A DNA stretch of 64,000 nt from Lachnospiraceae bacterium (lineage in GTDB: Bacteria; Bacillota; Clostridia; Lachnospirales; Lachnospiraceae). The stretch covers positions 1 to 64,000 of the forward strand of contig JAQYDI010000031.1 in the NCBI GenBank assembly GCA_028724245.1. The letters run 5' to 3'. Made by a program: the position numbers and the translations under genes. The notes under the pieces are model-generated. The model made no database searches, was not told where the DNA came from, and was given only the letters and a program-made list of their open reading frames with translations. Of this stretch, positions 1 to 64,000 are shown piece by piece; the stretch's first letter is position 1; each line of letters opens with the position of its first letter.

Positions 1-941
1 AAAAAGATTCCTGAAGTTCCCATCGAAATCAAGCCCAGACTTGCAGATATAATACCTGCACCAATTCCCAGATTGATCACCGGATCATCTGCATATTTTA
101 TATATTTATAGCCGACCATTCCCAAAATTGTTGGCACTGCATAAACCAGAACGCGTATGGGATTTGTTCCATCATCATTCCATCCCTGCCAGTCAGATAC
201 TACATTCTCATATTGCGTATCTACCAATACAGTATCCAGAATATTCGTAAACTGATCAACAAACACCAAGGCCAAAATACTTACAAAAATACAGATTATT
301 GTTTTCTTATTCCATGCTTTTCCCTGAATGATAAAGATTACGGGAAGCATCAGCAATGCTGATCCATGCATAGTAGATGCAAGCAAAATCAGTAAAATAC
401 TGATCAAATATTTTTTCCGGATAATTAGTTCCGTAGCTGCAAAAATAATGGTAACAGCCATAAATTGCCGCATCCCATTATGAACCCATGACATATAGTC
501 AGTAGATGCAATAAAAATAAAAATGCTCAGCCAGTAATTACAGCTCAACCTTCGGCACACTAACGCAACCACAAGGAGCTGAAAAGCAGCGATAATAAAA
601 AAATACAAGATATCAGAATTCCCAATAATGCTTTTAATTAAAGCTGTCAAAACATGGAAACCTTTATCTTTATCAAAATCATTTACATACTGAAGCATTT
701 GATTTAAGTGTTCCGGAGCGTTAAGAAAATCTTTACGGTAAACATACGTATCCCCAAAATTATCTGTTCTCCACGCAGCCATAAAAATGTATGGTAATAT
801 CAGAAGAACTGCAGGTAAAACTCCCCACCGTTCTTCCTTCTTTCCAAGCACGATTTCCTGCTGTCTGGGAAAAAAATTTGCAAGAATGATTCCTCCTGTA
901 AACAGCCAGATTAACTGCATCCAGTAATTTGTCAATGTCAT
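1..941 (-). CDS. EpsG-like EPS polymerase / multi-TM membrane protein, C-terminus beyond window
   Basis: Own minus-strand translation from ATG at 941 (MTLTNYWMQLIWLFTGGIILANFFPRQQ... GMRQFMAVTIIF...). Open to the window edge, so missing from the ORF track. Hydrophobic, with an RQ-motif like the EpsG family. Confidence 0.8.
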   Translation of the reverse strand, partial: MTLTNYWMQLIWLFTGGIILANFFPRQQEIVLGKKEERWGVLPAVLLILPYIFMAAWRTDNFGDTYVYRKDFLNAPEHLNQMLQYVNDFDKDKGFHVLTALIKSIIGNSDILYFFIIAAFQLLVVALVCRRLSCNYWLSIFIFIASTDYMSWVHNGMRQFMAVTIIFAATELIIRKKYLISILLILLASTMHGSALLMLPVIFIIQGKAWNKKTIICIFVSILALVFVDQFTNILDTVLVDTQYENVVSDWQGWNDDGTNPIRVLVYAVPTILGMVGYKYIKYADDPVINLGIGAGIISASLGLISMGTSGIF

Positions 942-1016
942 AATATTGTCTCCAAATTCACTTTATTGTACCTTTTCTTTCTTTCACATTTTATCGAATA
1001 TTATTGCTCCTTCATT

Positions 1017-2786
1017 TTACAAATTTCTCCAACAATGCCCTTTCTCAATTTCCATCGCGCTGATAGTATTCCTGACAACTTCCTTTTTATCAAATTCCTT
1101 CACCATCTTCTCCCGTCCGGCCTTTCCCATCGCCGCTCTTTCTTCCGTAGACAATGTCAAGACCTTCTTCATCGCCCGATATAAACTGTCCGTATCTTTT
1201 ACTTTACACAGAAATCCGGTCTTTCCATTCTCCACGGCTTCTCTGCATCCGGGAATATTCGTTGTGATAACCGGTCTTCCGGTCGCTGCTGCCTCCAGAT
1301 TTACATTGCTCATGCCTTCATGATAGCTGGGCATAACAATGCAGTCTGCTGCTGCATAAAATGGCTCTGGCTCTGCCTGAAATCCGTGAAAAACTACGAT
1401 TCCTTTTTTCTGCAGAGTCTCCACCTGTTCTTTATACTCATCTTCAAAAAAACCTACCAGATCAAGGACAAATTTTTCTCCTTCTTCATGCAGCCTTTCT
1501 GCTGCTGAAAAAAGTTCGTCCATCCCTTTTTCTTTCATGATTCTGCCAAGATACAGAAAATGCAGCAGATCATTGGCGGGATATGGCTGATACATATAAT
1601 GTTCCAGATTAATCCCTGCTCCATGAAGTACTACTTCTTTTTCTTCCGCTATAATATGCCTTTTTCTGAATTCCTGCGCATTGGACTCATTCTCAAAAAA
1701 GACCACTTTCACCTTTCTGAATGCAATCCGGTACAGAAGCGTAACAAACGCTGCCAGCCTCTTTTTCTGGAATGCAGTTCCCAGTCCCTGTACATTTGCA
1801 CAGAAGGGTATATTCATTGCACCACAGAGAAATCCTGCATATATATTTGGTTTAATGGAATATGTAATCACCATATCCGGCTTTTCTTCTGTCAGTATCC
1901 GATAATACTGTCTGATAAGTGCCATATCCGTTACCGGATTGATTCCCCGGCGATCCACATCCGTTTTGATGCACTTCACACCCATGGTCTGAAAATCATC
2001 TTCATGCCCTACAAAAGGCATACTGAGAACTACTTCATGATTTTTTGCCAATTCTGCAATCAGTTCCCTGCGGAACTGCCAGAGCATATAGGAATGGTTC
2101 GTAATAACCAGAATTTTCTTTTTTAATCCATGCATCGTTCCTGTACCGCCTTCCACAACACCGTCGCTTTTCAGTACAGATACGATTGTCCCCAAAAAAC
2201 ACTTCACATCAATCGCAGGTCCCAGATGCTTCAGATAATATCCGTCCAATCGAGCTTTCTCTTCAATCTCCAGTTCATCCCGTCCATGAATCTGCGCCCA
2301 GCCTGTAAGCCCCGGTTTGATCTGATGCACTCCATATCTATCCCGCTCCTCGATCAGATCAAATTGATTCCAGAGCGCCGGACGCGGCCCGATCACCGCC
2401 ATATCACCTTTGGCAATATTCCAGAGCTGCGGAAGTTCATCAAGAGATGTCTTTCTCAGAAACTTTCCGACTTTTGTGATGTACTGCTCCGGATTCTCCA
2501 GCAGATGAGTCGGCGTATCATGCGGCGTATCCAGTTTCATACTGCGAAACTTATACAGCTTAAAATGATTTTTATGAAGTCCTACCCTTTTCTGGGAGAA
2601 AAACACGGGAGCTTTCCAGCCATCTTCAATCTTGCACATCACAATCACAGCCAGAAAAACCGGGGACAACACAATCAATCCCGCAATCGCCAGAACTCTG
2701 TCAAGCAGATTTTTTACTTTTATGTAGCATTTTTGCTGATTCGTCAGGTTATGATACTTTTTTTCAGCCTTCTTTTTAGTATCCAT
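1017..2786 (-). CDS. Fusion: N-terminal polyprenyl-phosphate sugar phosphotransferase plus C-terminal GT4-type glycosyltransferase
   Basis: N-term motifs FFSQKRVGLHKNHFKLYKFRSM, TSLDELPQLWNIAKGDMAVIGPRPAL, KPGLTGWAQIHGRDE (bacterial sugar transferase). C-term FLYLGRIMKEKGMDEL and PSYHEGMSNVNLEAAATGRPVI (GT4). Confidence 0.92.
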   Translation of the reverse strand: MDTKKKAEKKYHNLTNQQKCYIKVKNLLDRVLAIAGLIVLSPVFLAVIVMCKIEDGWKAPVFFSQKRVGLHKNHFKLYKFRSMKLDTPHDTPTHLLENPEQYITKVGKFLRKTSLDELPQLWNIAKGDMAVIGPRPALWNQFDLIEERDRYGVHQIKPGLTGWAQIHGRDELEIEEKARLDGYYLKHLGPAIDVKCFLGTIVSVLKSDGVVEGGTGTMHGLKKKILVITNHSYMLWQFRRELIAELAKNHEVVLSMPFVGHEDDFQTMGVKCIKTDVDRRGINPVTDMALIRQYYRILTEEKPDMVITYSIKPNIYAGFLCGAMNIPFCANVQGLGTAFQKKRLAAFVTLLYRIAFRKVKVVFFENESNAQEFRKRHIIAEEKEVVLHGAGINLEHYMYQPYPANDLLHFLYLGRIMKEKGMDELFSAAERLHEEGEKFVLDLVGFFEDEYKEQVETLQKKGIVVFHGFQAEPEPFYAAADCIVMPSYHEGMSNVNLEAAATGRPVITTNIPGCREAVENGKTGFLCKVKDTDSLYRAMKKVLTLSTEERAAMGKAGREKMVKEFDKKEVVRNTISAMEIEKGHCWRNL

Positions 2787-3003
2787 AAATAAACTCCATT
2801 GGTGCGGATTTCATATTAAAAATCCCCTCATAATTTCCAGAAAAATTAAATAACAGTCGAGGATATTATAACAATCCGAAAATGATTTGTAAACTTTTTT
2901 CACGAAAAAAGCAGAGCAAGTATCAAAAAGATTCTCTAAATCGAATGGGGAAGCTCTTCTGTCTGTTGAATTTGTCTGTAAATACTGATGCATCTGTAAT
3001 ACT

Positions 3004-3504
3004 TTATGAAATTGCTATAAATAGCCTTCCATTATCTGCATGATAATCTTCGAAATGAAGCAAAAACCACAATTCAATGCTCTCATTTGACCAGGCTACA
3101 GATATTTTCGGATTTTTTCTCGCTTCTGCTTCAAATTGAGTATTATCAAAATTATCTAACGGAAAATCATCTTTATCATACATAAGCCAAAATTTCCTAA
3201 AATAATCCCATGAACCATCAGCAATTTTCTTATCAATATAACGAATCAGTCCCTGAGTATTTCTTCCAGTTCCAAATACTTCAATATGTGGTTTCTTTGA
3301 TATATGACTATATTTTGCATTGATTTTATCAACAATACCCTGAATATAAAACGGTTCAGTTTTAATTCCTTCACTTACTATCATCGTATATGGAGGAAGA
3401 ACAGACAATGAATCCATTTTGCTCTCTTTGACTTTCATCTTAGCTTTAAGCTTTTTTTCATCACTTTTTTTCTTGGGTTTTAAACTCACTCCGGCACCTC
3501 CCAA
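3004..3504 (-). CDS. RloB-like protein, probably C-terminally truncated
   Basis: IVSEGIKTEPFYIQGI near the N-terminus and WSNESIELWFLLHFEDYH just before the stop; 166 aa and downstream of an AAA ATPase. RloB-type proteins usually continue beyond the ELWLLLHF motif. Confidence 0.65.
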   Translation of the reverse strand: MGGAGVSLKPKKKSDEKKLKAKMKVKESKMDSLSVLPPYTMIVSEGIKTEPFYIQGIVDKINAKYSHISKKPHIEVFGTGRNTQGLIRYIDKKIADGSWDYFRKFWLMYDKDDFPLDNFDNTQFEAEARKNPKISVAWSNESIELWFLLHFEDYHADNGRLFIAIS

Positions 3505-4742
3505 TTAACAAGCTTTTTGAAATACGGATCAGCTCCATATCTCCCTTCTAAATACTGCTTACTGTAATTTTCATCGTTTCGCGGTTTATTTCCGCCTTCC
3601 TTTCGAAAATCAACAAGTGAATATAAAACCGACTCCTCATATGCATTTATTGCTGAGAACCAAATTTCATCCCGTCTAAACACATCTTTGCTCATTGTTG
3701 TAAGATCGTGCGATGTAAATAACAGCTGTGCTGTTCCTTTGTTAATTCTCTTATCTGTAAACAGTTCAATAATCCTGCGAAGCAGCAACGGATGTAATTT
3801 TGCATCCAATTCATCAATCAAAAATAGACAATTCTGCTCTATTCCTTTTAATAAGATCGGGATGATACTAATTATTTTTTTTGTTCCCCCTGATTCTTCA
3901 GAAAGACATAATTTTGTCGTTTCTCCAGATGAAAGCAGATGCGTTGTATAGATTTCCTTTATCGATCCATCATCATCATATACAACTTCTATATCACAAA
4001 TATCAATCCCCATTGATTGCAGCACAGAACATACCCGTTTTTTATCTTTTTCAATCTGCTTAACAAAAATTTTTCTATCCATATTAGGTTTATCATAATT
4101 CAAAACCTTAATCTGCATAAAAAATTTAAATACGCGATCTATTATATCTATATTTTTAAACATTGCTATATAAGAAAGAATCGGTAAACTCTCATTGATG
4201 TTTTCCATATCTACACTTTCTAATTTATCACATAAAAATACGCCTTCTTCATCCCTTTCAAATATCACCTCAATGCAACCGTCTTTCTCCATATAGAGAT
4301 TTTCAACAATAATATCCTCTTTCTTTAACTCAAGTTCATATCGGTATTTGTAGTCATCAATTTGGAATAGAATATTAAATTTCGTCGGTTTATCAGCGTA
4401 TTCTTTATCCCATTTGTAATATGAAGAAGTAATATGGATATCTGCCAATCCATCCTTTAATTGCTCAATAGGGGCATCCCCCAATTCTTCATTCTTTTTC
4501 TTCATAAATGCCAACTGAAGCAACGGCTGCATAACAATTTGCCGCAATTCCTCAATTGCCATAATCACACTGCTTTTTCCGCCACCATTTGGTCCATATA
4601 TTGCACACACTGGTAAAAGTGCATCCTCACCTTTAGTTCTTATCAGAGTATCCTCAAATTCACTAATCGGTTTAGCAAGAAAACCAATAGTTGCTTCATT
4701 TCTGTACGAACGATAATTTTCAAAAGAGAACTCATATATCAT
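3486..4742 (-). CDS. AAA (RloA/AAA_15-like) ATP-binding protein
   Basis: MIYEFSFENYRSYRNEATIGFLA, Walker A YGPNGGGKSSVI, ESGGTKKIISIIPILL signature-like region, LFLIDELDAKLHP (Walker B), TSHD. Confidence 0.85.
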   Translation of the reverse strand: MIYEFSFENYRSYRNEATIGFLAKPISEFEDTLIRTKGEDALLPVCAIYGPNGGGKSSVIMAIEELRQIVMQPLLQLAFMKKKNEELGDAPIEQLKDGLADIHITSSYYKWDKEYADKPTKFNILFQIDDYKYRYELELKKEDIIVENLYMEKDGCIEVIFERDEEGVFLCDKLESVDMENINESLPILSYIAMFKNIDIIDRVFKFFMQIKVLNYDKPNMDRKIFVKQIEKDKKRVCSVLQSMGIDICDIEVVYDDDGSIKEIYTTHLLSSGETTKLCLSEESGGTKKIISIIPILLKGIEQNCLFLIDELDAKLHPLLLRRIIELFTDKRINKGTAQLLFTSHDLTTMSKDVFRRDEIWFSAINAYEESVLYSLVDFRKEGGNKPRNDENYSKQYLEGRYGADPYFKKLVNWEVPE

Positions 4743-5183
4743 TTATATAACCTCCACGAATTTTTTCTCATATAATATATATCACAAAGTTCTAAAGTCA
4801 TCAATATACCGTGAGAAAAAATCTCACACAGGAACGAATTCACTTCTCAGATATTGCATGTCATGCTCGTCAACATTCTCCGGAATCCATATTTGAATAT
4901 TTTAATCCGCAAATGTTTGAATAGTTTTTACCCCTCTATTCCCTGAGGACTTTCTTAACCTGATTACTTCTCACTCTTATATTATACATGTTTATATTTT
5001 ATCGTTTTCCCAATTACATGCATTGATTTATCTGTAAATACTGATCCAACTGAAGGTTTGACTGATGGTATAAATAACAAAAATCCAAAACAGAGTCCAA
5101 AATATTCACTGAGGAACTGAATACTTCGAACTCTGGTCAGGATTTATATAGCTGGCAACTGATTTTGGGAATAGTAAATGATA

Positions 5184-5711
5184 TTAAAATGTTATAGTGT
5201 CTGTAACATTATTTCTGGTTTCTGTGTAGCTGCCATCAATAACATAATGGGTTCCTTTTAAACGGTAAACTCTGCCAATCACACCAGTACAGGAGAATCC
5301 CCCCTGATAAGCAGATGCATTTGTACTATATCGATTATCTAAAGTAGTAATATCATGCCAAATTCCAAGTGAACCCTTATACTGCAACTTAATATTTTTT
5401 ACACCAATTTTGTCAACCGGATATGAATAAACTGTGGAATAACTTGCAAATAATTTACTACCAGTTTTTCCCAAACGAATCACGCCTGTCATATTAGTAC
5501 GCGCATTCTCGCTAACATTATAAATTCCATCAACATACTGTTCGAATTCATCAACACTATAAAAAACATCATCATATTCAGTAAAACTGGATTGTTCAAT
5601 ATCAATTGGTTCCGAATCATCTTCTTCTGCAAAAGCAGTTATTTCAAAACAAAAAATCAAACTTACTAACAAAATAAAATATATAACTTTTTTTACTAAT
5701 TTTCTATTCAT
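5184..5711 (-). CDS. Secreted protein of unknown function
   Basis: Signal peptide MNRKLVKKVIYFILLVSLIFCFEITAFAEE; overlaps the upstream ORF by 8 bp. Confidence 0.7.
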   Translation of the reverse strand: MNRKLVKKVIYFILLVSLIFCFEITAFAEEDDSEPIDIEQSSFTEYDDVFYSVDEFEQYVDGIYNVSENARTNMTGVIRLGKTGSKLFASYSTVYSYPVDKIGVKNIKLQYKGSLGIWHDITTLDNRYSTNASAYQGGFSCTGVIGRVYRLKGTHYVIDGSYTETRNNVTDTITF

Positions 5712-6540
5712 ACTTTTCCATTCCTCCTAACATTAATCTAGTTACTTTTTCATTTTTACCAACATAAATTGTATACCACCATCCATTATATTCAAAAGCA
5801 ACTAAACATTCATTATCTTTTAATGCACATATTTCGGCATCAATGCCATTATCAAGTTTTACAGTTTCACTGTCTTTAATTTGAGTTCCCGTTAATCCAG
5901 CTATATCTTTCTCTGTTTTTTTATACATTCTTACAGAAATAACATTATCACACTCGCCAGAATAATATTCCCAGATATAATTATAAGCATTTCCAATCCG
6001 TGTCGATAAAATATCCCGCAGTTCCACCCCCTCCGGCAACCACGTACAAACCAAAAAATCATCTCCGAATTCTTCGGCAAATTCCTCAACAGTGGTAAAA
6101 ACCCGTGTTTCGCTTTCCTGAAAATCTTTCATCTCCGGTTCACTGCTTTCTCCCGGCACGATTGACATCTGATTCTCCCACCAGCTGATCATATGAAAGA
6201 TACTTTTGTCCATCACCGCCTCCGAAGTAATATCCGCCAGCATAACGATCACCAGCATAGCTGCAGCGGTACGCAGAATCCTTTTCCGGTATGTATGATT
6301 CTGTTTTTTATTCTTTCTGTTCTTTTCTTCTGTGTTCTTTCGGAATCGTTCTTCGAATGCTTTCTGTGCTTCTTCCAGTTCCTGTTCATCACTCCCTTCT
6401 TCCAGTTCAAGCATCTTCACCAGTGTTTCCACTTTCTCATGTGAATAATCCGGTACATCCTTTTCGAAAGTTTCAATATACAGCTGTTCCCTTACAGATC
6501 TCAGAAACTCTTCATCTTTTTGATTTTGTTTTTTACTCAT
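5704..6540 (-). CDS. DUF4367-like membrane protein, candidate anti-sigma partner
   Basis: Cytoplasmic charged N-terminus, single TM (ILRTAAAMLVIVMLADITSEAV), extracytoplasmic VCTWLPEGVELRDILS...GWWYTIYVGKNEKVTRLMLGGME. ATGA overlap with the sigma-like ORF. Confidence 0.7.
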   Translation of the reverse strand: MSKKQNQKDEEFLRSVREQLYIETFEKDVPDYSHEKVETLVKMLELEEGSDEQELEEAQKAFEERFRKNTEEKNRKNKKQNHTYRKRILRTAAAMLVIVMLADITSEAVMDKSIFHMISWWENQMSIVPGESSEPEMKDFQESETRVFTTVEEFAEEFGDDFLVCTWLPEGVELRDILSTRIGNAYNYIWEYYSGECDNVISVRMYKKTEKDIAGLTGTQIKDSETVKLDNGIDAEICALKDNECLVAFEYNGWWYTIYVGKNEKVTRLMLGGMEKYE

Positions 6541-6899
6541 CTCATTTCCTCGTATTGTTTGATTAATTTTCGGATTCTTTCAGGATCAAGCGTATCCGGT
6601 GAATTATACTTACTTGATATATTTTCGCCCTGTTCCAAACTGTCATATATTTCCTTCAGAATATAATATCGGGTCATCTGCAGAACCCATTCTTTTATCT
6701 CATCCGGATTTTTGTTTTTCAGTTTCAGGGTGTTTTCACTCATGCTGTTAAAGGTCCGGTCAACGACTCTGTCAACCTGAGAACGGTCATTGCATATAAA
6801 ACAGGCATAATGGTAAACCAGATTAAAATATTGCTTTATCCACTTTTTCATCAACTTAGAATTGCTTTTCATGTTTTGCTCCATTATCATCTGCGTCAA
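6537..6899 (-). CDS. ECF sigma region-2-like short protein lacking an obvious region 4
   Basis: KKWIKQYFNLVYHYACFICNDRSQVDRVVDRTFNSM...EIKEWVLQMTRYYILKEIYD resembles ECF sigma region 2. The ORF ends at 120 aa with no helix-turn-helix region. Confidence 0.55.
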   Translation of the reverse strand: MTQMIMEQNMKSNSKLMKKWIKQYFNLVYHYACFICNDRSQVDRVVDRTFNSMSENTLKLKNKNPDEIKEWVLQMTRYYILKEIYDSLEQGENISSKYNSPDTLDPERIRKLIKQYEEMR

Positions 6900-7099
6900 T
6901 TATAACAGAAATTTCCGTTTTCTGTCATAAAAATCAAAAGCCTTCCTTATTCCCTTTTATTGTTTATCCCGAAAAACAGATAAAAGGTAACGCTTTTTTT
7001 CAAAGTGGATAAAAAATATCTATCATACCATTACTGTTTTAATATATATTTGTTCAGATCCAGACAAAATTTTATAAAACAAACGTAAAATAGTTGTTT

Positions 7100-7267
7100 T
7101 TAACAGTTACGTTCTTCCTCTGTATCCGACAGATTCCGTATGGCCTGTTCCGCTGCTTCTGCTTCCTGTCTGCTCAGCTCCGTATGGGCCGTGGTCAGTG
7201 TACTCAGTACTCTTTCATCCATGATATCCTGCCTGTCATCCATGATACTTTTTTCACGTTCTTTCAT
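7100..7267 (-). CDS. Small charged protein of unknown function (55 aa)
   Basis: Own translation MKEREKSIMDDRQDIMDERVLSTLTTAHTELSRQEAEAAEQAIRNLSDTEEERNC*. RBS-like AGGTGAAAAT upstream; 21 bp after the preceding ORF. Confidence 0.4.
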   Translation of the reverse strand: MKEREKSIMDDRQDIMDERVLSTLTTAHTELSRQEAEAAEQAIRNLSDTEEERNC

Positions 7268-7288
7268 ACATTTTCACCTGCCCTGTCC

Positions 7289-7723
7289 CTATCGTACACA
7301 CTGGGCAAGTCCCCTCAGTGATACGATCCTTGTTGAATTGTTGATGATGAAAACCCGGTAATAATCAGATGAAGGAATGATAAATGTCGTGGAGAAATTG
7401 TTGCTCCGTTTGATTCCAAACATCTTCTTATCCGACATTCTGGTAAATCCTACATACAGCGTGCCGTTGCTTTTTACGGCAAACTGCAGCTTATCGCCTT
7501 TTTTCATATACGTCCACGGATAAGATAAGGATGTTTTCGGCAGCATCACCAGCCCGCCCTGAAAGTAAAAGTGCTGATATACTTCTGCCGCCTGAACTTC
7601 CATCGTTCCCACCTGAAACCATTCATTGTCCATCTCCGGCACCAGAGATGAATTCATCAGACACAATGCCAGCAGCAGAATCACACCCCTTTTTCTAAAA
7701 CTCAACCTGCATCCATTCTTCAT
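7289..7723 (-). CDS. Small secreted protein of unknown function
   Basis: Trimmed to ATG at 7723 because AGGAGGTATTTATG lies there. Signal-like KRGVILLLALCLMNSSLVPEM; the rest looks like a compact beta domain. Confidence 0.6.
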   Translation of the reverse strand: MKNGCRLSFRKRGVILLLALCLMNSSLVPEMDNEWFQVGTMEVQAAEVYQHFYFQGGLVMLPKTSLSYPWTYMKKGDKLQFAVKSNGTLYVGFTRMSDKKMFGIKRSNNFSTTFIIPSSDYYRVFIINNSTRIVSLRGLAQCVR

Positions 7724-7792
7724 AAATACCTCCTGTCCCCGGGCCAAATCCCCGGAAAGTGTAAAAAACTGTGCTTTCAGTATACCCCCCCC

Positions 7793-7834
7793 GGGTATTT
7801 TGTCCACAGGAAAACACCTGCGGACAAAATACCC
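7793..7834. repeat. 18-bp inverted repeat (17/18), 6-nt loop, next to a C8/G8 tract
   Basis: gggtattttgtccacagg-aaaaca-cctgcggacaaaataccc, directly beside cccccccc (7785-7792). Confidence 0.85.
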
Positions 7835-7921
7835 TGACTGCGCAGATTTTTGAAAGGTCAGTTCAACACCATACAGACCAAGGGCAGCAGTCTTAAAAAG
7901 TCAGCTTCAGGAAAAAGAGCA

Positions 7922-7954
7922 TAAAAAAAGAGACATAACAATCGCTATGTCTCA
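7922..7954 (-). terminator. Rho-independent terminator of the CapD-like gene
   Basis: Minus strand GAGACATA-GCGATTGT-TATGTCTC followed by TTTTTTT. Confidence 0.85.
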
Positions 7955-7986
7955 AATATTCTCATATGCAAGGATATTATGGGCAT

Positions 7987-9945
7987 TCAGGCATCACAGT
8001 CTGCCGGTTTCTTCCATACATAGGTGTCTACCAGTTCACTGACCTGTTCCCTGATATTGTTTCCGTCCTCATGGGCGGCTTCAATCAGCTTCTCTACTCT
8101 GGGAAAGAACTGTTCTTCATCCAGTTCGATGGGACGGCCAATATGGATCAGTTTATTCGGAGTATCCTGCATCCCTTCTTCATCCATCAGCAGTTCTTCA
8201 TACAGTTTTTCACCGGGCCGGAGACCGGTGATCTCGATTTCAATCTCAACTCCCGGACGGTATCCCTGCAGACGGATCATTTTCTCAGCCAGATCATAGA
8301 TTCTGACCGGTTCGCCCATATCCAGTACAAATATCTCACCGCCTTTTGCGTAGGCTCCTGCCTGAAGGACCAGCGCCACAGCCTCCGATATCAGCATAAA
8401 GTAGCGGATAATGTCCGGGTGGGTAACGGTTACCGGACCGCCCTCCTGTATCTGCCGGCGGAACAACGGGATTACGCTGCCGTTGCTGCCCAGTACATTG
8501 CCGAACCGTACCGCAACATATTCCGTCTCCGAACGGCGGTTGTAGGTCTGTATGATCATCTCGCAGATCCGTTTGGTGGCCCCCATGATGTTGGTGGGAT
8601 TGACCGCTTTGTCAGTTGAGATCAGTACAAATCTCTGAACGTTCCAGCGGTCTGCCAGACGGACCATGGTATAGGTGCCGCCCACGTTGTTTTTGATTGC
8701 TTCATTGGGGCTGTCCTCCATCAGAGGCACATGTTTATGAGCTGCCGCATGATAGATGATATCCGGCCGGAATGTTTCAAACAGCTCATTCATGCGGTGT
8801 TCGTCCCGCACGGAAGCAATCCGCACCTGAAGGTCCAGTTCAGGGTACTTTCTTTTCAGTTCCTGCTGGATGTCATAGGCATTATTCTCGTAGATATCCA
8901 CTATAACGAGGCGTTTGATAGGGTGTGCGGCCAGCTGGCGGCAGAGTTCGCTACCGATGGAACCGCCTCCCCCCGTGACCATGATCGTCTTGCCGGTTAC
9001 ATAGCCGATAATGGATTCCGTGTCCAGCTCCGCCGGTTCCCGGCCAAGCAGATCTTCAATCTTCACTCTCCGCAGATTGGAAACACCCACATCGCCTTTA
9101 ATGATCTGGTACAGGCCCGGAACCGTCATCAGCTCGCATCCTGTCTGCTGGCAGATTTCCAGGATCCGTTTTATTTCACTGCGTTTTACGGAAGGCATGG
9201 CCACAATGATCTGATCGATTCCGTATTTCTCCGCCATCTCACAGATTGTACTTCTGTCGCCAACCACCTGCACATTCTGAATATACCTCCCCTTTTTCAT
9301 GGGATCATCATCAATGATACAGCATACCCTGCGGTTCAGGAAACCGCTGTTGCGGATTTCCTTGATCAGCATAATGCAGGCCTGACCGCCTCCCACGATC
9401 ATGATGTTTTTAAGTCTGGCCGCAGCTGCAGCAGGGTCGATCTTATTCTCCATATGTTTGTGTGCATACAGACGCAGCAGACGGTAGCCCAGCCGGATTG
9501 CCATGGTCTGAATCGCCAGTATTCCATTTGCCATCAGATAATAGCTTCTGGGTACAGGCATATCCAGAAAATGCATGCCGATGCACTGTATCACAGTTGC
9601 TGCCAGGCAGGCCCAGACAATATTCATGCATTCCCTGTAACCTGCATATTCCCACAGGCTGTGATAGATGTGAAATACATAGTACAGAATCAGCACCGTT
9701 ATGATCTGCAGCGGTGAATATTTTAAAAAAGAAGTTATAAACTCAGGTTCGATCTCCTGCGAAATCAGATCAAAACGGATTGCCAGAGCCAGATATCCGG
9801 AAGCCAGTACACATAATATATCCAGAAGCACCAGCAGCAGCATACGGCTCTGTTTAACAGGATTTTCATATATCTTTTTGATTACGTCCATCTTTATCCT
9901 TTTCTTCCTTTCTACCGATAACCGTCCTTCATCAACATCTTTCAA
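7987..9945 (-). CDS. CapD/EpsC-like nucleoside-diphosphate sugar epimerase/dehydratase
   Basis: Four TM N-term; Rossmann motif VGGGQACIMLI; VTGGGGSIGSELCRQL; VFHAAAHKHVPLMEDSP-type motif (IYHAAAHKHVPLMEDSP). A start at MDVIKK (about 9891) is also possible. Confidence 0.93.
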   Translation of the reverse strand: MKDVDEGRLSVERKKRIKMDVIKKIYENPVKQSRMLLLVLLDILCVLASGYLALAIRFDLISQEIEPEFITSFLKYSPLQIITVLILYYVFHIYHSLWEYAGYRECMNIVWACLAATVIQCIGMHFLDMPVPRSYYLMANGILAIQTMAIRLGYRLLRLYAHKHMENKIDPAAAAARLKNIMIVGGGQACIMLIKEIRNSGFLNRRVCCIIDDDPMKKGRYIQNVQVVGDRSTICEMAEKYGIDQIIVAMPSVKRSEIKRILEICQQTGCELMTVPGLYQIIKGDVGVSNLRRVKIEDLLGREPAELDTESIIGYVTGKTIMVTGGGGSIGSELCRQLAAHPIKRLVIVDIYENNAYDIQQELKRKYPELDLQVRIASVRDEHRMNELFETFRPDIIYHAAAHKHVPLMEDSPNEAIKNNVGGTYTMVRLADRWNVQRFVLISTDKAVNPTNIMGATKRICEMIIQTYNRRSETEYVAVRFGNVLGSNGSVIPLFRRQIQEGGPVTVTHPDIIRYFMLISEAVALVLQAGAYAKGGEIFVLDMGEPVRIYDLAEKMIRLQGYRPGVEIEIEITGLRPGEKLYEELLMDEEGMQDTPNKLIHIGRPIELDEEQFFPRVEKLIEAAHEDGNNIREQVSELVDTYVWKKPADCDA

Positions 9946-9984
9946 CTGTCTTCTTTTGGCCGTCTTTCTTCTCTTTATCTGTCT

Positions 9985-11472
9985 TTATTTGTCTTTCCCG
10001 GCTCCGTATCCGTATCTGCCATAATAACCGTATCTTCCGTATCCACCGTATTTGCCATAGGAGCGGTATGAACCGCTGCATCCGGTGCTGTTCTCCGTGG
10101 CATCATTCAGCACGGTTCCCAGAATACGGCAGCCATTCTCCGCGATCTGTGAAAATCCATCTATGATCAGATGCCGTCTTGCCAGGTCACGGCGTACCAC
10201 GTAGATGCATCCATCTACATATTTGCCCAGAGCCATGGAATCCCCCAGTATCATGACCGGCGGAGTATCTACAATGATATATTCCGCATAATCTCTGACA
10301 CTTTCCAGAAAATCCTTCATGGCCTCCGATGAGAGTATGTCTGTTGACCTGCGGGTAATTTCACCGGCAGTGATGACAAAAAGCCCGGAATCCGGCAGTC
10401 TGGTGATTACATTCTCCGTTTCATTCCTGCCGGTAAGGATTTCGGAAAGTCCTTCCCTGCCGCTGTCTATCTGCAGAGTCCCTGCAATGGACGGATTGCG
10501 CATGTCGCCGTCCACCAGAAGTGTTTTATGACCTGCCAGCGCCAGCGATATGGCAAGATTGACAGCAGCCGTCGTTTTTCCTTCACCGGGAATGGTACTG
10601 GTCACCAGAACAGTCCGGCTTCCTTTTTTCTCTGCTTCCCGCTCAAACCGGGTGCGGATCGTGCGCATGGACTCTCCGAAGGCAAAGGGGATCCGGGAAT
10701 TATCCATCGTCAGCTGGTTTCTCTGCTGATTGCTGCGTTTTTTGAATTTTACAGACGGCAGAGCTCCCAGATATGCAGCATTCAGATACTGCTTCATCTC
10801 CTGTACCGTGGATATGGTACGGATGCTGAGACCATACAGCATGAGCAGGGCTGCGCCTGCCAGATAGATCAGTACTGCTTTCTTTCCCGCACTCAGGATG
10901 TAAGCCTTTTCGGAAGGCCTGGAATTCACCGGTTCTTCAGGAACTCCCATATCGCGAAAAGCGGTAAACTCCGTAGGTCCTACAATGTATTCCAGCGTAT
11001 CCGGATAGACTTCTACTACTGCCTGAAGCAGTTCATATATTTCCTCCGGTTCCTGGCCGGTGACCGTAAAGGTCAGCAGATTGGTATTGGGATCCGCAGA
11101 TATACTGATCTGACCCGGAAGTTCATCTGTTCCCAGCTTGTCCTCCAGAGCATCCGTCAGAACGCCGTTCTGAAGCAGATAAGGAAATACTGTTACCATC
11201 TGATCAGCTGTCAGCATATTCTGGTAGGAGTTCTCCTGATCGGATGCCATGGCCACATAAACAGTGGATGCGGTCTGGTACATGGGTGTATAGCTTCTGT
11301 CTGCCCGGACATAGAACAATATACCTGCCAGAAGCGCCGGTATCAAAGGAATCCACCAGCCTGACCGGACTCCTTTCCACATATCTGCCAGCATACGGAA
11401 CAGATCGATTTTTTCCGGCCCGGACTGACCGGATATATACGGTTCAGATGTATTTACTTTATTTTCTTCCAC
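9985..11472 (-). CDS. Wzz/BY-kinase fusion (capsular/EPS tyrosine autokinase)
   Basis: Chain-length N-terminal domain with two TMs; VLVTSTIPGEGKTTAAVNLA (Walker A), LLVDGDMRNP, YIIVDTPPVMILGDS; Tyr-rich C-term SYRSYGKYGGYGRYGYYGRYGYGAGKDK. Confidence 0.92.
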   Translation of the reverse strand: MEENKVNTSEPYISGQSGPEKIDLFRMLADMWKGVRSGWWIPLIPALLAGILFYVRADRSYTPMYQTASTVYVAMASDQENSYQNMLTADQMVTVFPYLLQNGVLTDALEDKLGTDELPGQISISADPNTNLLTFTVTGQEPEEIYELLQAVVEVYPDTLEYIVGPTEFTAFRDMGVPEEPVNSRPSEKAYILSAGKKAVLIYLAGAALLMLYGLSIRTISTVQEMKQYLNAAYLGALPSVKFKKRSNQQRNQLTMDNSRIPFAFGESMRTIRTRFEREAEKKGSRTVLVTSTIPGEGKTTAAVNLAISLALAGHKTLLVDGDMRNPSIAGTLQIDSGREGLSEILTGRNETENVITRLPDSGLFVITAGEITRRSTDILSSEAMKDFLESVRDYAEYIIVDTPPVMILGDSMALGKYVDGCIYVVRRDLARRHLIIDGFSQIAENGCRILGTVLNDATENSTGCSGSYRSYGKYGGYGRYGYYGRYGYGAGKDK

Positions 11473-11475
11473 ACT

Positions 11476-13119
11476 CTAATCCTCCTGTTCCGTGATTTCA
11501 TCGACCCGTTCAGCAAAAAAATCTTCTCCGGAAGATGATTCCCGGTATGTTTCTCTTTTCTTTTTCGGTTTTTCTGAAGACTTCTGTCCGACCCCTTCCT
11601 TTGAACCGTATCCGTAGCCTCTGCCGTAACCATAGCTGTATCCGTAGCTGCTGCCGTAACCTCCGCGCCCGCTGTAATTTCCTCCGGCGATACCGGCCAC
11701 ATTGATGCCGGTGTACTGCTGAATCACCAGCGGCAGGGTATAAATATTGTTGAGAATACAGCCCAGAAGTCTGGCATGACCGTCCCTCATCAGATCAATG
11801 CAGTCGTTGACCGCCTGCGTGGGAGCATGATCCGGGTTGATGACAAGAAGTGAATAATCCGCATACTGCAGCAGAGTCTCTGCATCGGCCGCCATATTGA
11901 CCGGAGGGGTATCGATGATGATGTAATCCATCTCCTCCCGCATGGTACGGATCAGTTCTTTCATCCGGCCGTGTTCAATGATTTCACTGGAATCTGAATG
12001 GTGATTTCTGTCGCAGATCATATACACGCCGCTTTCCGCGTCACGGACCAGACACTCTCTTAAAGCTGCTTTTCCCAGAAGATATTCACTGAATGACCGT
12101 TCTTCTTCCTCACCGCGTCCGAATATCTTATACTGTGCAGGTTTTCTCAGGTCAGCGTCAAGCAGCAGAACTTTATCGGAAACACCTGCCAGAGCCAGAG
12201 CAAGATTGGCAGCTACGGTTGATTTCCCCTCGTTTTCCAGCATACTGGTGACCAGTATGACTTTTTTTCCGCTCCGGCTGCAGCGTGTGATGATTTTTTC
12301 TCTCATACGTCTGTAGCTTTCCACAAAACCGAAGCTGGCCACCGGAGAAGTGATCAGAAGAGCTTTTTTATTCTTCCGCTTTCGCGGGCTGAGCATCATA
12401 CGGATCGTTTTGTTTTTCCGTTCATGATATATGGCTGCATACAGTCTGGTATCCAGTTTGTTCTCCACATCCCGCTCATTTTTTACACTGTCATAAAACC
12501 ACGAAATCAGAAGAATCAGAGCTGCCATGGCTGCCATGGCAAGCAGAGCATACTTTTTGCTTCTGCCGCTGATATCATAGGTATTGTCAGGGCCGGAGGG
12601 ATATTCCGGCGCAATCAGCTCTTCCAGCACATATCCGGGACACATCATTTCCGATATATCCGGATAATGTTCCATCAGTCCTTTCAGAACCCGGTAGGAG
12701 GTGGATGGTTTATCGGAGCGCACAGACAGAGAGATCAGATTGGTTTCTGCAACAATATCCGCCGTTACTTCCACATCCAGCTTTTTTAATCCCATGTCTT
12801 CTGCAACTTCCTGAAGGATATACTCATCCGTCAGAATATTCGCAAATGCTTCCGCATTGCCCGAATAATAACTGTAGCTGCTGCCGCTTCTGGCCGTCCC
12901 TTTTACCATGACCGTCGAGGATGACGTGTACATGGGTTTATATCCCGCATAGGGCAGATAAACATATGTATTGACAAACAGTACGACCGTAATTCCTGTC
13001 AGCAGGATGACCCACCAGTTTTTCAGCAGGTCTTTCAGAAGCGTATAATAATCCAGATTGGAAAAGATACTGCTTTCTGCCCCTGCAGGGGTTGATTTTA
13101 TCGTTTCGTTCTCGCTCAA
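11476..13119 (-). CDS. Second Wzz/BY-kinase fusion
   Basis: VILVTSMLENEGKSTVAANLALAL, LLLDADLRKPAQYKIF, YIIIDTPPVNMAADA; Gly/Tyr-rich GGYGSSYGYSYGYGRGYGYGSKE tail. Confidence 0.92.
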   Translation of the reverse strand: MSENETIKSTPAGAESSIFSNLDYYTLLKDLLKNWWVILLTGITVVLFVNTYVYLPYAGYKPMYTSSSTVMVKGTARSGSSYSYYSGNAEAFANILTDEYILQEVAEDMGLKKLDVEVTADIVAETNLISLSVRSDKPSTSYRVLKGLMEHYPDISEMMCPGYVLEELIAPEYPSGPDNTYDISGRSKKYALLAMAAMAALILLISWFYDSVKNERDVENKLDTRLYAAIYHERKNKTIRMMLSPRKRKNKKALLITSPVASFGFVESYRRMREKIITRCSRSGKKVILVTSMLENEGKSTVAANLALALAGVSDKVLLLDADLRKPAQYKIFGRGEEEERSFSEYLLGKAALRECLVRDAESGVYMICDRNHHSDSSEIIEHGRMKELIRTMREEMDYIIIDTPPVNMAADAETLLQYADYSLLVINPDHAPTQAVNDCIDLMRDGHARLLGCILNNIYTLPLVIQQYTGINVAGIAGGNYSGRGGYGSSYGYSYGYGRGYGYGSKEGVGQKSSEKPKKKRETYRESSSGEDFFAERVDEITEQED

Positions 13120-13131
13120 TGTAACCTCCCT

Positions 13132-14070
13132 CTATTCGTAAACAATTACAGACAGCGACGCATTGCCGGTAAATCCGTCTTCCGTAATTAACGTGTATGT
13201 TACCGTATAGGTTCCCGGTTTTTTCACATCAACCGGATTATCAATATAGATATCACTGTAATGCAGTTCTTCTATAACTGCATCGCCTTCTTTCCTGTTG
13301 CTGAGGTCTCCGAAGAGTCCTTCCGTTTTTTCACCTTCTTTTGCAGATCTCTCACTGGACGATGTTTTAATATCAAATGTTCTGGAGCCGATGGTTACAT
13401 CCTCCATATACTGATAGGGATTGAACAGCTTTCCTTTTTTGATATAGACAAGATAATCGGTCAGATTGATGGAAGGTGTACAGGAGCTGTCGGAAGCTTC
13501 GTAGATTTCCACCTTCAGGTCAATATCTGCCACATCACCTGCTGAATTGGATACCTGATACCCCAGATTATAGGTTCCTGTATCCGGCTGAGAAGATAGA
13601 TATCCATCTGTCCGGCGGATACGGTTGGTCAGATCCCCATCCAGACAATCCTCTGCTTTCAGATAATCAAGAACATCAACCTCACTGCCCGCAGGAAAAC
13701 GCAGCGCCTCTTCCAGCGAAAAACGGGGCGGTGAATAATCACTGTAGGTAAGTGTACGGGAAGCCCGACCGGTGTTGTTGGAAGAATCGCAGACTGCATA
13801 AGTGATCGTTCTGCTTCCGTCTGCCATGAAATGACCGATATTTTCCACAATGATATCCTTTGTCAGATCACCGTCTTTATTGTCTGAAGCGGTTACTCCT
13901 TCCAGAAGCTTCTCTTCCGGATCTTCCACGCTGACCTCGATCCGGTCTGTATCAAACGTAATCTCAGGCGCTTTCCCGTCCAGATTCAGTTCATGATAAT
14001 AACGCAGTCCTGCATAACTGCCAAGTGATAAAATAAACAGTGTTACCACAAGGATTCTGATATATTTCAT
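13132..14070 (-). CDS. Membrane-anchored protein with bacterial Ig-like (DUF5011/HYR-like) domains
   Basis: N-term TM; repeated VTASDNKDGDLTKDIIVENIG, AEDCLDGDLTNRIRRTDG, KPGTYTVTYTL motifs. Confidence 0.75.
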   Translation of the reverse strand: MKYIRILVVTLFILSLGSYAGLRYYHELNLDGKAPEITFDTDRIEVSVEDPEEKLLEGVTASDNKDGDLTKDIIVENIGHFMADGSRTITYAVCDSSNNTGRASRTLTYSDYSPPRFSLEEALRFPAGSEVDVLDYLKAEDCLDGDLTNRIRRTDGYLSSQPDTGTYNLGYQVSNSAGDVADIDLKVEIYEASDSSCTPSINLTDYLVYIKKGKLFNPYQYMEDVTIGSRTFDIKTSSSERSAKEGEKTEGLFGDLSNRKEGDAVIEELHYSDIYIDNPVDVKKPGTYTVTYTLITEDGFTGNASLSVIVYE

Positions 14071-14090
14071 ATACTACCTCTTTCTGCCTG

Positions 14091-14843
14091 TCACGCGATC
14101 GGCCAGAGCAGTTCCTTTCCTTCGAGAATTCGTTCCGGATTCACTCTGGTGAGAAAATCCGCATAATCGTCGCCATATTCCTGCGCCAGCACCATCCTTA
14201 CTTCATCCATATAGGTAGTTCTCCACTCGCAGTGATGCGCGTCGCTGGCAACGCAGCTGACCATCCCTTCCTCCAAAAGCCAGGAGGCACAGGAAAAAGG
14301 CAGTCTGCCAAAACGTTTCAGCAGGCTTCCCTTATTGATCTGCGTCCCGCAGCCCATACGGATCCAGTAATCCACAAGTCCGGGATCTTTCTGCACGTAT
14401 TCATATCTCTCAGGATGAGCCACAATGGGCGTATAGCCCATGCTGCAGATATCAGAAAGAATATCCGTTGCATAATCAGGTGATCCTGCAAACGGGAATT
14501 CAATCAGCAGATATCCTGTATCATTAATTGTCATGAGCCGTCCTTCTTTCAGCAGGAAGGGCACCTCCGGCGTCCCGAAAACCTCCATGCCCGTATACAG
14601 CTCCAGAGGAATTCCGGCTTCCTTCACCTGTCTGCGGAATTTCTCCATCCTGCTTCGTATCACATCATCATCATTATAATTATCAAACATCTCCGGAATG
14701 TTGCAGTGCGGTGTCATGACCAGATGCCTGACACCACTTCTGACAGCCTGTTCCGCCATCTCCAGAGAAATCTCCGGGTCCGGCGAGCCATCATCCACAC
14801 CCGGCAGAATATGCACATGTATATCTACCATTTTTTTCCTCAT
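14091..14843 (-). CDS. CpsB/CapC-type PHP tyrosine-protein phosphatase
   Basis: MVDIHVHILPGVDDGSPDPEISLEMA, VMTPHCN, PIVAHPERYEYVQKDP, VASDAHHCEWRTTYMDE. Confidence 0.95.
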   Translation of the reverse strand: MRKKMVDIHVHILPGVDDGSPDPEISLEMAEQAVRSGVRHLVMTPHCNIPEMFDNYNDDDVIRSRMEKFRRQVKEAGIPLELYTGMEVFGTPEVPFLLKEGRLMTINDTGYLLIEFPFAGSPDYATDILSDICSMGYTPIVAHPERYEYVQKDPGLVDYWIRMGCGTQINKGSLLKRFGRLPFSCASWLLEEGMVSCVASDAHHCEWRTTYMDEVRMVLAQEYGDDYADFLTRVNPERILEGKELLWPIA

Positions 14844-14960
14844 TAAAATATTAGTATCAACGCTAAATTATAACATAGATTTCCGCATCTTCAAAGTATT
14901 TATTATGTGTTTAGAATCTTTTTGGCAAAAAATATATTTTTCAGCCCCGGGTACAGAAAA

Positions 14961-14987
14961 GGAGCTGTAAATTCTGTTTACAGCTCC
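14961..14987 (-). terminator. Hairpin terminator downstream of acpP
   Basis: ggagctgtaaa-ttctg-tttacagctcc, T-tract on the minus strand (TTTTC). Confidence 0.7.
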
Positions 14988-15038
14988 CTGTCATACATTG
15001 ATAAATCCCGGTGTATGTTTATCTTCTGATGCAATTGA

Positions 15039-15272
15039 TTATTCGGTAATGCCCTTTGATTCCAGATACTGAATCAGATCATTGATCGTTACAATGTTCT
15101 CCAGTTCTTCCGCAGGTACTTCAATACCATATTCTTCTTCAAGATTCATCACCATCTCAAACAGATCCAGAGAATCTGCTCCCAGGTCATCCTTGAAAGA
15201 TGTGTCTTCTTTTACGTCTGCGGCATCAACACCCAGCTGGTCTACCAATAATTCTGTAATCTTTTCTAACAT
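15039..15272 (-). CDS. acpP: Acyl carrier protein
   Basis: 77 aa; DDLGADSLDLFEMVMNLEEEYGIEVPAEE phosphopantetheine site. Confidence 0.96.
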   Translation of the reverse strand: MLEKITELLVDQLGVDAADVKEDTSFKDDLGADSLDLFEMVMNLEEEYGIEVPAEELENIVTINDLIQYLESKGITE

Positions 15273-15387
15273 CGTAAACTCCTTTTTAGAATCTCCTGAA
15301 TTTCAATCAAAGAATAAACCAGAATTCGCTGCTTGTCAATCATGTTATTTCACAATTTTGCAGACTCTGCAGGTCTGTTTTAAAGAG

Positions 15388-15858
15388 TTATTTCACAATC
15401 TCGCAGGCTGCTGCCCCCAGATATTCGATCAGCTGTTCGGGATTAACAATAATCTGGACGCCTCTGGCACCGCCGCTCAGATAGATTTCGTCAAACAGCA
15501 GTGCTGTTTCCTCAAAATATGTGGGATACTTTTTCTTCATGCCCACAGGAGAGCAGCCGCCCCGGATATATCCCGTCAGTCCCAGCAGTTCCTTCACATG
15601 AACCATCTCGATCTTTTTGTCCTTTGCCGCCGCAGCTGCCTTTTTCAGATCAAGCTCCTCATTGACGGGAATACAGAATACCATAATTCCCTTTTTCTCA
15701 CCTCTGGCCACCAGTGTCTTGAAGCAGGTATCGGGATCCAGACCCAGCTGGGCCACCACATGATCTCCTCCCAGATGATCCTCGTCAAATTCATATTCCT
15801 GAGCCCGGTAGGGAATCCCTGCCTGCTCCAGAATACGCATTGCATTTGTCTTTACCAT
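15388..15858 (-). CDS. ybaK: Cys-tRNA(Pro)/Cys-tRNA(Cys) deacylase, YbaK family
   Basis: FKTLVARGEKKGIMVFCIPVNEELDLKKAA and GYIRGGCSPVGMKKKYPTYFEE are YbaK motifs. Confidence 0.93.
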   Translation of the reverse strand: MVKTNAMRILEQAGIPYRAQEYEFDEDHLGGDHVVAQLGLDPDTCFKTLVARGEKKGIMVFCIPVNEELDLKKAAAAAKDKKIEMVHVKELLGLTGYIRGGCSPVGMKKKYPTYFEETALLFDEIYLSGGARGVQIIVNPEQLIEYLGAAACEIVK

Positions 15859-15916
15859 AATATGCGCCTTCTTTATAATTTTCCTTTTTATTCAACCGAA
15901 CCGGATGATCACTTCG

Positions 15917-18070
15917 TCATCCCACATTCTGTCCGGCCTTCGTTTTCAGTTTCTCCAGAAAATCCGGTACCTTCCCTTTCTCAATGAAAAAATCCGATAC
16001 CATCTCTTCACCTGTTTCTGTATCCGTCATGTAGGCAGTCACATGAAATCCCGGCTCAACGCTTTTCAGCGTCAGATTGATATTGCTGGCCATTGCAGAT
16101 ACCAGACAGGATTTCAGTACTTCCAGCTGCTTTTCATCTTCTGTCCATAGGGTATTGTACTGACTTGAAGCAGAACTGAGATCGTCCCATTCAGTAAAAC
16201 CTGCCGCCTCTGAGCCGGTCAGATAGCTTTCACTGTCCATCTCACTCTGTTCTTCATAAAGGATCCGGGCCTTGTATATGGAATCGTATACGGAAGTCTG
16301 TTCGTAACCGTATCCCTTTAACAGCGTCAGCGTATGTCTGAATGACGGATACACAGGATAGGAATTATAGTAATCATTCTGACTTTGGGCAAATTCCAGA
16401 TACAGTACCGGTTCCTCGCTGCACATGGTTTCCATGGTCAGATCCTTCAGTTCCCGCTTATATGTACGCAGCAGCGTAATGTACTGTGCATCATCAAGGC
16501 TCAGCTTCATCTTATTCTCAGAAAAGCCGTTGTTGATCCATACCGTACAGTTCTCCTCCCCTCTTGTGAGGACAGGATAAAGGGATTCCTTATAGCGGTC
16601 CATGGCAAATATCTCACTGCATTCTGCGAAACTGTCCGTGATCTTCACCGTATAGCAGCGATAAACAGATCTTCCGTTTTTCAGCCGGAAGCAGACCACC
16701 ATGGTGCCGCAATCATCATCCCACTTTTCAATCTCCATGGACTTTTCTGCCATACGAAGGATCGGCTGAACATTTTTCAGATTCATCTGGGACAATATAC
16801 TGCATAATTCCTGGTTGGTGTATGAATAGCTGAACACCGTCTCCTGGTCGAGCATCTTTTCGTACTCTTCCTGTGTGTACTCTTTAATGTAATTGCGGTA
16901 ATACTCCAGCTGCGACAGGGAGACTCCTGCAGAATCCAGCTCCGCCTCGGACGGAAGCCATGTGTCGAATCCCGTCAGATCGAACCGGAAAATGCACATA
17001 AATATAACTGCACATCCGGTACAGATCATCATGGACAGCCTGTGATTGAAAAATGCCCGGAAATCCAGCTGAAGCACCATCTGCATAATGCAGTGCATGA
17101 TGATGCAGCCTGCCACAATGCCGAGATACAGCCAGAAATCGCTGTTGTTGTAAGACATGGATCTCAGAAAAATACCCGTCATAACACCGATCATGGTGAC
17201 TGTCAGGAAACTGATCACCGGTCCTGCAGCCGGATAAGCCAGTCCGCAGCCGGTTTTCTCAGCCGGTCTCTTCAGAAACAGTGCGGAGGCTGCCGCAGGC
17301 AGAAGAACTGCCATCCCAAACAGAAGCAATGTTGAAAATACATCATAATACCCTGTGGTGCCGTACCTGTTCAACACTTCAAGACAGATCGTCACAGCGC
17401 TTCCGTCACCGTAGAGCAGCGGTCTGCCCGTATCCACGTAGGTTTGAAAAAAGAGGGACTGACACTCCCTGAACAGAGCACAGAATACAGGACCTGCAAA
17501 ATGCAGAAATAAAAGCGTTATGATGCTGGAAAGATAACTTCCTGCCAGCAGAACAGCAATTGCGCTGACCGAGTAAAATATCCAGTAAAAGACCAGATAC
17601 AGAAAAGCCAGCAATGCCAGTTCCTTCATATATCCGACGATTATGGCGCCATGGGCAATGCCTACCAGTACCGCACTGCCGTACAGGATCACATAAGGCA
17701 CTGCAAACAGCACAAAACCTGTCAGATAACGGTACCAGAACTGCATACCCCTGCTTATGGGCAGAGAATGATAAAAGTCCACTTTGCTCCTGCTGAAAAG
17801 ATATCCGAATTCCAGCAGGGCAGCCGCTGCAGCCATGATAAATATCATAAGATACAGCCATTCGTTCCGGCTCATGAATTCCAGCAGAAAACTTTCAGGT
17901 ATGCTGACAGATGTCTCCTGCATGTACTGCCCCAGATCAAGGGCCACACTGACAGGGAGGGCAAATATCAGCGCGATGGTGAAAATCCCTCCTGCCCAGA
18001 TATTGCGCAGGCATTCCTGAGCAAGAAGACGTTCAAACAGCTTTCTAGCCGATAATTTTTTTGATATCAT
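15917..18070 (-). CDS. ABC transporter permease (ABC-2-like, large extracytoplasmic domain)
   Basis: Many TMs; YLFSRSKVDFYHSLPISRGMQFWYRYLTG. Start trimmed to ATG 18070 after GGAGGTGGCAGGAT; overlaps the ATPase gene. Confidence 0.85.
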   Translation of the reverse strand: MISKKLSARKLFERLLAQECLRNIWAGGIFTIALIFALPVSVALDLGQYMQETSVSIPESFLLEFMSRNEWLYLMIFIMAAAAALLEFGYLFSRSKVDFYHSLPISRGMQFWYRYLTGFVLFAVPYVILYGSAVLVGIAHGAIIVGYMKELALLAFLYLVFYWIFYSVSAIAVLLAGSYLSSIITLLFLHFAGPVFCALFRECQSLFFQTYVDTGRPLLYGDGSAVTICLEVLNRYGTTGYYDVFSTLLLFGMAVLLPAAASALFLKRPAEKTGCGLAYPAAGPVISFLTVTMIGVMTGIFLRSMSYNNSDFWLYLGIVAGCIIMHCIMQMVLQLDFRAFFNHRLSMMICTGCAVIFMCIFRFDLTGFDTWLPSEAELDSAGVSLSQLEYYRNYIKEYTQEEYEKMLDQETVFSYSYTNQELCSILSQMNLKNVQPILRMAEKSMEIEKWDDDCGTMVVCFRLKNGRSVYRCYTVKITDSFAECSEIFAMDRYKESLYPVLTRGEENCTVWINNGFSENKMKLSLDDAQYITLLRTYKRELKDLTMETMCSEEPVLYLEFAQSQNDYYNSYPVYPSFRHTLTLLKGYGYEQTSVYDSIYKARILYEEQSEMDSESYLTGSEAAGFTEWDDLSSASSQYNTLWTEDEKQLEVLKSCLVSAMASNINLTLKSVEPGFHVTAYMTDTETGEEMVSDFFIEKGKVPDFLEKLKTKAGQNVG

Positions 18071-18947
18071 ATCCTGCCACCTCCGTTTCACTGATAAAGA
18101 TTTCTTCCAGGCTGAGGGGAAGGATCTCATAAAATACCGGATTCTGTGCTGTAATTGCTGAAACCAGCTGCTCCCGGTGTCCGCGCACCGTTACTGTATG
18201 CAGGGATCCCCTGCACTCATGGCTGACCAGCTCAAGCTCCTCAAAAGCCTTCTGTGCATCCTCTTCCTCCCGGAACACACACTGCGCCTTATGGATATGA
18301 AGCTTCATATCCTCCACATCTCTGGAGAGCAGCATGCCGCCTTTATAAAGCAGGCCCACATGGTCACAGATATCCTCCAGTTCCCGCATGTTGTGGGAGG
18401 CTATCACCGGCGTAAACTCCCGGTGTGTCATCTCATAAGCCAGCAGGTTCTTGACCATCTGCCGCATCACCGGGTCCAGACCGTCAAAAGTCTCATCACA
18501 AAGCATGTACTTTGTACCGGCGCATACCCCTGCGATCATGCTCAGCTGCTTGCGCATGCCCTTGGAATAGGTATGGATCTTCTTGGAAGGATCCAGTTCC
18601 ACATCCCGCACCATACGGTCATACCGCCCCGAATCAAAATCCTCATAGATCATCCGGTAGTAATTGCGCATATCCACCAACGTTGCATTCTCAAAAAAAT
18701 ACTGTTCATCAGATATGTAAAAAATCTTCTTCTTGGCCGGGACATGATCAAAAACCTGCTGATCATCCACCAGAATCACACCTTCATCGGCTCTGTAGAT
18801 TCCACTCATCAGGCGCAGCAGCGAGCTTTTCCCCGATCCATTGATCCCGATCAGTCCGAATACCGCGCCTTCCTTTATCTGAAATGATACCCGATCCACT
18901 GCCAGCGTATTCTCGAAACACTTACTGACATTTCTCACATCAATCAT
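18045..18947 (-). CDS. ABC transporter ATP-binding protein
   Basis: IGINGSGKSSLLRLMSGIYRADEG, TYSKGMRKQLSMIAGVCAGTKYMLCDETFDGLDP. Confidence 0.95.
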   Translation of the reverse strand: MIDVRNVSKCFENTLAVDRVSFQIKEGAVFGLIGINGSGKSSLLRLMSGIYRADEGVILVDDQQVFDHVPAKKKIFYISDEQYFFENATLVDMRNYYRMIYEDFDSGRYDRMVRDVELDPSKKIHTYSKGMRKQLSMIAGVCAGTKYMLCDETFDGLDPVMRQMVKNLLAYEMTHREFTPVIASHNMRELEDICDHVGLLYKGGMLLSRDVEDMKLHIHKAQCVFREEEDAQKAFEELELVSHECRGSLHTVTVRGHREQLVSAITAQNPVFYEILPLSLEEIFISETEVAGYDIKKIIG

Positions 18948-19080
18948 AATATATTTCTTCCTCCTGTCTGCCGTTATTTCGACATACCGTTATTATATTA
19001 ACACAGGTTTCGCCAAATAGCCAATTAAAAGAATATTAAGATATTAAGGTTCCATTAAGGTGTGGCTCTAAACAGTAATT

Positions 19081-19857
19081 TTAACGCCTGAAAAAGGAAA
19101 GTACTTTGTTATAGGGCATGCTCCCGCCGAACAGATCCAGCGCGCTTCCGATGGTGACATCCACTTTTTCCCGGCCAAGTTTTTTCAGTGTCTCCAGATC
19201 TTCAAAACCTGATACACCGCCGGCATAGGTGACCGGTATTTTCCCCCAGTCTCCCAGCATCCGGGCTACGCCTTCCTCGATTCCGCCTGCGCGGCCTTCC
19301 ACATCTACTGCATGGATCAAAAATTCACTGCAGCTTCCTGCCAGTTCATCCAGCAATTCGGGTGTCAGCTCCTCTTCGGTAAATTTCTGCCAGCGGTCCG
19401 TTACGATATAATAGGTCCCGTCCTTCCTGCGGCAGCTCAGATCCAGCACCAGATGCTCTCTGCCAACCCGTCTGCGGATTTTTTCCAGGTTTTCCAGATT
19501 GATCCTGCCGTCCCTGAATACATAGCTGGTTACGATGACATGGGAGGCTCCCGCTTCAAGATAAGCCTCTGCATTATCCGCATGAATGCCGCCTCCGATC
19601 TGCATGGTTCCCGGACAGGCCCCAAGGGCTGCCTCCGCCTGCGCTCTGGTTGCTTCAAACCAGGGAGAGGAGACCGGATTGAGCATAATAATATGTCCTC
19701 CCTTCAGTTCGTCCTTTTCGTAAAAACGGGCAAACCATGCTGCATCCTTTTCCGATACAAAATTATCAACCGCATAATCGCCTGAATCCTTCAGGCTGCC
19801 GCCCACGATCTGTTTTACCTTTCCGTTATGAATATCAATGCACGGTCTGAATCTCAT
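19081..19857 (-). CDS. hisA: HisA (ProFAR isomerase), eukaryotic-type subfamily
   Basis: MRFRPCIDIHNGKVKQIVGGSL, GGHIIMLNP, MQIGGGIHADNAEAYLEAGASHVIVTSYVF, VTYAGGVSGFEDLETLK. Start trimmed from ORF start 19890. Confidence 0.88.
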   Translation of the reverse strand: MRFRPCIDIHNGKVKQIVGGSLKDSGDYAVDNFVSEKDAAWFARFYEKDELKGGHIIMLNPVSSPWFEATRAQAEAALGACPGTMQIGGGIHADNAEAYLEAGASHVIVTSYVFRDGRINLENLEKIRRRVGREHLVLDLSCRRKDGTYYIVTDRWQKFTEEELTPELLDELAGSCSEFLIHAVDVEGRAGGIEEGVARMLGDWGKIPVTYAGGVSGFEDLETLKKLGREKVDVTIGSALDLFGGSMPYNKVLSFFRR

Positions 19858-19923
19858 AAACACTCCATTCCGCCGCCCGCCGGACGGCATATGATTTTTA
19901 ATATATTCTGTCTTTACTGCCGG

Positions 19924-19959
19924 AAAAAGCGGTTTCTCATACGAAAAACCGCTTTTTAT
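19924..19959. terminator. Bidirectional hairpin terminator
   Basis: aaaaagcggttt-ctcatacg-aaaaaccgcttttt. Confidence 0.85.
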
Positions 19960-19991
19960 CTGAACAGTTACCTGAATTTATTCTAATTATT

Positions 19992-21011
19992 CTAATTAAA
20001 TCCGTATATTTTCTGCGCTGCTGCATAACCCCAGCTTGCAATCTTTCTGCCCCATCTGCCCGGAAGATTCATGGCAATGCCCAGCAGGCTGAAACGGATC
20101 CTTCTGTATGCTTTGGGATTATGTTCCTTCAGATATGCCCAGATCTCCGCTTTCTTCTTCAGATTCTCCGGATCTTTCGAGCGGATCGCCAGAATCGAAC
20201 TGATGCATGTAATAATCGTCAGATAGCTGAGCATATAGCTTCGCAGCTTTCTGCTTTCGATCCGGTCATGGGTATAGCTGTCGATCATGATCCGGTTTAC
20301 CCGCAGCTGCTGGTCGATCCGCGAAATCATCACTTTTTCATTGACCGACTGATCCTCTCTGCCGATAAAATACCGGTAAAAATTCACATCCAGATAATAC
20401 ATGGTCTTTACAGCAGTAAAAGGCTGGAACGCAAAAATATTATCCACATAAAATGTATGCTTCGGAAGCTCCAGACCGCAGTCTCTTAATACCTGTGTAC
20501 GGTAGATGATAGAATGCATGAGAATGTATTTGCCGGGAGTAAAATGTCCGATCTCATCCCATGTAAAGACCCGGTTGCGGGGCAGGACATGACGGTAGCG
20601 CATCACCATCTTATGTTCCGCATCCACTTTATCGTATACAAAGTTGGACAGCACCATATCCACCGGATCCTCCTGAGCCGACATCTCTCTGAGCAGATCC
20701 AGGATCTTTCTGTAAGGGCCGGTGCTCACGTGGTCATCACTGTCCACAACCTTGAAATACAGCCCTGTGGCATTGGCCAGACCTGCATTGACTGCACCGC
20801 CGTGGCCTGCATTCTCCTGATGGATGGCTTTCACAATTGACGGGTACTTCTCTGCATAACGATCCGCGATCTCTGCCGTATTATCCTTTGTTGAGCCGTC
20901 GTCTACGATCAGGATTTCAACCTCTTCCCCGCCTTTCAGCAGAGATTTGATGCACCGATCCATGTAGGCTGCAGAATTGTAGCAGGGAACCGCTATTGAT
21001 AACAGTTTCAT
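19992..21011 (-). CDS. Family 2 glycosyltransferase
   Basis: MKLLSIAVPCYNSAAYMDRCIKSLL, ILIVDDGSTKDNTAEIAD, FKVVDSDDHV. Start trimmed to 21011 (GAAGGTGAAAATATG). Confidence 0.92.
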   Translation of the reverse strand: MKLLSIAVPCYNSAAYMDRCIKSLLKGGEEVEILIVDDGSTKDNTAEIADRYAEKYPSIVKAIHQENAGHGGAVNAGLANATGLYFKVVDSDDHVSTGPYRKILDLLREMSAQEDPVDMVLSNFVYDKVDAEHKMVMRYRHVLPRNRVFTWDEIGHFTPGKYILMHSIIYRTQVLRDCGLELPKHTFYVDNIFAFQPFTAVKTMYYLDVNFYRYFIGREDQSVNEKVMISRIDQQLRVNRIMIDSYTHDRIESRKLRSYMLSYLTIITCISSILAIRSKDPENLKKKAEIWAYLKEHNPKAYRRIRFSLLGIAMNLPGRWGRKIASWGYAAAQKIYGFN

Positions 21012-21139
21012 ATTTTCACCTTCAATTTCATTTTGTAACTGTTCAGGGCCAGGCAGATTTATATAAAAAGTGCGACGAACAGTTACTTCTTTCTTCACTT
21101 CGTGTTCACGTTTTATCCTATTCACTTTGTGTCCGGATT

Positions 21140-22069
21140 TTATAAAGAAATATCTCCGATTGCTCCGAGAATGTCCTCTCTCATGCGGATTGCTTCTGCT
21201 CTGGCTGCCTTTGCATAGTCATGTTCATCCACACCGGCTTTTTTATATGCACACATAATGCCTCTGGAAGAGTTGATCACGGCACCCAGACCTCTTTTGT
21301 CAAATGCGTAGCTTACATCTTTTGCGCCGCCGCCCTGCGCACCGTAGCCGGGTACCAGGAAGAATGTATGAGGCATCTTCGCACGCAGTTCTTCCAGCTG
21401 GGAAGGATAAGTAGCACCCACAACGGCACCTACTGCGGAATAACCGTACTTGCCGGGAACCTCTTCGCCCCATTTTTCACACATCTCACCCATCACTTCA
21501 TAGACACTTCTGTCCCCGATCTTCTGATCCTGCAGTTCGCCGGAGGAAGGATTGGATGTCTTGACCAGCACATAAATACCTTTATCGTACTCTTTACACA
21601 TCTTTAACAGAGGCTTGATACCGTCACTGCCCAGATAACCGTTGACTGTCAGACAGTCCCCGCCGAAGGCAGCAATCATCTGATCGCCTACAGCTGTTTT
21701 ACCGATATGTGCTGCAGCATATGCTTCCATGGTTGTTCCGATATCGTTGCGCTTGCCGTCGGTGATGACATACATGCCTTTTTCATGGGCATAGGCAATG
21801 GTACGGGCCAGAGCGCGGACCCCCTGCCAGCCGTACATCTCATAATATGCTGCCTGAGGCTTTACAGCAGGAACAATATCGCATAATTCATCGATCAGTC
21901 CCTTATTGAACTGCAGCAGTGCATTGGCCGCTGCCTCCAGAGGATCATCAGATGCTGCAAATGCTTCTTTCAGAATATATTCGGGGACATAATCAAGCTT
22001 CGGATCAAGACCTGCAACCGTGGGGTTTTTCATCTCTACAATCTTTTCAATTAATAAATCCATTGACAT
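21140..22069 (-). CDS. pyrF: Orotidine 5'-phosphate decarboxylase
   Basis: TVAGLDPKLDYVPEYI, VITDGKRNDIGTTMEAYA, LVPGYGAQGGGAKDV (PyrF, large subfamily). Confidence 0.95.
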   Translation of the reverse strand: MSMDLLIEKIVEMKNPTVAGLDPKLDYVPEYILKEAFAASDDPLEAAANALLQFNKGLIDELCDIVPAVKPQAAYYEMYGWQGVRALARTIAYAHEKGMYVITDGKRNDIGTTMEAYAAAHIGKTAVGDQMIAAFGGDCLTVNGYLGSDGIKPLLKMCKEYDKGIYVLVKTSNPSSGELQDQKIGDRSVYEVMGEMCEKWGEEVPGKYGYSAVGAVVGATYPSQLEELRAKMPHTFFLVPGYGAQGGGAKDVSYAFDKRGLGAVINSSRGIMCAYKKAGVDEHDYAKAARAEAIRMREDILGAIGDISL

Positions 22070-22107
22070 AAATCTAATTCCTTTCTTTCAGAACAACAGC
22101 GCAGATA

Positions 22108-22272
22108 TTACTTTCTGCGCACTGCCTTTCTGCGTTTTTTCTGATTTGTATGAAATTCATTTCGTACAGCCAGAGTAATGGCCATAAAACAGAAAAACAG
22201 CTGCAGGGCTGCGGTAATACGGACTTCCTGCTGTTTCAATATCAGCTTCAGTCTGTTCATCAGTCTCTCCAT
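22108..22272 (-). CDS. Small protein with one predicted TM
   Basis: MERLMNRLKLILKQQEVRITAALQLFFCFMAITLAVRNEFHTNQKKRRKAVRRK; GGAGGCAGGCGTTATG start. Confidence 0.5.
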   Translation of the reverse strand: MERLMNRLKLILKQQEVRITAALQLFFCFMAITLAVRNEFHTNQKKRRKAVRRK

Positions 22273-22404
22273 AACGCCTGCCTCCTTTTTCTGCGGGACC
22301 CCCCGCACATATTATCTACTATATAAGCAAATCACCGATTTGTAAAGAAAATTTTCTCCAAAGAGGCAGTTTCCTTTCCGCCGCAGTGCGATCCCCGCGG
22401 AGCG

Positions 22405-22447
22405 TTTTTTGTATAATAGGGAACACAGTTTCCCATTATACAAAAAA
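22405..22447. repeat. Near-perfect 18-bp inverted repeat
   Basis: ttttttgtataatagggaa-cacag(t)-ttcccattatacaaaaaa, one-base bulge. Confidence 0.8.
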
Positions 22448-22470
22448 GCCTGCAGTAATCTGCAGGCTTA
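22442..22470 (-). terminator. Terminator of the tRNA-Gln unit
   Basis: Minus strand AAGCCTGCAG-ATTA-CTGCAGGCTTTTTT. Confidence 0.85.
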
Positions 22471-22472
22471 AG

Positions 22473-22544
22473 CAGGGGTACAAGGATTCGAACCTTGAGA
22501 TGACGGAGTCAGAGTCCGGTGCCTTACCGTTTGGCGATACCCCT
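22473..22544 (-). tRNA. tRNA-Gln (anticodon CTG)
   Basis: Minus strand AGGGGTATCGCCAAACGGTAAGGCACCGGACTCTGACTCCGTCATCTCAAGGTTCGAATCCTTGTACCCCTG; acceptor, D, anticodon and T arms fold; 3' CCA not encoded. Confidence 0.93.
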
Positions 22545-22598
22545 AAAACATATATGAAATTGTGAACCGGAAGACCGGCCGGAACCTGAAGTTCCAAG

Positions 22599-22670
22599 CA
22601 GGGGTACAAGGATTCGAACCTTGAGATGACGGAGTCAGAGTCCGGTGCCTTACCGTTTGGCGATACCCCT
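22599..22670 (-). tRNA. tRNA-Gln (anticodon CTG), second identical copy
   Basis: Identical 72-nt sequence to the copy at 22473-22544. Confidence 0.93.
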
Positions 22671-22856
22671 ATTTCTTTGTCTGTCGACCCGCTTCGCTGT
22701 CGACTCAGATAATATAGCACACTTCAAAACAAATTGCAAGCACTTTTTGAAATAAATTGCAAACATTTTTTTGAATAATTCACACTCTTTACCTTTATTT
22801 TCCATTATGTTAAGATACACGTGAGTAAAACAAACATTGGGGGAGGTTTAACTGTT

Positions 22857-23399
22857 ATGAATACTGATTATCGTGAACAGGTGGAGAATCTGCTTGCGGA
22901 GTTCCCTGTCTGCGAATATGTTCTGCTGGAGAGGGATGAGCTTGTTTTTTCTGAAAAAGTACGTTTTATATGTGAGAATGAATGTCCCCGCTACGGTCAT
23001 TCATGGGCATGTCCGCCTGTAATCGGAACGATCCAGGAATGTATGGAGCGCTGTCAGTGCTTTTCACATGTGCTTTTATTTACCACTGCTGCCGATGTAC
23101 CGGATATTGCTGATTTTCAGGGCTGTCTGAATGCCCGCCGGGATCATGAACAGGTTTCCTGGGAGCTGACCGAACGCATGAAGCAGGAGTTCGGCGAAAC
23201 GCTGACTCTGACCACCGGATGCATGAAGTGCGAAACCTGTTCCTATCCCGACGCACCCTGCCGTCATCCCGAGCAGCGTTTTGCAACTATTGAAAGCCAC
23301 GGGATCCTGATCATGCAGACAGCTGCCGAGGCCGGACTCAGCTATAATTTCGATGGGCATACGGTCATCTATTTTACATTGATTTTCTACAATGCCTGA
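22857..23399 (+). CDS. DUF2284-like Cys-rich metal-binding protein
   Basis: CENECPRYGHSWACPPVIGTIQEC and TTGCMKCETCSYPDAPCRHPEQRFATIESHG; GGGGAGG RBS before ATG 22857. Confidence 0.82.
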   Translation: MNTDYREQVENLLAEFPVCEYVLLERDELVFSEKVRFICENECPRYGHSWACPPVIGTIQECMERCQCFSHVLLFTTAADVPDIADFQGCLNARRDHEQVSWELTERMKQEFGETLTLTTGCMKCETCSYPDAPCRHPEQRFATIESHGILIMQTAAEAGLSYNFDGHTVIYFTLIFYNA

Positions 23400-23433
23400 T
23401 GAAAGTGCCGGGCATGTTTCCCGGGAAGGGAGT

Positions 23434-25932
23434 TCAGTCGTTCTCCCTTCCCCAGAAACGCTCTACCACATTTCCTACCGTGCGAACATTCACTTCCTGA
23501 TAATTGTCCCAGTCCATGGGAAACAGCCTGACATGATTCTCCAGAAGCATGCGGTTGTCCAGCAGAACGACCACACCTCTGTCCCCGGCTGTCCGGATGA
23601 CCCGGCCGGCTGCCTGAAACACCTTGTTGATCCCCGGAAATCGGTAGGCATAATCATACCCGCGTTTCCCCTGTTTTTCAAAATAATTTTTCAGCAGCTC
23701 CCCTTCCGTACTGATCTGCGCCAGCCCTGTTCCGACCACGAACGCGCCAATGAGCTGCTCTCCGGTCAGGTCAATGCCTTCTGAGAAAATACCGCCGATG
23801 ACACAAAATCCCACAAGAGAACGGTTTTCTCCTTCTTCTTCCTGTACTCCCGCAAACTCCTGCAGAAAGGCATCTCTGTCATTTTCCGACATGCCCTGTT
23901 CCTGCCGGATCAGGCGAAACGGTGCAGTTTCCCCATACCGTTCCTCAAAAATGGATACCACCTCCATCATGTACTGGTAGGATGGAAAAAAAACCAGATA
24001 ATTACCGGTACGGCGGGCTGTCACCTGAACGATATAATCGAGAATTCTTCCGTACTGCACCGGATTGCGCATGGTATAACGGCTGCTCACATCTTCCGCC
24101 ACCGCCAGCAGGCGGCGGGTGTTGTCAAAGGGAGAATCCACATAAACGGCATACGCTTGTTCATCCGTTGTCAGCAGTTCCCTGTAATAGTGCATGGGAA
24201 GCATGGTCGCAGAGAAAAACACCGTACTGATGCCCCGCTGGATACAGTTGTGCACATTCACCGCCGGGTTGGCGCAAAGCAGTTTTACCTGAAAATGTCC
24301 GCCCTCCACACTGCAGTAGGGCACGTAGCTGTCATCGAGGATCTCGCAGATGGCATTGAAATGACGCAGTTCAAAGAAGAAATCAAGCAGATCTTCATCG
24401 GCCTGATTCCTTGTTTCTTCCAGAAAACTGCTGATGCATTCCTGCGCACGCAGAGAATGATCATACAGATGGCTGATACCTTCCAGTACCATCACCTGAT
24501 CCGTCTCTTTTTTCAAAGAAAGCAGCTGCTTGTTCAGCGTTTTCAGCGCACGGGACGATCTGGCAGCCGCACGGAGAGCGTCCGGCGTATCCGTAAGGGG
24601 AACATCCGCAATTTCCTTCATCAGCTTTCCGGCCTTCAGCACATCTTCCTTCACCAGCGCCGCAGAAAACATTTCTCTGGCCCGATCAGGCAGATTATGT
24701 GCCTCATCCACCAGAAAAATATAGTCTCCCTGCACATTTTCCCCGAAAAAACGCCGCAGATATACGTTGGGATCAAACACATAATTATAATCGCAGATGA
24801 TTCCCTGAGACCACAGCGTCAGATCCAGATTAAATTCAAAGGGACACACCTGATAACGGTCTGCATAAACCGATACATTTTCCCGGTTCATGCACACCTC
24901 ATGGGACAGCATATCGTAAAGTGCCTCATTTACCCGGTCAAAATGCCCTTTCGCCCTTTCACATCTCTCCGGATTGCAGACGCAGTCCTCCATGGGACAG
25001 ATTTTTTCCTTTGCTGTAATGGTGACCGAATGGATCTTCAGCCCCCGGCTCCGCAGGATGTCAAATGCCTCCTGCGCCACGGTTCGCGTAATGGTTTTGG
25101 CTGTCAGATAAAATACCCTCTCCCCCAGCCCTTCTCCCATGGCCTTCAGCGCCGGAAAAAGCACGGACATGGTTTTGCCGATTCCCGTGGGGGCCTGAAT
25201 AAACAGCTCTGCCTTCTGTTCTATGCTGCGGTATACGGACACCGCCAGCTTACGCTGCCCCGGCCGGTAGGGAAAGGGAAATTCCATCCCCGAAAGACTT
25301 TCCCGCAGATCTTTTTTCATCACCTGTTCCAGCCTCGCCCACCGCTCATACTGCCCCATCAGCTCCTGAAACCATTTTTCCAGTTCCGCAAATGTATAGC
25401 AGTCATAGAAGCGGCGGATTTCTTCCGTTTCCAGATGACTGTAGGTCATCTGAACACCCATGGCACTCCGGTGGTTCTGCAGCGCATATATATACGCATA
25501 GCACATGGCCTGTGCTTTATGAACAGGCACCGGTTTCTTCAGCTTCCCCGGATCCCGGTAAATGCCCTTGATCTCATCAATTACATACAGCGTCTCCGAC
25601 TGAAAAAACACCGCATCTTCCGAATCCATTTCTTCCCGGTCAGGAACTTTTTTCAGAAAATGCGATGTTTTTTCGCTGAAAATGCCGTCTGCGCGCCCCT
25701 CGACCCGGATCCGGAAATCTTCCATTTCCACTTCCTGCTTTAAACTTACTTCACTCTCGTAGGTGCTGCCCATCTGCCGCTGGATTTTCCGGTGCAGCCG
25801 GCTGCCTGCCTCCATGGCCTGCTTTTCCTTCGCACCGGTCCTGCGGTTGTCGATGTCGCCGCTCCTGAAAATGAATTCCACCAGATTCCGCACAGAAATC
25901 CGTATCGTATCAGAGCTTCGCGTCGTGTTCAT
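23434..25932 (-). CDS. Rad3/DinG-type helicase with N-terminal PD-(D/E)XK nuclease-like domain and Fe-S cysteines
   Basis: RVEGRADGIF...LYVIDEIKG (nuclease-like), QAPTGIGKTMSVLFPAL (Walker A), CPMEDCVCNPERCERAKG...CPFEF (Fe-S type), LVDEAHNLPDRA (DEAH), FQAAGRVIRTAGDRGVVVLLDNR (motif VI). Confidence 0.88.
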   Translation of the reverse strand: MNTTRSSDTIRISVRNLVEFIFRSGDIDNRRTGAKEKQAMEAGSRLHRKIQRQMGSTYESEVSLKQEVEMEDFRIRVEGRADGIFSEKTSHFLKKVPDREEMDSEDAVFFQSETLYVIDEIKGIYRDPGKLKKPVPVHKAQAMCYAYIYALQNHRSAMGVQMTYSHLETEEIRRFYDCYTFAELEKWFQELMGQYERWARLEQVMKKDLRESLSGMEFPFPYRPGQRKLAVSVYRSIEQKAELFIQAPTGIGKTMSVLFPALKAMGEGLGERVFYLTAKTITRTVAQEAFDILRSRGLKIHSVTITAKEKICPMEDCVCNPERCERAKGHFDRVNEALYDMLSHEVCMNRENVSVYADRYQVCPFEFNLDLTLWSQGIICDYNYVFDPNVYLRRFFGENVQGDYIFLVDEAHNLPDRAREMFSAALVKEDVLKAGKLMKEIADVPLTDTPDALRAAARSSRALKTLNKQLLSLKKETDQVMVLEGISHLYDHSLRAQECISSFLEETRNQADEDLLDFFFELRHFNAICEILDDSYVPYCSVEGGHFQVKLLCANPAVNVHNCIQRGISTVFFSATMLPMHYYRELLTTDEQAYAVYVDSPFDNTRRLLAVAEDVSSRYTMRNPVQYGRILDYIVQVTARRTGNYLVFFPSYQYMMEVVSIFEERYGETAPFRLIRQEQGMSENDRDAFLQEFAGVQEEEGENRSLVGFCVIGGIFSEGIDLTGEQLIGAFVVGTGLAQISTEGELLKNYFEKQGKRGYDYAYRFPGINKVFQAAGRVIRTAGDRGVVVLLDNRMLLENHVRLFPMDWDNYQEVNVRTVGNVVERFWGREND

Positions 25933-26913
25933 TTATCCGATGATACCGCGGTCCATGCAGGATGCGATTTCTTCTGCATAATAGGTCAGCAGAATATCCG
26001 CACCGGCGCGGTACATGCTGATGGCTGTTTCGCTGATGATTCTTTCTTCATCCACATAGCCCAGCTTTGCTGCTGCCTTGATCATGGAGTATTCTCCGCT
26101 GACGCTGTAGGCGGCAATGGGAACGTCTGTCATATCCTTTACTTCGCGAACAATATCAAGATAGGATAAAGCAGGTTTTACCATAATGATATCTGCACCT
26201 TCATCCACATCCAGCATGGCTTCCTTCAGCGCCTCTCTGCGGTTATGGAAATCCATCTGATAAGATTTGCGGTCGCCGAAGGCAGGTGCAGAACCGGCTG
26301 CATCACGGAAGGGTCCATAAAATGCAGATGCGTATTTCACGGCGTAGGACATGATAGGTGTTTCCTGATATCCATTGGCATCCAGTGCTTCACGGATCGC
26401 CAGTACACGGCCGTCCATCATATCGGAAGGAGCCACCATATCAGCTCCGGCTGCCACATGGGATACGGCTGTACGTGCCAGCAGATCCAGTGTTCTGTCA
26501 TTGTCCACATAGTGATCCGGCGTCAGAAGACCGCAGTGTCCGTGATCGGTATACTCGCACATGCAGACATCTGTGATCAGATACATATCAGGATACTGTT
26601 TTCTTGCCTCACGAAGTGCCTTCTGTACAATACCATTTTCATCGTATGCCTGACTGCCGCAGCTGTCCTTATGGTCCGGGAGACCGAAAAACATAACCGC
26701 ATTCACGCCTGCCTTCTGCAGATCCTCCAGTTTCCGTCCCATGGTATCCACACTGTAGCGGAACTGACCCGGCATGGTGTCGATTTCCTCCACGATTCCC
26801 TGACCTTCTTTTACAAACATGGGATAAATTAAAGAAGATTTGTCCACTCTTGTTTCTCTGACCATACGGCGCAGCGTATCGCCTTTTCTCAATCTTCTGG
26901 GTCTGATTAACAT
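25933..26913 (-). CDS. hemB: Porphobilinogen synthase
   Basis: LIRPRRLRKGDTLRRMVRET, DVCMCEYTDHGHCG, MVKPALSYLDIVREVKD, PIAAYSVSGEYSMIKAA. Confidence 0.97.
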   Translation of the reverse strand: MLIRPRRLRKGDTLRRMVRETRVDKSSLIYPMFVKEGQGIVEEIDTMPGQFRYSVDTMGRKLEDLQKAGVNAVMFFGLPDHKDSCGSQAYDENGIVQKALREARKQYPDMYLITDVCMCEYTDHGHCGLLTPDHYVDNDRTLDLLARTAVSHVAAGADMVAPSDMMDGRVLAIREALDANGYQETPIMSYAVKYASAFYGPFRDAAGSAPAFGDRKSYQMDFHNRREALKEAMLDVDEGADIIMVKPALSYLDIVREVKDMTDVPIAAYSVSGEYSMIKAAAKLGYVDEERIISETAISMYRAGADILLTYYAEEIASCMDRGIIG

Positions 26914-27011
26914 GTTATCTACCTCTTTTCTATAAACTTCCGGCAGCCTTTTTTCAGCTGCCGGATCAATGTCTTTCTCTGTTTCTGAATCAGCTTCTTT
27001 CTACTTCTGAA

Positions 27012-28550
27012 TCAGTTCCTGACTGCAGCTTCCTGCCCTTTCTTTTTCTCTGTAAACAGTTCTTCTGTCAGCTGTGCCACCGATGCGATGGACGCAACCC
27101 TGGAAATATGTGTTTTCATGCCAAGCTTTTCCGCTTCTGCTGCTGTCTGTTTTCCAATACACACGGCTTCCACCATGCTGTAATCCAGACCGGGCGTTGC
27201 CGCTGCAAAGCCACGTACGGTGGAAGCACTTGTAAATATGGCGTAATCCATATTGCCGGATGCAAATTCCTTCTTCTCATCGATCAGGTGAGATTCCACC
27301 AGAACCGTTTCATAGGTGGGAATGTCATCGATCACCAGATTTCCTGCCTTCTCCAGTTCCTGAATCAGTTCCTGACTGCCGATTCTCGCTCTGGGAATCA
27401 GAATATGTTCACCGCCCCGACAGACTGCCGCCAGTTCCCGTCCGAGGGATTCTCCATCGTAAACAGAAGGCATCAGATCAACAAACATGCCGTGATTTTC
27501 TACTTCTGCTTTTGTTCCTTTTCCGATGACAGCAATCTTCATGCCTGCCATTCTGCGCACATCAACCCCTGCCTTTTTCAGGGCTTCAAAAAAGATCCTC
27601 ACACCGATCTGGCTGGTAAAAACAAGCCACTGATATTTTTCAATGGATGCCATCGCCTGTTTAAGCGGTGCATTGTCGGTGATCGCCTCTGTCTGAATTG
27701 CAGGGAGTTCCACCACCTCCGCACCTTTTTCCCGAAGCTGGTCTGCCATACGGGAAGCCAGTTCTTTCGGCCGCGTTACCAGCACACGGCAGCCCTGCAG
27801 CGGCAGTTTTTCATACCATGCAAACTGATCTGCCACGGTACAGACTTTTCCAACAATAATAATAGCCGGAGTTTCGATTTTTGCCGCATCCGATGCAGCT
27901 TTTAAGGTACCCACAGTGGCAACGACCCGCTTCTGGCGTGCAGAAGTTCCTTTCTGCAGAACAGCAGCCGGCATATCCGGAGACATCCCCGCCTGCATCA
28001 GATTTCTGCAGATATCTTCCATGGCCGTAATTCCCATCAGGAATACCAGAGTACCCTGCGTGCGTACAAGTGCTTCGAAATCAATGTTGTATTCATTGCC
28101 CTTTTTCTTATGACCTGTGATGATATGCAGGGAAGAACAGAAATCACGGTGTGTAACCGGAATCCCGTTGTAGGCCGGTACGGAAATAGCCGAGGTAACC
28201 CCCGGTACGATCTCAAACGGTATATCATGTTCGGCCAGAAGCTCCAGTTCTTCGCCTCCGCGCCCAAACAGGAAAGGATCCCCGCCTTTTAAACGGACCA
28301 CTCTTTTTCCTTCCAGTGCTTTATCCAGCAGCACCTGATTGATCAGTTCCTGTTTCATGGTATGATGTCCGGCACGTTTCCCCACATCGATCAACTCCGC
28401 ATCCTTAGGTACCATGGCAAGCACACCATGACCTACCAGTGCATCATAAACCACTACTTCTGCCTGCTCCAGAACCTGTTTTCCTTTTAATGTAAATAAT
28501 CCCACATCCGAGGGACCGGCTCCTACCAGCCAGACTTTTCCTTTATTCAT
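27012..28550 (-). CDS. Fused uroporphyrinogen-III C-methyltransferase / uroporphyrinogen-III synthase
   Basis: VWLVGAGPSDVGLFTLKG, VVRLKGGDPFLFGRGGEE, GVTSAISVPAYNGIPVTHRD (SUMT), then HemD domain CRVLVTRPKELASRMADQL. Confidence 0.95.
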   Translation of the reverse strand: MNKGKVWLVGAGPSDVGLFTLKGKQVLEQAEVVVYDALVGHGVLAMVPKDAELIDVGKRAGHHTMKQELINQVLLDKALEGKRVVRLKGGDPFLFGRGGEELELLAEHDIPFEIVPGVTSAISVPAYNGIPVTHRDFCSSLHIITGHKKKGNEYNIDFEALVRTQGTLVFLMGITAMEDICRNLMQAGMSPDMPAAVLQKGTSARQKRVVATVGTLKAASDAAKIETPAIIIVGKVCTVADQFAWYEKLPLQGCRVLVTRPKELASRMADQLREKGAEVVELPAIQTEAITDNAPLKQAMASIEKYQWLVFTSQIGVRIFFEALKKAGVDVRRMAGMKIAVIGKGTKAEVENHGMFVDLMPSVYDGESLGRELAAVCRGGEHILIPRARIGSQELIQELEKAGNLVIDDIPTYETVLVESHLIDEKKEFASGNMDYAIFTSASTVRGFAAATPGLDYSMVEAVCIGKQTAAEAEKLGMKTHISRVASIASVAQLTEELFTEKKKGQEAAVRN

Positions 28551-28585
28551 ATCTCTGTATTCCTTTCCTTTTAACTGATGCTGTC

Positions 28586-28661
28586 TATCCAGCCGATACT
28601 GTTCTATCCAGCCGGTATTGTCCTATCCAGCCGATATTGTCCAATTAACCGATATGCTTCC
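28586..28661. repeat. 19-bp tandem repeat, three good copies plus a degenerate fourth
   Basis: tatccagccgatactgttc / tatccagccggtattgtcc / tatccagccgatattgtcc / aattaaccgatatgcttcc. Confidence 0.85.
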
Positions 28662-29547
28662 GTTCATATTCTTCACGCAGCTGTGCAGCCAGCTCCCGTC
28701 CCAGTTCAGACGCACTTTTTTTATCTGCCGGTCCGGTTATGCTTCCGATCAGATGTCCTCCGTCTTTTTCATCATAATACAGCCCTTTAAGATAAATCGT
28801 ACCGTTTTGAATCCGCGCATGAGCTGCCACCGGCGATGTACAGCCTCCGTTCAGTTCTTTTACAAAAGCCCGCTCTGCCAGAGCCGCCATCTCGCCCTCC
28901 GGATCATTATAGCCATTCAGAAAATCATATTCCATATCCGCGCGACCCTGAACCGCCAGGATTCCCTGTCCTGCTGCCGGTATCATTTCTTCCGGATCAA
29001 AATATCTGCTGATCCGATGTTCCAGCCCAAGCCGTTTCACACCTGCTGCGGCCAGAATCAGAGCGGAATACTGACCGCTGTCCAGCTTTGCCAGCCGTGT
29101 GATCACATTACCGCGTACATTGGCAAACTCCGCCTGAGGATACAGTTTTTTGAACTGCAGCATCCGTCTGAGACTGGAGCATCCCACAGGCCGTGAAAAA
29201 TCAATTTCTGTACTTCCTTCAGGAAGTACCAGTACATCCCTTGGATCCTCTCTTCTGGAAAATGCAATCAGCGGAAGATCCTCAGATATCTCCATGGGCA
29301 TATCCTTCAGACTGTGTACGGACAGACAGGTTCTCCCATCCATCAGCGCCTTGTCCAGTTCTTTTACAAAAAGCCCTTTTCCTCCCACTTTATCAAGACT
29401 CCGGTCAAGAATAATATCGCCGGTTGTTTTCATGGTCACCAGTTTTGCTTCCACATCACGATTGTGGCTGTTGATATATTCTTTTACCATTTCAGACTGA
29501 ACAACCGCCAGTTTGCTCTCACGGCTGCCAATATTAACAATTTTCAT
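28645..29547 (-). CDS. hemC: Hydroxymethylbilane synthase
   Basis: VNIGSRESKLAVVQSEMVKEYI, GGKGLFVKELDKALMDG, NGGCTSPVAAHA. Confidence 0.97.
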   Translation of the reverse strand: MKIVNIGSRESKLAVVQSEMVKEYINSHNRDVEAKLVTMKTTGDIILDRSLDKVGGKGLFVKELDKALMDGRTCLSVHSLKDMPMEISEDLPLIAFSRREDPRDVLVLPEGSTEIDFSRPVGCSSLRRMLQFKKLYPQAEFANVRGNVITRLAKLDSGQYSALILAAAGVKRLGLEHRISRYFDPEEMIPAAGQGILAVQGRADMEYDFLNGYNDPEGEMAALAERAFVKELNGGCTSPVAAHARIQNGTIYLKGLYYDEKDGGHLIGSITGPADKKSASELGRELAAQLREEYERKHIG

Positions 29548-29587
29548 TCATAGTTCCTCGTTCCATTATTCCTAAAATGCATAATAT

Positions 29588-29615
29588 ATTGTAACATAGA
29601 AACATGTTCTGTCAA
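29588..29615 (-). promoter_or_regulatory. Predicted sigma-A promoter for hemC
   Basis: Minus strand TTGACA (29615-29610) - 16 bp - TACAAT (29593-29588). Confidence 0.6.
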
Positions 29616-29622
29616 ATAGATT

Positions 29623-29651
29623 TTGACACCATTGCAAAAGAATGTTACAAT
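29623..29651 (+). promoter_or_regulatory. Predicted sigma-A promoter for cbiK
   Basis: TTGACA (29623-29628) - 17 bp - TACAAT (29646-29651). Confidence 0.75.
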
Positions 29652-29681
29652 TTTATTAGTTTAATTCAGGAGGATTTACCA

Positions 29682-30470
29682 ATGAGCGATAGAAAAAAAG
29701 CCATTCTGGTTGTCAGTTTTGGTACCAGCATCAATGAAGCACGCGAAAAAACCATTGACAAAATCGAAGACGATTTTCGTCAGGCATTCCCTGATTACAC
29801 CATATATCGAGCATGGACAAGTAAAATGATCATCCGCAAGATTCTGAAGCGTGATGGCATCCGTATCATGACTGTAACTGATGCAGTAGAACAGATGATT
29901 GCAGACGGAATTCAGGAGCTGATCGTTCAGCCCACTCATATCCTGAACGGTATTGAGAATGATATCATGATTTCGGAAGTGAACTCTTTCGCAGAGCATT
30001 TTGATTCCATTCGATTCGGGAATCCGCTTTTATCATCCACCAATGACAATCTGGCCGTGATTGCTGCCATCAAGAACGAATATCCGGATATTCCCGACAA
30101 TGAAGCGCTTGTTTTCATGGGCCATGGCACGGTACATTTTACCAACACCGTGTATGCCGCTCTTGATTTTACACTGAAGGATTACTGGCACAGCAACATT
30201 TTTATGGGAACGGTGGAAGCCTATCCTTCCATTGACACCTTGGTCAAGCTGGTCAAAGCCCTTTCTCCTGCCAGAGTCCATCTGGCGCCTTTCATGATCG
30301 TTGCCGGCGATCATGCCATTAATGACATGGCCGGTGATGAAGAAGACTCCTGGAAAAATATCTTCCAGCGTGAAGGCTATGAGGTGGTATGCCATCTGAA
30401 AGGAATCGGTGAATATCCTTCCATCCGTAATATTTTCATTAATCATGCGCGGGAAGCCATGGAAACGTGA
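29682..30470 (+). CDS. cbiK: Sirohydrochlorin cobaltochelatase, CbiK type
   Basis: KKAILVVSFGTSINEAREKTIDKIE, PTHILNGIENDIM, FMGHGTVHFTN, PFMIVAGDHAINDMAGDEEDSWK; RBS AGGAGG before ATG 29682. Confidence 0.93.
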   Translation: MSDRKKAILVVSFGTSINEAREKTIDKIEDDFRQAFPDYTIYRAWTSKMIIRKILKRDGIRIMTVTDAVEQMIADGIQELIVQPTHILNGIENDIMISEVNSFAEHFDSIRFGNPLLSSTNDNLAVIAAIKNEYPDIPDNEALVFMGHGTVHFTNTVYAALDFTLKDYWHSNIFMGTVEAYPSIDTLVKLVKALSPARVHLAPFMIVAGDHAINDMAGDEEDSWKNIFQREGYEVVCHLKGIGEYPSIRNIFINHAREAMET

Positions 30471-30512
30471 TTTTATTTTCTGCCGTTTCTGAACCGGTAT
30501 TACATGATAAGC

Positions 30513-30586
30513 AAAAGCCCATATCCTGAAGAAATCAATGCTGTAGTCCTGTCAGCATATGGATTTCTATGGGATATGGGCTTTTT
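30513..30586 (+). terminator. Possible terminator after cbiK with unusually long loop
   Basis: aaaagcccatatcc ... ggatatgggcttttttc, about 46-nt loop. Confidence 0.5.
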
Positions 30587-30668
30587 TCATCTGTGTCTGC
30601 ATCAAACATTTCTCCGGGATTCCAGCCGGACACTGCATCAGGAATCTCAGGCAACGATTCCTGTGTTT

Positions 30669-31124
30669 CTAGTCAATAAACTGCTTCTCCAGTATTCGTG
30701 CAGCATCCGCCAGATATTCCAGACACGGTTTTTTCTTATAGTAGCGTCCGCCGCGTTCCTGAACTTTGGTCATGACTTCATTTCCTTCCAGCGAAGTCAG
30801 CTCACTGCAGTAAATGCTGCCGTTTTCCTTCTTAAATTCATTCATCAGATAGCGGACCATCTCGTAATTTTCCTGCTTTGCTTCAATATTTTTGGGATCT
30901 GTATTGCCGGTTTCCAATCCTGCAATCATTGCCATGGCACAAACTGCACCACATACTTCTTTCATCCTGCCCATACCACCACCAAATGAGCACGAAATCT
31001 TTAATGCCAGGTCCTTGTCAATCCCATATCTGTCACAATATGCAAGAAGGACTGCCTGACAGCAATTGTAACCTTGTCTGAAATTATCCTTTGTCCTTTC
31101 AACATAATTTTCTTTTTTTAACAT
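30669..31124 (-). CDS. C_GCAxxG_C_C family (putative redox) protein
   Basis: RQGYNCCQAVLLAYC ... CSFGGGMGRMKEVCGAVCAMAMIAG ... CSELT spacing. Confidence 0.85.
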   Translation of the reverse strand: MLKKENYVERTKDNFRQGYNCCQAVLLAYCDRYGIDKDLALKISCSFGGGMGRMKEVCGAVCAMAMIAGLETGNTDPKNIEAKQENYEMVRYLMNEFKKENGSIYCSELTSLEGNEVMTKVQERGGRYYKKKPCLEYLADAARILEKQFID

Positions 31125-31322
31125 CAGCGTTTCAAGATCCTTTCAGTATACTACCAGTTCCATAATTGACCGGCGCACTAAAATTCAGAGACCCGGACAG
31201 AGTCCTCAGTTCATAAACCTTAATGCTGACCTCCGGTTTGTTCTTCCTGACTTAATATATCTTACACTAAATCAATCAAAATATAAAGTAGTTATTTGTA
31301 AAAAAATTACGAAAAAACAAAA

Positions 31323-31362
31323 AAGATGCAGAAGGAAACGATTTTGAATCCCTCTGCACCTT
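31323..31362 (-). terminator. Terminator of the PFOR gene
   Basis: Minus strand AAGGTGCAGAGGGA...TCCTTCTGCATCTTTTTTG. Confidence 0.75.
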
Positions 31363-31402
31363 CGTCAGCTATATTTTATACGTATGATACAATCTTTTCA
31401 GA

Positions 31403-34400
31403 TTATTCCTCTACTGAATACAGAGCTACCAGTCTCTGCAGGTGAGCATACTTATCTACTGCGTTCTTTTCAGACTTAGCAAACAGATCTGCAGCTCTTT
31501 CAGGGTTCTTCAGAGCAAGTGAAGTATAACGAACTTCGCCCTTTAAGAAATCCTGATACTGAGACATATCGGGTGTCTTGGAATCAAGGCTGAAAGGATT
31601 CTTGCCTTCTTCCTTCAGAGCAGGGTTGTATCTGAACAGATGCCAGTATCCTGATGCAACTGCTTCAGCTTCTTCTGTCATAGCCTTAGCCATACCCTTT
31701 CTGATACCATGGTTGATACAAGGAGCGTATGCGATGATCAGTGAAGGTCCCGGATATGCTTCTGCTTCAGCGATAGCCTTAACAGTCTGATTGTAATCAG
31801 CACCCATAGCGATCTGAGCAACATATACATAACCATAGCTCATAGCGATACCAGCCAGATCTTTCTTCTTAACGTCCTTACCGCCTGCAGCGAACTGTGC
31901 AACAGCACCAACGTTAGTAGACTTGGAAGCCTGTCCGCCTGTATTGGAGTATACTTCTGTATCGAATACGAAGATGTTGATGTCTTTGCCGGAAGCTAAT
32001 ACATGGTCAACACCACCGAAACCGATATCGTATGCCCAGCCGTCACCACCGAAGATCCACTGTGATTTCTTGGACAGGAAGTCTTTTTCAGCAAGGATTT
32101 CCTGAGCTTTTTCACAGCCGCAGGCTTCTAATGCAGCGATCAGTTTATCTGTAGCAGCACCGTTGGTAGCACCGCAAGCGAATGTATCCAGCCATTCCTT
32201 ACCTGCAGCAACAGCAGCTTCATTATTGCCGTTAGCAACGATATCTTCTACTCTTTCTTTCAGACGTGCTCTGATTGCGTTCTGAGCCAGTAACATACCG
32301 TAACCAAACTCAGCATTGTCTTCGAATAAGGAGTTATCCCATGCAGGACCCTGTCCTTTTTCGTTTACAGTATAAGGTGTAGAAGGTGAAGAGTTGCCCC
32401 AGATTGAAGAACAGCCTGTTGCGTTGGCAATGTACATTCTGTCACCGAATAACTGTGTGATCAACTTAGCGTAGGGTGTTTCACCACAACCTGCACATGC
32501 ACCTGAGAACTCGAGCAGAGGCTGTCTGAACTGAGAACCTTTTACGGTTGCAGCAGCAAACTTGGCAGCTACTTCGGGTTTCTTGGGAATTGTTAAGCCG
32601 TAGTCATAACCAGCCTGAACACCGGCATTAGCTTCGAAGTTCTTCATCTCCAGAGCCTTACCCTGCTTGTTGCCAGGACAAACGTTCGCACAGGAACCGC
32701 ATCCGGTACAGTCGTAAGCGGATACTGTCATGGTGTATCTGAATTCCTTCAGACCTGTGCAGGGAACTGTTTCTACGCCTGCGGGAGCTGCAGCTGCTTC
32801 TGCTTCTGTCATAACAACAGGACGGATTACAGCATGAGGGCAGACATATGCACAGCGGTTACACTGGATACACTTGGAAGAATCCCATACAGGAATATTA
32901 ACAGCGATACCACGTTTTTCAAATGCTGCAGAACCTGAAGGTGTTGTACCATCTACATAATCCTTGAATGCGGATACAGGCAGCTTGTTGCCTTCCTGTG
33001 CATTGATCGGGATCTGAATATTGTTAACGAATTTAACAACATCGGAATCACCTTCTACGGATTTGCCCAGTTCTTCATATTCGCAGTCAGCCCAGCTTGC
33101 GGGTACTTCAACAGCCTTAACCTGCTTAGCACCTGCTTCGATTGCTGCCCAGTTCTTTTCTACAACGTCCTGACCTTTACGTCCGTATGTTGCAGCAGCA
33201 GCTTTCTTCATCAGCTCAATTGCCTTATCTTCAGGAATGATGTTGGCAAGTTTGAAGAATGCGGACTGCAGAATGGTGTTGATACGTGTGGGACCCATGC
33301 CTGTTTCAATACCGATCTTAACACCATCGATTACATACATCTTGATGTTGTGATCAGCAATGTACTTCTTAGCCTGTCCAGGTAAATGTTTTTCAATACC
33401 TTCCATATCCCAGGGGCAGTTCAGCAGGAATGTACCGCCATCCTTGATATCCTGAACCATGTTGTACTTACGTACGTAGGAAGGATTGTGGCATGCTACG
33501 AAGTTAGCCTTGGAAATCAGGTATGTAGAGTGAATAGCTTCCTTACCGAAACGAAGGTGAGAAATTGTCACACCACCTGACTTCTTGGAGTCATAATCAA
33601 AGTATGCCTGAGCATACATGTCTGTATTGTCACCGATAATCTTGATGGAGTTCTTGTTTGCACCTACTGTACCATCGGCACCCAGACCCCAGAACTTGCA
33701 GCTGATTGTTGAAGCAGGAGTTGTATCAGGGTTTTCGCCCAGTTCCAGTGAAAGGTTTGTAACATCATCAACGATACCGATTGTGAATTTCTGTTTTTCA
33801 GTGTTGTTGTAAACAGCAAGGATCTGAGCAGGAGTTGTATCCTTGGAGCCTAAACCGTAACGGCCTGTAAATACCGGTACAGATTCAAACTTTGTTCCCT
33901 TTAATGCTGCAACAACATCCAGGTACAGGGGTTCGCCCATAGCACCGGGTTCTTTTGTTCTGTCAAGAACAGTGATCTTCTTAACTGTTTCAGGAATAGC
34001 TGCAACCAGAGCTTCAGCAGAGAAAGGTCTGTACAGACGAACTTTGATTGCACCAACTTTAGCGCCTGCTGCGTTCATGTATGCGATTGTTTCATCGATT
34101 GTTTCACATACAGAACCCATAGCGATGATGATCTGTTCTGCATCAGGAGCACCTACATAGTTGAATAACTTGTAGTCTGTACCAATCTTGGCGTTGATCT
34201 TGTCCATATATTCCTGAACGATTGCAGGTAATGCATCGTAGTAGGGGTTGCATGCTTCTCTTGCCTGGAAGAAGATATCAGGGTTCTGAGCTGAACCTCT
34301 CTGGCAGGGATGATTGGGATTCAGAGCATGCTTCCTGTACTCAGCCAGAGCATCCATATCCAGCATATCTTTCAGATCTTCGTAATCCCACTCTTCGATC

Positions 34401-34945
34401 TTCTGGATTTCGTGAGATGTTCTGAAACCGTCGAAGAAATTGATGAAAGGAACTTTACCCTTGATTGCTGCCAGATGAGCAACGGGAGTTAAGTCCATAA
34501 CTTCCTGAACGCTGGATTCACAAAGCATAGCACATCCGGTCTGACGGCATGCATATACATCGGAATGATCGCCGAAAATTGACAGCGCATGGGATGCTAA
34601 CGCACGTGCGGATACGTTAAACACACCGGGAAGCTGTTCGCCGGCTACCTTGTACAGGTTGGGGATCATTAACAGCAGACCCTGAGAAGCTGTATAGGTA
34701 GTAGTCAGAGCGCCTGCTGCCAGTGAACCATGTACAGCACCTGCTGCACCTGCTTCAGACTGCATCTCGATAACCTGAACAGGCTGACCGAAGATGTTTT
34801 TCTTTCCTGCAGTTGCCCATTCATCAGCAGCTTCTGCCATAACGGATGAAGGGGTAATAGGGTAGATTGCTGCAACTTCTGTAAAAGCATAAGAAGCATG
34901 GGAAGCAGCATGGTTACCATCCATGGTTTTCATTTTTCTTGCCAT
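31403..34945 (-). CDS. nifJ: Pyruvate:ferredoxin (flavodoxin) oxidoreductase
   Basis: 1180 aa; DGNHAASHASYAFTEVAAIYPITPSSVMAE, CIQCNRCAYVCPH, CTGCGSCANVCPG, FGGDGWAYDIGFGGVDHVLASG, YSNTGGQASKST. Confidence 0.97.
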   Translation of the reverse strand: MARKMKTMDGNHAASHASYAFTEVAAIYPITPSSVMAEAADEWATAGKKNIFGQPVQVIEMQSEAGAAGAVHGSLAAGALTTTYTASQGLLLMIPNLYKVAGEQLPGVFNVSARALASHALSIFGDHSDVYACRQTGCAMLCESSVQEVMDLTPVAHLAAIKGKVPFINFFDGFRTSHEIQKIEEWDYEDLKDMLDMDALAEYRKHALNPNHPCQRGSAQNPDIFFQAREACNPYYDALPAIVQEYMDKINAKIGTDYKLFNYVGAPDAEQIIIAMGSVCETIDETIAYMNAAGAKVGAIKVRLYRPFSAEALVAAIPETVKKITVLDRTKEPGAMGEPLYLDVVAALKGTKFESVPVFTGRYGLGSKDTTPAQILAVYNNTEKQKFTIGIVDDVTNLSLELGENPDTTPASTISCKFWGLGADGTVGANKNSIKIIGDNTDMYAQAYFDYDSKKSGGVTISHLRFGKEAIHSTYLISKANFVACHNPSYVRKYNMVQDIKDGGTFLLNCPWDMEGIEKHLPGQAKKYIADHNIKMYVIDGVKIGIETGMGPTRINTILQSAFFKLANIIPEDKAIELMKKAAAATYGRKGQDVVEKNWAAIEAGAKQVKAVEVPASWADCEYEELGKSVEGDSDVVKFVNNIQIPINAQEGNKLPVSAFKDYVDGTTPSGSAAFEKRGIAVNIPVWDSSKCIQCNRCAYVCPHAVIRPVVMTEAEAAAAPAGVETVPCTGLKEFRYTMTVSAYDCTGCGSCANVCPGNKQGKALEMKNFEANAGVQAGYDYGLTIPKKPEVAAKFAAATVKGSQFRQPLLEFSGACAGCGETPYAKLITQLFGDRMYIANATGCSSIWGNSSPSTPYTVNEKGQGPAWDNSLFEDNAEFGYGMLLAQNAIRARLKERVEDIVANGNNEAAVAAGKEWLDTFACGATNGAATDKLIAALEACGCEKAQEILAEKDFLSKKSQWIFGGDGWAYDIGFGGVDHVLASGKDINIFVFDTEVYSNTGGQASKSTNVGAVAQFAAGGKDVKKKDLAGIAMSYGYVYVAQIAMGADYNQTVKAIAEAEAYPGPSLIIAYAPCINHGIRKGMAKAMTEEAEAVASGYWHLFRYNPALKEEGKNPFSLDSKTPDMSQYQDFLKGEVRYTSLALKNPERAADLFAKSEKNAVDKYAHLQRLVALYSVEE

Positions 34946-35131
34946 TGGAAATTCCTCCTAGATAGTATATAAATTGTTCATTTTAACAATGGGTTGCGGA
35001 TTACCAGTCCGCATTACCCTGATTATAACATCATGTTACCAAAGTTGCAAATAAATATTCTGTTTTTTTTGGCAAAAACAGGCCAAAACAGAGGGTGTCT
35101 TTCAAAAAATACATCCTGAAGCCGGACAGGG

Positions 35132-35971
35132 TCATGATATCAGATGCAGCCTCCTGCAGGCATTGTAAATCCCGTCTTCATAAAGGTCATCTGTTTCACA
35201 GAAGCAGACATTCACCAGTTCCGGATCGGCATGTCCCAGAGCAACCCCAAAATCCACCTGCTCCATCATGGTAATATCATTGATCCCGTCACCAAAAGCA
35301 TACGTATCCGCTTCTGCATAGCCTGTCAGAGTCAGAAAACGCCGGATTCCCGCTCCCTTTCCGCACTCTGCCGGGAAAATCTCCACAGAACTGCCTTTAT
35401 CCAGAGCTTCCATACCTGCAGAAAAGGCCAGAGACATAATCCGCTCTTTTCCGGCTGTGTCGGATGAAATATACGCCTGCTCTGAAGTACCTTTTTCATC
35501 CCACGGGTTCAGTCTTACTGTCAGCTTGCAGATATCATCCGCTTCACAGTCAACCGGCCGTACCTTTCCCTCATAAAATCTTTTATAAAAACGGTAAAAC
35601 TCCAGTGTCTCTCCCGGCTGCTCCGGCTCATCCACATAAAGGTACCTGCTTCCTTCAAATACCGGCATCATCTGTTCTTCTCTGCACAGCCTGTTCATAC
35701 GCCTGATAAACTCCCGGTCAAGGACCTGATACCATAACTCTCTTCCCCTATGGATGATATGTGTTCCGCATCCTGCGATATATCCGTCGAATCCGATATT
35801 CTGTATATACGGTTCTATGCAGGACATGCATCTGCCGGTACAGATCACCGCCTGATTCCCATCTGCCTGAAGCTGCCTGATTGCCTCCAGCGTACTCTGC
35901 GGAATCCCGCGTCTGTCCCCTCTGTAATATAAAGTTCCATCAATATCAAAAAATACAATCTTCATGTTCAT
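35132..35971 (-). CDS. Cof-type HAD-IIB family hydrolase
   Basis: KIVFFDIDGTLYYRG, AVICTGRC, AFGDGINDITMMEQVDFGVALGHA. Confidence 0.92.
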   Translation of the reverse strand: MNMKIVFFDIDGTLYYRGDRRGIPQSTLEAIRQLQADGNQAVICTGRCMSCIEPYIQNIGFDGYIAGCGTHIIHRGRELWYQVLDREFIRRMNRLCREEQMMPVFEGSRYLYVDEPEQPGETLEFYRFYKRFYEGKVRPVDCEADDICKLTVRLNPWDEKGTSEQAYISSDTAGKERIMSLAFSAGMEALDKGSSVEIFPAECGKGAGIRRFLTLTGYAEADTYAFGDGINDITMMEQVDFGVALGHADPELVNVCFCETDDLYEDGIYNACRRLHLIS

Positions 35972-36312
35972 ACTAACTACCCGTCAGACTGTTTTAAAGC
36001 CTGTCCTGTTTTCTTATATAGATTGTACCACTTATAAGTGCACATGTCAAGTCGTGCACAGAACAAATGTTCTGTATTTTCTCATGCTGAACCTGTTCAA
36101 ATCTAACTTAAACATATTTTTAAATACTGTTCAGACTCAATCCCTTTTGTTTATTTTCACAAACAAACAGTACTTTTATCCGTATTCACTGTAAATATTG
36201 TAAAAAACAGTTTGTTTTTTTATATAAATATGGTAAGATAAATTCATCTGACAGGACAGGACCCAGCATCTGTCCACTGTTATTCTAAAAGAAAGGAGAT
36301 TATAGGATTATC

Positions 36313-38262
36313 ATGGATATTCGTTATCTGCGATCACTGGCAAGCCGGTTCCCGACTATTTCCAAGGCTTCGACAGAAATCATCAATCTGTCCGCCATTT
36401 TATCGCTTCCAAAGGGCACGGAACATTTTGTATCCGACCTGCATGGTGAATATGAACAGTTTCTTCATGTCCTGAAAAACAGTTCCGGTTATATTAAGGA
36501 AAAAATCGAGGAAGAATTCGGCAATACGCTCAGTGAAAAAGATAAGAGAACACTGGCAACCCTCATTTACTACCCCGAGCAGAAACTGGCGCTCATCGAA
36601 AAACAGGAAAGTGATATCAACGACTGGTACAAGATCACTCTGAACCGCCTTTTAAAGGTGACCTGCCGGATCGCTTCCAAATACACGCGTTCCCGCGTCC
36701 GCAAGATGCTTTCTTCGGATTTTGCATACATATTTGAAGAAATTATTTTCGAGAATGATGTAAACCATGACAAAGATGATTATTATAATTCTATCATCTC
36801 AACTGTGATCAGCATCGGCCGCGCTCCTGCATGCATCATTGCACTCTGTCAGACCATCCAGAGACTTGCTGTTACCCATCTGCATGTACTTGGTGATATT
36901 TACGACAGAGGACCGGGTCCTCACATTATCATGGATACATTGATGGATTACCATTCCGTTGATATACAGTGGGGCAATCATGATATTACATGGATGGCCG
37001 CTGCCAGCGGACACCCGGCCTGCATCGCTGTTGTTCTCCGTTTTGCCGCCCGTTATGGTGAGCTCGACATCATTGAAGACGGATACGGGATCAATCTGGT
37101 TCCCCTGCTTCGTTTTGTTATGGCAACCTACCAGAACAGCCCCGGTTCCAATTTCAACATTCATTACAATAAGGAAACCTACAACGAAATGGATCTGGAA
37201 TCCGACCGGAGGATTCAGAAAGCCATGGCGATCATTCAGTTCAAGCTGGAGGGACAGGTAATCAAGGCACACCCCGAGTTCCACATGGAAGACCGGCTTC
37301 TTCTGGAGAAAATTGATTATGAAAACGGTACAATCAATCTGGACGGAAAGATCTATCAGCTCAATGATACCGATTTTCCTACCATTGATCCTGCGGACCC
37401 CTACAAACTTACCCCCGAAGAAGAGGCCGTAATGGACAGGCTTGTTTCCGCTTTCACACACAGTGAAAAACTGAACCGCCACGTACGTTTTCTGTATGAC
37501 AAAGGAAGTCTGTACCTGATTTACAATAATAATCTGCTTTATCACGGATGTGTTCCCTTTGATGAAAACGGTAATTTTATCAAAGTGCAGGTAGGTGACA
37601 AGCATCTGTACGGCAAATGTCTTTATGACGAACTGGATTCTCTGTGCCGCAAAGCATACTATCTGCCTCCGGGTCCTGAAAAAACCTATGCGCAGGATAT
37701 CATGTGGTTTATCTGGTGCAACAAAAACTCTCCTCTTTTCGGCAAAAACAAAATGGCTACTTTCGAACGTTATTTTATTGATGATGAAAGTACCTGGGAG
37801 GAAGTAAAAAATCCCTATTACCGACTGTTGGAAGACGAAGCAACAATCAACAAGATCCTGACTGCTTTTGAACTGGATCCGTCCAAATCCCGCATTATCA
37901 ATGGACATGTCCCTGTAAAAAACAAGGAAAATCCTGTGAAATGCAACGGCAAGCTCATGATTATCGACGGTGGATTTTCAAAGGCCTATCAGAAAACGAC
38001 CGGTATTGCCGGCTATACGCTTGTTTATAATTCCAAGCGTATGTTTCTCGCCGCGCATAAGCCTTTTACTTCGACAGAAGAGGCCATTGCCAACGAAGAC
38101 GATGTTCACTCCGATCATATGATTGTTGAAAACTTCCCTCACCGCCATCTGGTTGCCGATACCGATGACGGCAAACTGATTACAGAACAGATCAGCGATC
38201 TGAAAGAACTGCTGTATGCCTACCGCCAGGGTATCATCCGCGAATCTTCAAAGTATATGTAA
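36313..38262 (+). CDS. fbp: Class III fructose-1,6-bisphosphatase
   Basis: EHFVSDLHGEYEQFLHVLKNSSG, VLGDIYDRGPGPHIIMD, WGNHDITWMAAASGH, INGHVPVKNKENPVKCNGKLMIIDGGFSKAYQ. Confidence 0.97.
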   Translation: MDIRYLRSLASRFPTISKASTEIINLSAILSLPKGTEHFVSDLHGEYEQFLHVLKNSSGYIKEKIEEEFGNTLSEKDKRTLATLIYYPEQKLALIEKQESDINDWYKITLNRLLKVTCRIASKYTRSRVRKMLSSDFAYIFEEIIFENDVNHDKDDYYNSIISTVISIGRAPACIIALCQTIQRLAVTHLHVLGDIYDRGPGPHIIMDTLMDYHSVDIQWGNHDITWMAAASGHPACIAVVLRFAARYGELDIIEDGYGINLVPLLRFVMATYQNSPGSNFNIHYNKETYNEMDLESDRRIQKAMAIIQFKLEGQVIKAHPEFHMEDRLLLEKIDYENGTINLDGKIYQLNDTDFPTIDPADPYKLTPEEEAVMDRLVSAFTHSEKLNRHVRFLYDKGSLYLIYNNNLLYHGCVPFDENGNFIKVQVGDKHLYGKCLYDELDSLCRKAYYLPPGPEKTYAQDIMWFIWCNKNSPLFGKNKMATFERYFIDDESTWEEVKNPYYRLLEDEATINKILTAFELDPSKSRIINGHVPVKNKENPVKCNGKLMIIDGGFSKAYQKTTGIAGYTLVYNSKRMFLAAHKPFTSTEEAIANEDDVHSDHMIVENFPHRHLVADTDDGKLITEQISDLKELLYAYRQGIIRESSKYM

Positions 38263-38282
38263 CACCGCTGATTCAGTGAAAA

Positions 38283-38319
38283 AACGCCGCAATCGGAATC
38301 ACTCCGGCTGCGGCGTTTT
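38283..38319. terminator. Hairpin terminator between fbp and hemL
   Basis: aaaacgccgca...tgcggcgtttt, A/T tracts on both sides. Confidence 0.8.
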
Positions 38320-38388
38320 CTTATCTCTGAAATATTTTCTGATGGGCCGTCCTTCCGTTACCCGATCAGTAATCCGTAATCACGATCT

Positions 38389-39666
38389 TTATGATCTGAA
38401 ATATTCTCTGATCAATTCCAATGTTTGATCAATATCTTCTTTTGTATGTGCTGCTGAAACAAACATAGCTTCAAACTGTGACGGTCCGAGATGCACATGG
38501 TGATCCAGCATGTAATGGAAATAACGTCCGAATTCTGCTGTATCGGCTTTCTGGGCTGTTTCATAATTTACAACAGGTTCCGGTGTAAAGAAAATACTGC
38601 CCAGTGAACCCACATGGTTTATCGTGCAGGGAGCTCCGCTTTCTTTCAGAATCGTTTCAATATTGCCAAATAGATATTCTCCCATTTCATTCAGTTTTTT
38701 ATAAATCTCCGGGTTCTCTTTCAAAATGGACAGCTGAGCAATTCCGGCTGCCATGGCAATGGGATTGCCGCTGAGTGTTCCGGCCTGATAAACCGGTCCA
38801 AGAGGAGATACCACCGACATAATTTCTTTCCGTCCGCCATAAGCACCCACAGGCATGCCGCCGCCGATGATTTTGCCGAATGTTACCAGATCGGCCTGAA
38901 TCCCGAAATACTCCTGTGCACCGCCTGCTGCCAGACGGAAACCGGTAATCACTTCATCAAAAATCAGGAGTGCTCCGTATCTGCTGCACATTTCGCGCAG
39001 ACCTTTCAGAAATCCTTCTGCAGGAGGAACTACCCCCATATTGGCAGCAACCGGTTCCACAATTACGGCAGCTACCTGATCCGGATACTGATCAAAAATC
39101 GCCTGTACACTTCCAAGATCATTATATACAGCAGAAAGGGTATCCTCCGTACACCCCTTTGTCACACCGGAGCTGTCCGGTACTCCGCCTTCCATGACTC
39201 CGGAACCGGCCTTGATCAGAATGGAATCGCTGTGTCCATGATAACATCCTGCAAATTTTACAATTTTATTGCGTCCGGTAAATCCCCGTGCCGCACGAAG
39301 GGCACTCATAACTGCCTCCGTACCGGAATTGACCATACGGACCATTTCCATACCGGGAACCATCTCACAAATCAGTTCCGCCATGATCACTTCACGTTGT
39401 GTAGGCGCTCCGAAACTGAGACCATCCATGCAGGCTTCGACTACCCTGTCACGGACTTCCTTCTGATTATGGCCCAGAATCATGGGACCCCACGAGCCGA
39501 TAAAATCAAGATATGTCTCTCCGTCTTCATCTGTAATATGAGCGCCCTGAGCAGATGCAATAAATCTGGGCGTACCTCCCACACTGCGGAATGCACGTAC
39601 CGGGCTGTTTACACCGCCCGGAATTACTTTGACCGCTCTTTCAAAGAGCTCTTCTGATCTGTTCAT
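38389..39666 (-). CDS. hemL: Glutamate-1-semialdehyde 2,1-aminomutase
   Basis: RAVKVIPGGVNSPVRAFRSVGG, MVNSGTEAVMSALRAARGFTGRNKIVKFAGCYHGHSD, LIFDEVITGFR. Confidence 0.97.
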   Translation of the reverse strand: MNRSEELFERAVKVIPGGVNSPVRAFRSVGGTPRFIASAQGAHITDEDGETYLDFIGSWGPMILGHNQKEVRDRVVEACMDGLSFGAPTQREVIMAELICEMVPGMEMVRMVNSGTEAVMSALRAARGFTGRNKIVKFAGCYHGHSDSILIKAGSGVMEGGVPDSSGVTKGCTEDTLSAVYNDLGSVQAIFDQYPDQVAAVIVEPVAANMGVVPPAEGFLKGLREMCSRYGALLIFDEVITGFRLAAGGAQEYFGIQADLVTFGKIIGGGMPVGAYGGRKEIMSVVSPLGPVYQAGTLSGNPIAMAAGIAQLSILKENPEIYKKLNEMGEYLFGNIETILKESGAPCTINHVGSLGSIFFTPEPVVNYETAQKADTAEFGRYFHYMLDHHVHLGPSQFEAMFVSAAHTKEDIDQTLELIREYFRS

Positions 39667-39722
39667 CAGTAATCCTCCTTCTGTAAATAGTTATTGTTGA
39701 TCAGCTTTTACTTTTCGTGATA

Positions 39723-40241
39723 TTATATGGTCCGGCCATCTTCTTCCATAAACTTTTTCAGCCAGTCTCTCATTCCGGCAGCTGCACGCCTGACCAGTCT
39801 GTGATCCTTTCCTCCGGCACACACACCGGCAATCACATCCCCCTGCCTTACAATTGCAGGAAAATAAAAATCGCACTGCGACTTATCCGATGCATTATTG
39901 ACCAAAATCCCCCGGCGTTTTCCTTCCCGGCAGATTGCACTGTTTAAATCAGAATTATCCGTCGCCGCAATTACCATAAAATAATCCGATTCAATCAGAT
40001 CCGGCGTATAAGTGTCTTTCAACAAAGTCAGCCTGCCCTGCTCTTCATACTTTCCAATATTTTCTTCCCACACAGGGGCTGCCACCGTAAGAACGGCTCC
40101 AAAAGAAAGAAGTGTATCCACTCTGCGTAAAGCAATATGACCGGCTCCAACGATCAGTATTTTTCTCCCTTCAATGTTAAAGAACATGGGAAAATATCCG
40201 CTTGTATCACGATTTTTTTCCATCATACTTTTTTCCATCAC
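39723..40241 (-). CDS. Met8p/CysG-N-like precorrin-2 dehydrogenase
   Basis: YFPMFFNIEGRKILIVGAGHIALRRVDTLLSFGAVLTVAAP, VIAATDNSDLNSAICREGKRRGILVNNASDKSQCDFYFPAIVRQGDVIAGV. Start uncertain (GTG 40241 or ATG 40238/40226). Confidence 0.92.
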   Translation of the reverse strand: MMEKSMMEKNRDTSGYFPMFFNIEGRKILIVGAGHIALRRVDTLLSFGAVLTVAAPVWEENIGKYEEQGRLTLLKDTYTPDLIESDYFMVIAATDNSDLNSAICREGKRRGILVNNASDKSQCDFYFPAIVRQGDVIAGVCAGGKDHRLVRRAAAGMRDWLKKFMEEDGRTI

Positions 40242-40302
40242 ATGTCTATGCTATTATGCTTATCTGCTGTCATATTTTATGCGGTTATACTTATCTGCTG
40301 TC
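40214..40302. repeat. Two short tandem duplications (15-bp unit and 18-bp repeats at 31-bp period)
   Basis: ttttttccatcatac/ttttttccatcacat (40214-40243); ttatgcttatctgctgtc (40254-40271) and ttatacttatctgctgtc (40285-40302). Confidence 0.8.
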
Positions 40303-40318
40303 TCTGGCTTTCATTCTG

Positions 40319-41554
40319 TCAGCTTTCTTCATATATCCTGGCTACTGCTTCCATACAGTCGCGCCATGTGCTGATGCAGAGATTATCTCTCAGACCAAAA
40401 AGTATTTTATTCACAACCTTCGAAGTTGCTGTTTCAATTGCCTTTTCCAGCTCTTCTTTCTCGTCTTCCGAAACATTGAGCCGGCGCATGGGCTTTGTCA
40501 GACGCAGTTCCACATCCTGCGCTGCCTGTGCACAAACCTGCTGAACCACAGGAACCAGATCCCTGCATCCATACCATAAATTAAAGTCATCAATAAATTC
40601 CTGCAGAATCATTTCTGCCTCCGCAGTCGCTTTTTTCAGCTGCTCATGCTCGATTTCCAATCCAAAACTGTCAATATCATAGAGCGTAATTCCTTCCAGA
40701 TTCCCTACTTCCCTGTCAATATCCCTGGGAACAGCCAGATCGATCATGATCACATCTTTCTTTCTGGGTACCTGTGTTATCTCACAATATTTAATCGTAC
40801 AATTGGGACTGGCTGTGGCGCTGACCACAAGATCACAGTATTTCAAATACTCCATACGGTCTCCGTAATTAATGCGGCAGCAGTTTCCGGGAATCTGAAC
40901 CTGTCCATTATGATACTGACGCACGGTGACTGTCACATCAGCCCCTTCTCTGATCAGAGCAGTGGCTGCAAGCTTCCCCATCTCTCCATTGCCGATTACC
41001 ATACAGGTCATGCTCCCCAGATCAATTCCCTGCGCCTTCAGATTATGAACCGCCCCCGTAATGGCAGATGCATCATTGCCGGTCAGTCTGACCTGTGTTT
41101 TCACTTTTTTTCCTGCTGATACTGCTGTACGGAACAATGTTTCCAGCACTTTATCGGTGCAGAATACTTCTCTTGACAGAGACAGCGCATTTTTCACCTG
41201 AGTAATAATCTGATCGTCACCAATGATCTTGGATTTCAGACCGCAGGCAGTTTCAAACAGATGCCTGACCGCCTCATCGCCCTCGCGCTCGGTAAAAAAG
41301 CCCCTGTATTCCTGTGTTTCAACACCTTTCAGCCTGCACAGTTCATCATACAGAGAAAAAGTGACTTCAGCATCAACGCTGACCCAGAGCTCCATGCGAT
41401 TGCAGGTTGAAAGAATGATAACACCATCTATTCCATCCCGTTCTTTCAATTCTTCCATGGCATGGCAGGCTCCGGCCCGTGTAAAGGAAAACAGTTCACG
41501 GTAATCTACTGTCGCCTTACTGTGGTCAATGCCTATCATTTTAATTTTATTCAT
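40319..41554 (-). CDS. hemA: Glutamyl-tRNA reductase
   Basis: MIGIDHSKATVDYRELFSF, GVIILSTCNRMELWVS, MVIGNGEMGKLAATAL, IMIDLAVPRDIDREVGNLEGITLYDID. Start trimmed to MNKIKM. Confidence 0.95.
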   Translation of the reverse strand: MNKIKMIGIDHSKATVDYRELFSFTRAGACHAMEELKERDGIDGVIILSTCNRMELWVSVDAEVTFSLYDELCRLKGVETQEYRGFFTEREGDEAVRHLFETACGLKSKIIGDDQIITQVKNALSLSREVFCTDKVLETLFRTAVSAGKKVKTQVRLTGNDASAITGAVHNLKAQGIDLGSMTCMVIGNGEMGKLAATALIREGADVTVTVRQYHNGQVQIPGNCCRINYGDRMEYLKYCDLVVSATASPNCTIKYCEITQVPRKKDVIMIDLAVPRDIDREVGNLEGITLYDIDSFGLEIEHEQLKKATAEAEMILQEFIDDFNLWYGCRDLVPVVQQVCAQAAQDVELRLTKPMRRLNVSEDEKEELEKAIETATSKVVNKILFGLRDNLCISTWRDCMEAVARIYEES

Positions 41555-41585
41555 GTTTCTTCCCCCGACACTCACCATACTTCGT

Positions 41586-41620
41586 AAAAAAGCTGGAACA
41601 CATATCCGCATTCCAGCCTT
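41586..41620 (-). terminator. Hairpin terminator after efp
   Basis: Minus strand AAGGCTGGAATGCGGATATGTGTTCCAGCTTTTTT. Its position (41586-41620) is downstream of efp (stop 41658) and upstream of hemA. Confidence 0.75.
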
Positions 41621-41657
41621 TCAATCACATCATCATGCACATTATGCCGTGATTTGC

Positions 41658-42215
41658 TTATACTCTTGATAAATATTCGCCTGTTCTTGTATCAATCTTG
41701 ATCTTATCGCCCAGATTAACAAATAAAGGTACGTAAACCAGTGCGCCTGTTTCTACAGTTGCAGGTTTTGTAGCACCTGTAGCGGTATCACCTTTGAAGC
41801 CGGGTTCTGTATCTGTGATTTCAAGTTCAACAAACAGAGGCGGCTCAACAGCAAATACATTGCCCTTGTGTGAAATAATCTTAACCATTTCGTTTTCTTT
41901 CACGAATTTCAGGGCATCACCGATCTGTTCCTGATTCAGACCAATCTGTTCAAATGTATTCATATCCATGAAATAGAACAGATCTCCATCGCTGTACAGA
42001 TACTGCATTTCAACTCTGTCAATACGTGCTTCTTCAAACTTTTCGGTCGGTCTGAAAGTTTTTTCAACAACGCCGCCGTTGATAATATTTTTCAGTTTTG
42101 TTCTTACGAAAGCTGCACCTTTACCGGGTTTTACATGCTGAAATTCAATAATCTGATAGATGTTATTATCATATTCGATAGTAATACCATTTCTAAAATC
42201 GCCAGCTGATAACAT
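41658..42215 (-). CDS. efp: Elongation factor P
   Basis: [44 protein letters not shown]. Confidence 0.98.
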
Positions 42216-42316
42216 AGAAAATTTCCTCCTTGAGTCGTTCCTTGCCTTTTGGGGCTTTCCGTTCCGAACACATATCAGAACAGTTCAATTCATTTTATAC
42301 TAAAAACAGTTCAATT

Positions 42317-42844
42317 TCAACTGTTTTTCCCGTTTTTCTGAGATTTCTGCAATTTGTAGAAAAACAGTACAATCTTCTCCAGATAACGTTTCAATACGAT
42401 CTGGATTTCTTCCTTTGGATGAATCGGTTTTACCAGTACGCTGTAAATACCTGCTCTTCTTGCACCGTAAACATCCGTAAATATCTGATCACCCACAAAA
42501 AATACCTGATCTCTGGACAGTCCCATCTTCTCTACCGCTTTCAGATAAGCCTTTCTTGACGGTTTATGCGCATCATATACATAAAACGCTCCGCCGATAT
42601 CTCCGGCAAAGGATGCAACTCTCGGCTCCTTGTTGTTGGAAATCAGGCAGAACCGGTAGCCCATCTCCCGCAGAGCTGCGAAATGACGGATTGCTCTCTC
42701 ATCCGCCGGTGCCCCATGAGGAACCAATGTATTATCAATATCATAGATAATCCCCCGATACCCCCGGTCATACATCTGCTTGTAATCGAGGGTAAACGTG
42801 CTGTCCTGGTATTCATCCGGATAAAATGCTGATAAAACTGCCAT
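42317..42844 (-). CDS. yqeG: YqeG family HAD IIIA-type phosphatase
   Basis: GIIYDIDNTLVPHGAPADERA, FVGDQIFTDVYGARRAGIYSVLVKPI. Confidence 0.93.
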   Translation of the reverse strand: MAVLSAFYPDEYQDSTFTLDYKQMYDRGYRGIIYDIDNTLVPHGAPADERAIRHFAALREMGYRFCLISNNKEPRVASFAGDIGGAFYVYDAHKPSRKAYLKAVEKMGLSRDQVFFVGDQIFTDVYGARRAGIYSVLVKPIHPKEEIQIVLKRYLEKIVLFFYKLQKSQKNGKNS

Positions 42845-42847
42845 AGA

Positions 42848-43306
42848 TCATCCCTGCTTTCGATACAGTTTTTCCAGTTCAGCCAGAAATGTATTCACAT
42901 CTCTGAATTCCCGGTACACTGATGCAAAACGTACGTAGGCAACCTCATCCAGTTCCTTCAGCTGCTTCATCACCAGTTCACCGATCGTATTACTGCGTAC
43001 TTCTTTGTCTTCCATTGCAAAAATCTGTGCTTCGATACTATCTACTGCAGCATTGATCGCGCTGGTCGAAACCGGACGTTTATGACATGCCCGCATAATT
43101 CCGCTTTCAATTTTTGAACGATCATAAGGCTCCCGGTTATTATCCTTCTTAATTACCATCAGAGGGATTGTCTCTACCTTTTCGTAAGTCGTAAACCTGC
43201 GGCTGCAGGCATCACACTGTCTGCGGCGCCGGATGGAACAGTTATCCTCTGCCGGTCTTGAGTCTATTACTCTTGTATTATCTTCACCACAATACGGACA
43301 TTTCAT
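42848..43306 (-). CDS. nrdR: Transcriptional repressor NrdR
   Basis: MKCPYCGEDNTRVIDSRPAEDNCSIRRRRQCDACSRRFTTYEKVE. Confidence 0.98.
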   Translation of the reverse strand: MKCPYCGEDNTRVIDSRPAEDNCSIRRRRQCDACSRRFTTYEKVETIPLMVIKKDNNREPYDRSKIESGIMRACHKRPVSTSAINAAVDSIEAQIFAMEDKEVRSNTIGELVMKQLKELDEVAYVRFASVYREFRDVNTFLAELEKLYRKQG

Positions 43307-43310
43307 AATA

Positions 43311-43583
43311 TTATTTCTCCTGTTTTCCCGGTCTGGTACCGGAAAGTTCCTTTGGATTTATCTCTACCAGTATAATTTCCTCACCAAACTGTTTTACGCA
43401 GCAAAAGGGAATCACCACTTCATGATTTTTTCCGCAGCAGGAAAACAGTCTGGGCGGTCCCGGAATGATCAGCGCCTGAATAACTCCCGTCTGGGGACAA
43501 AATTCCACATCTGATACAAATCCCAGTTTTCTGCAATCACAGATATTCACCACTTCTTTGTCACGACAATCAAATAATCTCAT
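43311..43583 (-). CDS. YlmC/YmxH family (PRC-barrel) protein
   Basis: MRLFDCRDKEVVNICDCRKLGFVSDVEFCPQTGVIQALIIPG...CCVKQFGEEIILVEI. Confidence 0.88.
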   Translation of the reverse strand: MRLFDCRDKEVVNICDCRKLGFVSDVEFCPQTGVIQALIIPGPPRLFSCCGKNHEVVIPFCCVKQFGEEIILVEINPKELSGTRPGKQEK

Positions 43584-43687
43584 AGAATCAGCTCTGAAAC
43601 ACTTTTCTCCTTAACATCATATGAAAAAATGCTGCAAAATAAATCACATGACAATAAATGACCGTCAATCCTGTCAGTGCCTGAATT

Positions 43688-45277
43688 CTACCAGCGTCCG
43701 AATTCTGCCAGTTTCAGATCAGGATTCCTTTCCTCCACCATACCGACACTCCATCTGTTGGCAAACAGCAGAAGAGGATTTCCCTTCAGATCCTTAATCC
43801 GCTTCATGTCGGAAGTACCCTGAATCTTATTCACATCGATATCTTCATTCTCGATCCAGCGGATATATTCATATGGAAGCTGCTCCAGACGCACTTCCAC
43901 ATTGTACTCTGTTTTCAGGCGATGTACCAGTACGTCAAACTGCAGTACGCCGACTACACCCACAATAATTTCTTCCATACCGGTATTAAATTCCTGAAAA
44001 ATCTGAATGGCACCTTCCTGAGCGATCTGGCTGACACCTTTTATAAACTGCTTTCTCTTCATGGTATCAGTCTGACGAACTCTTGCAAAATGTTCCGGTG
44101 CAAATGTAGGAATTCCCTCAAAGGCAAACTGTGTACCCGGCTGGCAGATCGTATCACCGATATTGAAAATACCCGGATCAAAAACACCAATAATATCGCC
44201 CGCATAAGCTTCTTCCACAATCTTTCTCTCCTGAGCCATCATCTGCTGAGGCTGGGAAAGTTTGATCTTTTTACCGCCCTGCGTATGATAAACTTCCATA
44301 CCGGCTTCAAATCTGCCGGAGCAGATCCGCATAAACGCAATACGGTCTCTGTGAGCCTTGTTCATGTTGGCCTGGATCTTAAATACAAAAGCTGAAAACG
44401 GATTCTCAACAGGATCGATCAGGCCCGCATCGGAGTTTCTTGCCATGGGTGCATAAGTCATGGCAAGGAAATGCTTCAGGAAAGTTTCCACACCAAAATT
44501 CGTCAGAGCAGAGCCGAAGAAAACCGGTGACAGTTCTCCGCGGCTGACCATATCCTGATCAAATTCCTGCCCTGCGCCATCCAGAAGTTCAATATCCTCC
44601 TTCAGCTGATCATAATACTGGAATCCGATGATTTCTTCCAGATTCGGATCATCTACAGAAATTTCCTCAACTGCAACTTCCTTCATACCGCTGTCAGCCG
44701 CCGTAAATTTTGATATGATTCTCGTATTCCTGTCATAGGTACCTTTAAAGTTCTTGCCGCATCCAATGGGCCAGTTCACAGGACAGGTTGCAATTCCCAG
44801 AACATTCTCAATGTCATCCATCAGTTCAAAGGGATCATTGGCTTCCCGGTCCAGTTTATTGATAAATGTAAAAATCGGTATATGACGCATGACACATACT
44901 TTAAACAGTTTGATCGTCTGCGGTTCCACACCTTTCGATGCATCAATTACCATGACTGCAGAATCTGCCGCCATCAGGGTTCTGTACGTATCTTCCGAGA
45001 AATCCTGATGACCAGGGGTATCCAGAATATTGATACAGTATCCATCATATTCGAACTGCATAACAGAAGAGGTAACGGAAATACCTCTTTCTTTTTCGAT
45101 TTCCATCCAGTCGGAAACTGCATGTCTTGCAGTTTTTCTTCCTTTTACAGACCCTGCCAGATTGATCGCTCCGCCATAAAGCAGCAGTTTCTCCGTTAAT
45201 GTGGTTTTACCGGCATCGGGATGCGATATAATGGCAAAAGTCCGTCTTCTCTCTATTTCCTGTTTCAGGTCAGACAC
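43688..45277 (-). CDS. prfC: Peptide chain release factor 3
   Basis: RRTFAIISHPDAGKTTLTEKLLLYGGAI, LDTPGHQDFSEDTYRTLMAADSAVMVIDASKGVE, INKLDRE. Confidence 0.97.
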   Translation of the reverse strand: MSDLKQEIERRRTFAIISHPDAGKTTLTEKLLLYGGAINLAGSVKGRKTARHAVSDWMEIEKERGISVTSSVMQFEYDGYCINILDTPGHQDFSEDTYRTLMAADSAVMVIDASKGVEPQTIKLFKVCVMRHIPIFTFINKLDREANDPFELMDDIENVLGIATCPVNWPIGCGKNFKGTYDRNTRIISKFTAADSGMKEVAVEEISVDDPNLEEIIGFQYYDQLKEDIELLDGAGQEFDQDMVSRGELSPVFFGSALTNFGVETFLKHFLAMTYAPMARNSDAGLIDPVENPFSAFVFKIQANMNKAHRDRIAFMRICSGRFEAGMEVYHTQGGKKIKLSQPQQMMAQERKIVEEAYAGDIIGVFDPGIFNIGDTICQPGTQFAFEGIPTFAPEHFARVRQTDTMKRKQFIKGVSQIAQEGAIQIFQEFNTGMEEIIVGVVGVLQFDVLVHRLKTEYNVEVRLEQLPYEYIRWIENEDIDVNKIQGTSDMKRIKDLKGNPLLLFANRWSVGMVEERNPDLKLAEFGRW

Positions 45278-45345
45278 TTTCGTTTTCCTTTCAAATTACA
45301 ATAATATAAACATGTTTCAAAATTACACACATCGTATTATTATAC

Positions 45346-46221
45346 TTAAAAAATGTCTCCTTGACAACAGCTTTTGGAAATTTTGCGAAAATCCTTCTTC
45401 CATTTGCCGAAAAGTTCTTCCGCTGCCGTATCTGCCGCATTATTCTGTCCGCTTTTTTCATCCATCTGCTGAAATTCCGAAACAGTTTCTCCATAATCTG
45501 CTGAAGCGGCCTCTCTCTCGATCTTATCTTTTTTTCGTTTAAAATTCTCCTGCCAGCTTTTCATGGTAATGCCATGGATACCGGAGAAAATATTCTCATC
45601 GCAGACCTGTACGGGACTGATACATGACAATTCATATAATTCCTGAAGGATCGATTCCTGATGAAGATAACCGTATGCCTTTGACAGAGCATCTCCGGCC
45701 GCTTTCCATTCGAATGCCGTCATATAGATTCTTCCCAGACTCCGGTAAATCATTCCCGTTTCTTCATCATTCAGCCTGATTTTTCTCTGCAGGTCTGCCT
45801 GCAGAAGCTGCTGATAAAGTTCAGCTGCCCGGTCATATTCTTTCTGTTTCAGAAAAAGATCTGCCTGAAGCTTTTTCTTTCCGGAATCCGGCAATTTCTG
45901 GAAGACTGTTACTTTTTCTTTCATTTCTTTCCGCTCGGTTTCATCCATATCCCCTATGGAAAGGGCCAGTTCCCCTGCAAGAACCACAGGGCTGACCTGA
46001 GATACTCTGGAAATCACCAGTTCTGCCAGATCGCGGCGGTTCATCTCTTCCTGAAGAAAACGTATCAGCCCGGTATCAAAAAAATCATCCTCGATCAGAT
46101 ACAGAAAATGCTGCAGAAAATAACTCAGTTCTTCCAGTGAATACAGATGGATTCCGGCAGCCGCTGCATACAGGGGCTGTTTTACTTTCCCGGTATCCAG
46201 ACATCTGACAACTCTTCCCAT
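45346..46221 (-). CDS. TPR-like protein of unknown function
   Basis: Helical repeats (KEYDRAAELYQQLLQ, MIYRSLGRIYMTAFEWKAAGDALSKAYGY); 18 bp after the Hsp70-like gene. Confidence 0.6.
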   Translation of the reverse strand: MGRVVRCLDTGKVKQPLYAAAAGIHLYSLEELSYFLQHFLYLIEDDFFDTGLIRFLQEEMNRRDLAELVISRVSQVSPVVLAGELALSIGDMDETERKEMKEKVTVFQKLPDSGKKKLQADLFLKQKEYDRAAELYQQLLQADLQRKIRLNDEETGMIYRSLGRIYMTAFEWKAAGDALSKAYGYLHQESILQELYELSCISPVQVCDENIFSGIHGITMKSWQENFKRKKDKIEREAASADYGETVSEFQQMDEKSGQNNAADTAAEELFGKWKKDFRKISKSCCQGDIF

Positions 46222-46239
46222 ACAAAGTACCTCCTGACA

Positions 46240-47505
46240 CTAAACATGATAGTGCTGTTCCACCACCCGACCGGTTGATGGATAAATCTCTCCAAATCCC
46301 AGATCCTCCACGCGCACAACCATGGAATCCATATCGGAAAATGCAACGGAAAGCCTGATTTTTGTTCGTTCCCTTCCGTCACACATAAAAGCCGTAAGAT
46401 CCAGAGGCAGACTGCGGCTTTCCTGAGCTCCTGCATTTCTCACAAACAGATTCAGACTGCTCTGGCCGATCAGATTCAGGTCAACGGATGTTCTGGCTTC
46501 ATAACAGCTTGTCCCGGCCCGGACAAGAACCATCTGTTCATTTTCTCCATGTTCATCAACAAAGATGCTGACAGTTGTACTGACTCTTCCTTCACAGATG
46601 CAGCGGTAAGGAAAGTTCCGGTGATCATCCGCAATATGATATGCCGCAAAAGCAGCTCCCATTCCATATAAAGCCTCCACCTGATAAACTTTTCTGCTTT
46701 TCTGTGATGAAATACTCAAAATAAACTGTCTGGCCCATGATACATCTTCAAAACCTTCTCCGCAAAGCATGACACTGCTGATGATCTTACCTGACATCTT
46801 TTTCTCTGCCAGACCTGCAAACCATCTGTCCGCCGCATTTTGGGCCTCTTCCTCATATCTGAGCTGAAGAACAGAAGGTGCACCTTTGATCTCTTCCATA
46901 TGAGACTGAGCAGTAACCGGCCGCAGTCCCTTGATCTGACTGACTTCGTAGCAGTACAGTCCCTTCTGACCGTAATCAAACAGCAGGCTGACATTGCTCC
47001 ATATTTCACGTTTCTGGCTCATCAGATAATACATAAAACATTCCTGCCTGTTCAGAATATGAATATTCATCGGGTCTATTCCCAGTCCGCTGCAGAGCCT
47101 GCTGATTTTCTCAGCATCCCTGATTTCTGCCTTCTCCATGCAGACTGCAAGGCTTTCAATCTGTTCTGTACCGGAGCGCCTCATCGCCTCTTTCAGTATA
47201 TAATTCATATACTCCCGGAACATATCCTCATCTGTATAACATGATCCATTTATCTTCAGACACTGACCGCTCTGAAACAGCGTGATCAGGCGGTTCAATA
47301 CGATGCATCCTTCTTTTCCCTGCTTTTTTTCCGCTTCTGCGCCCGCATACCATCTGTTATGTCCGGTATCAAAACACAGATAGGACGGAATCCTGTATTC
47401 ACCTGTCTGATCCTGCAGTTTCTGGACTTTCCTGTCAGCAGGATTCAGCCATGCCATACTGCATCCGGAATCATCCAGTTCAATCCCAAGATATAATCTT
47501 TCCAT
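46240..47505 (-). CDS. Divergent Hsp70/actin-fold-like protein (possibly DUF5716 family)
   Basis: LYLGIELDDSGCSMAW (phosphate-1-like), VSLLFDYGQKGLYCYEVSQIKG (phosphate-2-like), SSVMLCGEGFEDVSWARQFI (adenosine-motif-like). Confidence 0.65.
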   Translation of the reverse strand: MERLYLGIELDDSGCSMAWLNPADRKVQKLQDQTGEYRIPSYLCFDTGHNRWYAGAEAEKKQGKEGCIVLNRLITLFQSGQCLKINGSCYTDEDMFREYMNYILKEAMRRSGTEQIESLAVCMEKAEIRDAEKISRLCSGLGIDPMNIHILNRQECFMYYLMSQKREIWSNVSLLFDYGQKGLYCYEVSQIKGLRPVTAQSHMEEIKGAPSVLQLRYEEEAQNAADRWFAGLAEKKMSGKIISSVMLCGEGFEDVSWARQFILSISSQKSRKVYQVEALYGMGAAFAAYHIADDHRNFPYRCICEGRVSTTVSIFVDEHGENEQMVLVRAGTSCYEARTSVDLNLIGQSSLNLFVRNAGAQESRSLPLDLTAFMCDGRERTKIRLSVAFSDMDSMVVRVEDLGFGEIYPSTGRVVEQHYHV

Positions 47506-47586
47506 TTTCTCCTATCAACTCTCCAAATAGATTTCTCACTATACTAACAAATCACTGCTGCAGAACAGCGGTACCGTCATCTCCCG

Positions 47587-50500
47587 TTAATGAACAGCTT
47601 CATTCTTTCCAACAGAGTCAATCATCCTCAGCATCATATCATAATTTCTCATCTGTTCTGACACCGGTTCGCCATTATGCAGACGAACCGCAATCTCCTG
47701 CAGCCTCCGGTATCGGTCATTCCCTGAAGCAGATTGCGGCATATAAGTCCAGTCTTCCATAATCTGCCACTCTGTCACCTGTTTCCCGCAATGAAAACGG
47801 TAACATACTTTTTCTCCGGCAAACACAACGATCTCTGCGGAATACAGACAGTCATATACCTGACGGGTCTGCACCCGATACCTGGTCTGCGGTTCTTCAT
47901 CAACGTAATATTCTGCCCACAAATCTTCCTGATTTTTGGAAACCCTTTCAAAAAGATCCTCATGAAATGCTCCGGCAGCTGAAAGATTCACCTGAATAAC
48001 AGGAACGGCTGCCATGCCGTACTGCGCCGCCGCCCTCTGCACAAAATCCAGATACAGTCCCATATCCAGCATATTACCGCACATCTTTTCCAGAACAATA
48101 CGCTCTGTATCATGATCCATCCCAACCTCCTGATCATACTTCAGACAGGCCAGCTGACATGGTACTGTAAGGCTGGAAATATTGCCTGAATGGATCACCA
48201 TACTCTGCAGTGCAGCCATAACATCAGCTTCCATATCACAGCTTTCACATAAATACGCATGACAGATCCGGTTGACTGCCGCCTGAATCAACAGCTTTGC
48301 CGGTTCCCGGTTGACAACAGTAACAAACAGTTCCTGAATCATATCCATATCCGCTCCAGCCTCCATCAACAGGCGCAGAAGCAGCTTCTGTTCCAGTTCC
48401 TCACAGGTAAGTTTTTTTTCCAGACAGGCTCTGTACAGACTTACAAGCAGTTCTTTTTTTCCCTGACAGTTCCGTGACAGATACTGCAACAGAATATCCT
48501 CCAGAATTCCTTTATAAAACAGATAGATCAGGAGATTTATCAATTCCGTGTTAGTTTCATTCTCCGGATACTGTACAAGCGCTTCCGCCAGTTCCAGAAG
48601 CAGATTGTCATCTACAGAATCCTGCGACAGACCTGACAAAAATCCGGCTGCTTCCGTATAATACTTTTTACGAATCAGAATTTCCGTAAAAACTGCCATC
48701 TGCTCTCTGTCCATCAGTTCCAAATATCTGCATACTGCCTGAATATCCGAATTCTCAAAACAGCTTCCTTTTTTATCAGATAAAACAAAATCAAGCAGAC
48801 CTTTCCGGAAATCATCATCCAGAGAATCATCTTTCAGATACTGCATGCAAAGCCGGAAATCACACCGGTCATATTCCTTCTCTACAATATGGGCATGTGT
48901 CTGCAGCAGTAACAGCATCTCATCATCCGGGCAGAGTTTTTCACAGCATTCCATCAACTCCCTGTCCTGCATCAGGGGATAGACTTTCAGGCTGACCCCG
49001 TTGATTCTTATTCCCTGACGATTCTGTAAATGAAATCTGCCGTTTCCGCCAGGAACACACAGACAGGTTTTTCCATTCATAAACACCCCTGTCTGCGGTT
49101 CTTTAAAAATTCCGCTTTCAAAAACAACCTGATATCCATCCGGAACCTGTGCTTTTACCTGTACCAGATACAGCATGGGAACCAGCGCACAGGCCAGTTC
49201 TTCATCAATATTATCCGGTGAAATGATTTCTCCTGCAAGAAGAGCCAGATCTTCACTCCAACAGCTGTGCATGATCTGTCTTTTCACAAATTCCTGCATC
49301 CCGTAAGTATAATGATCATAAATCTGAGAATCTTCCGTATAAAACTGCAGTACATTCAGCAAAAGCCTCGTATAAATCTGCGGATTCACAAAATCATCCA
49401 ATGCAAAATACAGCAGAACCTCACGATTTACAGGTTTTTCATATCCTGAAGGAAGGGTATACATGTAATAATCAAACAGTCTGGCTATTTTCATCCCCTC
49501 TTCCACTGCTTTTTCATAGTATGGAAATGCAGTGCTGCCTTTCTGATTTGACCGGATCATTACAGTACATAACGTTGACAGCATATCTCTGGACGGATAC
49601 TTATCATACAGTTTTTTATACATGCTGCATATATACGGTGTATACAGCTCCGGTCTGCACAGAGATGCACATTCCGCTGTTTTTGCAGAAATGATATGAT
49701 TTTTTATGCCTGCATACAGGCAGTGTCCTGCCCATCCGTCAATTCCGGTATCCAGAAATCGTTCCACCTGAGGATTTTCCAGAAGAAAAGCGCCGTAAAC
49801 AAACAGATATGGACTCGCGTTGCCGCGCTGATACAAACGTCCCAATTCTTCCCACAAACCAACCGGTTCTGTATCTGCCAGCTGCAGGCAATCACCGCAC
49901 AGAAGAAGAACCAGATCCGCATCTTTCGGTTCCCTGTCCATGGCATTCTGAATATAACTTCCCAGCTGCTGCTTTCTGACTGCCGCTTCCCGCATCTGAC
50001 GCTGATACAGTGCGATTCCATACTGCAGGTTCAAAAGCATGCAGTACTCGATACAATGTTCTTTTTTAGCTGCAGTAACCACATTGCGGATTCTGCTTTC
50101 CAGTTTTGAAGCATAGGATACATTGCCGTCAGCCAGTGCGGCAAAAGCTTCATATATTTTATACCGGACACAATCCGGCCTCAGACGGGCAAGAAGCTGA
50201 ATTCCGGAAGTAATCTGTTCCAGAAGCTCCTGCTGCTTTTCCTGCTGCCTGTCCTGATGTAAAAGGAGCAGTCTTTCCAGGTTCAATTTTGTGATACGAA
50301 GTCTTTCCGTTTTTTCTCTGCGGATATTTTCCGGAAGTTTTTTCCGTGCCGTTTTATGGCTTTCTTCGCACTGCACAGTCTGAGTTCTGCCGCTGATTTC
50401 ATCACCAGAACCCTTTTTCTTTCCTGTTGACCTGAAATGCAGCGGGATTACATATTCACCGCCGTTCCAGCACAACAGTATCCCATCTGTGCTCCATTCT

Positions 50501-50775
50501 TCCTGAACCGGAACCCGTCCCGGTACCAATTCATAATGTAATGTCGTATTCCCCTGAAAACTGCTTTCCTTCATAATCAAGGCCGGATGAAGCGACTGTA
50601 CTGTGCCGGTCAGTTCTGCCTCATTCCTGCTGTAAACAGCAATGGAACCGCTGTGTCTTCCGGTTCCGTCCCAGACAATCTCTTCTTTGTCCACACTGAT
50701 AACCGCCTGTGCATATACATGCTCCAGATTCCCTGCGGCCATCTGCTCCAGCACTGTTTTAAAAGCAACTGTCAT
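47587..50775 (-). CDS. Large 1062-aa helical-repeat protein of unknown function (possibly DUF5717 family)
   Basis: Single ORF overlapping the rarA stop (ATGA); N-terminal beta-like segment then a long alpha-helical, Leu/Cys-rich body. Confidence 0.7.
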   Translation of the reverse strand: MTVAFKTVLEQMAAGNLEHVYAQAVISVDKEEIVWDGTGRHSGSIAVYSRNEAELTGTVQSLHPALIMKESSFQGNTTLHYELVPGRVPVQEEWSTDGILLCWNGGEYVIPLHFRSTGKKKGSGDEISGRTQTVQCEESHKTARKKLPENIRREKTERLRITKLNLERLLLLHQDRQQEKQQELLEQITSGIQLLARLRPDCVRYKIYEAFAALADGNVSYASKLESRIRNVVTAAKKEHCIEYCMLLNLQYGIALYQRQMREAAVRKQQLGSYIQNAMDREPKDADLVLLLCGDCLQLADTEPVGLWEELGRLYQRGNASPYLFVYGAFLLENPQVERFLDTGIDGWAGHCLYAGIKNHIISAKTAECASLCRPELYTPYICSMYKKLYDKYPSRDMLSTLCTVMIRSNQKGSTAFPYYEKAVEEGMKIARLFDYYMYTLPSGYEKPVNREVLLYFALDDFVNPQIYTRLLLNVLQFYTEDSQIYDHYTYGMQEFVKRQIMHSCWSEDLALLAGEIISPDNIDEELACALVPMLYLVQVKAQVPDGYQVVFESGIFKEPQTGVFMNGKTCLCVPGGNGRFHLQNRQGIRINGVSLKVYPLMQDRELMECCEKLCPDDEMLLLLQTHAHIVEKEYDRCDFRLCMQYLKDDSLDDDFRKGLLDFVLSDKKGSCFENSDIQAVCRYLELMDREQMAVFTEILIRKKYYTEAAGFLSGLSQDSVDDNLLLELAEALVQYPENETNTELINLLIYLFYKGILEDILLQYLSRNCQGKKELLVSLYRACLEKKLTCEELEQKLLLRLLMEAGADMDMIQELFVTVVNREPAKLLIQAAVNRICHAYLCESCDMEADVMAALQSMVIHSGNISSLTVPCQLACLKYDQEVGMDHDTERIVLEKMCGNMLDMGLYLDFVQRAAAQYGMAAVPVIQVNLSAAGAFHEDLFERVSKNQEDLWAEYYVDEEPQTRYRVQTRQVYDCLYSAEIVVFAGEKVCYRFHCGKQVTEWQIMEDWTYMPQSASGNDRYRRLQEIAVRLHNGEPVSEQMRNYDMMLRMIDSVGKNEAVH

Positions 50776-52121
50776 GTTTCATCCTCTGCATTTCTGTTTT
50801 TCAAATATTCCATGCGCTCCGCCATCTTCTTTTCATAACCAAGGCTGCCCGGATGATAAAAAACGGTATCCGCCAGTTCATCCGGCAGATACTGCTGTTC
50901 TACATAATGATCCGGATAGGAATGCGCATACCGATAAGTCACTCCATGTCCAAGCTGTGCAGCTCCGCTGTAATGTGCATCCTGCAGGTGAGGCGGAATC
51001 GTGGCAATTTTTCGGTTTCTTACATCTTCAAGTGCAGCATCCACTGCCATATAGGAACTGTTGCTTTTTGGTGCACAGGCAATGTATATCACTGCCTGTG
51101 CCAGTACGATCCTTGCTTCCGGCATACCCAGGCGTTCCACCGCCTGCGCCGCTGCCACCGCCAGAACAAGCGCCTGCGGATCTGCATTGCCCACATCCTC
51201 CGATGCGCAGATCATGATTCTGCGTGCGATGAAACGTATATCTTCTCCCGCCTGAAGCATTCTGGCCAGATAATAGACTGCTGCGTCGGGATCGGATCCC
51301 CGCATACTTTTGATAAAAGCCGAAATCGTATCATAATGATTGTCACCTTTTTTATCATAGCGAACAGATTTTCGCTGAATACACTCCTCGGCCACCTGCA
51401 GCGTGATGTGAATCCGGTGATTTTCATCCTGAGGTGTTGTCAGCACCGCCAGTTCAATGGCATTAAGTGCCATCCTGGCATCTCCCCCGGAAACCTCCGC
51501 AAGAAAACGACAGGCATCTTCATCCAGTACAGGTGAGAAACCCGCCATCCCCTTTTTCTCATCTGTTACCGCCCTTTTCAACAGGATCATGATGTCTTCC
51601 GGCGACAGCGGCTTCAGTTCAAATATCATTGATCTGGACAGAAGTGCCCCGTTTACTTCGAAATAAGGATTTTCTGTTGTTGCCCCGATCAGGATAATTG
51701 TTCCATCCTCTACAAAAGGAAGCAGATAGTCCTGCTGACCTTTATTGAAACGATGAATCTCATCTATAAACAGGATTGTCTTTTTCCCATACATTCCCGA
51801 CAATTCCTTTGCCTGCCTGACTACCTCTTCCATATCTTTTTTTCCGGCCGATGTAGCGTTAATCTGCTGGAAACTGGAACTTGTTGTATTGGCGATCACT
51901 CTGGCCAGAGTCGTCTTTCCCGTTCCCGGCGGGCCGTAAAAAATCAGCGAGCTGATCTTGTCTGCCTGAATTGCTCTGTACAGCAGCTTATCAGGAGCCA
52001 GTATATGTTTCTGTCCCACAACTTCGGATAGTGTCTGCGGCCTTAAACGGGAAGCAAGCGGTGCTTCACTTTCCTTCTTCTTTTCATTCATATATTCAAA
52101 TAAATCCATGATTCTCCCCAA
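50772..52121 (-). CDS. rarA: Replication-associated recombination protein A (MgsA/RarA AAA+ ATPase)
   Basis: ASRLRPQTLSEVVGQKHIL, FYGPPGTGKTTLARVIA, LFIDEIHRFNKGQQDYLLPFVEDG, LIGATTENPYFEVNGALLSR. Confidence 0.96.
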   Translation of the reverse strand: MGRIMDLFEYMNEKKKESEAPLASRLRPQTLSEVVGQKHILAPDKLLYRAIQADKISSLIFYGPPGTGKTTLARVIANTTSSSFQQINATSAGKKDMEEVVRQAKELSGMYGKKTILFIDEIHRFNKGQQDYLLPFVEDGTIILIGATTENPYFEVNGALLSRSMIFELKPLSPEDIMILLKRAVTDEKKGMAGFSPVLDEDACRFLAEVSGGDARMALNAIELAVLTTPQDENHRIHITLQVAEECIQRKSVRYDKKGDNHYDTISAFIKSMRGSDPDAAVYYLARMLQAGEDIRFIARRIMICASEDVGNADPQALVLAVAAAQAVERLGMPEARIVLAQAVIYIACAPKSNSSYMAVDAALEDVRNRKIATIPPHLQDAHYSGAAQLGHGVTYRYAHSYPDHYVEQQYLPDELADTVFYHPGSLGYEKKMAERMEYLKNRNAEDET

Positions 52122-52172
52122 CTGATAACAGTAACTGATAAATTAGTCTCTATTATAGCAGTGCGATCCGGA

Positions 52173-52985
52173 TTATTCAATCATTATCTCATCCACAGTA
52201 CAGAAACGGTATCCCCTCTCCAGAAAGATATCCGCCACTTTCAAAGCCGCTTCCACAGATGTTTCATATACATCATGAAGAAGAATGATGGAGCCGTCTT
52301 CCGTCTGCTGCAGAATGCTTTTTACTACAGCATCCGTATTCTGTACTTTCCAGTCATAGGGATCCACATCCCATAATACTGCTTCCAGGCTTGTTTCTTC
52401 CTGCAGCTTTTCATTCCAGCTTCCAAAAGGCGGCCTGATGTAACGGGCACTGATGCCCGCGGCCTGATAGATCACTTCCTGTGTTTTTCTGATCTCATCA
52501 AGCGCATCATCTTCGCTGCAGGCGGTCAGCTGTACATGAGAGTACGTGTGGTTTCCCACCTGATTCCCGTCTTCCACCATACGCTGGATCAATTCCGGAT
52601 ATTCTCCGGCACTTTTACCGATAACAAAAAAAGTGGCCCGGATTCCTCTGTCCTTCAGACCATCCAGAAGTTTTTCCGTCCAGACCGGATGCGGACCGTC
52701 GTCAAAGGTCAGTGCAACTTCCACCTGATCAGCTGCTTCCGGATCCGGATAATCAACCTCCACTACACTCTTCTGCCCCGTTTCAACAGCCGATGATCCC
52801 CCGTTTACGATCCATCCTGACAGGATGATCACCAGCACCAGCGCAAAAGCCGGTACCGGAATCCATCCTGAAAAAGCAGGCTTTCCATCTTTTTTCAAAA
52901 ATATTCCCATCAATCTGTTCTTAACAAAGAATATGTATGGACAGCTCCATGGTATACCTTTTATTCTTCGGTCAGCATTCTGCAA
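52173..52985 (-). CDS. Polysaccharide deacetylase family protein
   Basis: VALTFDDGPHPVWTEKLLDGL, GNHTYSHVQL, RPPFGSWNEKL, ILLHDV. A start at 52910 is also possible. Confidence 0.92.
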   Translation of the reverse strand: MQNADRRIKGIPWSCPYIFFVKNRLMGIFLKKDGKPAFSGWIPVPAFALVLVIILSGWIVNGGSSAVETGQKSVVEVDYPDPEAADQVEVALTFDDGPHPVWTEKLLDGLKDRGIRATFFVIGKSAGEYPELIQRMVEDGNQVGNHTYSHVQLTACSEDDALDEIRKTQEVIYQAAGISARYIRPPFGSWNEKLQEETSLEAVLWDVDPYDWKVQNTDAVVKSILQQTEDGSIILLHDVYETSVEAALKVADIFLERGYRFCTVDEIMIE

Positions 52986-53346
52986 TCACTGCATATTTGC
53001 GGCAGCTGACCTGTGCCTCTCCTCCGCCGGGCAATGTAAAATATGATATCACTTCAATATCCATAATACCTTTTTCCAGATTCACTTCGTACGATGTGAT
53101 ATCAAATTCCGCATCCGCCCCAAGTATCAGAAACAGTTCTCCCAGAAAATCAGCATACAGTTCCCGGTCATCTGCAATGGAATATTCTCTGCTGATTCCT
53201 GCGGCAGTCAGACTGTGGCGCATGGACATCTCCATGGCCATCTCCAGTTCCTCCCGATGCAGCTGTCTGCTCTCCATACAATACACACATCGAATCCCCC
53301 CAAGCAGAATACAGATAAATATAAATGCCCACGCAATCTGCCTCAT
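52972..53346 (-). CDS. Small protein with N-terminal TM, pseudopilin-like architecture
   Basis: MRQIAWAFIFICILLGGIRCVYCMESRQLHREELEMAMEM...; ATGA overlap with the upstream ORF (53343). Confidence 0.55.
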   Translation of the reverse strand: MRQIAWAFIFICILLGGIRCVYCMESRQLHREELEMAMEMSMRHSLTAAGISREYSIADDRELYADFLGELFLILGADAEFDITSYEVNLEKGIMDIEVISYFTLPGGGEAQVSCRKYAVIAEC

Positions 53347-54638
53347 ACCAGTCCTTTCCTGATCAGTTCCCGGTTCAGCAGCGTACCTGCAAAACCGCAT
53401 TTCTCCACGAGTTTCCTGATCTGTTCAATCTGTTCTCTTCCATACCGGATCTTTCCGTCTGTTCCTCCGTCTTTTTCATCTTCCTGCGGCGTCCTGAACT
53501 CCACCCGGTACCTTTTCTCTTTCCAGACTGCATAAAGTTCTGTATCTTTTTTCAGAACCAGGCTGCTCCCGGATTCATAAAGCTTCAGTTTCCGCACCTC
53601 TTCTTCTCCTGCGTCAGCAGACAGAACTTCCATTTTTTCCCGGCTCCAGCCCAGAAAAATATACTGATCACTGTTCATCCCCGGCAATTCATATGTCTGA
53701 TCTGACCACAGCGCATACAAAGATATCACCCCGTTATGCTCATCTGTGAGATTTTTCACCTCTGCGCCGCCACTGTATGTTACCGGTCCTTTTTTTGTCA
53801 GCCCCCAGCCCCGGAAACTGCTTTTCAGCATCGTATGGACCGGCTGCAGTTTTTCCCCTTTCCAGAGAACTTCCCCCGGATCCAGAGTTACGGTAATGAT
53901 CTTTGAAAATCTGCAGGTTTCCAGCTTTCCGGCTTTTCCGTAAATAAATTTCTGCTTCTCCATGGTTCCCAAAGCCGCCGGATCATTTTTATGATAAGAT
54001 ATATACCATACAGAAGGCTGAAAAACCGTCAGCTGAATACCATAATAATTTTTCAGTGCTTCTCTGGTACTTTGTGACCATGATGCCGCTTTCAGGATCT
54101 GACCCAGATTCCGGTACACCGTACCCGTAAAATCTGCCTGACCGTTATCCAGTTCCGTTATCATCCCCTGGTCTTTTCCATTCATAACAAGGCAAAGATA
54201 AAAATCAATCTGAAAACGGATCCTGTGATTATACATCATACGCCCGAAGTCCGTACCGGGGTATCTGCTCTGAAGCCGCTTGAAAATCCGGTCATAGGAA
54301 ATCTGGTACAGACTGTAATAATATCCGTTTTTCTTCACATAGCTGATTCTCCTGCAGCTTCCGGAACCGGATCCGTCATCCAGAGCAATATCAATCACAT
54401 ATTGTTTTCCTCCATCTATCTGCATTGTAAATTTCTGTCCGGAAACTCCATACCGGATTCCCTGCGGATCTCCCGCTTTTCCCCGGGATGAATAATAAAA
54501 AGCCCCATCAGCAAAAATAATCTGACCACTCCCATAAGTATCATAAAATGCATCTGCATCCCTGAAAGTCCGTCCGGAAGCAGAAGCAGATATATGCGGC
54601 ATCAGGAACAGCAATATGCCCATTCCCAGTAAAATCAT
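53343..54638 (-). CDS. Secreted/surface protein with InlB-B-repeat-like C-terminal segments
   Basis: N-term signal; FRGWGLTKKGPVTYSGGAEVKNL..ISLYALW, YIFLGWSREK...LKKDTELYAVWKEK. Confidence 0.7.
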   Translation of the reverse strand: MILLGMGILLFLMPHISASASGRTFRDADAFYDTYGSGQIIFADGAFYYSSRGKAGDPQGIRYGVSGQKFTMQIDGGKQYVIDIALDDGSGSGSCRRISYVKKNGYYYSLYQISYDRIFKRLQSRYPGTDFGRMMYNHRIRFQIDFYLCLVMNGKDQGMITELDNGQADFTGTVYRNLGQILKAASWSQSTREALKNYYGIQLTVFQPSVWYISYHKNDPAALGTMEKQKFIYGKAGKLETCRFSKIITVTLDPGEVLWKGEKLQPVHTMLKSSFRGWGLTKKGPVTYSGGAEVKNLTDEHNGVISLYALWSDQTYELPGMNSDQYIFLGWSREKMEVLSADAGEEEVRKLKLYESGSSLVLKKDTELYAVWKEKRYRVEFRTPQEDEKDGGTDGKIRYGREQIEQIRKLVEKCGFAGTLLNRELIRKGLV

Positions 54639-54646
54639 TCTATCTG

Positions 54647-54982
54647 CTATCTGGCGTATCCCTGAATCACTCCTTCCTGCATACTGTCTTCTCCCATACC
54701 CGGAACTTTCAGCTGATAATACAGACTGAGCAAAATACAGTGCTCTCCCTGAGGAACATCAATCTCTGTGCATTCCAGGCGATATCCTCCGGAAGCGGCC
54801 TCTTCTCTGCACTTTCTGATAACTTTTTCATCCATCTGGCTGCACTCAATCTGATCTGCCAGCTTGTGGAAACAGGTCCGTGCCTGCAGAATATACAGAT
54901 TGGAAGAAATCATCTGCGCCAGCATCATGCAGCCCACACACAAAAGAATAGTCTGAATCATCGTCTCAATTCCGATCTTCAT
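54647..54982 (-). CDS. TadE/TadF-like small protein
   Basis: MKIGIETMIQTILLCVGCMMLAQMISSNLYILQARTCFHKLADQIE: N-term TM with pilin-like continuation; embedded in the Tad-like locus. Confidence 0.55.
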   Translation of the reverse strand: MKIGIETMIQTILLCVGCMMLAQMISSNLYILQARTCFHKLADQIECSQMDEKVIRKCREEAASGGYRLECTEIDVPQGEHCILLSLYYQLKVPGMGEDSMQEGVIQGYAR

Positions 54983-55263
54983 AACTGTCCCTCCGAATTC
55001 CTGCAGAAATCATCCGGATCATCCCATATTACCGCAGTTTCCATACCTCTTCTGTAAATCCCGTCATTATATGGCTGCCCGCCGATTCCTGCTTTTTCCT
55101 GTACTGTCATATAACGCATATACTGCCGGCTCAGAGTCATATCGACCATCCTGTCTGCCATATAAACACTTCCTGCTGCCAGTATCAGACACGCTGCAAA
55201 CAATGCCAGCACCGTTATCCCCCACTCCTTTCCAAATCTGCTCATTCTTTCTCTTGTTTTCAT
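54979..55263 (-). CDS. TadE-like small protein
   Basis: MKTRERMSRFGKEWGITVLALFAACLILAAGSVYMADRMVD; ATGA overlaps on both sides; trimmed from ORF start 55338. Confidence 0.5.
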   Translation of the reverse strand: MKTRERMSRFGKEWGITVLALFAACLILAAGSVYMADRMVDMTLSRQYMRYMTVQEKAGIGGQPYNDGIYRRGMETAVIWDDPDDFCRNSEGQL

Positions 55264-55367
55264 AATGCTCCTGCCAAACTGTAAAACTTTTCCATTACAC
55301 AAAACAGAATTCTGCCGATTGCAATCAAAATCAGGCATCCTCCCAGTTCTTCCATCATAACTTTCAT
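55260..55367 (-). CDS. 35-aa membrane microprotein in the Tad-like locus
   Basis: MKVMMEELGGCLILIAIGRILFCVMEKFYSLAGAL; starts in an ATGA overlap with the TadC-like stop. Confidence 0.45.
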   Translation of the reverse strand: MKVMMEELGGCLILIAIGRILFCVMEKFYSLAGAL

Positions 55368-56656
55368 AACCGATACATTTCTCCCAGAAATGAGAACAGC
55401 ATCAGGCTCAGGTTCACAACCAGAACGATGACTGAAACCAGCATGGGAAGCGCAGCCATCATACCCATCCATGACAGAACCGAATCCGTTTTCATTTCAA
55501 ATGCAGCATCCGCAAGGTGCCTGTTCTGATCCAGCATGGCATAAATCTGTTCCTGAATCTCATCTTTCCCCATGTCATTGATTGCATAAAGCTGAAGCAT
55601 AACTGCATGGATTTCAGGAAGATTAAATCCCTTCAGAAACTCCAGATAAGGCTGAATGGAAACCGGATCCTCCTGCTGCATCTTTATCAGCTGATACAAA
55701 GGGCGCACCAGCACCTCCGGCGCATCATCCAGAGAATGAGAAACTGCAGTCTGAACATTCTCCGTCTGAAGGCGCAGTATCATATCAAACATCCATTCAG
55801 GAAAATGTATATTGATTTCCTGTTCCAGCCTGTGCACAGTCTTCCAATACCGTATGCCATGCACGGGAGACTCAAGATTCCTGTACAGCTTCTCCATCTG
55901 CCTGCTCTCACATCCGGCTTTGCGGCAATCTGACGGCAATCCTGCTTTCTCCAGACCGGTTCCTGCCGACATGGTAGAAAATCCGATGTACAGCATCTGA
56001 AACACAACCAGCCCCGTACCTGTACATACCTGATATGCCATCCTGTCTGCAACTCCTGATGCTGCCGGCATCATGCGTACAACTGCCGCACAGATCAGAC
56101 AGGACAGAATGATCGCCAGCACCAGACGGCTCTGAATACCCTTCTTACGTCCGACAAAAGTCTTCTGATTCTTTTTCCAGTCACGCAGCTGGTGCAGAAG
56201 AAGCTCCAGCGCCAGTGCACAATCACCGCCCTGCTCCTCAACACGGATCAGAAATACATGAAGCACATGCATAAGATGATGACCGTACTGTGCTTCTACA
56301 TGTGAAAAAGCCTGCCGAAACAGATTATCCTCTTCAAAATCACCTTCCAGTTTTCCAAGTGCTTCCGTAATACGCTTTTTCAGATTGCCTTCTGTAACAT
56401 ATGAAACATCACGCAAAGCCGCAGGAATCTTATGGTGCCGCCGGAAACTGTATATCAGCTGCTCCATATAAAAAGCACTGTCTTCCAGCTTTCTTTTCTG
56501 CTCTTCTTCCTTATTTCTGCGCCGGATCAAAAGCGGAACCATACCGGCAGAACAGACTCCGACAATCATCACAACAGGAAGCTTCAAACCACACAAATAT
56601 GCAGTCACTATAAAGAAAAGCGGCATCCTCCCTGTTAAAATATAATTATTTCTCAT
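55364..56656 (-). CDS. TadB/TadC-like type II secretion F-domain membrane protein
   Basis: N-terminal TMs, AFYMEQLIYSFRRHHKIPAALRDVS, GGDCALALELLLHQLRDWK, C-terminal TM MAALPMLVSVIVLVVNLSLMLFS; next to the CpaF-like ATPase. Confidence 0.65.
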   Translation of the reverse strand: MRNNYILTGRMPLFFIVTAYLCGLKLPVVMIVGVCSAGMVPLLIRRRNKEEEQKRKLEDSAFYMEQLIYSFRRHHKIPAALRDVSYVTEGNLKKRITEALGKLEGDFEEDNLFRQAFSHVEAQYGHHLMHVLHVFLIRVEEQGGDCALALELLLHQLRDWKKNQKTFVGRKKGIQSRLVLAIILSCLICAAVVRMMPAASGVADRMAYQVCTGTGLVVFQMLYIGFSTMSAGTGLEKAGLPSDCRKAGCESRQMEKLYRNLESPVHGIRYWKTVHRLEQEINIHFPEWMFDMILRLQTENVQTAVSHSLDDAPEVLVRPLYQLIKMQQEDPVSIQPYLEFLKGFNLPEIHAVMLQLYAINDMGKDEIQEQIYAMLDQNRHLADAAFEMKTDSVLSWMGMMAALPMLVSVIVLVVNLSLMLFSFLGEMYRL

Positions 56657-57673
56657 CTATCCTGCCTCGCAAAACGGATCTTCGATTCCCGCAAATGCAA
56701 ACTTCCGAAGCATCGTTTCCGGCAGCCGCGGCCTCGACATCCGCCCGTCTTCATAAAATACCGTTACGGTATTCACTCCCTGACATCGGTCAAAAAGAGC
56801 TGCCTGTTCTATTCTTCTGCAGATTCCCTTTCCGGGCACATTGTAGCAGCCGATCAGAACGCCCAGATTCAGAAAAGAATATACATCATCCGTTACATCC
56901 TTTTTCAGCATACTGCAGATACGATCCGGTATCTTTCTGACATCATCCGTATGGATCGTAGTCATGCAGCTGACCCCCGTAGACATGGATTCCAGCAGAT
57001 ACTCTGCTTCCAGCGATCTGGCCTCGGAAAGAATCAGCCATCCGGGAAGCTGACGCATGGAAGCCTTAATTGCCTTTCCATAAGAGAAAGTATCTCCCAC
57101 TTTAATCTCGATCCCATCCTTATCCGGATTAATGGCACGATAACGAATCTCCAGATTATCTTCAATGGTGATTACTTTTTTATTCGCGGGAATATATGCT
57201 GTCATCGCTTTCAGATACTCTGTCTTTCCTGCCCCCGGAAGACCTGCAGCCACCAGAGTAAGCCCTGCACGCACCGCATTGGCCATAAAAATGTCCAGTT
57301 CCGCTGTACAGTAACCCGTGTCCAGCATACGTCTGCGATCCAGTCTCCGTATCCCCGGTGTCTTGCGTATGGAAATACTTCTGCCGGTATTCGTTACAGA
57401 CTCATGAATGATGGAAATGCGCAGTTCATCCGTCTCAGCCTCAAGCAGCGGTTCATACTGATTAAAGGAACGATTCATCAGATTGGCAATCCTCATGCTG
57501 AACCGGTTCAGAAAGCCGGTATCTGCCTGAAAAGAAGCTACACGATATCTGCCTCTGGTCAGATGATCCACCCAAAGATCTTTCCCATTGTAATTGATAT
57601 CTGTAATCTGCCCATCCTTTATAAACGGAAACAGTTCCCCGAATACTTCATCCTCCAGATACAACTTTGCCAA
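56657..57673 (-). CDS. CpaF/TadA-like secretion ATPase
   Basis: ISIRKTPG, VAAGLPGAGKTEYLKAMTAYIP (Walker A), ITIEDNLEIRY, GWLILSEARSLEAEYLLESMSTGVSCMTTIHTDD. Confidence 0.85.
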   Translation of the reverse strand: MAKLYLEDEVFGELFPFIKDGQITDINYNGKDLWVDHLTRGRYRVASFQADTGFLNRFSMRIANLMNRSFNQYEPLLEAETDELRISIIHESVTNTGRSISIRKTPGIRRLDRRRMLDTGYCTAELDIFMANAVRAGLTLVAAGLPGAGKTEYLKAMTAYIPANKKVITIEDNLEIRYRAINPDKDGIEIKVGDTFSYGKAIKASMRQLPGWLILSEARSLEAEYLLESMSTGVSCMTTIHTDDVRKIPDRICSMLKKDVTDDVYSFLNLGVLIGCYNVPGKGICRRIEQAALFDRCQGVNTVTVFYEDGRMSRPRLPETMLRKFAFAGIEDPFCEAG

Positions 57674-57683
57674 ACTTTCCCCC

Positions 57684-57833
57684 CTACGCCAGCGCTGAGC
57701 TTGTAAAATCGCTGATTGTCTTCAGTACAGCTGACTGAATGGCTTTCCCTACCGGCTCCGACATGGCCACCAGAATCATAATGCAGGCAATTACAAAAAT
57801 CGCAATCCCATATTCCTCAAGAAACGCTTTCAT
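57684..57833 (-). CDS. Flp-like small hydrophobic pilin candidate (49 aa)
   Basis: MKAFLEEYGIAIFVIACIMILVAMSEPVGKAIQSAVLKTISDFTSSALA; GGAAAGGAGGACAATG start; directly upstream of the TadA-like gene. Confidence 0.6.
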   Translation of the reverse strand: MKAFLEEYGIAIFVIACIMILVAMSEPVGKAIQSAVLKTISDFTSSALA

Positions 57834-57896
57834 TGTCCTCCTTTCCGTTCTGTATCCGGACAGGTGCTTTCTATCCCATCTTTCCAAAAACAGAAC

Positions 57897-57960
57897 TGAC
57901 ACATGTGATATATAAATCCGTTACGAATTTTACAATAACACATGTGTCAATTCTTGTCAA
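57897..57960 (-). promoter_or_regulatory. Predicted promoter with operator-like 11-bp inverted repeat, upstream of the Tad-like operon
   Basis: TGACACATGTG (57897-57907) and its exact reverse complement CACATGTGTCA (57939-57949); minus -35 TTGACA at 57955-57960, -10-like TATTGT at 57932-57937. Confidence 0.5.
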
Positions 57961-58031
57961 TATAGTCATAAAATTATAATATTGTTTATAGTCCGTTTAT
58001 ATTTTACCGGAAAATTTAACAGACCCACAGA

Positions 58032-58955
58032 TCAGTCTTCCCATACCTTTTCCGGATACATGCCGTTTTGACGCATGGATCCCAATGCATCTACAACAGA
58101 CTGCTTATCTTCATGGTATGTTACCCCGTACCATTTGTCCTCAGATTTCAGAACTTTTACATCCGCTTTTCCTTCTTCCAGCAGTGCTGTCACAACAAAA
58201 GGCAGGAAATACTCACATTTCAGAGGATTTGAGGGCAGATTGTCTTTCAGGAAACCGGCAAAACGATCTTCCAGCTCCTTCAGAAAGCTTTTTCCAAATC
58301 CCCACATATTCATGGAAACAACTGTTTCAGGAGAAATATCCGTCCATGTCTCCCCTTTATCTTCGGAATAAGCAGCTCCGTCTCCTTTTTTGACGATCAT
58401 GGTACGTTCGGTTACACTGCTCAGATTGCTGTTTTCATCCGTCACGCAGCAGCCCCTGGAAACATGTCCGTTTTCTGTCAATGTATTGCCGAGACGATAT
58501 CCCACCATAACATAATGGTACTTTTCATCATCTTCTGCAGATGACAGATAACTGTAAATCTGTCTGAATGCCGACTTTCCATAATAGTCATCGGAATTGA
58601 TTACAGCAAAGGGACCATCAATTACATCTTTGCAGCAAAGCACTGCATGGGCAGTACCAAAAGGCTTCACACGCCCCTCGGGAACTTCAAACCCTTCCGG
58701 CAGATTGGCCAGTTCCTGATAAACATACACGATTTCCGCATGGCCTGCCGCCCTTTTTCCGATTCCTTCACGGAATGCTTCTTCATTCTCTTTCTTTATA
58801 ATAAATACAATTTTCTTAAAACCGGCTTCAATGGCATCATAAATGGAATAATCAATAATAATATTTCCCCAGGGATCCACAGGGTCGATCTGTTTCAAAC
58901 CTCCGTACCGGCTTCCCATACCGGCTGCCATAATTACGAGTGCAGGTTCTTTCAT
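58032..58955 (-). CDS. Nucleotidyltransferase (sugar-NTP transferase like)
   Basis: ALVIMAAGMGSRYGGLKQIDPVDPWGNIIIDYSIYDAI; FAVINSDDYYG. Confidence 0.88.
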   Translation of the reverse strand: MKEPALVIMAAGMGSRYGGLKQIDPVDPWGNIIIDYSIYDAIEAGFKKIVFIIKKENEEAFREGIGKRAAGHAEIVYVYQELANLPEGFEVPEGRVKPFGTAHAVLCCKDVIDGPFAVINSDDYYGKSAFRQIYSYLSSAEDDEKYHYVMVGYRLGNTLTENGHVSRGCCVTDENSNLSSVTERTMIVKKGDGAAYSEDKGETWTDISPETVVSMNMWGFGKSFLKELEDRFAGFLKDNLPSNPLKCEYFLPFVVTALLEEGKADVKVLKSEDKWYGVTYHEDKQSVVDALGSMRQNGMYPEKVWED

Positions 58956-59109
58956 CTTGTTCCTCCTTCAATCCGGATCATCTGCCCGCTGCCGGACAGT
59001 GTATCTTTAAAAACTGCTTTCGGGACTCTGTTTTCTGCAGGATTTCCCGACCACATCATTATAGTACAAATGCTATTTTGTGACCAGCCTCTGTTCTTAT
59101 AAAATTGTT

Positions 59110-60432
59110 TTATTCTTTTGCACAATCCTGCAGTTTCGAATGTACCATTTCCTGTTTCTGAAATTCTGTTTCTCCATCCACGGTTTCAGAATTCAAGCTT
59201 TCTATCTGCGATCTTCTGCGCATCCGGCTGCTTCGGCCGCACAGCATGCCTTCTGCTTCCAGAAGCCGGTACAGAGTGGGAGAAAAGTGAAATTCCCTCA
59301 TCAGATTTTCTACTTCTTCCAGATACTGTTCTTTGCCCGACGCATCATGGCGGACAGCACGGATCAGCAGATTTTTCGGCGTATTTTCCAGATCCACAAA
59401 CTCCATCAGCTGCGTTTTATAACCGCAGTATTCCAGCAGATTGGCACGTATGGCATCTGTCATCAGTGCGGCTGTCCTCTCCTTCACAATTCCGTAACGC
59501 CCCAGCAGAGACAGATTATCACTGGAAAACTGTTTGTTCAGTTCATGCTGGCAGCAGGGAACCGAAAAAATCATACCGGCTTTCCAGCAGATTGCATGGA
59601 ACAGAGCATAATCCGTTGCCGTATCGCATGCATGAAGCGTAATCACCATGTCAGCAGGCTTTTCGCTTTTATAGCCGTTGATATCGCCCATCTCAAAATG
59701 AAGACCGGTATAGCCGTATTTTTCTGCAGCTCTGTTGCAGTTGTCGATTACTGTTTCCTTCAGATCCAGACCGGTCATATCAACCTTGATATGCCGTATC
59801 TGTGTAAAATAATAATACAGAATAAACGTAAGATATGATTTCCCGCATCCGAAATCCACAATTTTCAGACAGTCCCGATCCAGATTTTTTACCGCATCAT
59901 CCACAATCTCCACAAAACGGTTGATCTGACGGAACTTATCCTGCATGGAAGCTGCAACCCGGCCATCCTTTGTGAAAATCCCCATGTCCACCAGCGGCGG
60001 AATGATCTCTCCTTCTGCCAGAATGTACTGCTTCTTCCGGTTATGTTCCATCTGTGCCTGAGGTTTCGTGCTGTTTTCCTGAAGATTTTTCTTTTTCCAG
60101 GACACCTTTCCTTTTCTGGAGATCAGAATGCTGAACTCACATGTTTCCGACCATGCATTCATCTGCAGAAACTCCTCCGGCATAAAATCGATGCAGCGGG
60201 AAACACCTCTGGAAAACGCCAGATTTTCATGAAAAACCTGCGTTTTTGTATATCGCTCCACCTGATAATAGCCCTTTTTCAGCAAAATGTTGATTTTCTT
60301 GTTCTCCTGACCTTTGGAAACCGGCTTGCTGATCACCAGTTTATAGGGTCTGGCATCCATGATTTCCTGCAGATAACCGGCAAGTATCGTTTTTATTTTC
60401 TCCAGATCCGTCTGATTCCTGTTATTTTCCAT
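59110..60432 (-). CDS. Class I SAM-dependent methyltransferase
   Basis: LKIVDFGCGKSYLTFILYYYF, VITLHACDTATDYALFHAI, FSVPCCQHELNKQF. Start trimmed to 60432 (AGGAGGGAGAACATGG). Confidence 0.85.
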   Translation of the reverse strand: MENNRNQTDLEKIKTILAGYLQEIMDARPYKLVISKPVSKGQENKKINILLKKGYYQVERYTKTQVFHENLAFSRGVSRCIDFMPEEFLQMNAWSETCEFSILISRKGKVSWKKKNLQENSTKPQAQMEHNRKKQYILAEGEIIPPLVDMGIFTKDGRVAASMQDKFRQINRFVEIVDDAVKNLDRDCLKIVDFGCGKSYLTFILYYYFTQIRHIKVDMTGLDLKETVIDNCNRAAEKYGYTGLHFEMGDINGYKSEKPADMVITLHACDTATDYALFHAICWKAGMIFSVPCCQHELNKQFSSDNLSLLGRYGIVKERTAALMTDAIRANLLEYCGYKTQLMEFVDLENTPKNLLIRAVRHDASGKEQYLEEVENLMREFHFSPTLYRLLEAEGMLCGRSSRMRRRSQIESLNSETVDGETEFQKQEMVHSKLQDCAKE

Positions 60433-61096
60433 GTTCTCCCTCCTGCCGGAGAATCCGCAGAATGTCTTCCGGAGCAGCTGCAATACCATCCGCTCCTGCC
60501 TTTTCCAGCTCCTCACGGCTTCCGTATCCGAACAAGACACCGATGGCTGCAATCCCGTGTTTGTGCGCTCCGATAATGTCATACTCCCGGTCTCCCACCA
60601 TCACTGCTGATGACAGGTTTTCATCGGTAATTCCCGCCTGCCTCAGCGCTTCTTCCACCACCTCGGCTTTGTTAACACGGGTTCCGTCCAGAAAACTTCC
60701 TACAATTCCGTCAAAGAAAGGAGTCAGCCCGAAGTGATCCAGAATCTGCTCGCTGAATACCTGCGGCTTGGAAGTTGCCAGATAAATCCGGCAGCCGGCT
60801 TCCTTCAGCCGGCGCAGCGTTTCCTCCATACCATCGTAAACAGTATTTTCAAAAATGCCGCCGGCGCTGTAATATTCCCGGTAATACTGTACCGCTTTTG
60901 CAGCCTCCTCCGGTGAAAAACCGTAAAACCGCTCAAAAGAATCATTCAGCGGAGGTCCGACAAAACGCCGCAGAACGGCCCTGTCAGGATTTTCAATACC
61001 GAATCTGCCCAGTGCATACTGCACGGAATTCATAATGCCCGGGCCGGAATCAGTCACAGTCCCGTCCAGGTCAAATAAAACCACCTGATATTTCAT
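60422..61096 (-). CDS. HAD family hydrolase, phosphoglycolate-phosphatase-like
   Basis: VVLFDLDGTVTDSGPGIMNSVQYAL, IYLATSKPQVFSEQIL, MVGDREYDIIGAHKHGIAAIGVLFGYGS. Confidence 0.92.
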   Translation of the reverse strand: MKYQVVLFDLDGTVTDSGPGIMNSVQYALGRFGIENPDRAVLRRFVGPPLNDSFERFYGFSPEEAAKAVQYYREYYSAGGIFENTVYDGMEETLRRLKEAGCRIYLATSKPQVFSEQILDHFGLTPFFDGIVGSFLDGTRVNKAEVVEEALRQAGITDENLSSAVMVGDREYDIIGAHKHGIAAIGVLFGYGSREELEKAGADGIAAAPEDILRILRQEGEHGK

Positions 61097-61249
61097 ATCC
61101 AGTCTCCTTGTATTGTTTATATTGTATACTATTTTATATACTATTCGTGTTATATATACTGCTGCTGTTCAAAACCAGCCTCGAAAACACTGCGTGTTTC
61201 CCCGGTATGGCATATCCACTAAGCAGATTCATACAGCAACATACTGCTT

Positions 61250-62383
61250 TTACCAGTCTTCCCCGTCGTCTCCGGCAAACGTTTCATCTACGCAGTCAGC
61301 TGCTTCCATGATATCCGGCAGCCAAAATGCTCCCGCAGCCACAGCCAGATCAGCTGCCATAAGAAACAGAAAATCTGCCAGACATGGAGACAGCACAGAC
61401 ATGCATCCCGCAATCAGAAGCGCCAGCGGAATCCCCACAAATACTGCGGTACTCATGTTTTTCAGGAATCTCCGCTGTCTGCGCTCTGTAAAAGCCAGCT
61501 TTTCCCGTATTTTCTCAAATTCCGGCCGGATCCGGATCACACCGGCCGCCGCCGGCAATACAGCCAGTATAATGAAACCCGCCGCATACCATCCTGCTGC
61601 CGCATGAAGCTGTTTCAGCCGGTACAGAGCCGTTATGTATACCATCAGCGCATCAAACGCCATACATGTCGTATACAGAAGCATCTGCTCCGCTCCCCGC
61701 ATCTCCGGCTCCTGAATCCATTTCCCAATCAGGCGCTGTATCAATCCGGCCAGATAAACACTGCCCACGGCAGAAGCCGCAAAAAACATTAGATACAGTA
61801 TAATCAAAAACACCGTTCCCGACAGGTAACGCGTCTTCTTTTCAACCAGATCAACCCCAGCTGCTTCACTCTGTTCCCTGACAAAAGCCATGGCGCAGCT
61901 GTCTGTTTCCTGATTTCCCGCCTTTTCCAGCTGTTCCTCCAACAGATCTCTGATCTCCAGATAATCTGTCCTTTCCAGCCCTCCGTTTTCCTCCAGAAAA
62001 TCATCCAGTTCCTTTTGATCCATAACAGAAAGCTTCCAAACCACCGCCTGAGGTACTCTGAACTTCTCTTCCAGCTCTGACATGCTGTCTGAAGACTTAT
62101 AACGATCATCCAGATAGTAGAGCCCGTCTTCCTTCTTCTCATAACAATCGTTCCACAAGGCCTTTTCGGAATCCGACATATACAGTTCCGCTCTCTGCCA
62201 TGCATCCTGCGTCAGTGCATCCGCTGCCATATATTGAATACCGCTGCTTTCTGCACCGGTATTCCTCATGCGGTACACCGAATCTGAAATTCCGGCAATA
62301 CAGTACAATTCCACCAGAAAAAGCAGAAAAAGTCCGCCCACATACTGCCAGTTTGCCAGCAGATTTTTCGTAATACGCTTCAT
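61250..62383 (-). CDS. Multi-TM membrane protein of unknown function
   Basis: MKRITKNLLANWQYVGGLFLLFLVELYCIAG plus C-terminal TMs; RBS AAAGGAGAG before ATG 62383. Confidence 0.65.
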   Translation of the reverse strand: MKRITKNLLANWQYVGGLFLLFLVELYCIAGISDSVYRMRNTGAESSGIQYMAADALTQDAWQRAELYMSDSEKALWNDCYEKKEDGLYYLDDRYKSSDSMSELEEKFRVPQAVVWKLSVMDQKELDDFLEENGGLERTDYLEIRDLLEEQLEKAGNQETDSCAMAFVREQSEAAGVDLVEKKTRYLSGTVFLIILYLMFFAASAVGSVYLAGLIQRLIGKWIQEPEMRGAEQMLLYTTCMAFDALMVYITALYRLKQLHAAAGWYAAGFIILAVLPAAAGVIRIRPEFEKIREKLAFTERRQRRFLKNMSTAVFVGIPLALLIAGCMSVLSPCLADFLFLMAADLAVAAGAFWLPDIMEAADCVDETFAGDDGEDW

Positions 62384-62515
62384 TTTTCTCTCCTTTATCT
62401 TTTTTCTCACTTCAGTATAACACAGGTTGCCCTTTTCGGAATACAAAATTATCTTTTTTGGTCAGTATGCCTTGATTTCAAAAAAATCCCAAAAAAGTAT
62501 CGGTAAATGTGCGCC

Positions 62516-62545
62516 TTGACACTCCGCCCCCGCGATTATTATAAT
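62516..62545 (+). promoter_or_regulatory. Predicted sigma-A promoter for glgP
   Basis: TTGACA (62516-62521) - 18 bp - TATAAT (62540-62545). Confidence 0.7.
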
Positions 62546-62641
62546 AAACACTGATTCCAATTATAAGTTAATCTGGAAAATTGTGTCAACCACACCTTTT
62601 CCGGATACTCTGTAACAAGAGGTACACAGGAGGTATGAAGA

Positions 62642-64000
62642 ATGAGCACAACCTTGGATAAGGAAACATTCAAAGCTGATGTAAAGAACTACCTGAAAAC
62701 ACTTTACAGAAAAACAGTTGACGATGCAAGCAAACAGCAGATTTTCAATGCCGTTGCCTATGCATTAAAGGAAGTCATTGTTGAACAGTGGATGGCAACG
62801 CACAAAGCCTACGATGAACAGGATGCCAAGATGGTATATTACCTGTCCATGGAATTTCTGATGGGCCGCGCACTGGGCAACAACATCATCAATCTGCAGG
62901 CATCTGAAGTGGTAAAATCTGCTCTCGATGAACTGGGTCTGGATCTGAATGTGATCGAAGATCAGGAAAGAGACTATGCGCTTGGTAATGGCGGTCTTGG
63001 CCGTCTTGCTGCATGTTTCCTGGATTCTCTGGCAACTCTGGGCTATCCCGCATACGGATGTGGTATCCGTTACAAATACGGTATGTTCAAACAGCAGATC
63101 GTTGACGGTTATCAGAAAGAAGTTCCGGATGACTGGCTGAAAAACGGCAACCCCTTTGAAATCCGCCGTGATGAATACGCCAAAGAAGTACGCTTCGGCG
63201 GCTACACAAAGGTAGAATACGATTCCAACGGACGCCCCCATTACAAACAGGAAGGCTATCAGGCTGTACGCGCCGTTCCCTATGATCTGCCCATCGTCGG
63301 CTACGGCAACAACGTAGTCAATACGCTGCGTATCTGGGATGCAGAACCTGTAACCGCATTTGATCTGGAAGATTTCGGCCGCGGCGATTACCGCAAGGCT
63401 GTTGAATCGGAAAATCTGGCAAGAAACATCGTAGAAGTTCTCTACCCCTGCGACGATCATTATGCCGGTAAGGAACTGCGTCTGAAACAGCAGTATTTCT
63501 TTATTTCCGCTTCTATTCAGACCGCTGTTAAAAAATACCTGAAGAACCCCAAACATACGGATATCCGCAATCTGCCGGAAAAGGTATGCTTCCAGCTGAA
63601 CGATACCCATCCCACGGTTGCTGTTCCTGAACTGATGCGTCTGCTGATGGATGAATACGGTCTGGAATGGAACGAAGCATGGGAAATCACCAATAAAACC
63701 TGCGCTTACACCAACCACACGATCATGGCTGAAGCACTGGAAAAATGGCCCATCGAGCTGTTCTCCCGTCTGCTGCCCCGTATCTACCAGATCGTGGACG
63801 AAATCAACCGCCGTTTCTGTATCGAACTGCAGCAGAGATACCCTGACCGTTACAAGGAAAAAATTGCAAAGATGGCAATTATCTACGACGGACAGATCCG
63901 CATGGCCAACATGGCAATCGTTGCAGGCTTCTCCGTAAACGGTGTTGCACGCTTACATACTGAAATTCTGAAGAATCAGGAACTGAAGGATTTCTACGAG
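62642..64000 (+). CDS. glgP: Glycogen/starch/alpha-glucan phosphorylase, 3' end beyond window
   Basis: Own translation MSTTLDKETFKADVKNYL...VYYLSMEFLMGRALGNNIINL...LGNGGLGRLAACFLDSLATLGYPAYGCGIRYKYGMFKQ...CFQLNDTHPTVAVPELMRLLMDE. RBS AGGAGG; missing from the ORF track because it is open at the edge. Confidence 0.96.
   Translation, partial: MSTTLDKETFKADVKNYLKTLYRKTVDDASKQQIFNAVAYALKEVIVEQWMATHKAYDEQDAKMVYYLSMEFLMGRALGNNIINLQASEVVKSALDELGLDLNVIEDQERDYALGNGGLGRLAACFLDSLATLGYPAYGCGIRYKYGMFKQQIVDGYQKEVPDDWLKNGNPFEIRRDEYAKEVRFGGYTKVEYDSNGRPHYKQEGYQAVRAVPYDLPIVGYGNNVVNTLRIWDAEPVTAFDLEDFGRGDYRKAVESENLARNIVEVLYPCDDHYAGKELRLKQQYFFISASIQTAVKKYLKNPKHTDIRNLPEKVCFQLNDTHPTVAVPELMRLLMDEYGLEWNEAWEITNKTCAYTNHTIMAEALEKWPIELFSRLLPRIYQIVDEINRRFCIELQQRYPDRYKEKIAKMAIIYDGQIRMANMAIVAGFSVNGVARLHTEILKNQELKDFYE

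Follow-up and report, generated by a model that had tools for sequence, protein, structure and literature searches.

A published generalisation makes two platform genes a systematic feature of Tad-type systems, and in archaeal platforms TadC matches the N-terminal half and TadB the C-terminal half (PMC6668835). None of the loci of the mannose-sensitive haemagglutinin (MSH) pilus encodes a prepilin peptidase, and that of another system may serve them instead (PMC6668835). Gram-positive conjugative plasmids are reported to form no pili (PMC8092201, PMC8014075, PMC11730352), and pLS20 needs a thioester adhesin for efficient mating (PMC8092201). The window, a stretch of 64,000 nucleotides from the genome of a gut Lachnospiraceae bacterium, holds an operon that we compared with these systems and with canonical Tad/Flp (type IVc) loci, one of which, complete and with its TadZ, lies on another contig (C25) of the same genome.

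The initial annotation had described a reduced, monoderm Tad/Flp-like locus. The ORFs that it claimed were all present on the minus strand from 57833 to 52972 (Table 1). The near-zero overlaps were confirmed too: there is an ATGA at 55367/55364, the 94- and 111-aa ORFs overlap by 4 bases, and so do the 431- and 124-aa ORFs. A 142-aa version of the last ORF is a longer in-frame reading, and the start most likely lies at 53346. The Tad-like, monoderm and compact character of the locus was supported, with the ATPase belonging to T2SSE (PF00437). As had also been claimed, no gene for a secretin, TadZ, RcpC or a prepilin peptidase was recognised on reading the window's ORF list, and no TadZ was recognised in the operon by reading and Pfam analysis of its eight products, among which neither the 431-aa protein nor any of the small ORFs matched a Pfam family. 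The operon is flanked by genes that were read as those of a nucleotidyltransferase, a polysaccharide deacetylase and a RarA-like ATPase, and the same housekeeping genes flank it in the nearest relative, L065.

Table 1. Features of the operon and its upstream region, in window coordinates.
Feature	Coordinates	Strand	Basis
Putative operator pair, two ACACATGTG boxes 39 bp apart	57899..57946	.	One in the promoter spacer, one downstream of the promoter
Sigma-70-type promoter of the operon	57932..57960	-	TTGACA - 17 nt - TATTGT, TG before the second hexamer; 10/12 matches
49-aa pilin	57684..57833	-	MKAFLEEYG, then hydrophobic helix; GGAGG ribosome site before ATG; family motif
CpaF/TadA-like ATPase, 338 aa	56657..57673	-	PF00437 64.3 bits, alignment, PDB kin, tree
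Platform protein F, 430 aa	55364..56656	-	T2SSF 7.4e-5; AF2 model; collinear match to plasmid F1 + F2
35-aa short pilin	55260..55367	-	MKVMMEELGG, then hydrophobic helix; same class in relatives
94-aa membrane protein, probable longer minor pilin	54979..55263	-	N-terminus ends KEWG before helix
111-aa core membrane protein E2 (TadE position)	54647..54982	-	Homologue in 95/100 loci
431-aa secreted surface protein	53343..54638	-	Residues 28-205 a predicted all-beta domain
124-aa core membrane protein C142	52972..53346	-	Homologue in 85/100 loci

The ATPase carries a Walker A motif (GLPGAGKT), a Walker B-like SEAR and a His box (TIHTDD), and scored above the cut-off against T2SSE. Against the TadA model TIGR03819 it reached 79.6 bits, far under the cut-off of 373, and the VirB11 model scored higher, at 91 bits; in the operon products, however, Pfam analysis revealed no VirB4, VirB6, VirB8 or VirD4 partner of a VirB11-type type IV secretion system, the operon having an F-type platform and pilins in their place. 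In the PDB, the ATPase profile matched CpaF structures at 3e-29 and found its best match (2.5e-33) in 2oap, which is labelled a type II secretion system protein and which we take to be of archaeal origin. The nearest outside kin found was the Tad-like module in the conjugation operons of pLS20-type plasmids (such as NC_015148.1; Bacillus, Listeria, Enterococcus and Paraclostridium), whose ATPases scored 230 and 212 bits with this profile, against 132 bits for the CpaF of the window's own genome. The tree placed the window ATPase in its own clade and grouped the plasmid ATPases with the window type, both set apart from canonical CpaF (support 100). A phylum-wide sample of 399 genomes held no window-type ATPase outside the window's own genome, the three other matches reaching 142-154 bits, and the window-type family is thus narrow.

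The platform protein F scored 23.2 bits against T2SSF, just under the cut-off of 25.2, and its AF2 model (pLDDT 91.7) contains two similar helix bundles. It aligned collinearly with two adjacent proteins, F1 and F2, of the pLS20-type plasmids; by profile, the N-terminal half matched F1 at 1.7e-10 and the C-terminal half matched F2 weakly, at 7e-5 and 3e-4. The C-terminal half showed no significant likeness to canonical TadC, the two halves gave no significant match to each other by profile, and a Foldseek search of the model against the PDB returned no match at E<=0.001. The earlier view that one F-domain protein was missing was not borne out, the AF2 model and the collinear F1/F2 match indicating that the single F most likely holds both halves, probably a TadB-like and a TadC-like half in one chain. 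Archaeal type IV pili have a single platform protein that bears two F-type domains; in contrast to archaeal platforms, the half of F that matches TadB is the N-terminal one. A single F gene, not the tadB plus tadC of canonical Tad/Flp loci, was present in 97 of 100 loci, and the one-platform-gene locus is an exception to the two-platform-gene generalisation for Tad-type systems (PMC6668835).

The likeness to the plasmid module, which shares the CpaF-type ATPase and whose two F-domain proteins probably match the halves of F, includes the small membrane proteins. A plasmid 120-aa protein resembles E2 and is its best outside match (4e-5), and a plasmid protein of 126-129 aa is probably akin to C142 (a weak 0.004 for the 126-aa form). 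The plasmids also carry 47-aa pilin-like ORFs, which had no motif in common with the window pilins, and the module adjoins a secreted thioester adhesin. Unlike this module, the window locus is chromosomal, lacks transfer genes and is not embedded in a conjugation operon, its platform is in one chain, it has more pilins and another surface protein, and its ATPase is about 65 aa shorter. The label TadE-like reflects architecture only: the 94-, 111- and 124-aa proteins gave no Pfam match and fitted the family in position and single N-terminal helix; the 111-aa-family profile yielded about 1-5 bits on the TadE-like proteins of the same genome and 14 bits on the plasmid protein.

The 431-aa protein, which had been called an InlB-repeat-like surface protein and a possible tip adhesin, is without a Pfam match, leaving that name weakly supported in the window itself, but the surface proteins of relatives do carry Flg_new/InlB repeats, as well as BspA-type leucine-rich repeats, ChW or beta-helix. 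AF2 modelled the protein with reasonable confidence at residues 28-205 only, the model had no informative match in the PDB, and the N-domain is common to about ten relatives. As expected of an adhesin, the surface module differs from species to species.

Among 200 Lachnospiraceae-family genomes, sampled at one per genus, the subfamily was found in 27, and it also occurs in some Erysipelotrichaceae. Culturable commensals such as Lactonifactor longoviformis DSM 17459 and Anaerostipes sp. 992a are among the carriers. The gene order runs from a pilin and the ATPase through a single platform protein and several short pilins to two small membrane proteins and, usually, a variable secreted surface protein. 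The arrangement pilin-ATPase-F-(E2/pilins)-C142 is conserved in about 90 distinct loci, and the locus is therefore more than a chance arrangement. The operon is under purifying selection, with pN/pS values against L065 of 0.14 for the pilin, 0.15 for the ATPase and 0.34-0.43 for most others, C142 among them at 0.34. Identity to L065 was 86% for the 49-aa pilin, 57% for the homologue of the 35-aa pilin and only 24% for the counterpart of the 94-aa protein. The initial annotation had raised the possibility of a full Tad set elsewhere with a degenerate copy in the window; the full set does exist on C25, but the window locus shows no degeneration and was not copied from that set, as the separate ATPase clade attests. 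We regard the locus as genuine and intact rather than as a Tad operon in decay; it represents a separate, conserved subfamily of an apparently undescribed type. It appears to share with canonical Tad/Flp systems, including that on C25, the ATPase family, a T2SSF-type platform, very short helical pilins and a compact operon, but it has no TadZ, RcpC, secretin or peptidase of its own, and its major pilin has a 9-residue N-terminal segment and no Glu at +5.

On balance, we favour a reading of this locus, known here from its genes alone, as that of a compact monoderm machine, Tad-like (type IVc-like), which makes a filament or pseudopilus and so displays or exports the neighbouring adhesin. A CpaF-type ATPase, recognised by homology, would work on one platform with TadB-like and TadC-like halves, whose fusion is suggested by the profile alignment. 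To judge from gene order and conservation, this platform would polymerise a set of very short helical pilins, with the 49-aa protein as the major and the 35- and 94-aa proteins as minor ones. The pilins would be made with a short class III leader, ...EEYG at its end, that a prepilin peptidase from another part of the genome removes. E2 and C142 may act as core accessory or minor-pilin-like proteins, and the filament would display the Sec-secreted surface protein, or assist its export, for contact or adhesion. The weak likeness of the C-terminal half of F to F2, the lack of Glu at +5 in upstream pilins, the unusual +1 residues and the loci with no large surface protein beside them speak against this reading. 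This is the best explanation given the homology of ATPase and platform, the conserved operon, the purifying selection, the pilin motif statistics and likeness to canonical leaders described below, the peptidase present in every carrier, the thioester adhesin beside the plasmid module and the precedent of MSH (PMC6668835), which is likened here by locus content alone, no prepilin peptidase lying in either locus; unlike the window locus, MSH is a diderm, T4aP-derived system. The proposed compact filament family would be widespread among gut Lachnospiraceae and distinct from the ordinary Tad pili of these bacteria. It links a pilus-like operon on the chromosome with genes within Gram-positive conjugation operons, and the question of a Tad-like pilus made by pLS20 can be put directly to the test in Bacillus subtilis.

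The pilins have a short, nearly fixed N-terminus that ends EEYG right before the helix, residue 8 being aromatic in 220 of 237 ORFs and G9 conserved in short helical ORFs; the 35-aa class recurs in relatives. Within the hydrophobic positions 11-22, 16 of the 17 acidic residues fall at position 14 (G9+5), a pattern seen across six or more lineages or paralogue classes. Since acidic residues lie almost only at this place, as in a cleaved prepilin, a prepilin peptidase acting in trans on the window pilins is most likely; the initial annotation had raised the use of trans-encoded parts as one alternative. A genome-wide search found two prepilin peptidases, every match being on contigs other than that of the window, and each of 88 carrier records had a prepilin peptidase; no A24 peptidase, and with it no dedicated TadV, was found near the locus in its own genome or in 25 mapped carriers. 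Carriers without a prepilin peptidase, sought as proof of independence, numbered 0 of 88, a test that cannot decide the matter because 149 of 150 Lachnospiraceae-family members have the enzyme.

The same machine might instead use pilins that are never cut, translation starting at a mature-like N-terminus with no prepilin peptidase involved. The nearly fixed distance from the start codon to the aromatic-Gly pair (in the same 220 of 237 ORFs), the strong ribosome sites directly before the start and the absence of a peptidase gene from mapped loci speak for this, as do the 47-aa ORFs of the pLS20 type (MLDQNADRMYWVIGAV...), which have no Gly or Ala immediately before the helix, and the EYG of the pilins, presumably similar to the E5-Y6-G7 motif of proteobacterial Flp. 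At +1, where K, E and P are frequent, 22 of 52 upstream pilins have a charged or polar residue or proline (proline in nine), which is unusual for a prepilin cut, and Glu at +5 occurs in none of these 52 and in 13 of 174 downstream ORFs. However, the acidic residues at G9+5 argue against uncut pilins, as do the likeness of the pilin N-terminus to the genuine leaders that canonical Flp carries in these genomes, which end FL.EE.G|xGVVE, the basic N-termini of 15-17 residues ending in WG of the 94-aa protein and its L065 relative, and the peptidase in every carrier. Leaderless pilins, once our working idea, were thus demoted to a rival that we regard as unlikely, and the wider proposition that such pilins enter the filament uncut and that the whole branch, gut Lachnospiraceae loci and pLS20-type modules together, works without a prepilin peptidase is a little more doubtful still. 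Nothing relevant to leaderless pilins, Tad pili of Lachnospiraceae or Roseburia, or Tad pili of pLS20 was present in the literature searched, which left preprints and most subscription papers outside.

The very small pilins without globular heads, the several minor pilins per locus and the Sec-type secreted protein that ends the operon in many loci would also suit a pseudopilus-type secretion device, in which a short piston exports the adjacent surface protein and no surface pilus is made. Yet monoderms have no second membrane that would call for an export step, the terminal proteins seem to bear their own Sec signals, a large adjoining surface protein is missing from several loci, and Flp-type pilins are normally equally small, so that such a device seems improbable. 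That the locus is the remnant of an integrated conjugative element, a pLS20-like mating-contact module left on the chromosome, is suggested by the kinship of its ATPase, F1+F2, E2 and perhaps C142 but is very improbable and largely refuted, given that no relaxase or VirD4/VirB4-like gene was recognised on reading the window's ORFs, that the housekeeping neighbours are the same in the nearest relative and that its own clade is conserved over many genera.

For the favoured filament machine, expression would probably be switched through the putative operator pair that overlies the promoter. The ACACATGTG box pair occurs nowhere else in the 3.63 Mb genome, and the CACATGTG boxes were found in 0 of 61 other loci, L065 alone having them. 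In L065 both boxes are retained at equal spacing, and the same promoter, with TAGTAT, lies in the same place.

To judge from its sequence, the minus-strand operon is a real, conserved, second Tad-like system whose filament is predicted; its motor and platform are recognised by homology, its gene set is conserved and under selection, and its promoter carries conserved operator-like boxes. Pfam places the 338-aa product among the T2SS/T4P/CpaF-type ATPases (PF00437, 64.3 bits), gives the 430-aa platform protein, F, a marginal T2SSF match and assigns no family to the remaining six products. The box pair was found nowhere else in the genome (3.63 Mb searched) and is retained, with one base changed, in L065, the locus of the nearest relative.

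Coordinates of the operon, its control region and related or neighbouring loci
Feature	Source	Position	Strand
Eight ORFs end to end (49, 338, 430, 35, 94, 111, 431, 124 aa)	window	57833-52972	minus
Extended -10 promoter, TTGACA-17-TATTGT, ahead of the 49-aa gene	window	57960-57932	minus
Two palindromic ACACATGTG boxes, 39 bp apart, over the pilin promoter	window	57899-57946	
Grouped genes: 1062-aa protein, 421-aa Hsp70/actin-like-looking protein, 291-aa repeat-like protein	window	45346-50775	minus
Complete canonical Tad locus	own genome, C25 (L042)	3018-13241	
Stand-alone A24 prepilin peptidase, 154 aa	own genome, C49 (L043)	5431-5895	minus
Tad-like set beside thioester adhesin, pLS20 conjugation operon	NC_015148.1 (L163)	8808-13334	
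Two neighbouring genes for an identical 56-aa pilin	L056	~4461-4857	

Among 200 genomes of the family, one per genus, a window-type ATPase (39-54% identity to that of the window, E<1e-40) was present in 27, own genome included and one partial, and the matches listed in the remaining genomes were ordinary CpaF-like ATPases of about 25-32% identity. One Lachnospiraceae genome, G103, carries two window-type loci, on contigs C11 and C20. A scan of GTDB genomes returned at least 539 stretches coding for relatives, and the best 80, which were fetched, are labelled mostly Lachnospiraceae, Eubacterium, Roseburia and similar, with some Erysipelotrichaceae, including Traorella; in three Erysipelotrichaceae carriers the window-type enzyme is the sole CpaF-like ATPase at E<=1e-10. 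The ATPase tree split canonical CpaF from window-type plus pLS20-type enzymes, and set window-type apart from both, each with support of 100.

The initial annotation had counted as evidence against its reading a full Tad set elsewhere together with a degenerate copy here. The first part was borne out, as contig C25 encodes a TadZ-like protein, CpaF, TadB, TadC, a 59-aa Flp, TadE-like proteins and an A24 prepilin peptidase. The second was not: the window locus is a separate lineage, distinct from the genome's main Tad system, and no relic. L065 shares its flanking genes and gene order, with an ATPase 82% identical. Synonymous sites are nearly saturated between the two loci, and pN/pS values were as follows: pilin 0.14, ATPase 0.15, F and the 111-aa protein 0.36 each, 124-aa protein 0.34, surface protein 0.43, flanking genes 0.10-0.27. 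Fast evolution was limited to the 94-aa product.

The closest plasmid match by tblastn was a Paraclostridium bifermentans plasmid (31% over 84%, E 5e-35), followed by pLS20-like B. subtilis plasmids, and a related ATPase is encoded on 149 plasmids, among them some from Bacillus, Listeria and Enterococcus. The conjugation operon of these plasmids runs thioester-domain protein, 126-129-aa protein, ATPase (tadA in the pLS20 record), two F-like proteins (F1 and F2), 120-aa protein and 47-aa hydrophobic ORFs; the pLS20 set includes small membrane proteins, and on one such plasmid, L158, two 47-aa ORFs are identical to each other. Profiles of the chromosomal family recovered the same partners: the ATPase profile gave plasmid enzymes 230 and 212 bits against 132 for the own CpaF, that of the 111-aa membrane family (E2) matched the 120-aa protein at 4e-5, and that of the 124-aa family (C142) matched the 126-aa protein weakly, at 0.004. 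The thioester adhesin is required by pLS20 for efficient mating, mainly in liquid (PMC8092201). Gram-positive conjugative elements seem not to make pili (PMC8092201, PMC8014075, PMC11730352), although newer work may differ.

A second F-domain protein had been thought lacking. AlphaFold2 with 47 relatives gave F a confident model (pLDDT 91.7) that is all-helical and shows two similar bundles, each flanked by long helices. In profile comparisons canonical TadB was matched by the N half of F (E 1.4e-6), and TadC by its C half at noise level only. Plasmid F1 (~270 aa) matches positions 8-254 (E 1.7e-10) and F2 (~240 aa), the next gene product, matches within 254-384, in the C half (E 7e-5 and 3e-4). 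F is thus most likely F1 and F2 in one chain, so that no platform component would be missing; model and position suggest a genuine F domain in the C half.

Besides its plasmid relatives, the added interest of the locus lies in pilin processing. The genome-wide peptidase search proposed initially yielded two A24 enzymes, one inside the C25 locus and one on C49. The C49 enzyme, which may process the window pilins, is encoded between two genes whose products read as a GntR-type regulator and as NYN-domain-like, and no pilin genes were seen nearby. An A24 peptidase was present in each of the 88 carrier records searched, in none of 25 mapped carriers near the locus; as 149 of 150 family members possess such an enzyme anyway, co-occurrence decides nothing. 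The pilins, up to five per locus, share M-x-x-[IFL]-[FLIM]-[EKQ]-[EQ]-[YFH]-G directly before a hydrophobic helix, the aromatic being residue 8 in 220 of 237 short ORFs in a search permitting a range of positions. The same filter found none in 13 canonical Tad loci, taken from carriers and the own genome and amounting to 400 kb over both strands; these loci yield Flp prepilins with leaders of 13-24 residues, most ending EE.G before xGVVE. The C25 Flp reads MKNLRKIGKHLCSDDG|VGVVE, its predicted leader ending CSDDG. A reading in which the pilins are never cut and the short class is leaderless fits the +1 residue, which is charged, polar or proline in 22 of 52 upstream pilins, and the lack of E+5 throughout these. 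It is nevertheless improbable: 16 of 17 acidic residues within the helix (positions 11-22) lie at position 14, five after the glycine at position 9, which equals the G-1/E+5 spacing of class III prepilins; the FL.EE.G end resembles true leaders of the canonical pilins; and longer N-termini ending WG are seen in the 94-aa protein as well as its L065 counterpart. Cleavage by a trans-acting prepilin peptidase is considerably more probable, and a peptidase borrowed from another system was proposed earlier for MSH pili (PMC6668835). The 49-aa pilin, processed in trans, would be polymerised, with the 35- and 94-aa pilins as minor or priming subunits, and the terminal surface protein may be displayed or exported for contact.

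Across 100 fetched loci, about ten of which repeat a locus already in the set, the commonest order was pilin, ATPase, F, E2 with short pilins in variable order, then C142; a single F gene was present in 97, E2 in 95 and C142 in 85. In many, a secreted protein of ~560-1700 aa comes next, those scanned being made of InlB-type repeats, BspA-type leucine-rich repeats, ChW or beta-helix; it is missing from some loci. Duplicate pilin genes occur in L056, and a further group of genes, including a repeat-like protein, lies elsewhere on the window's minus strand.
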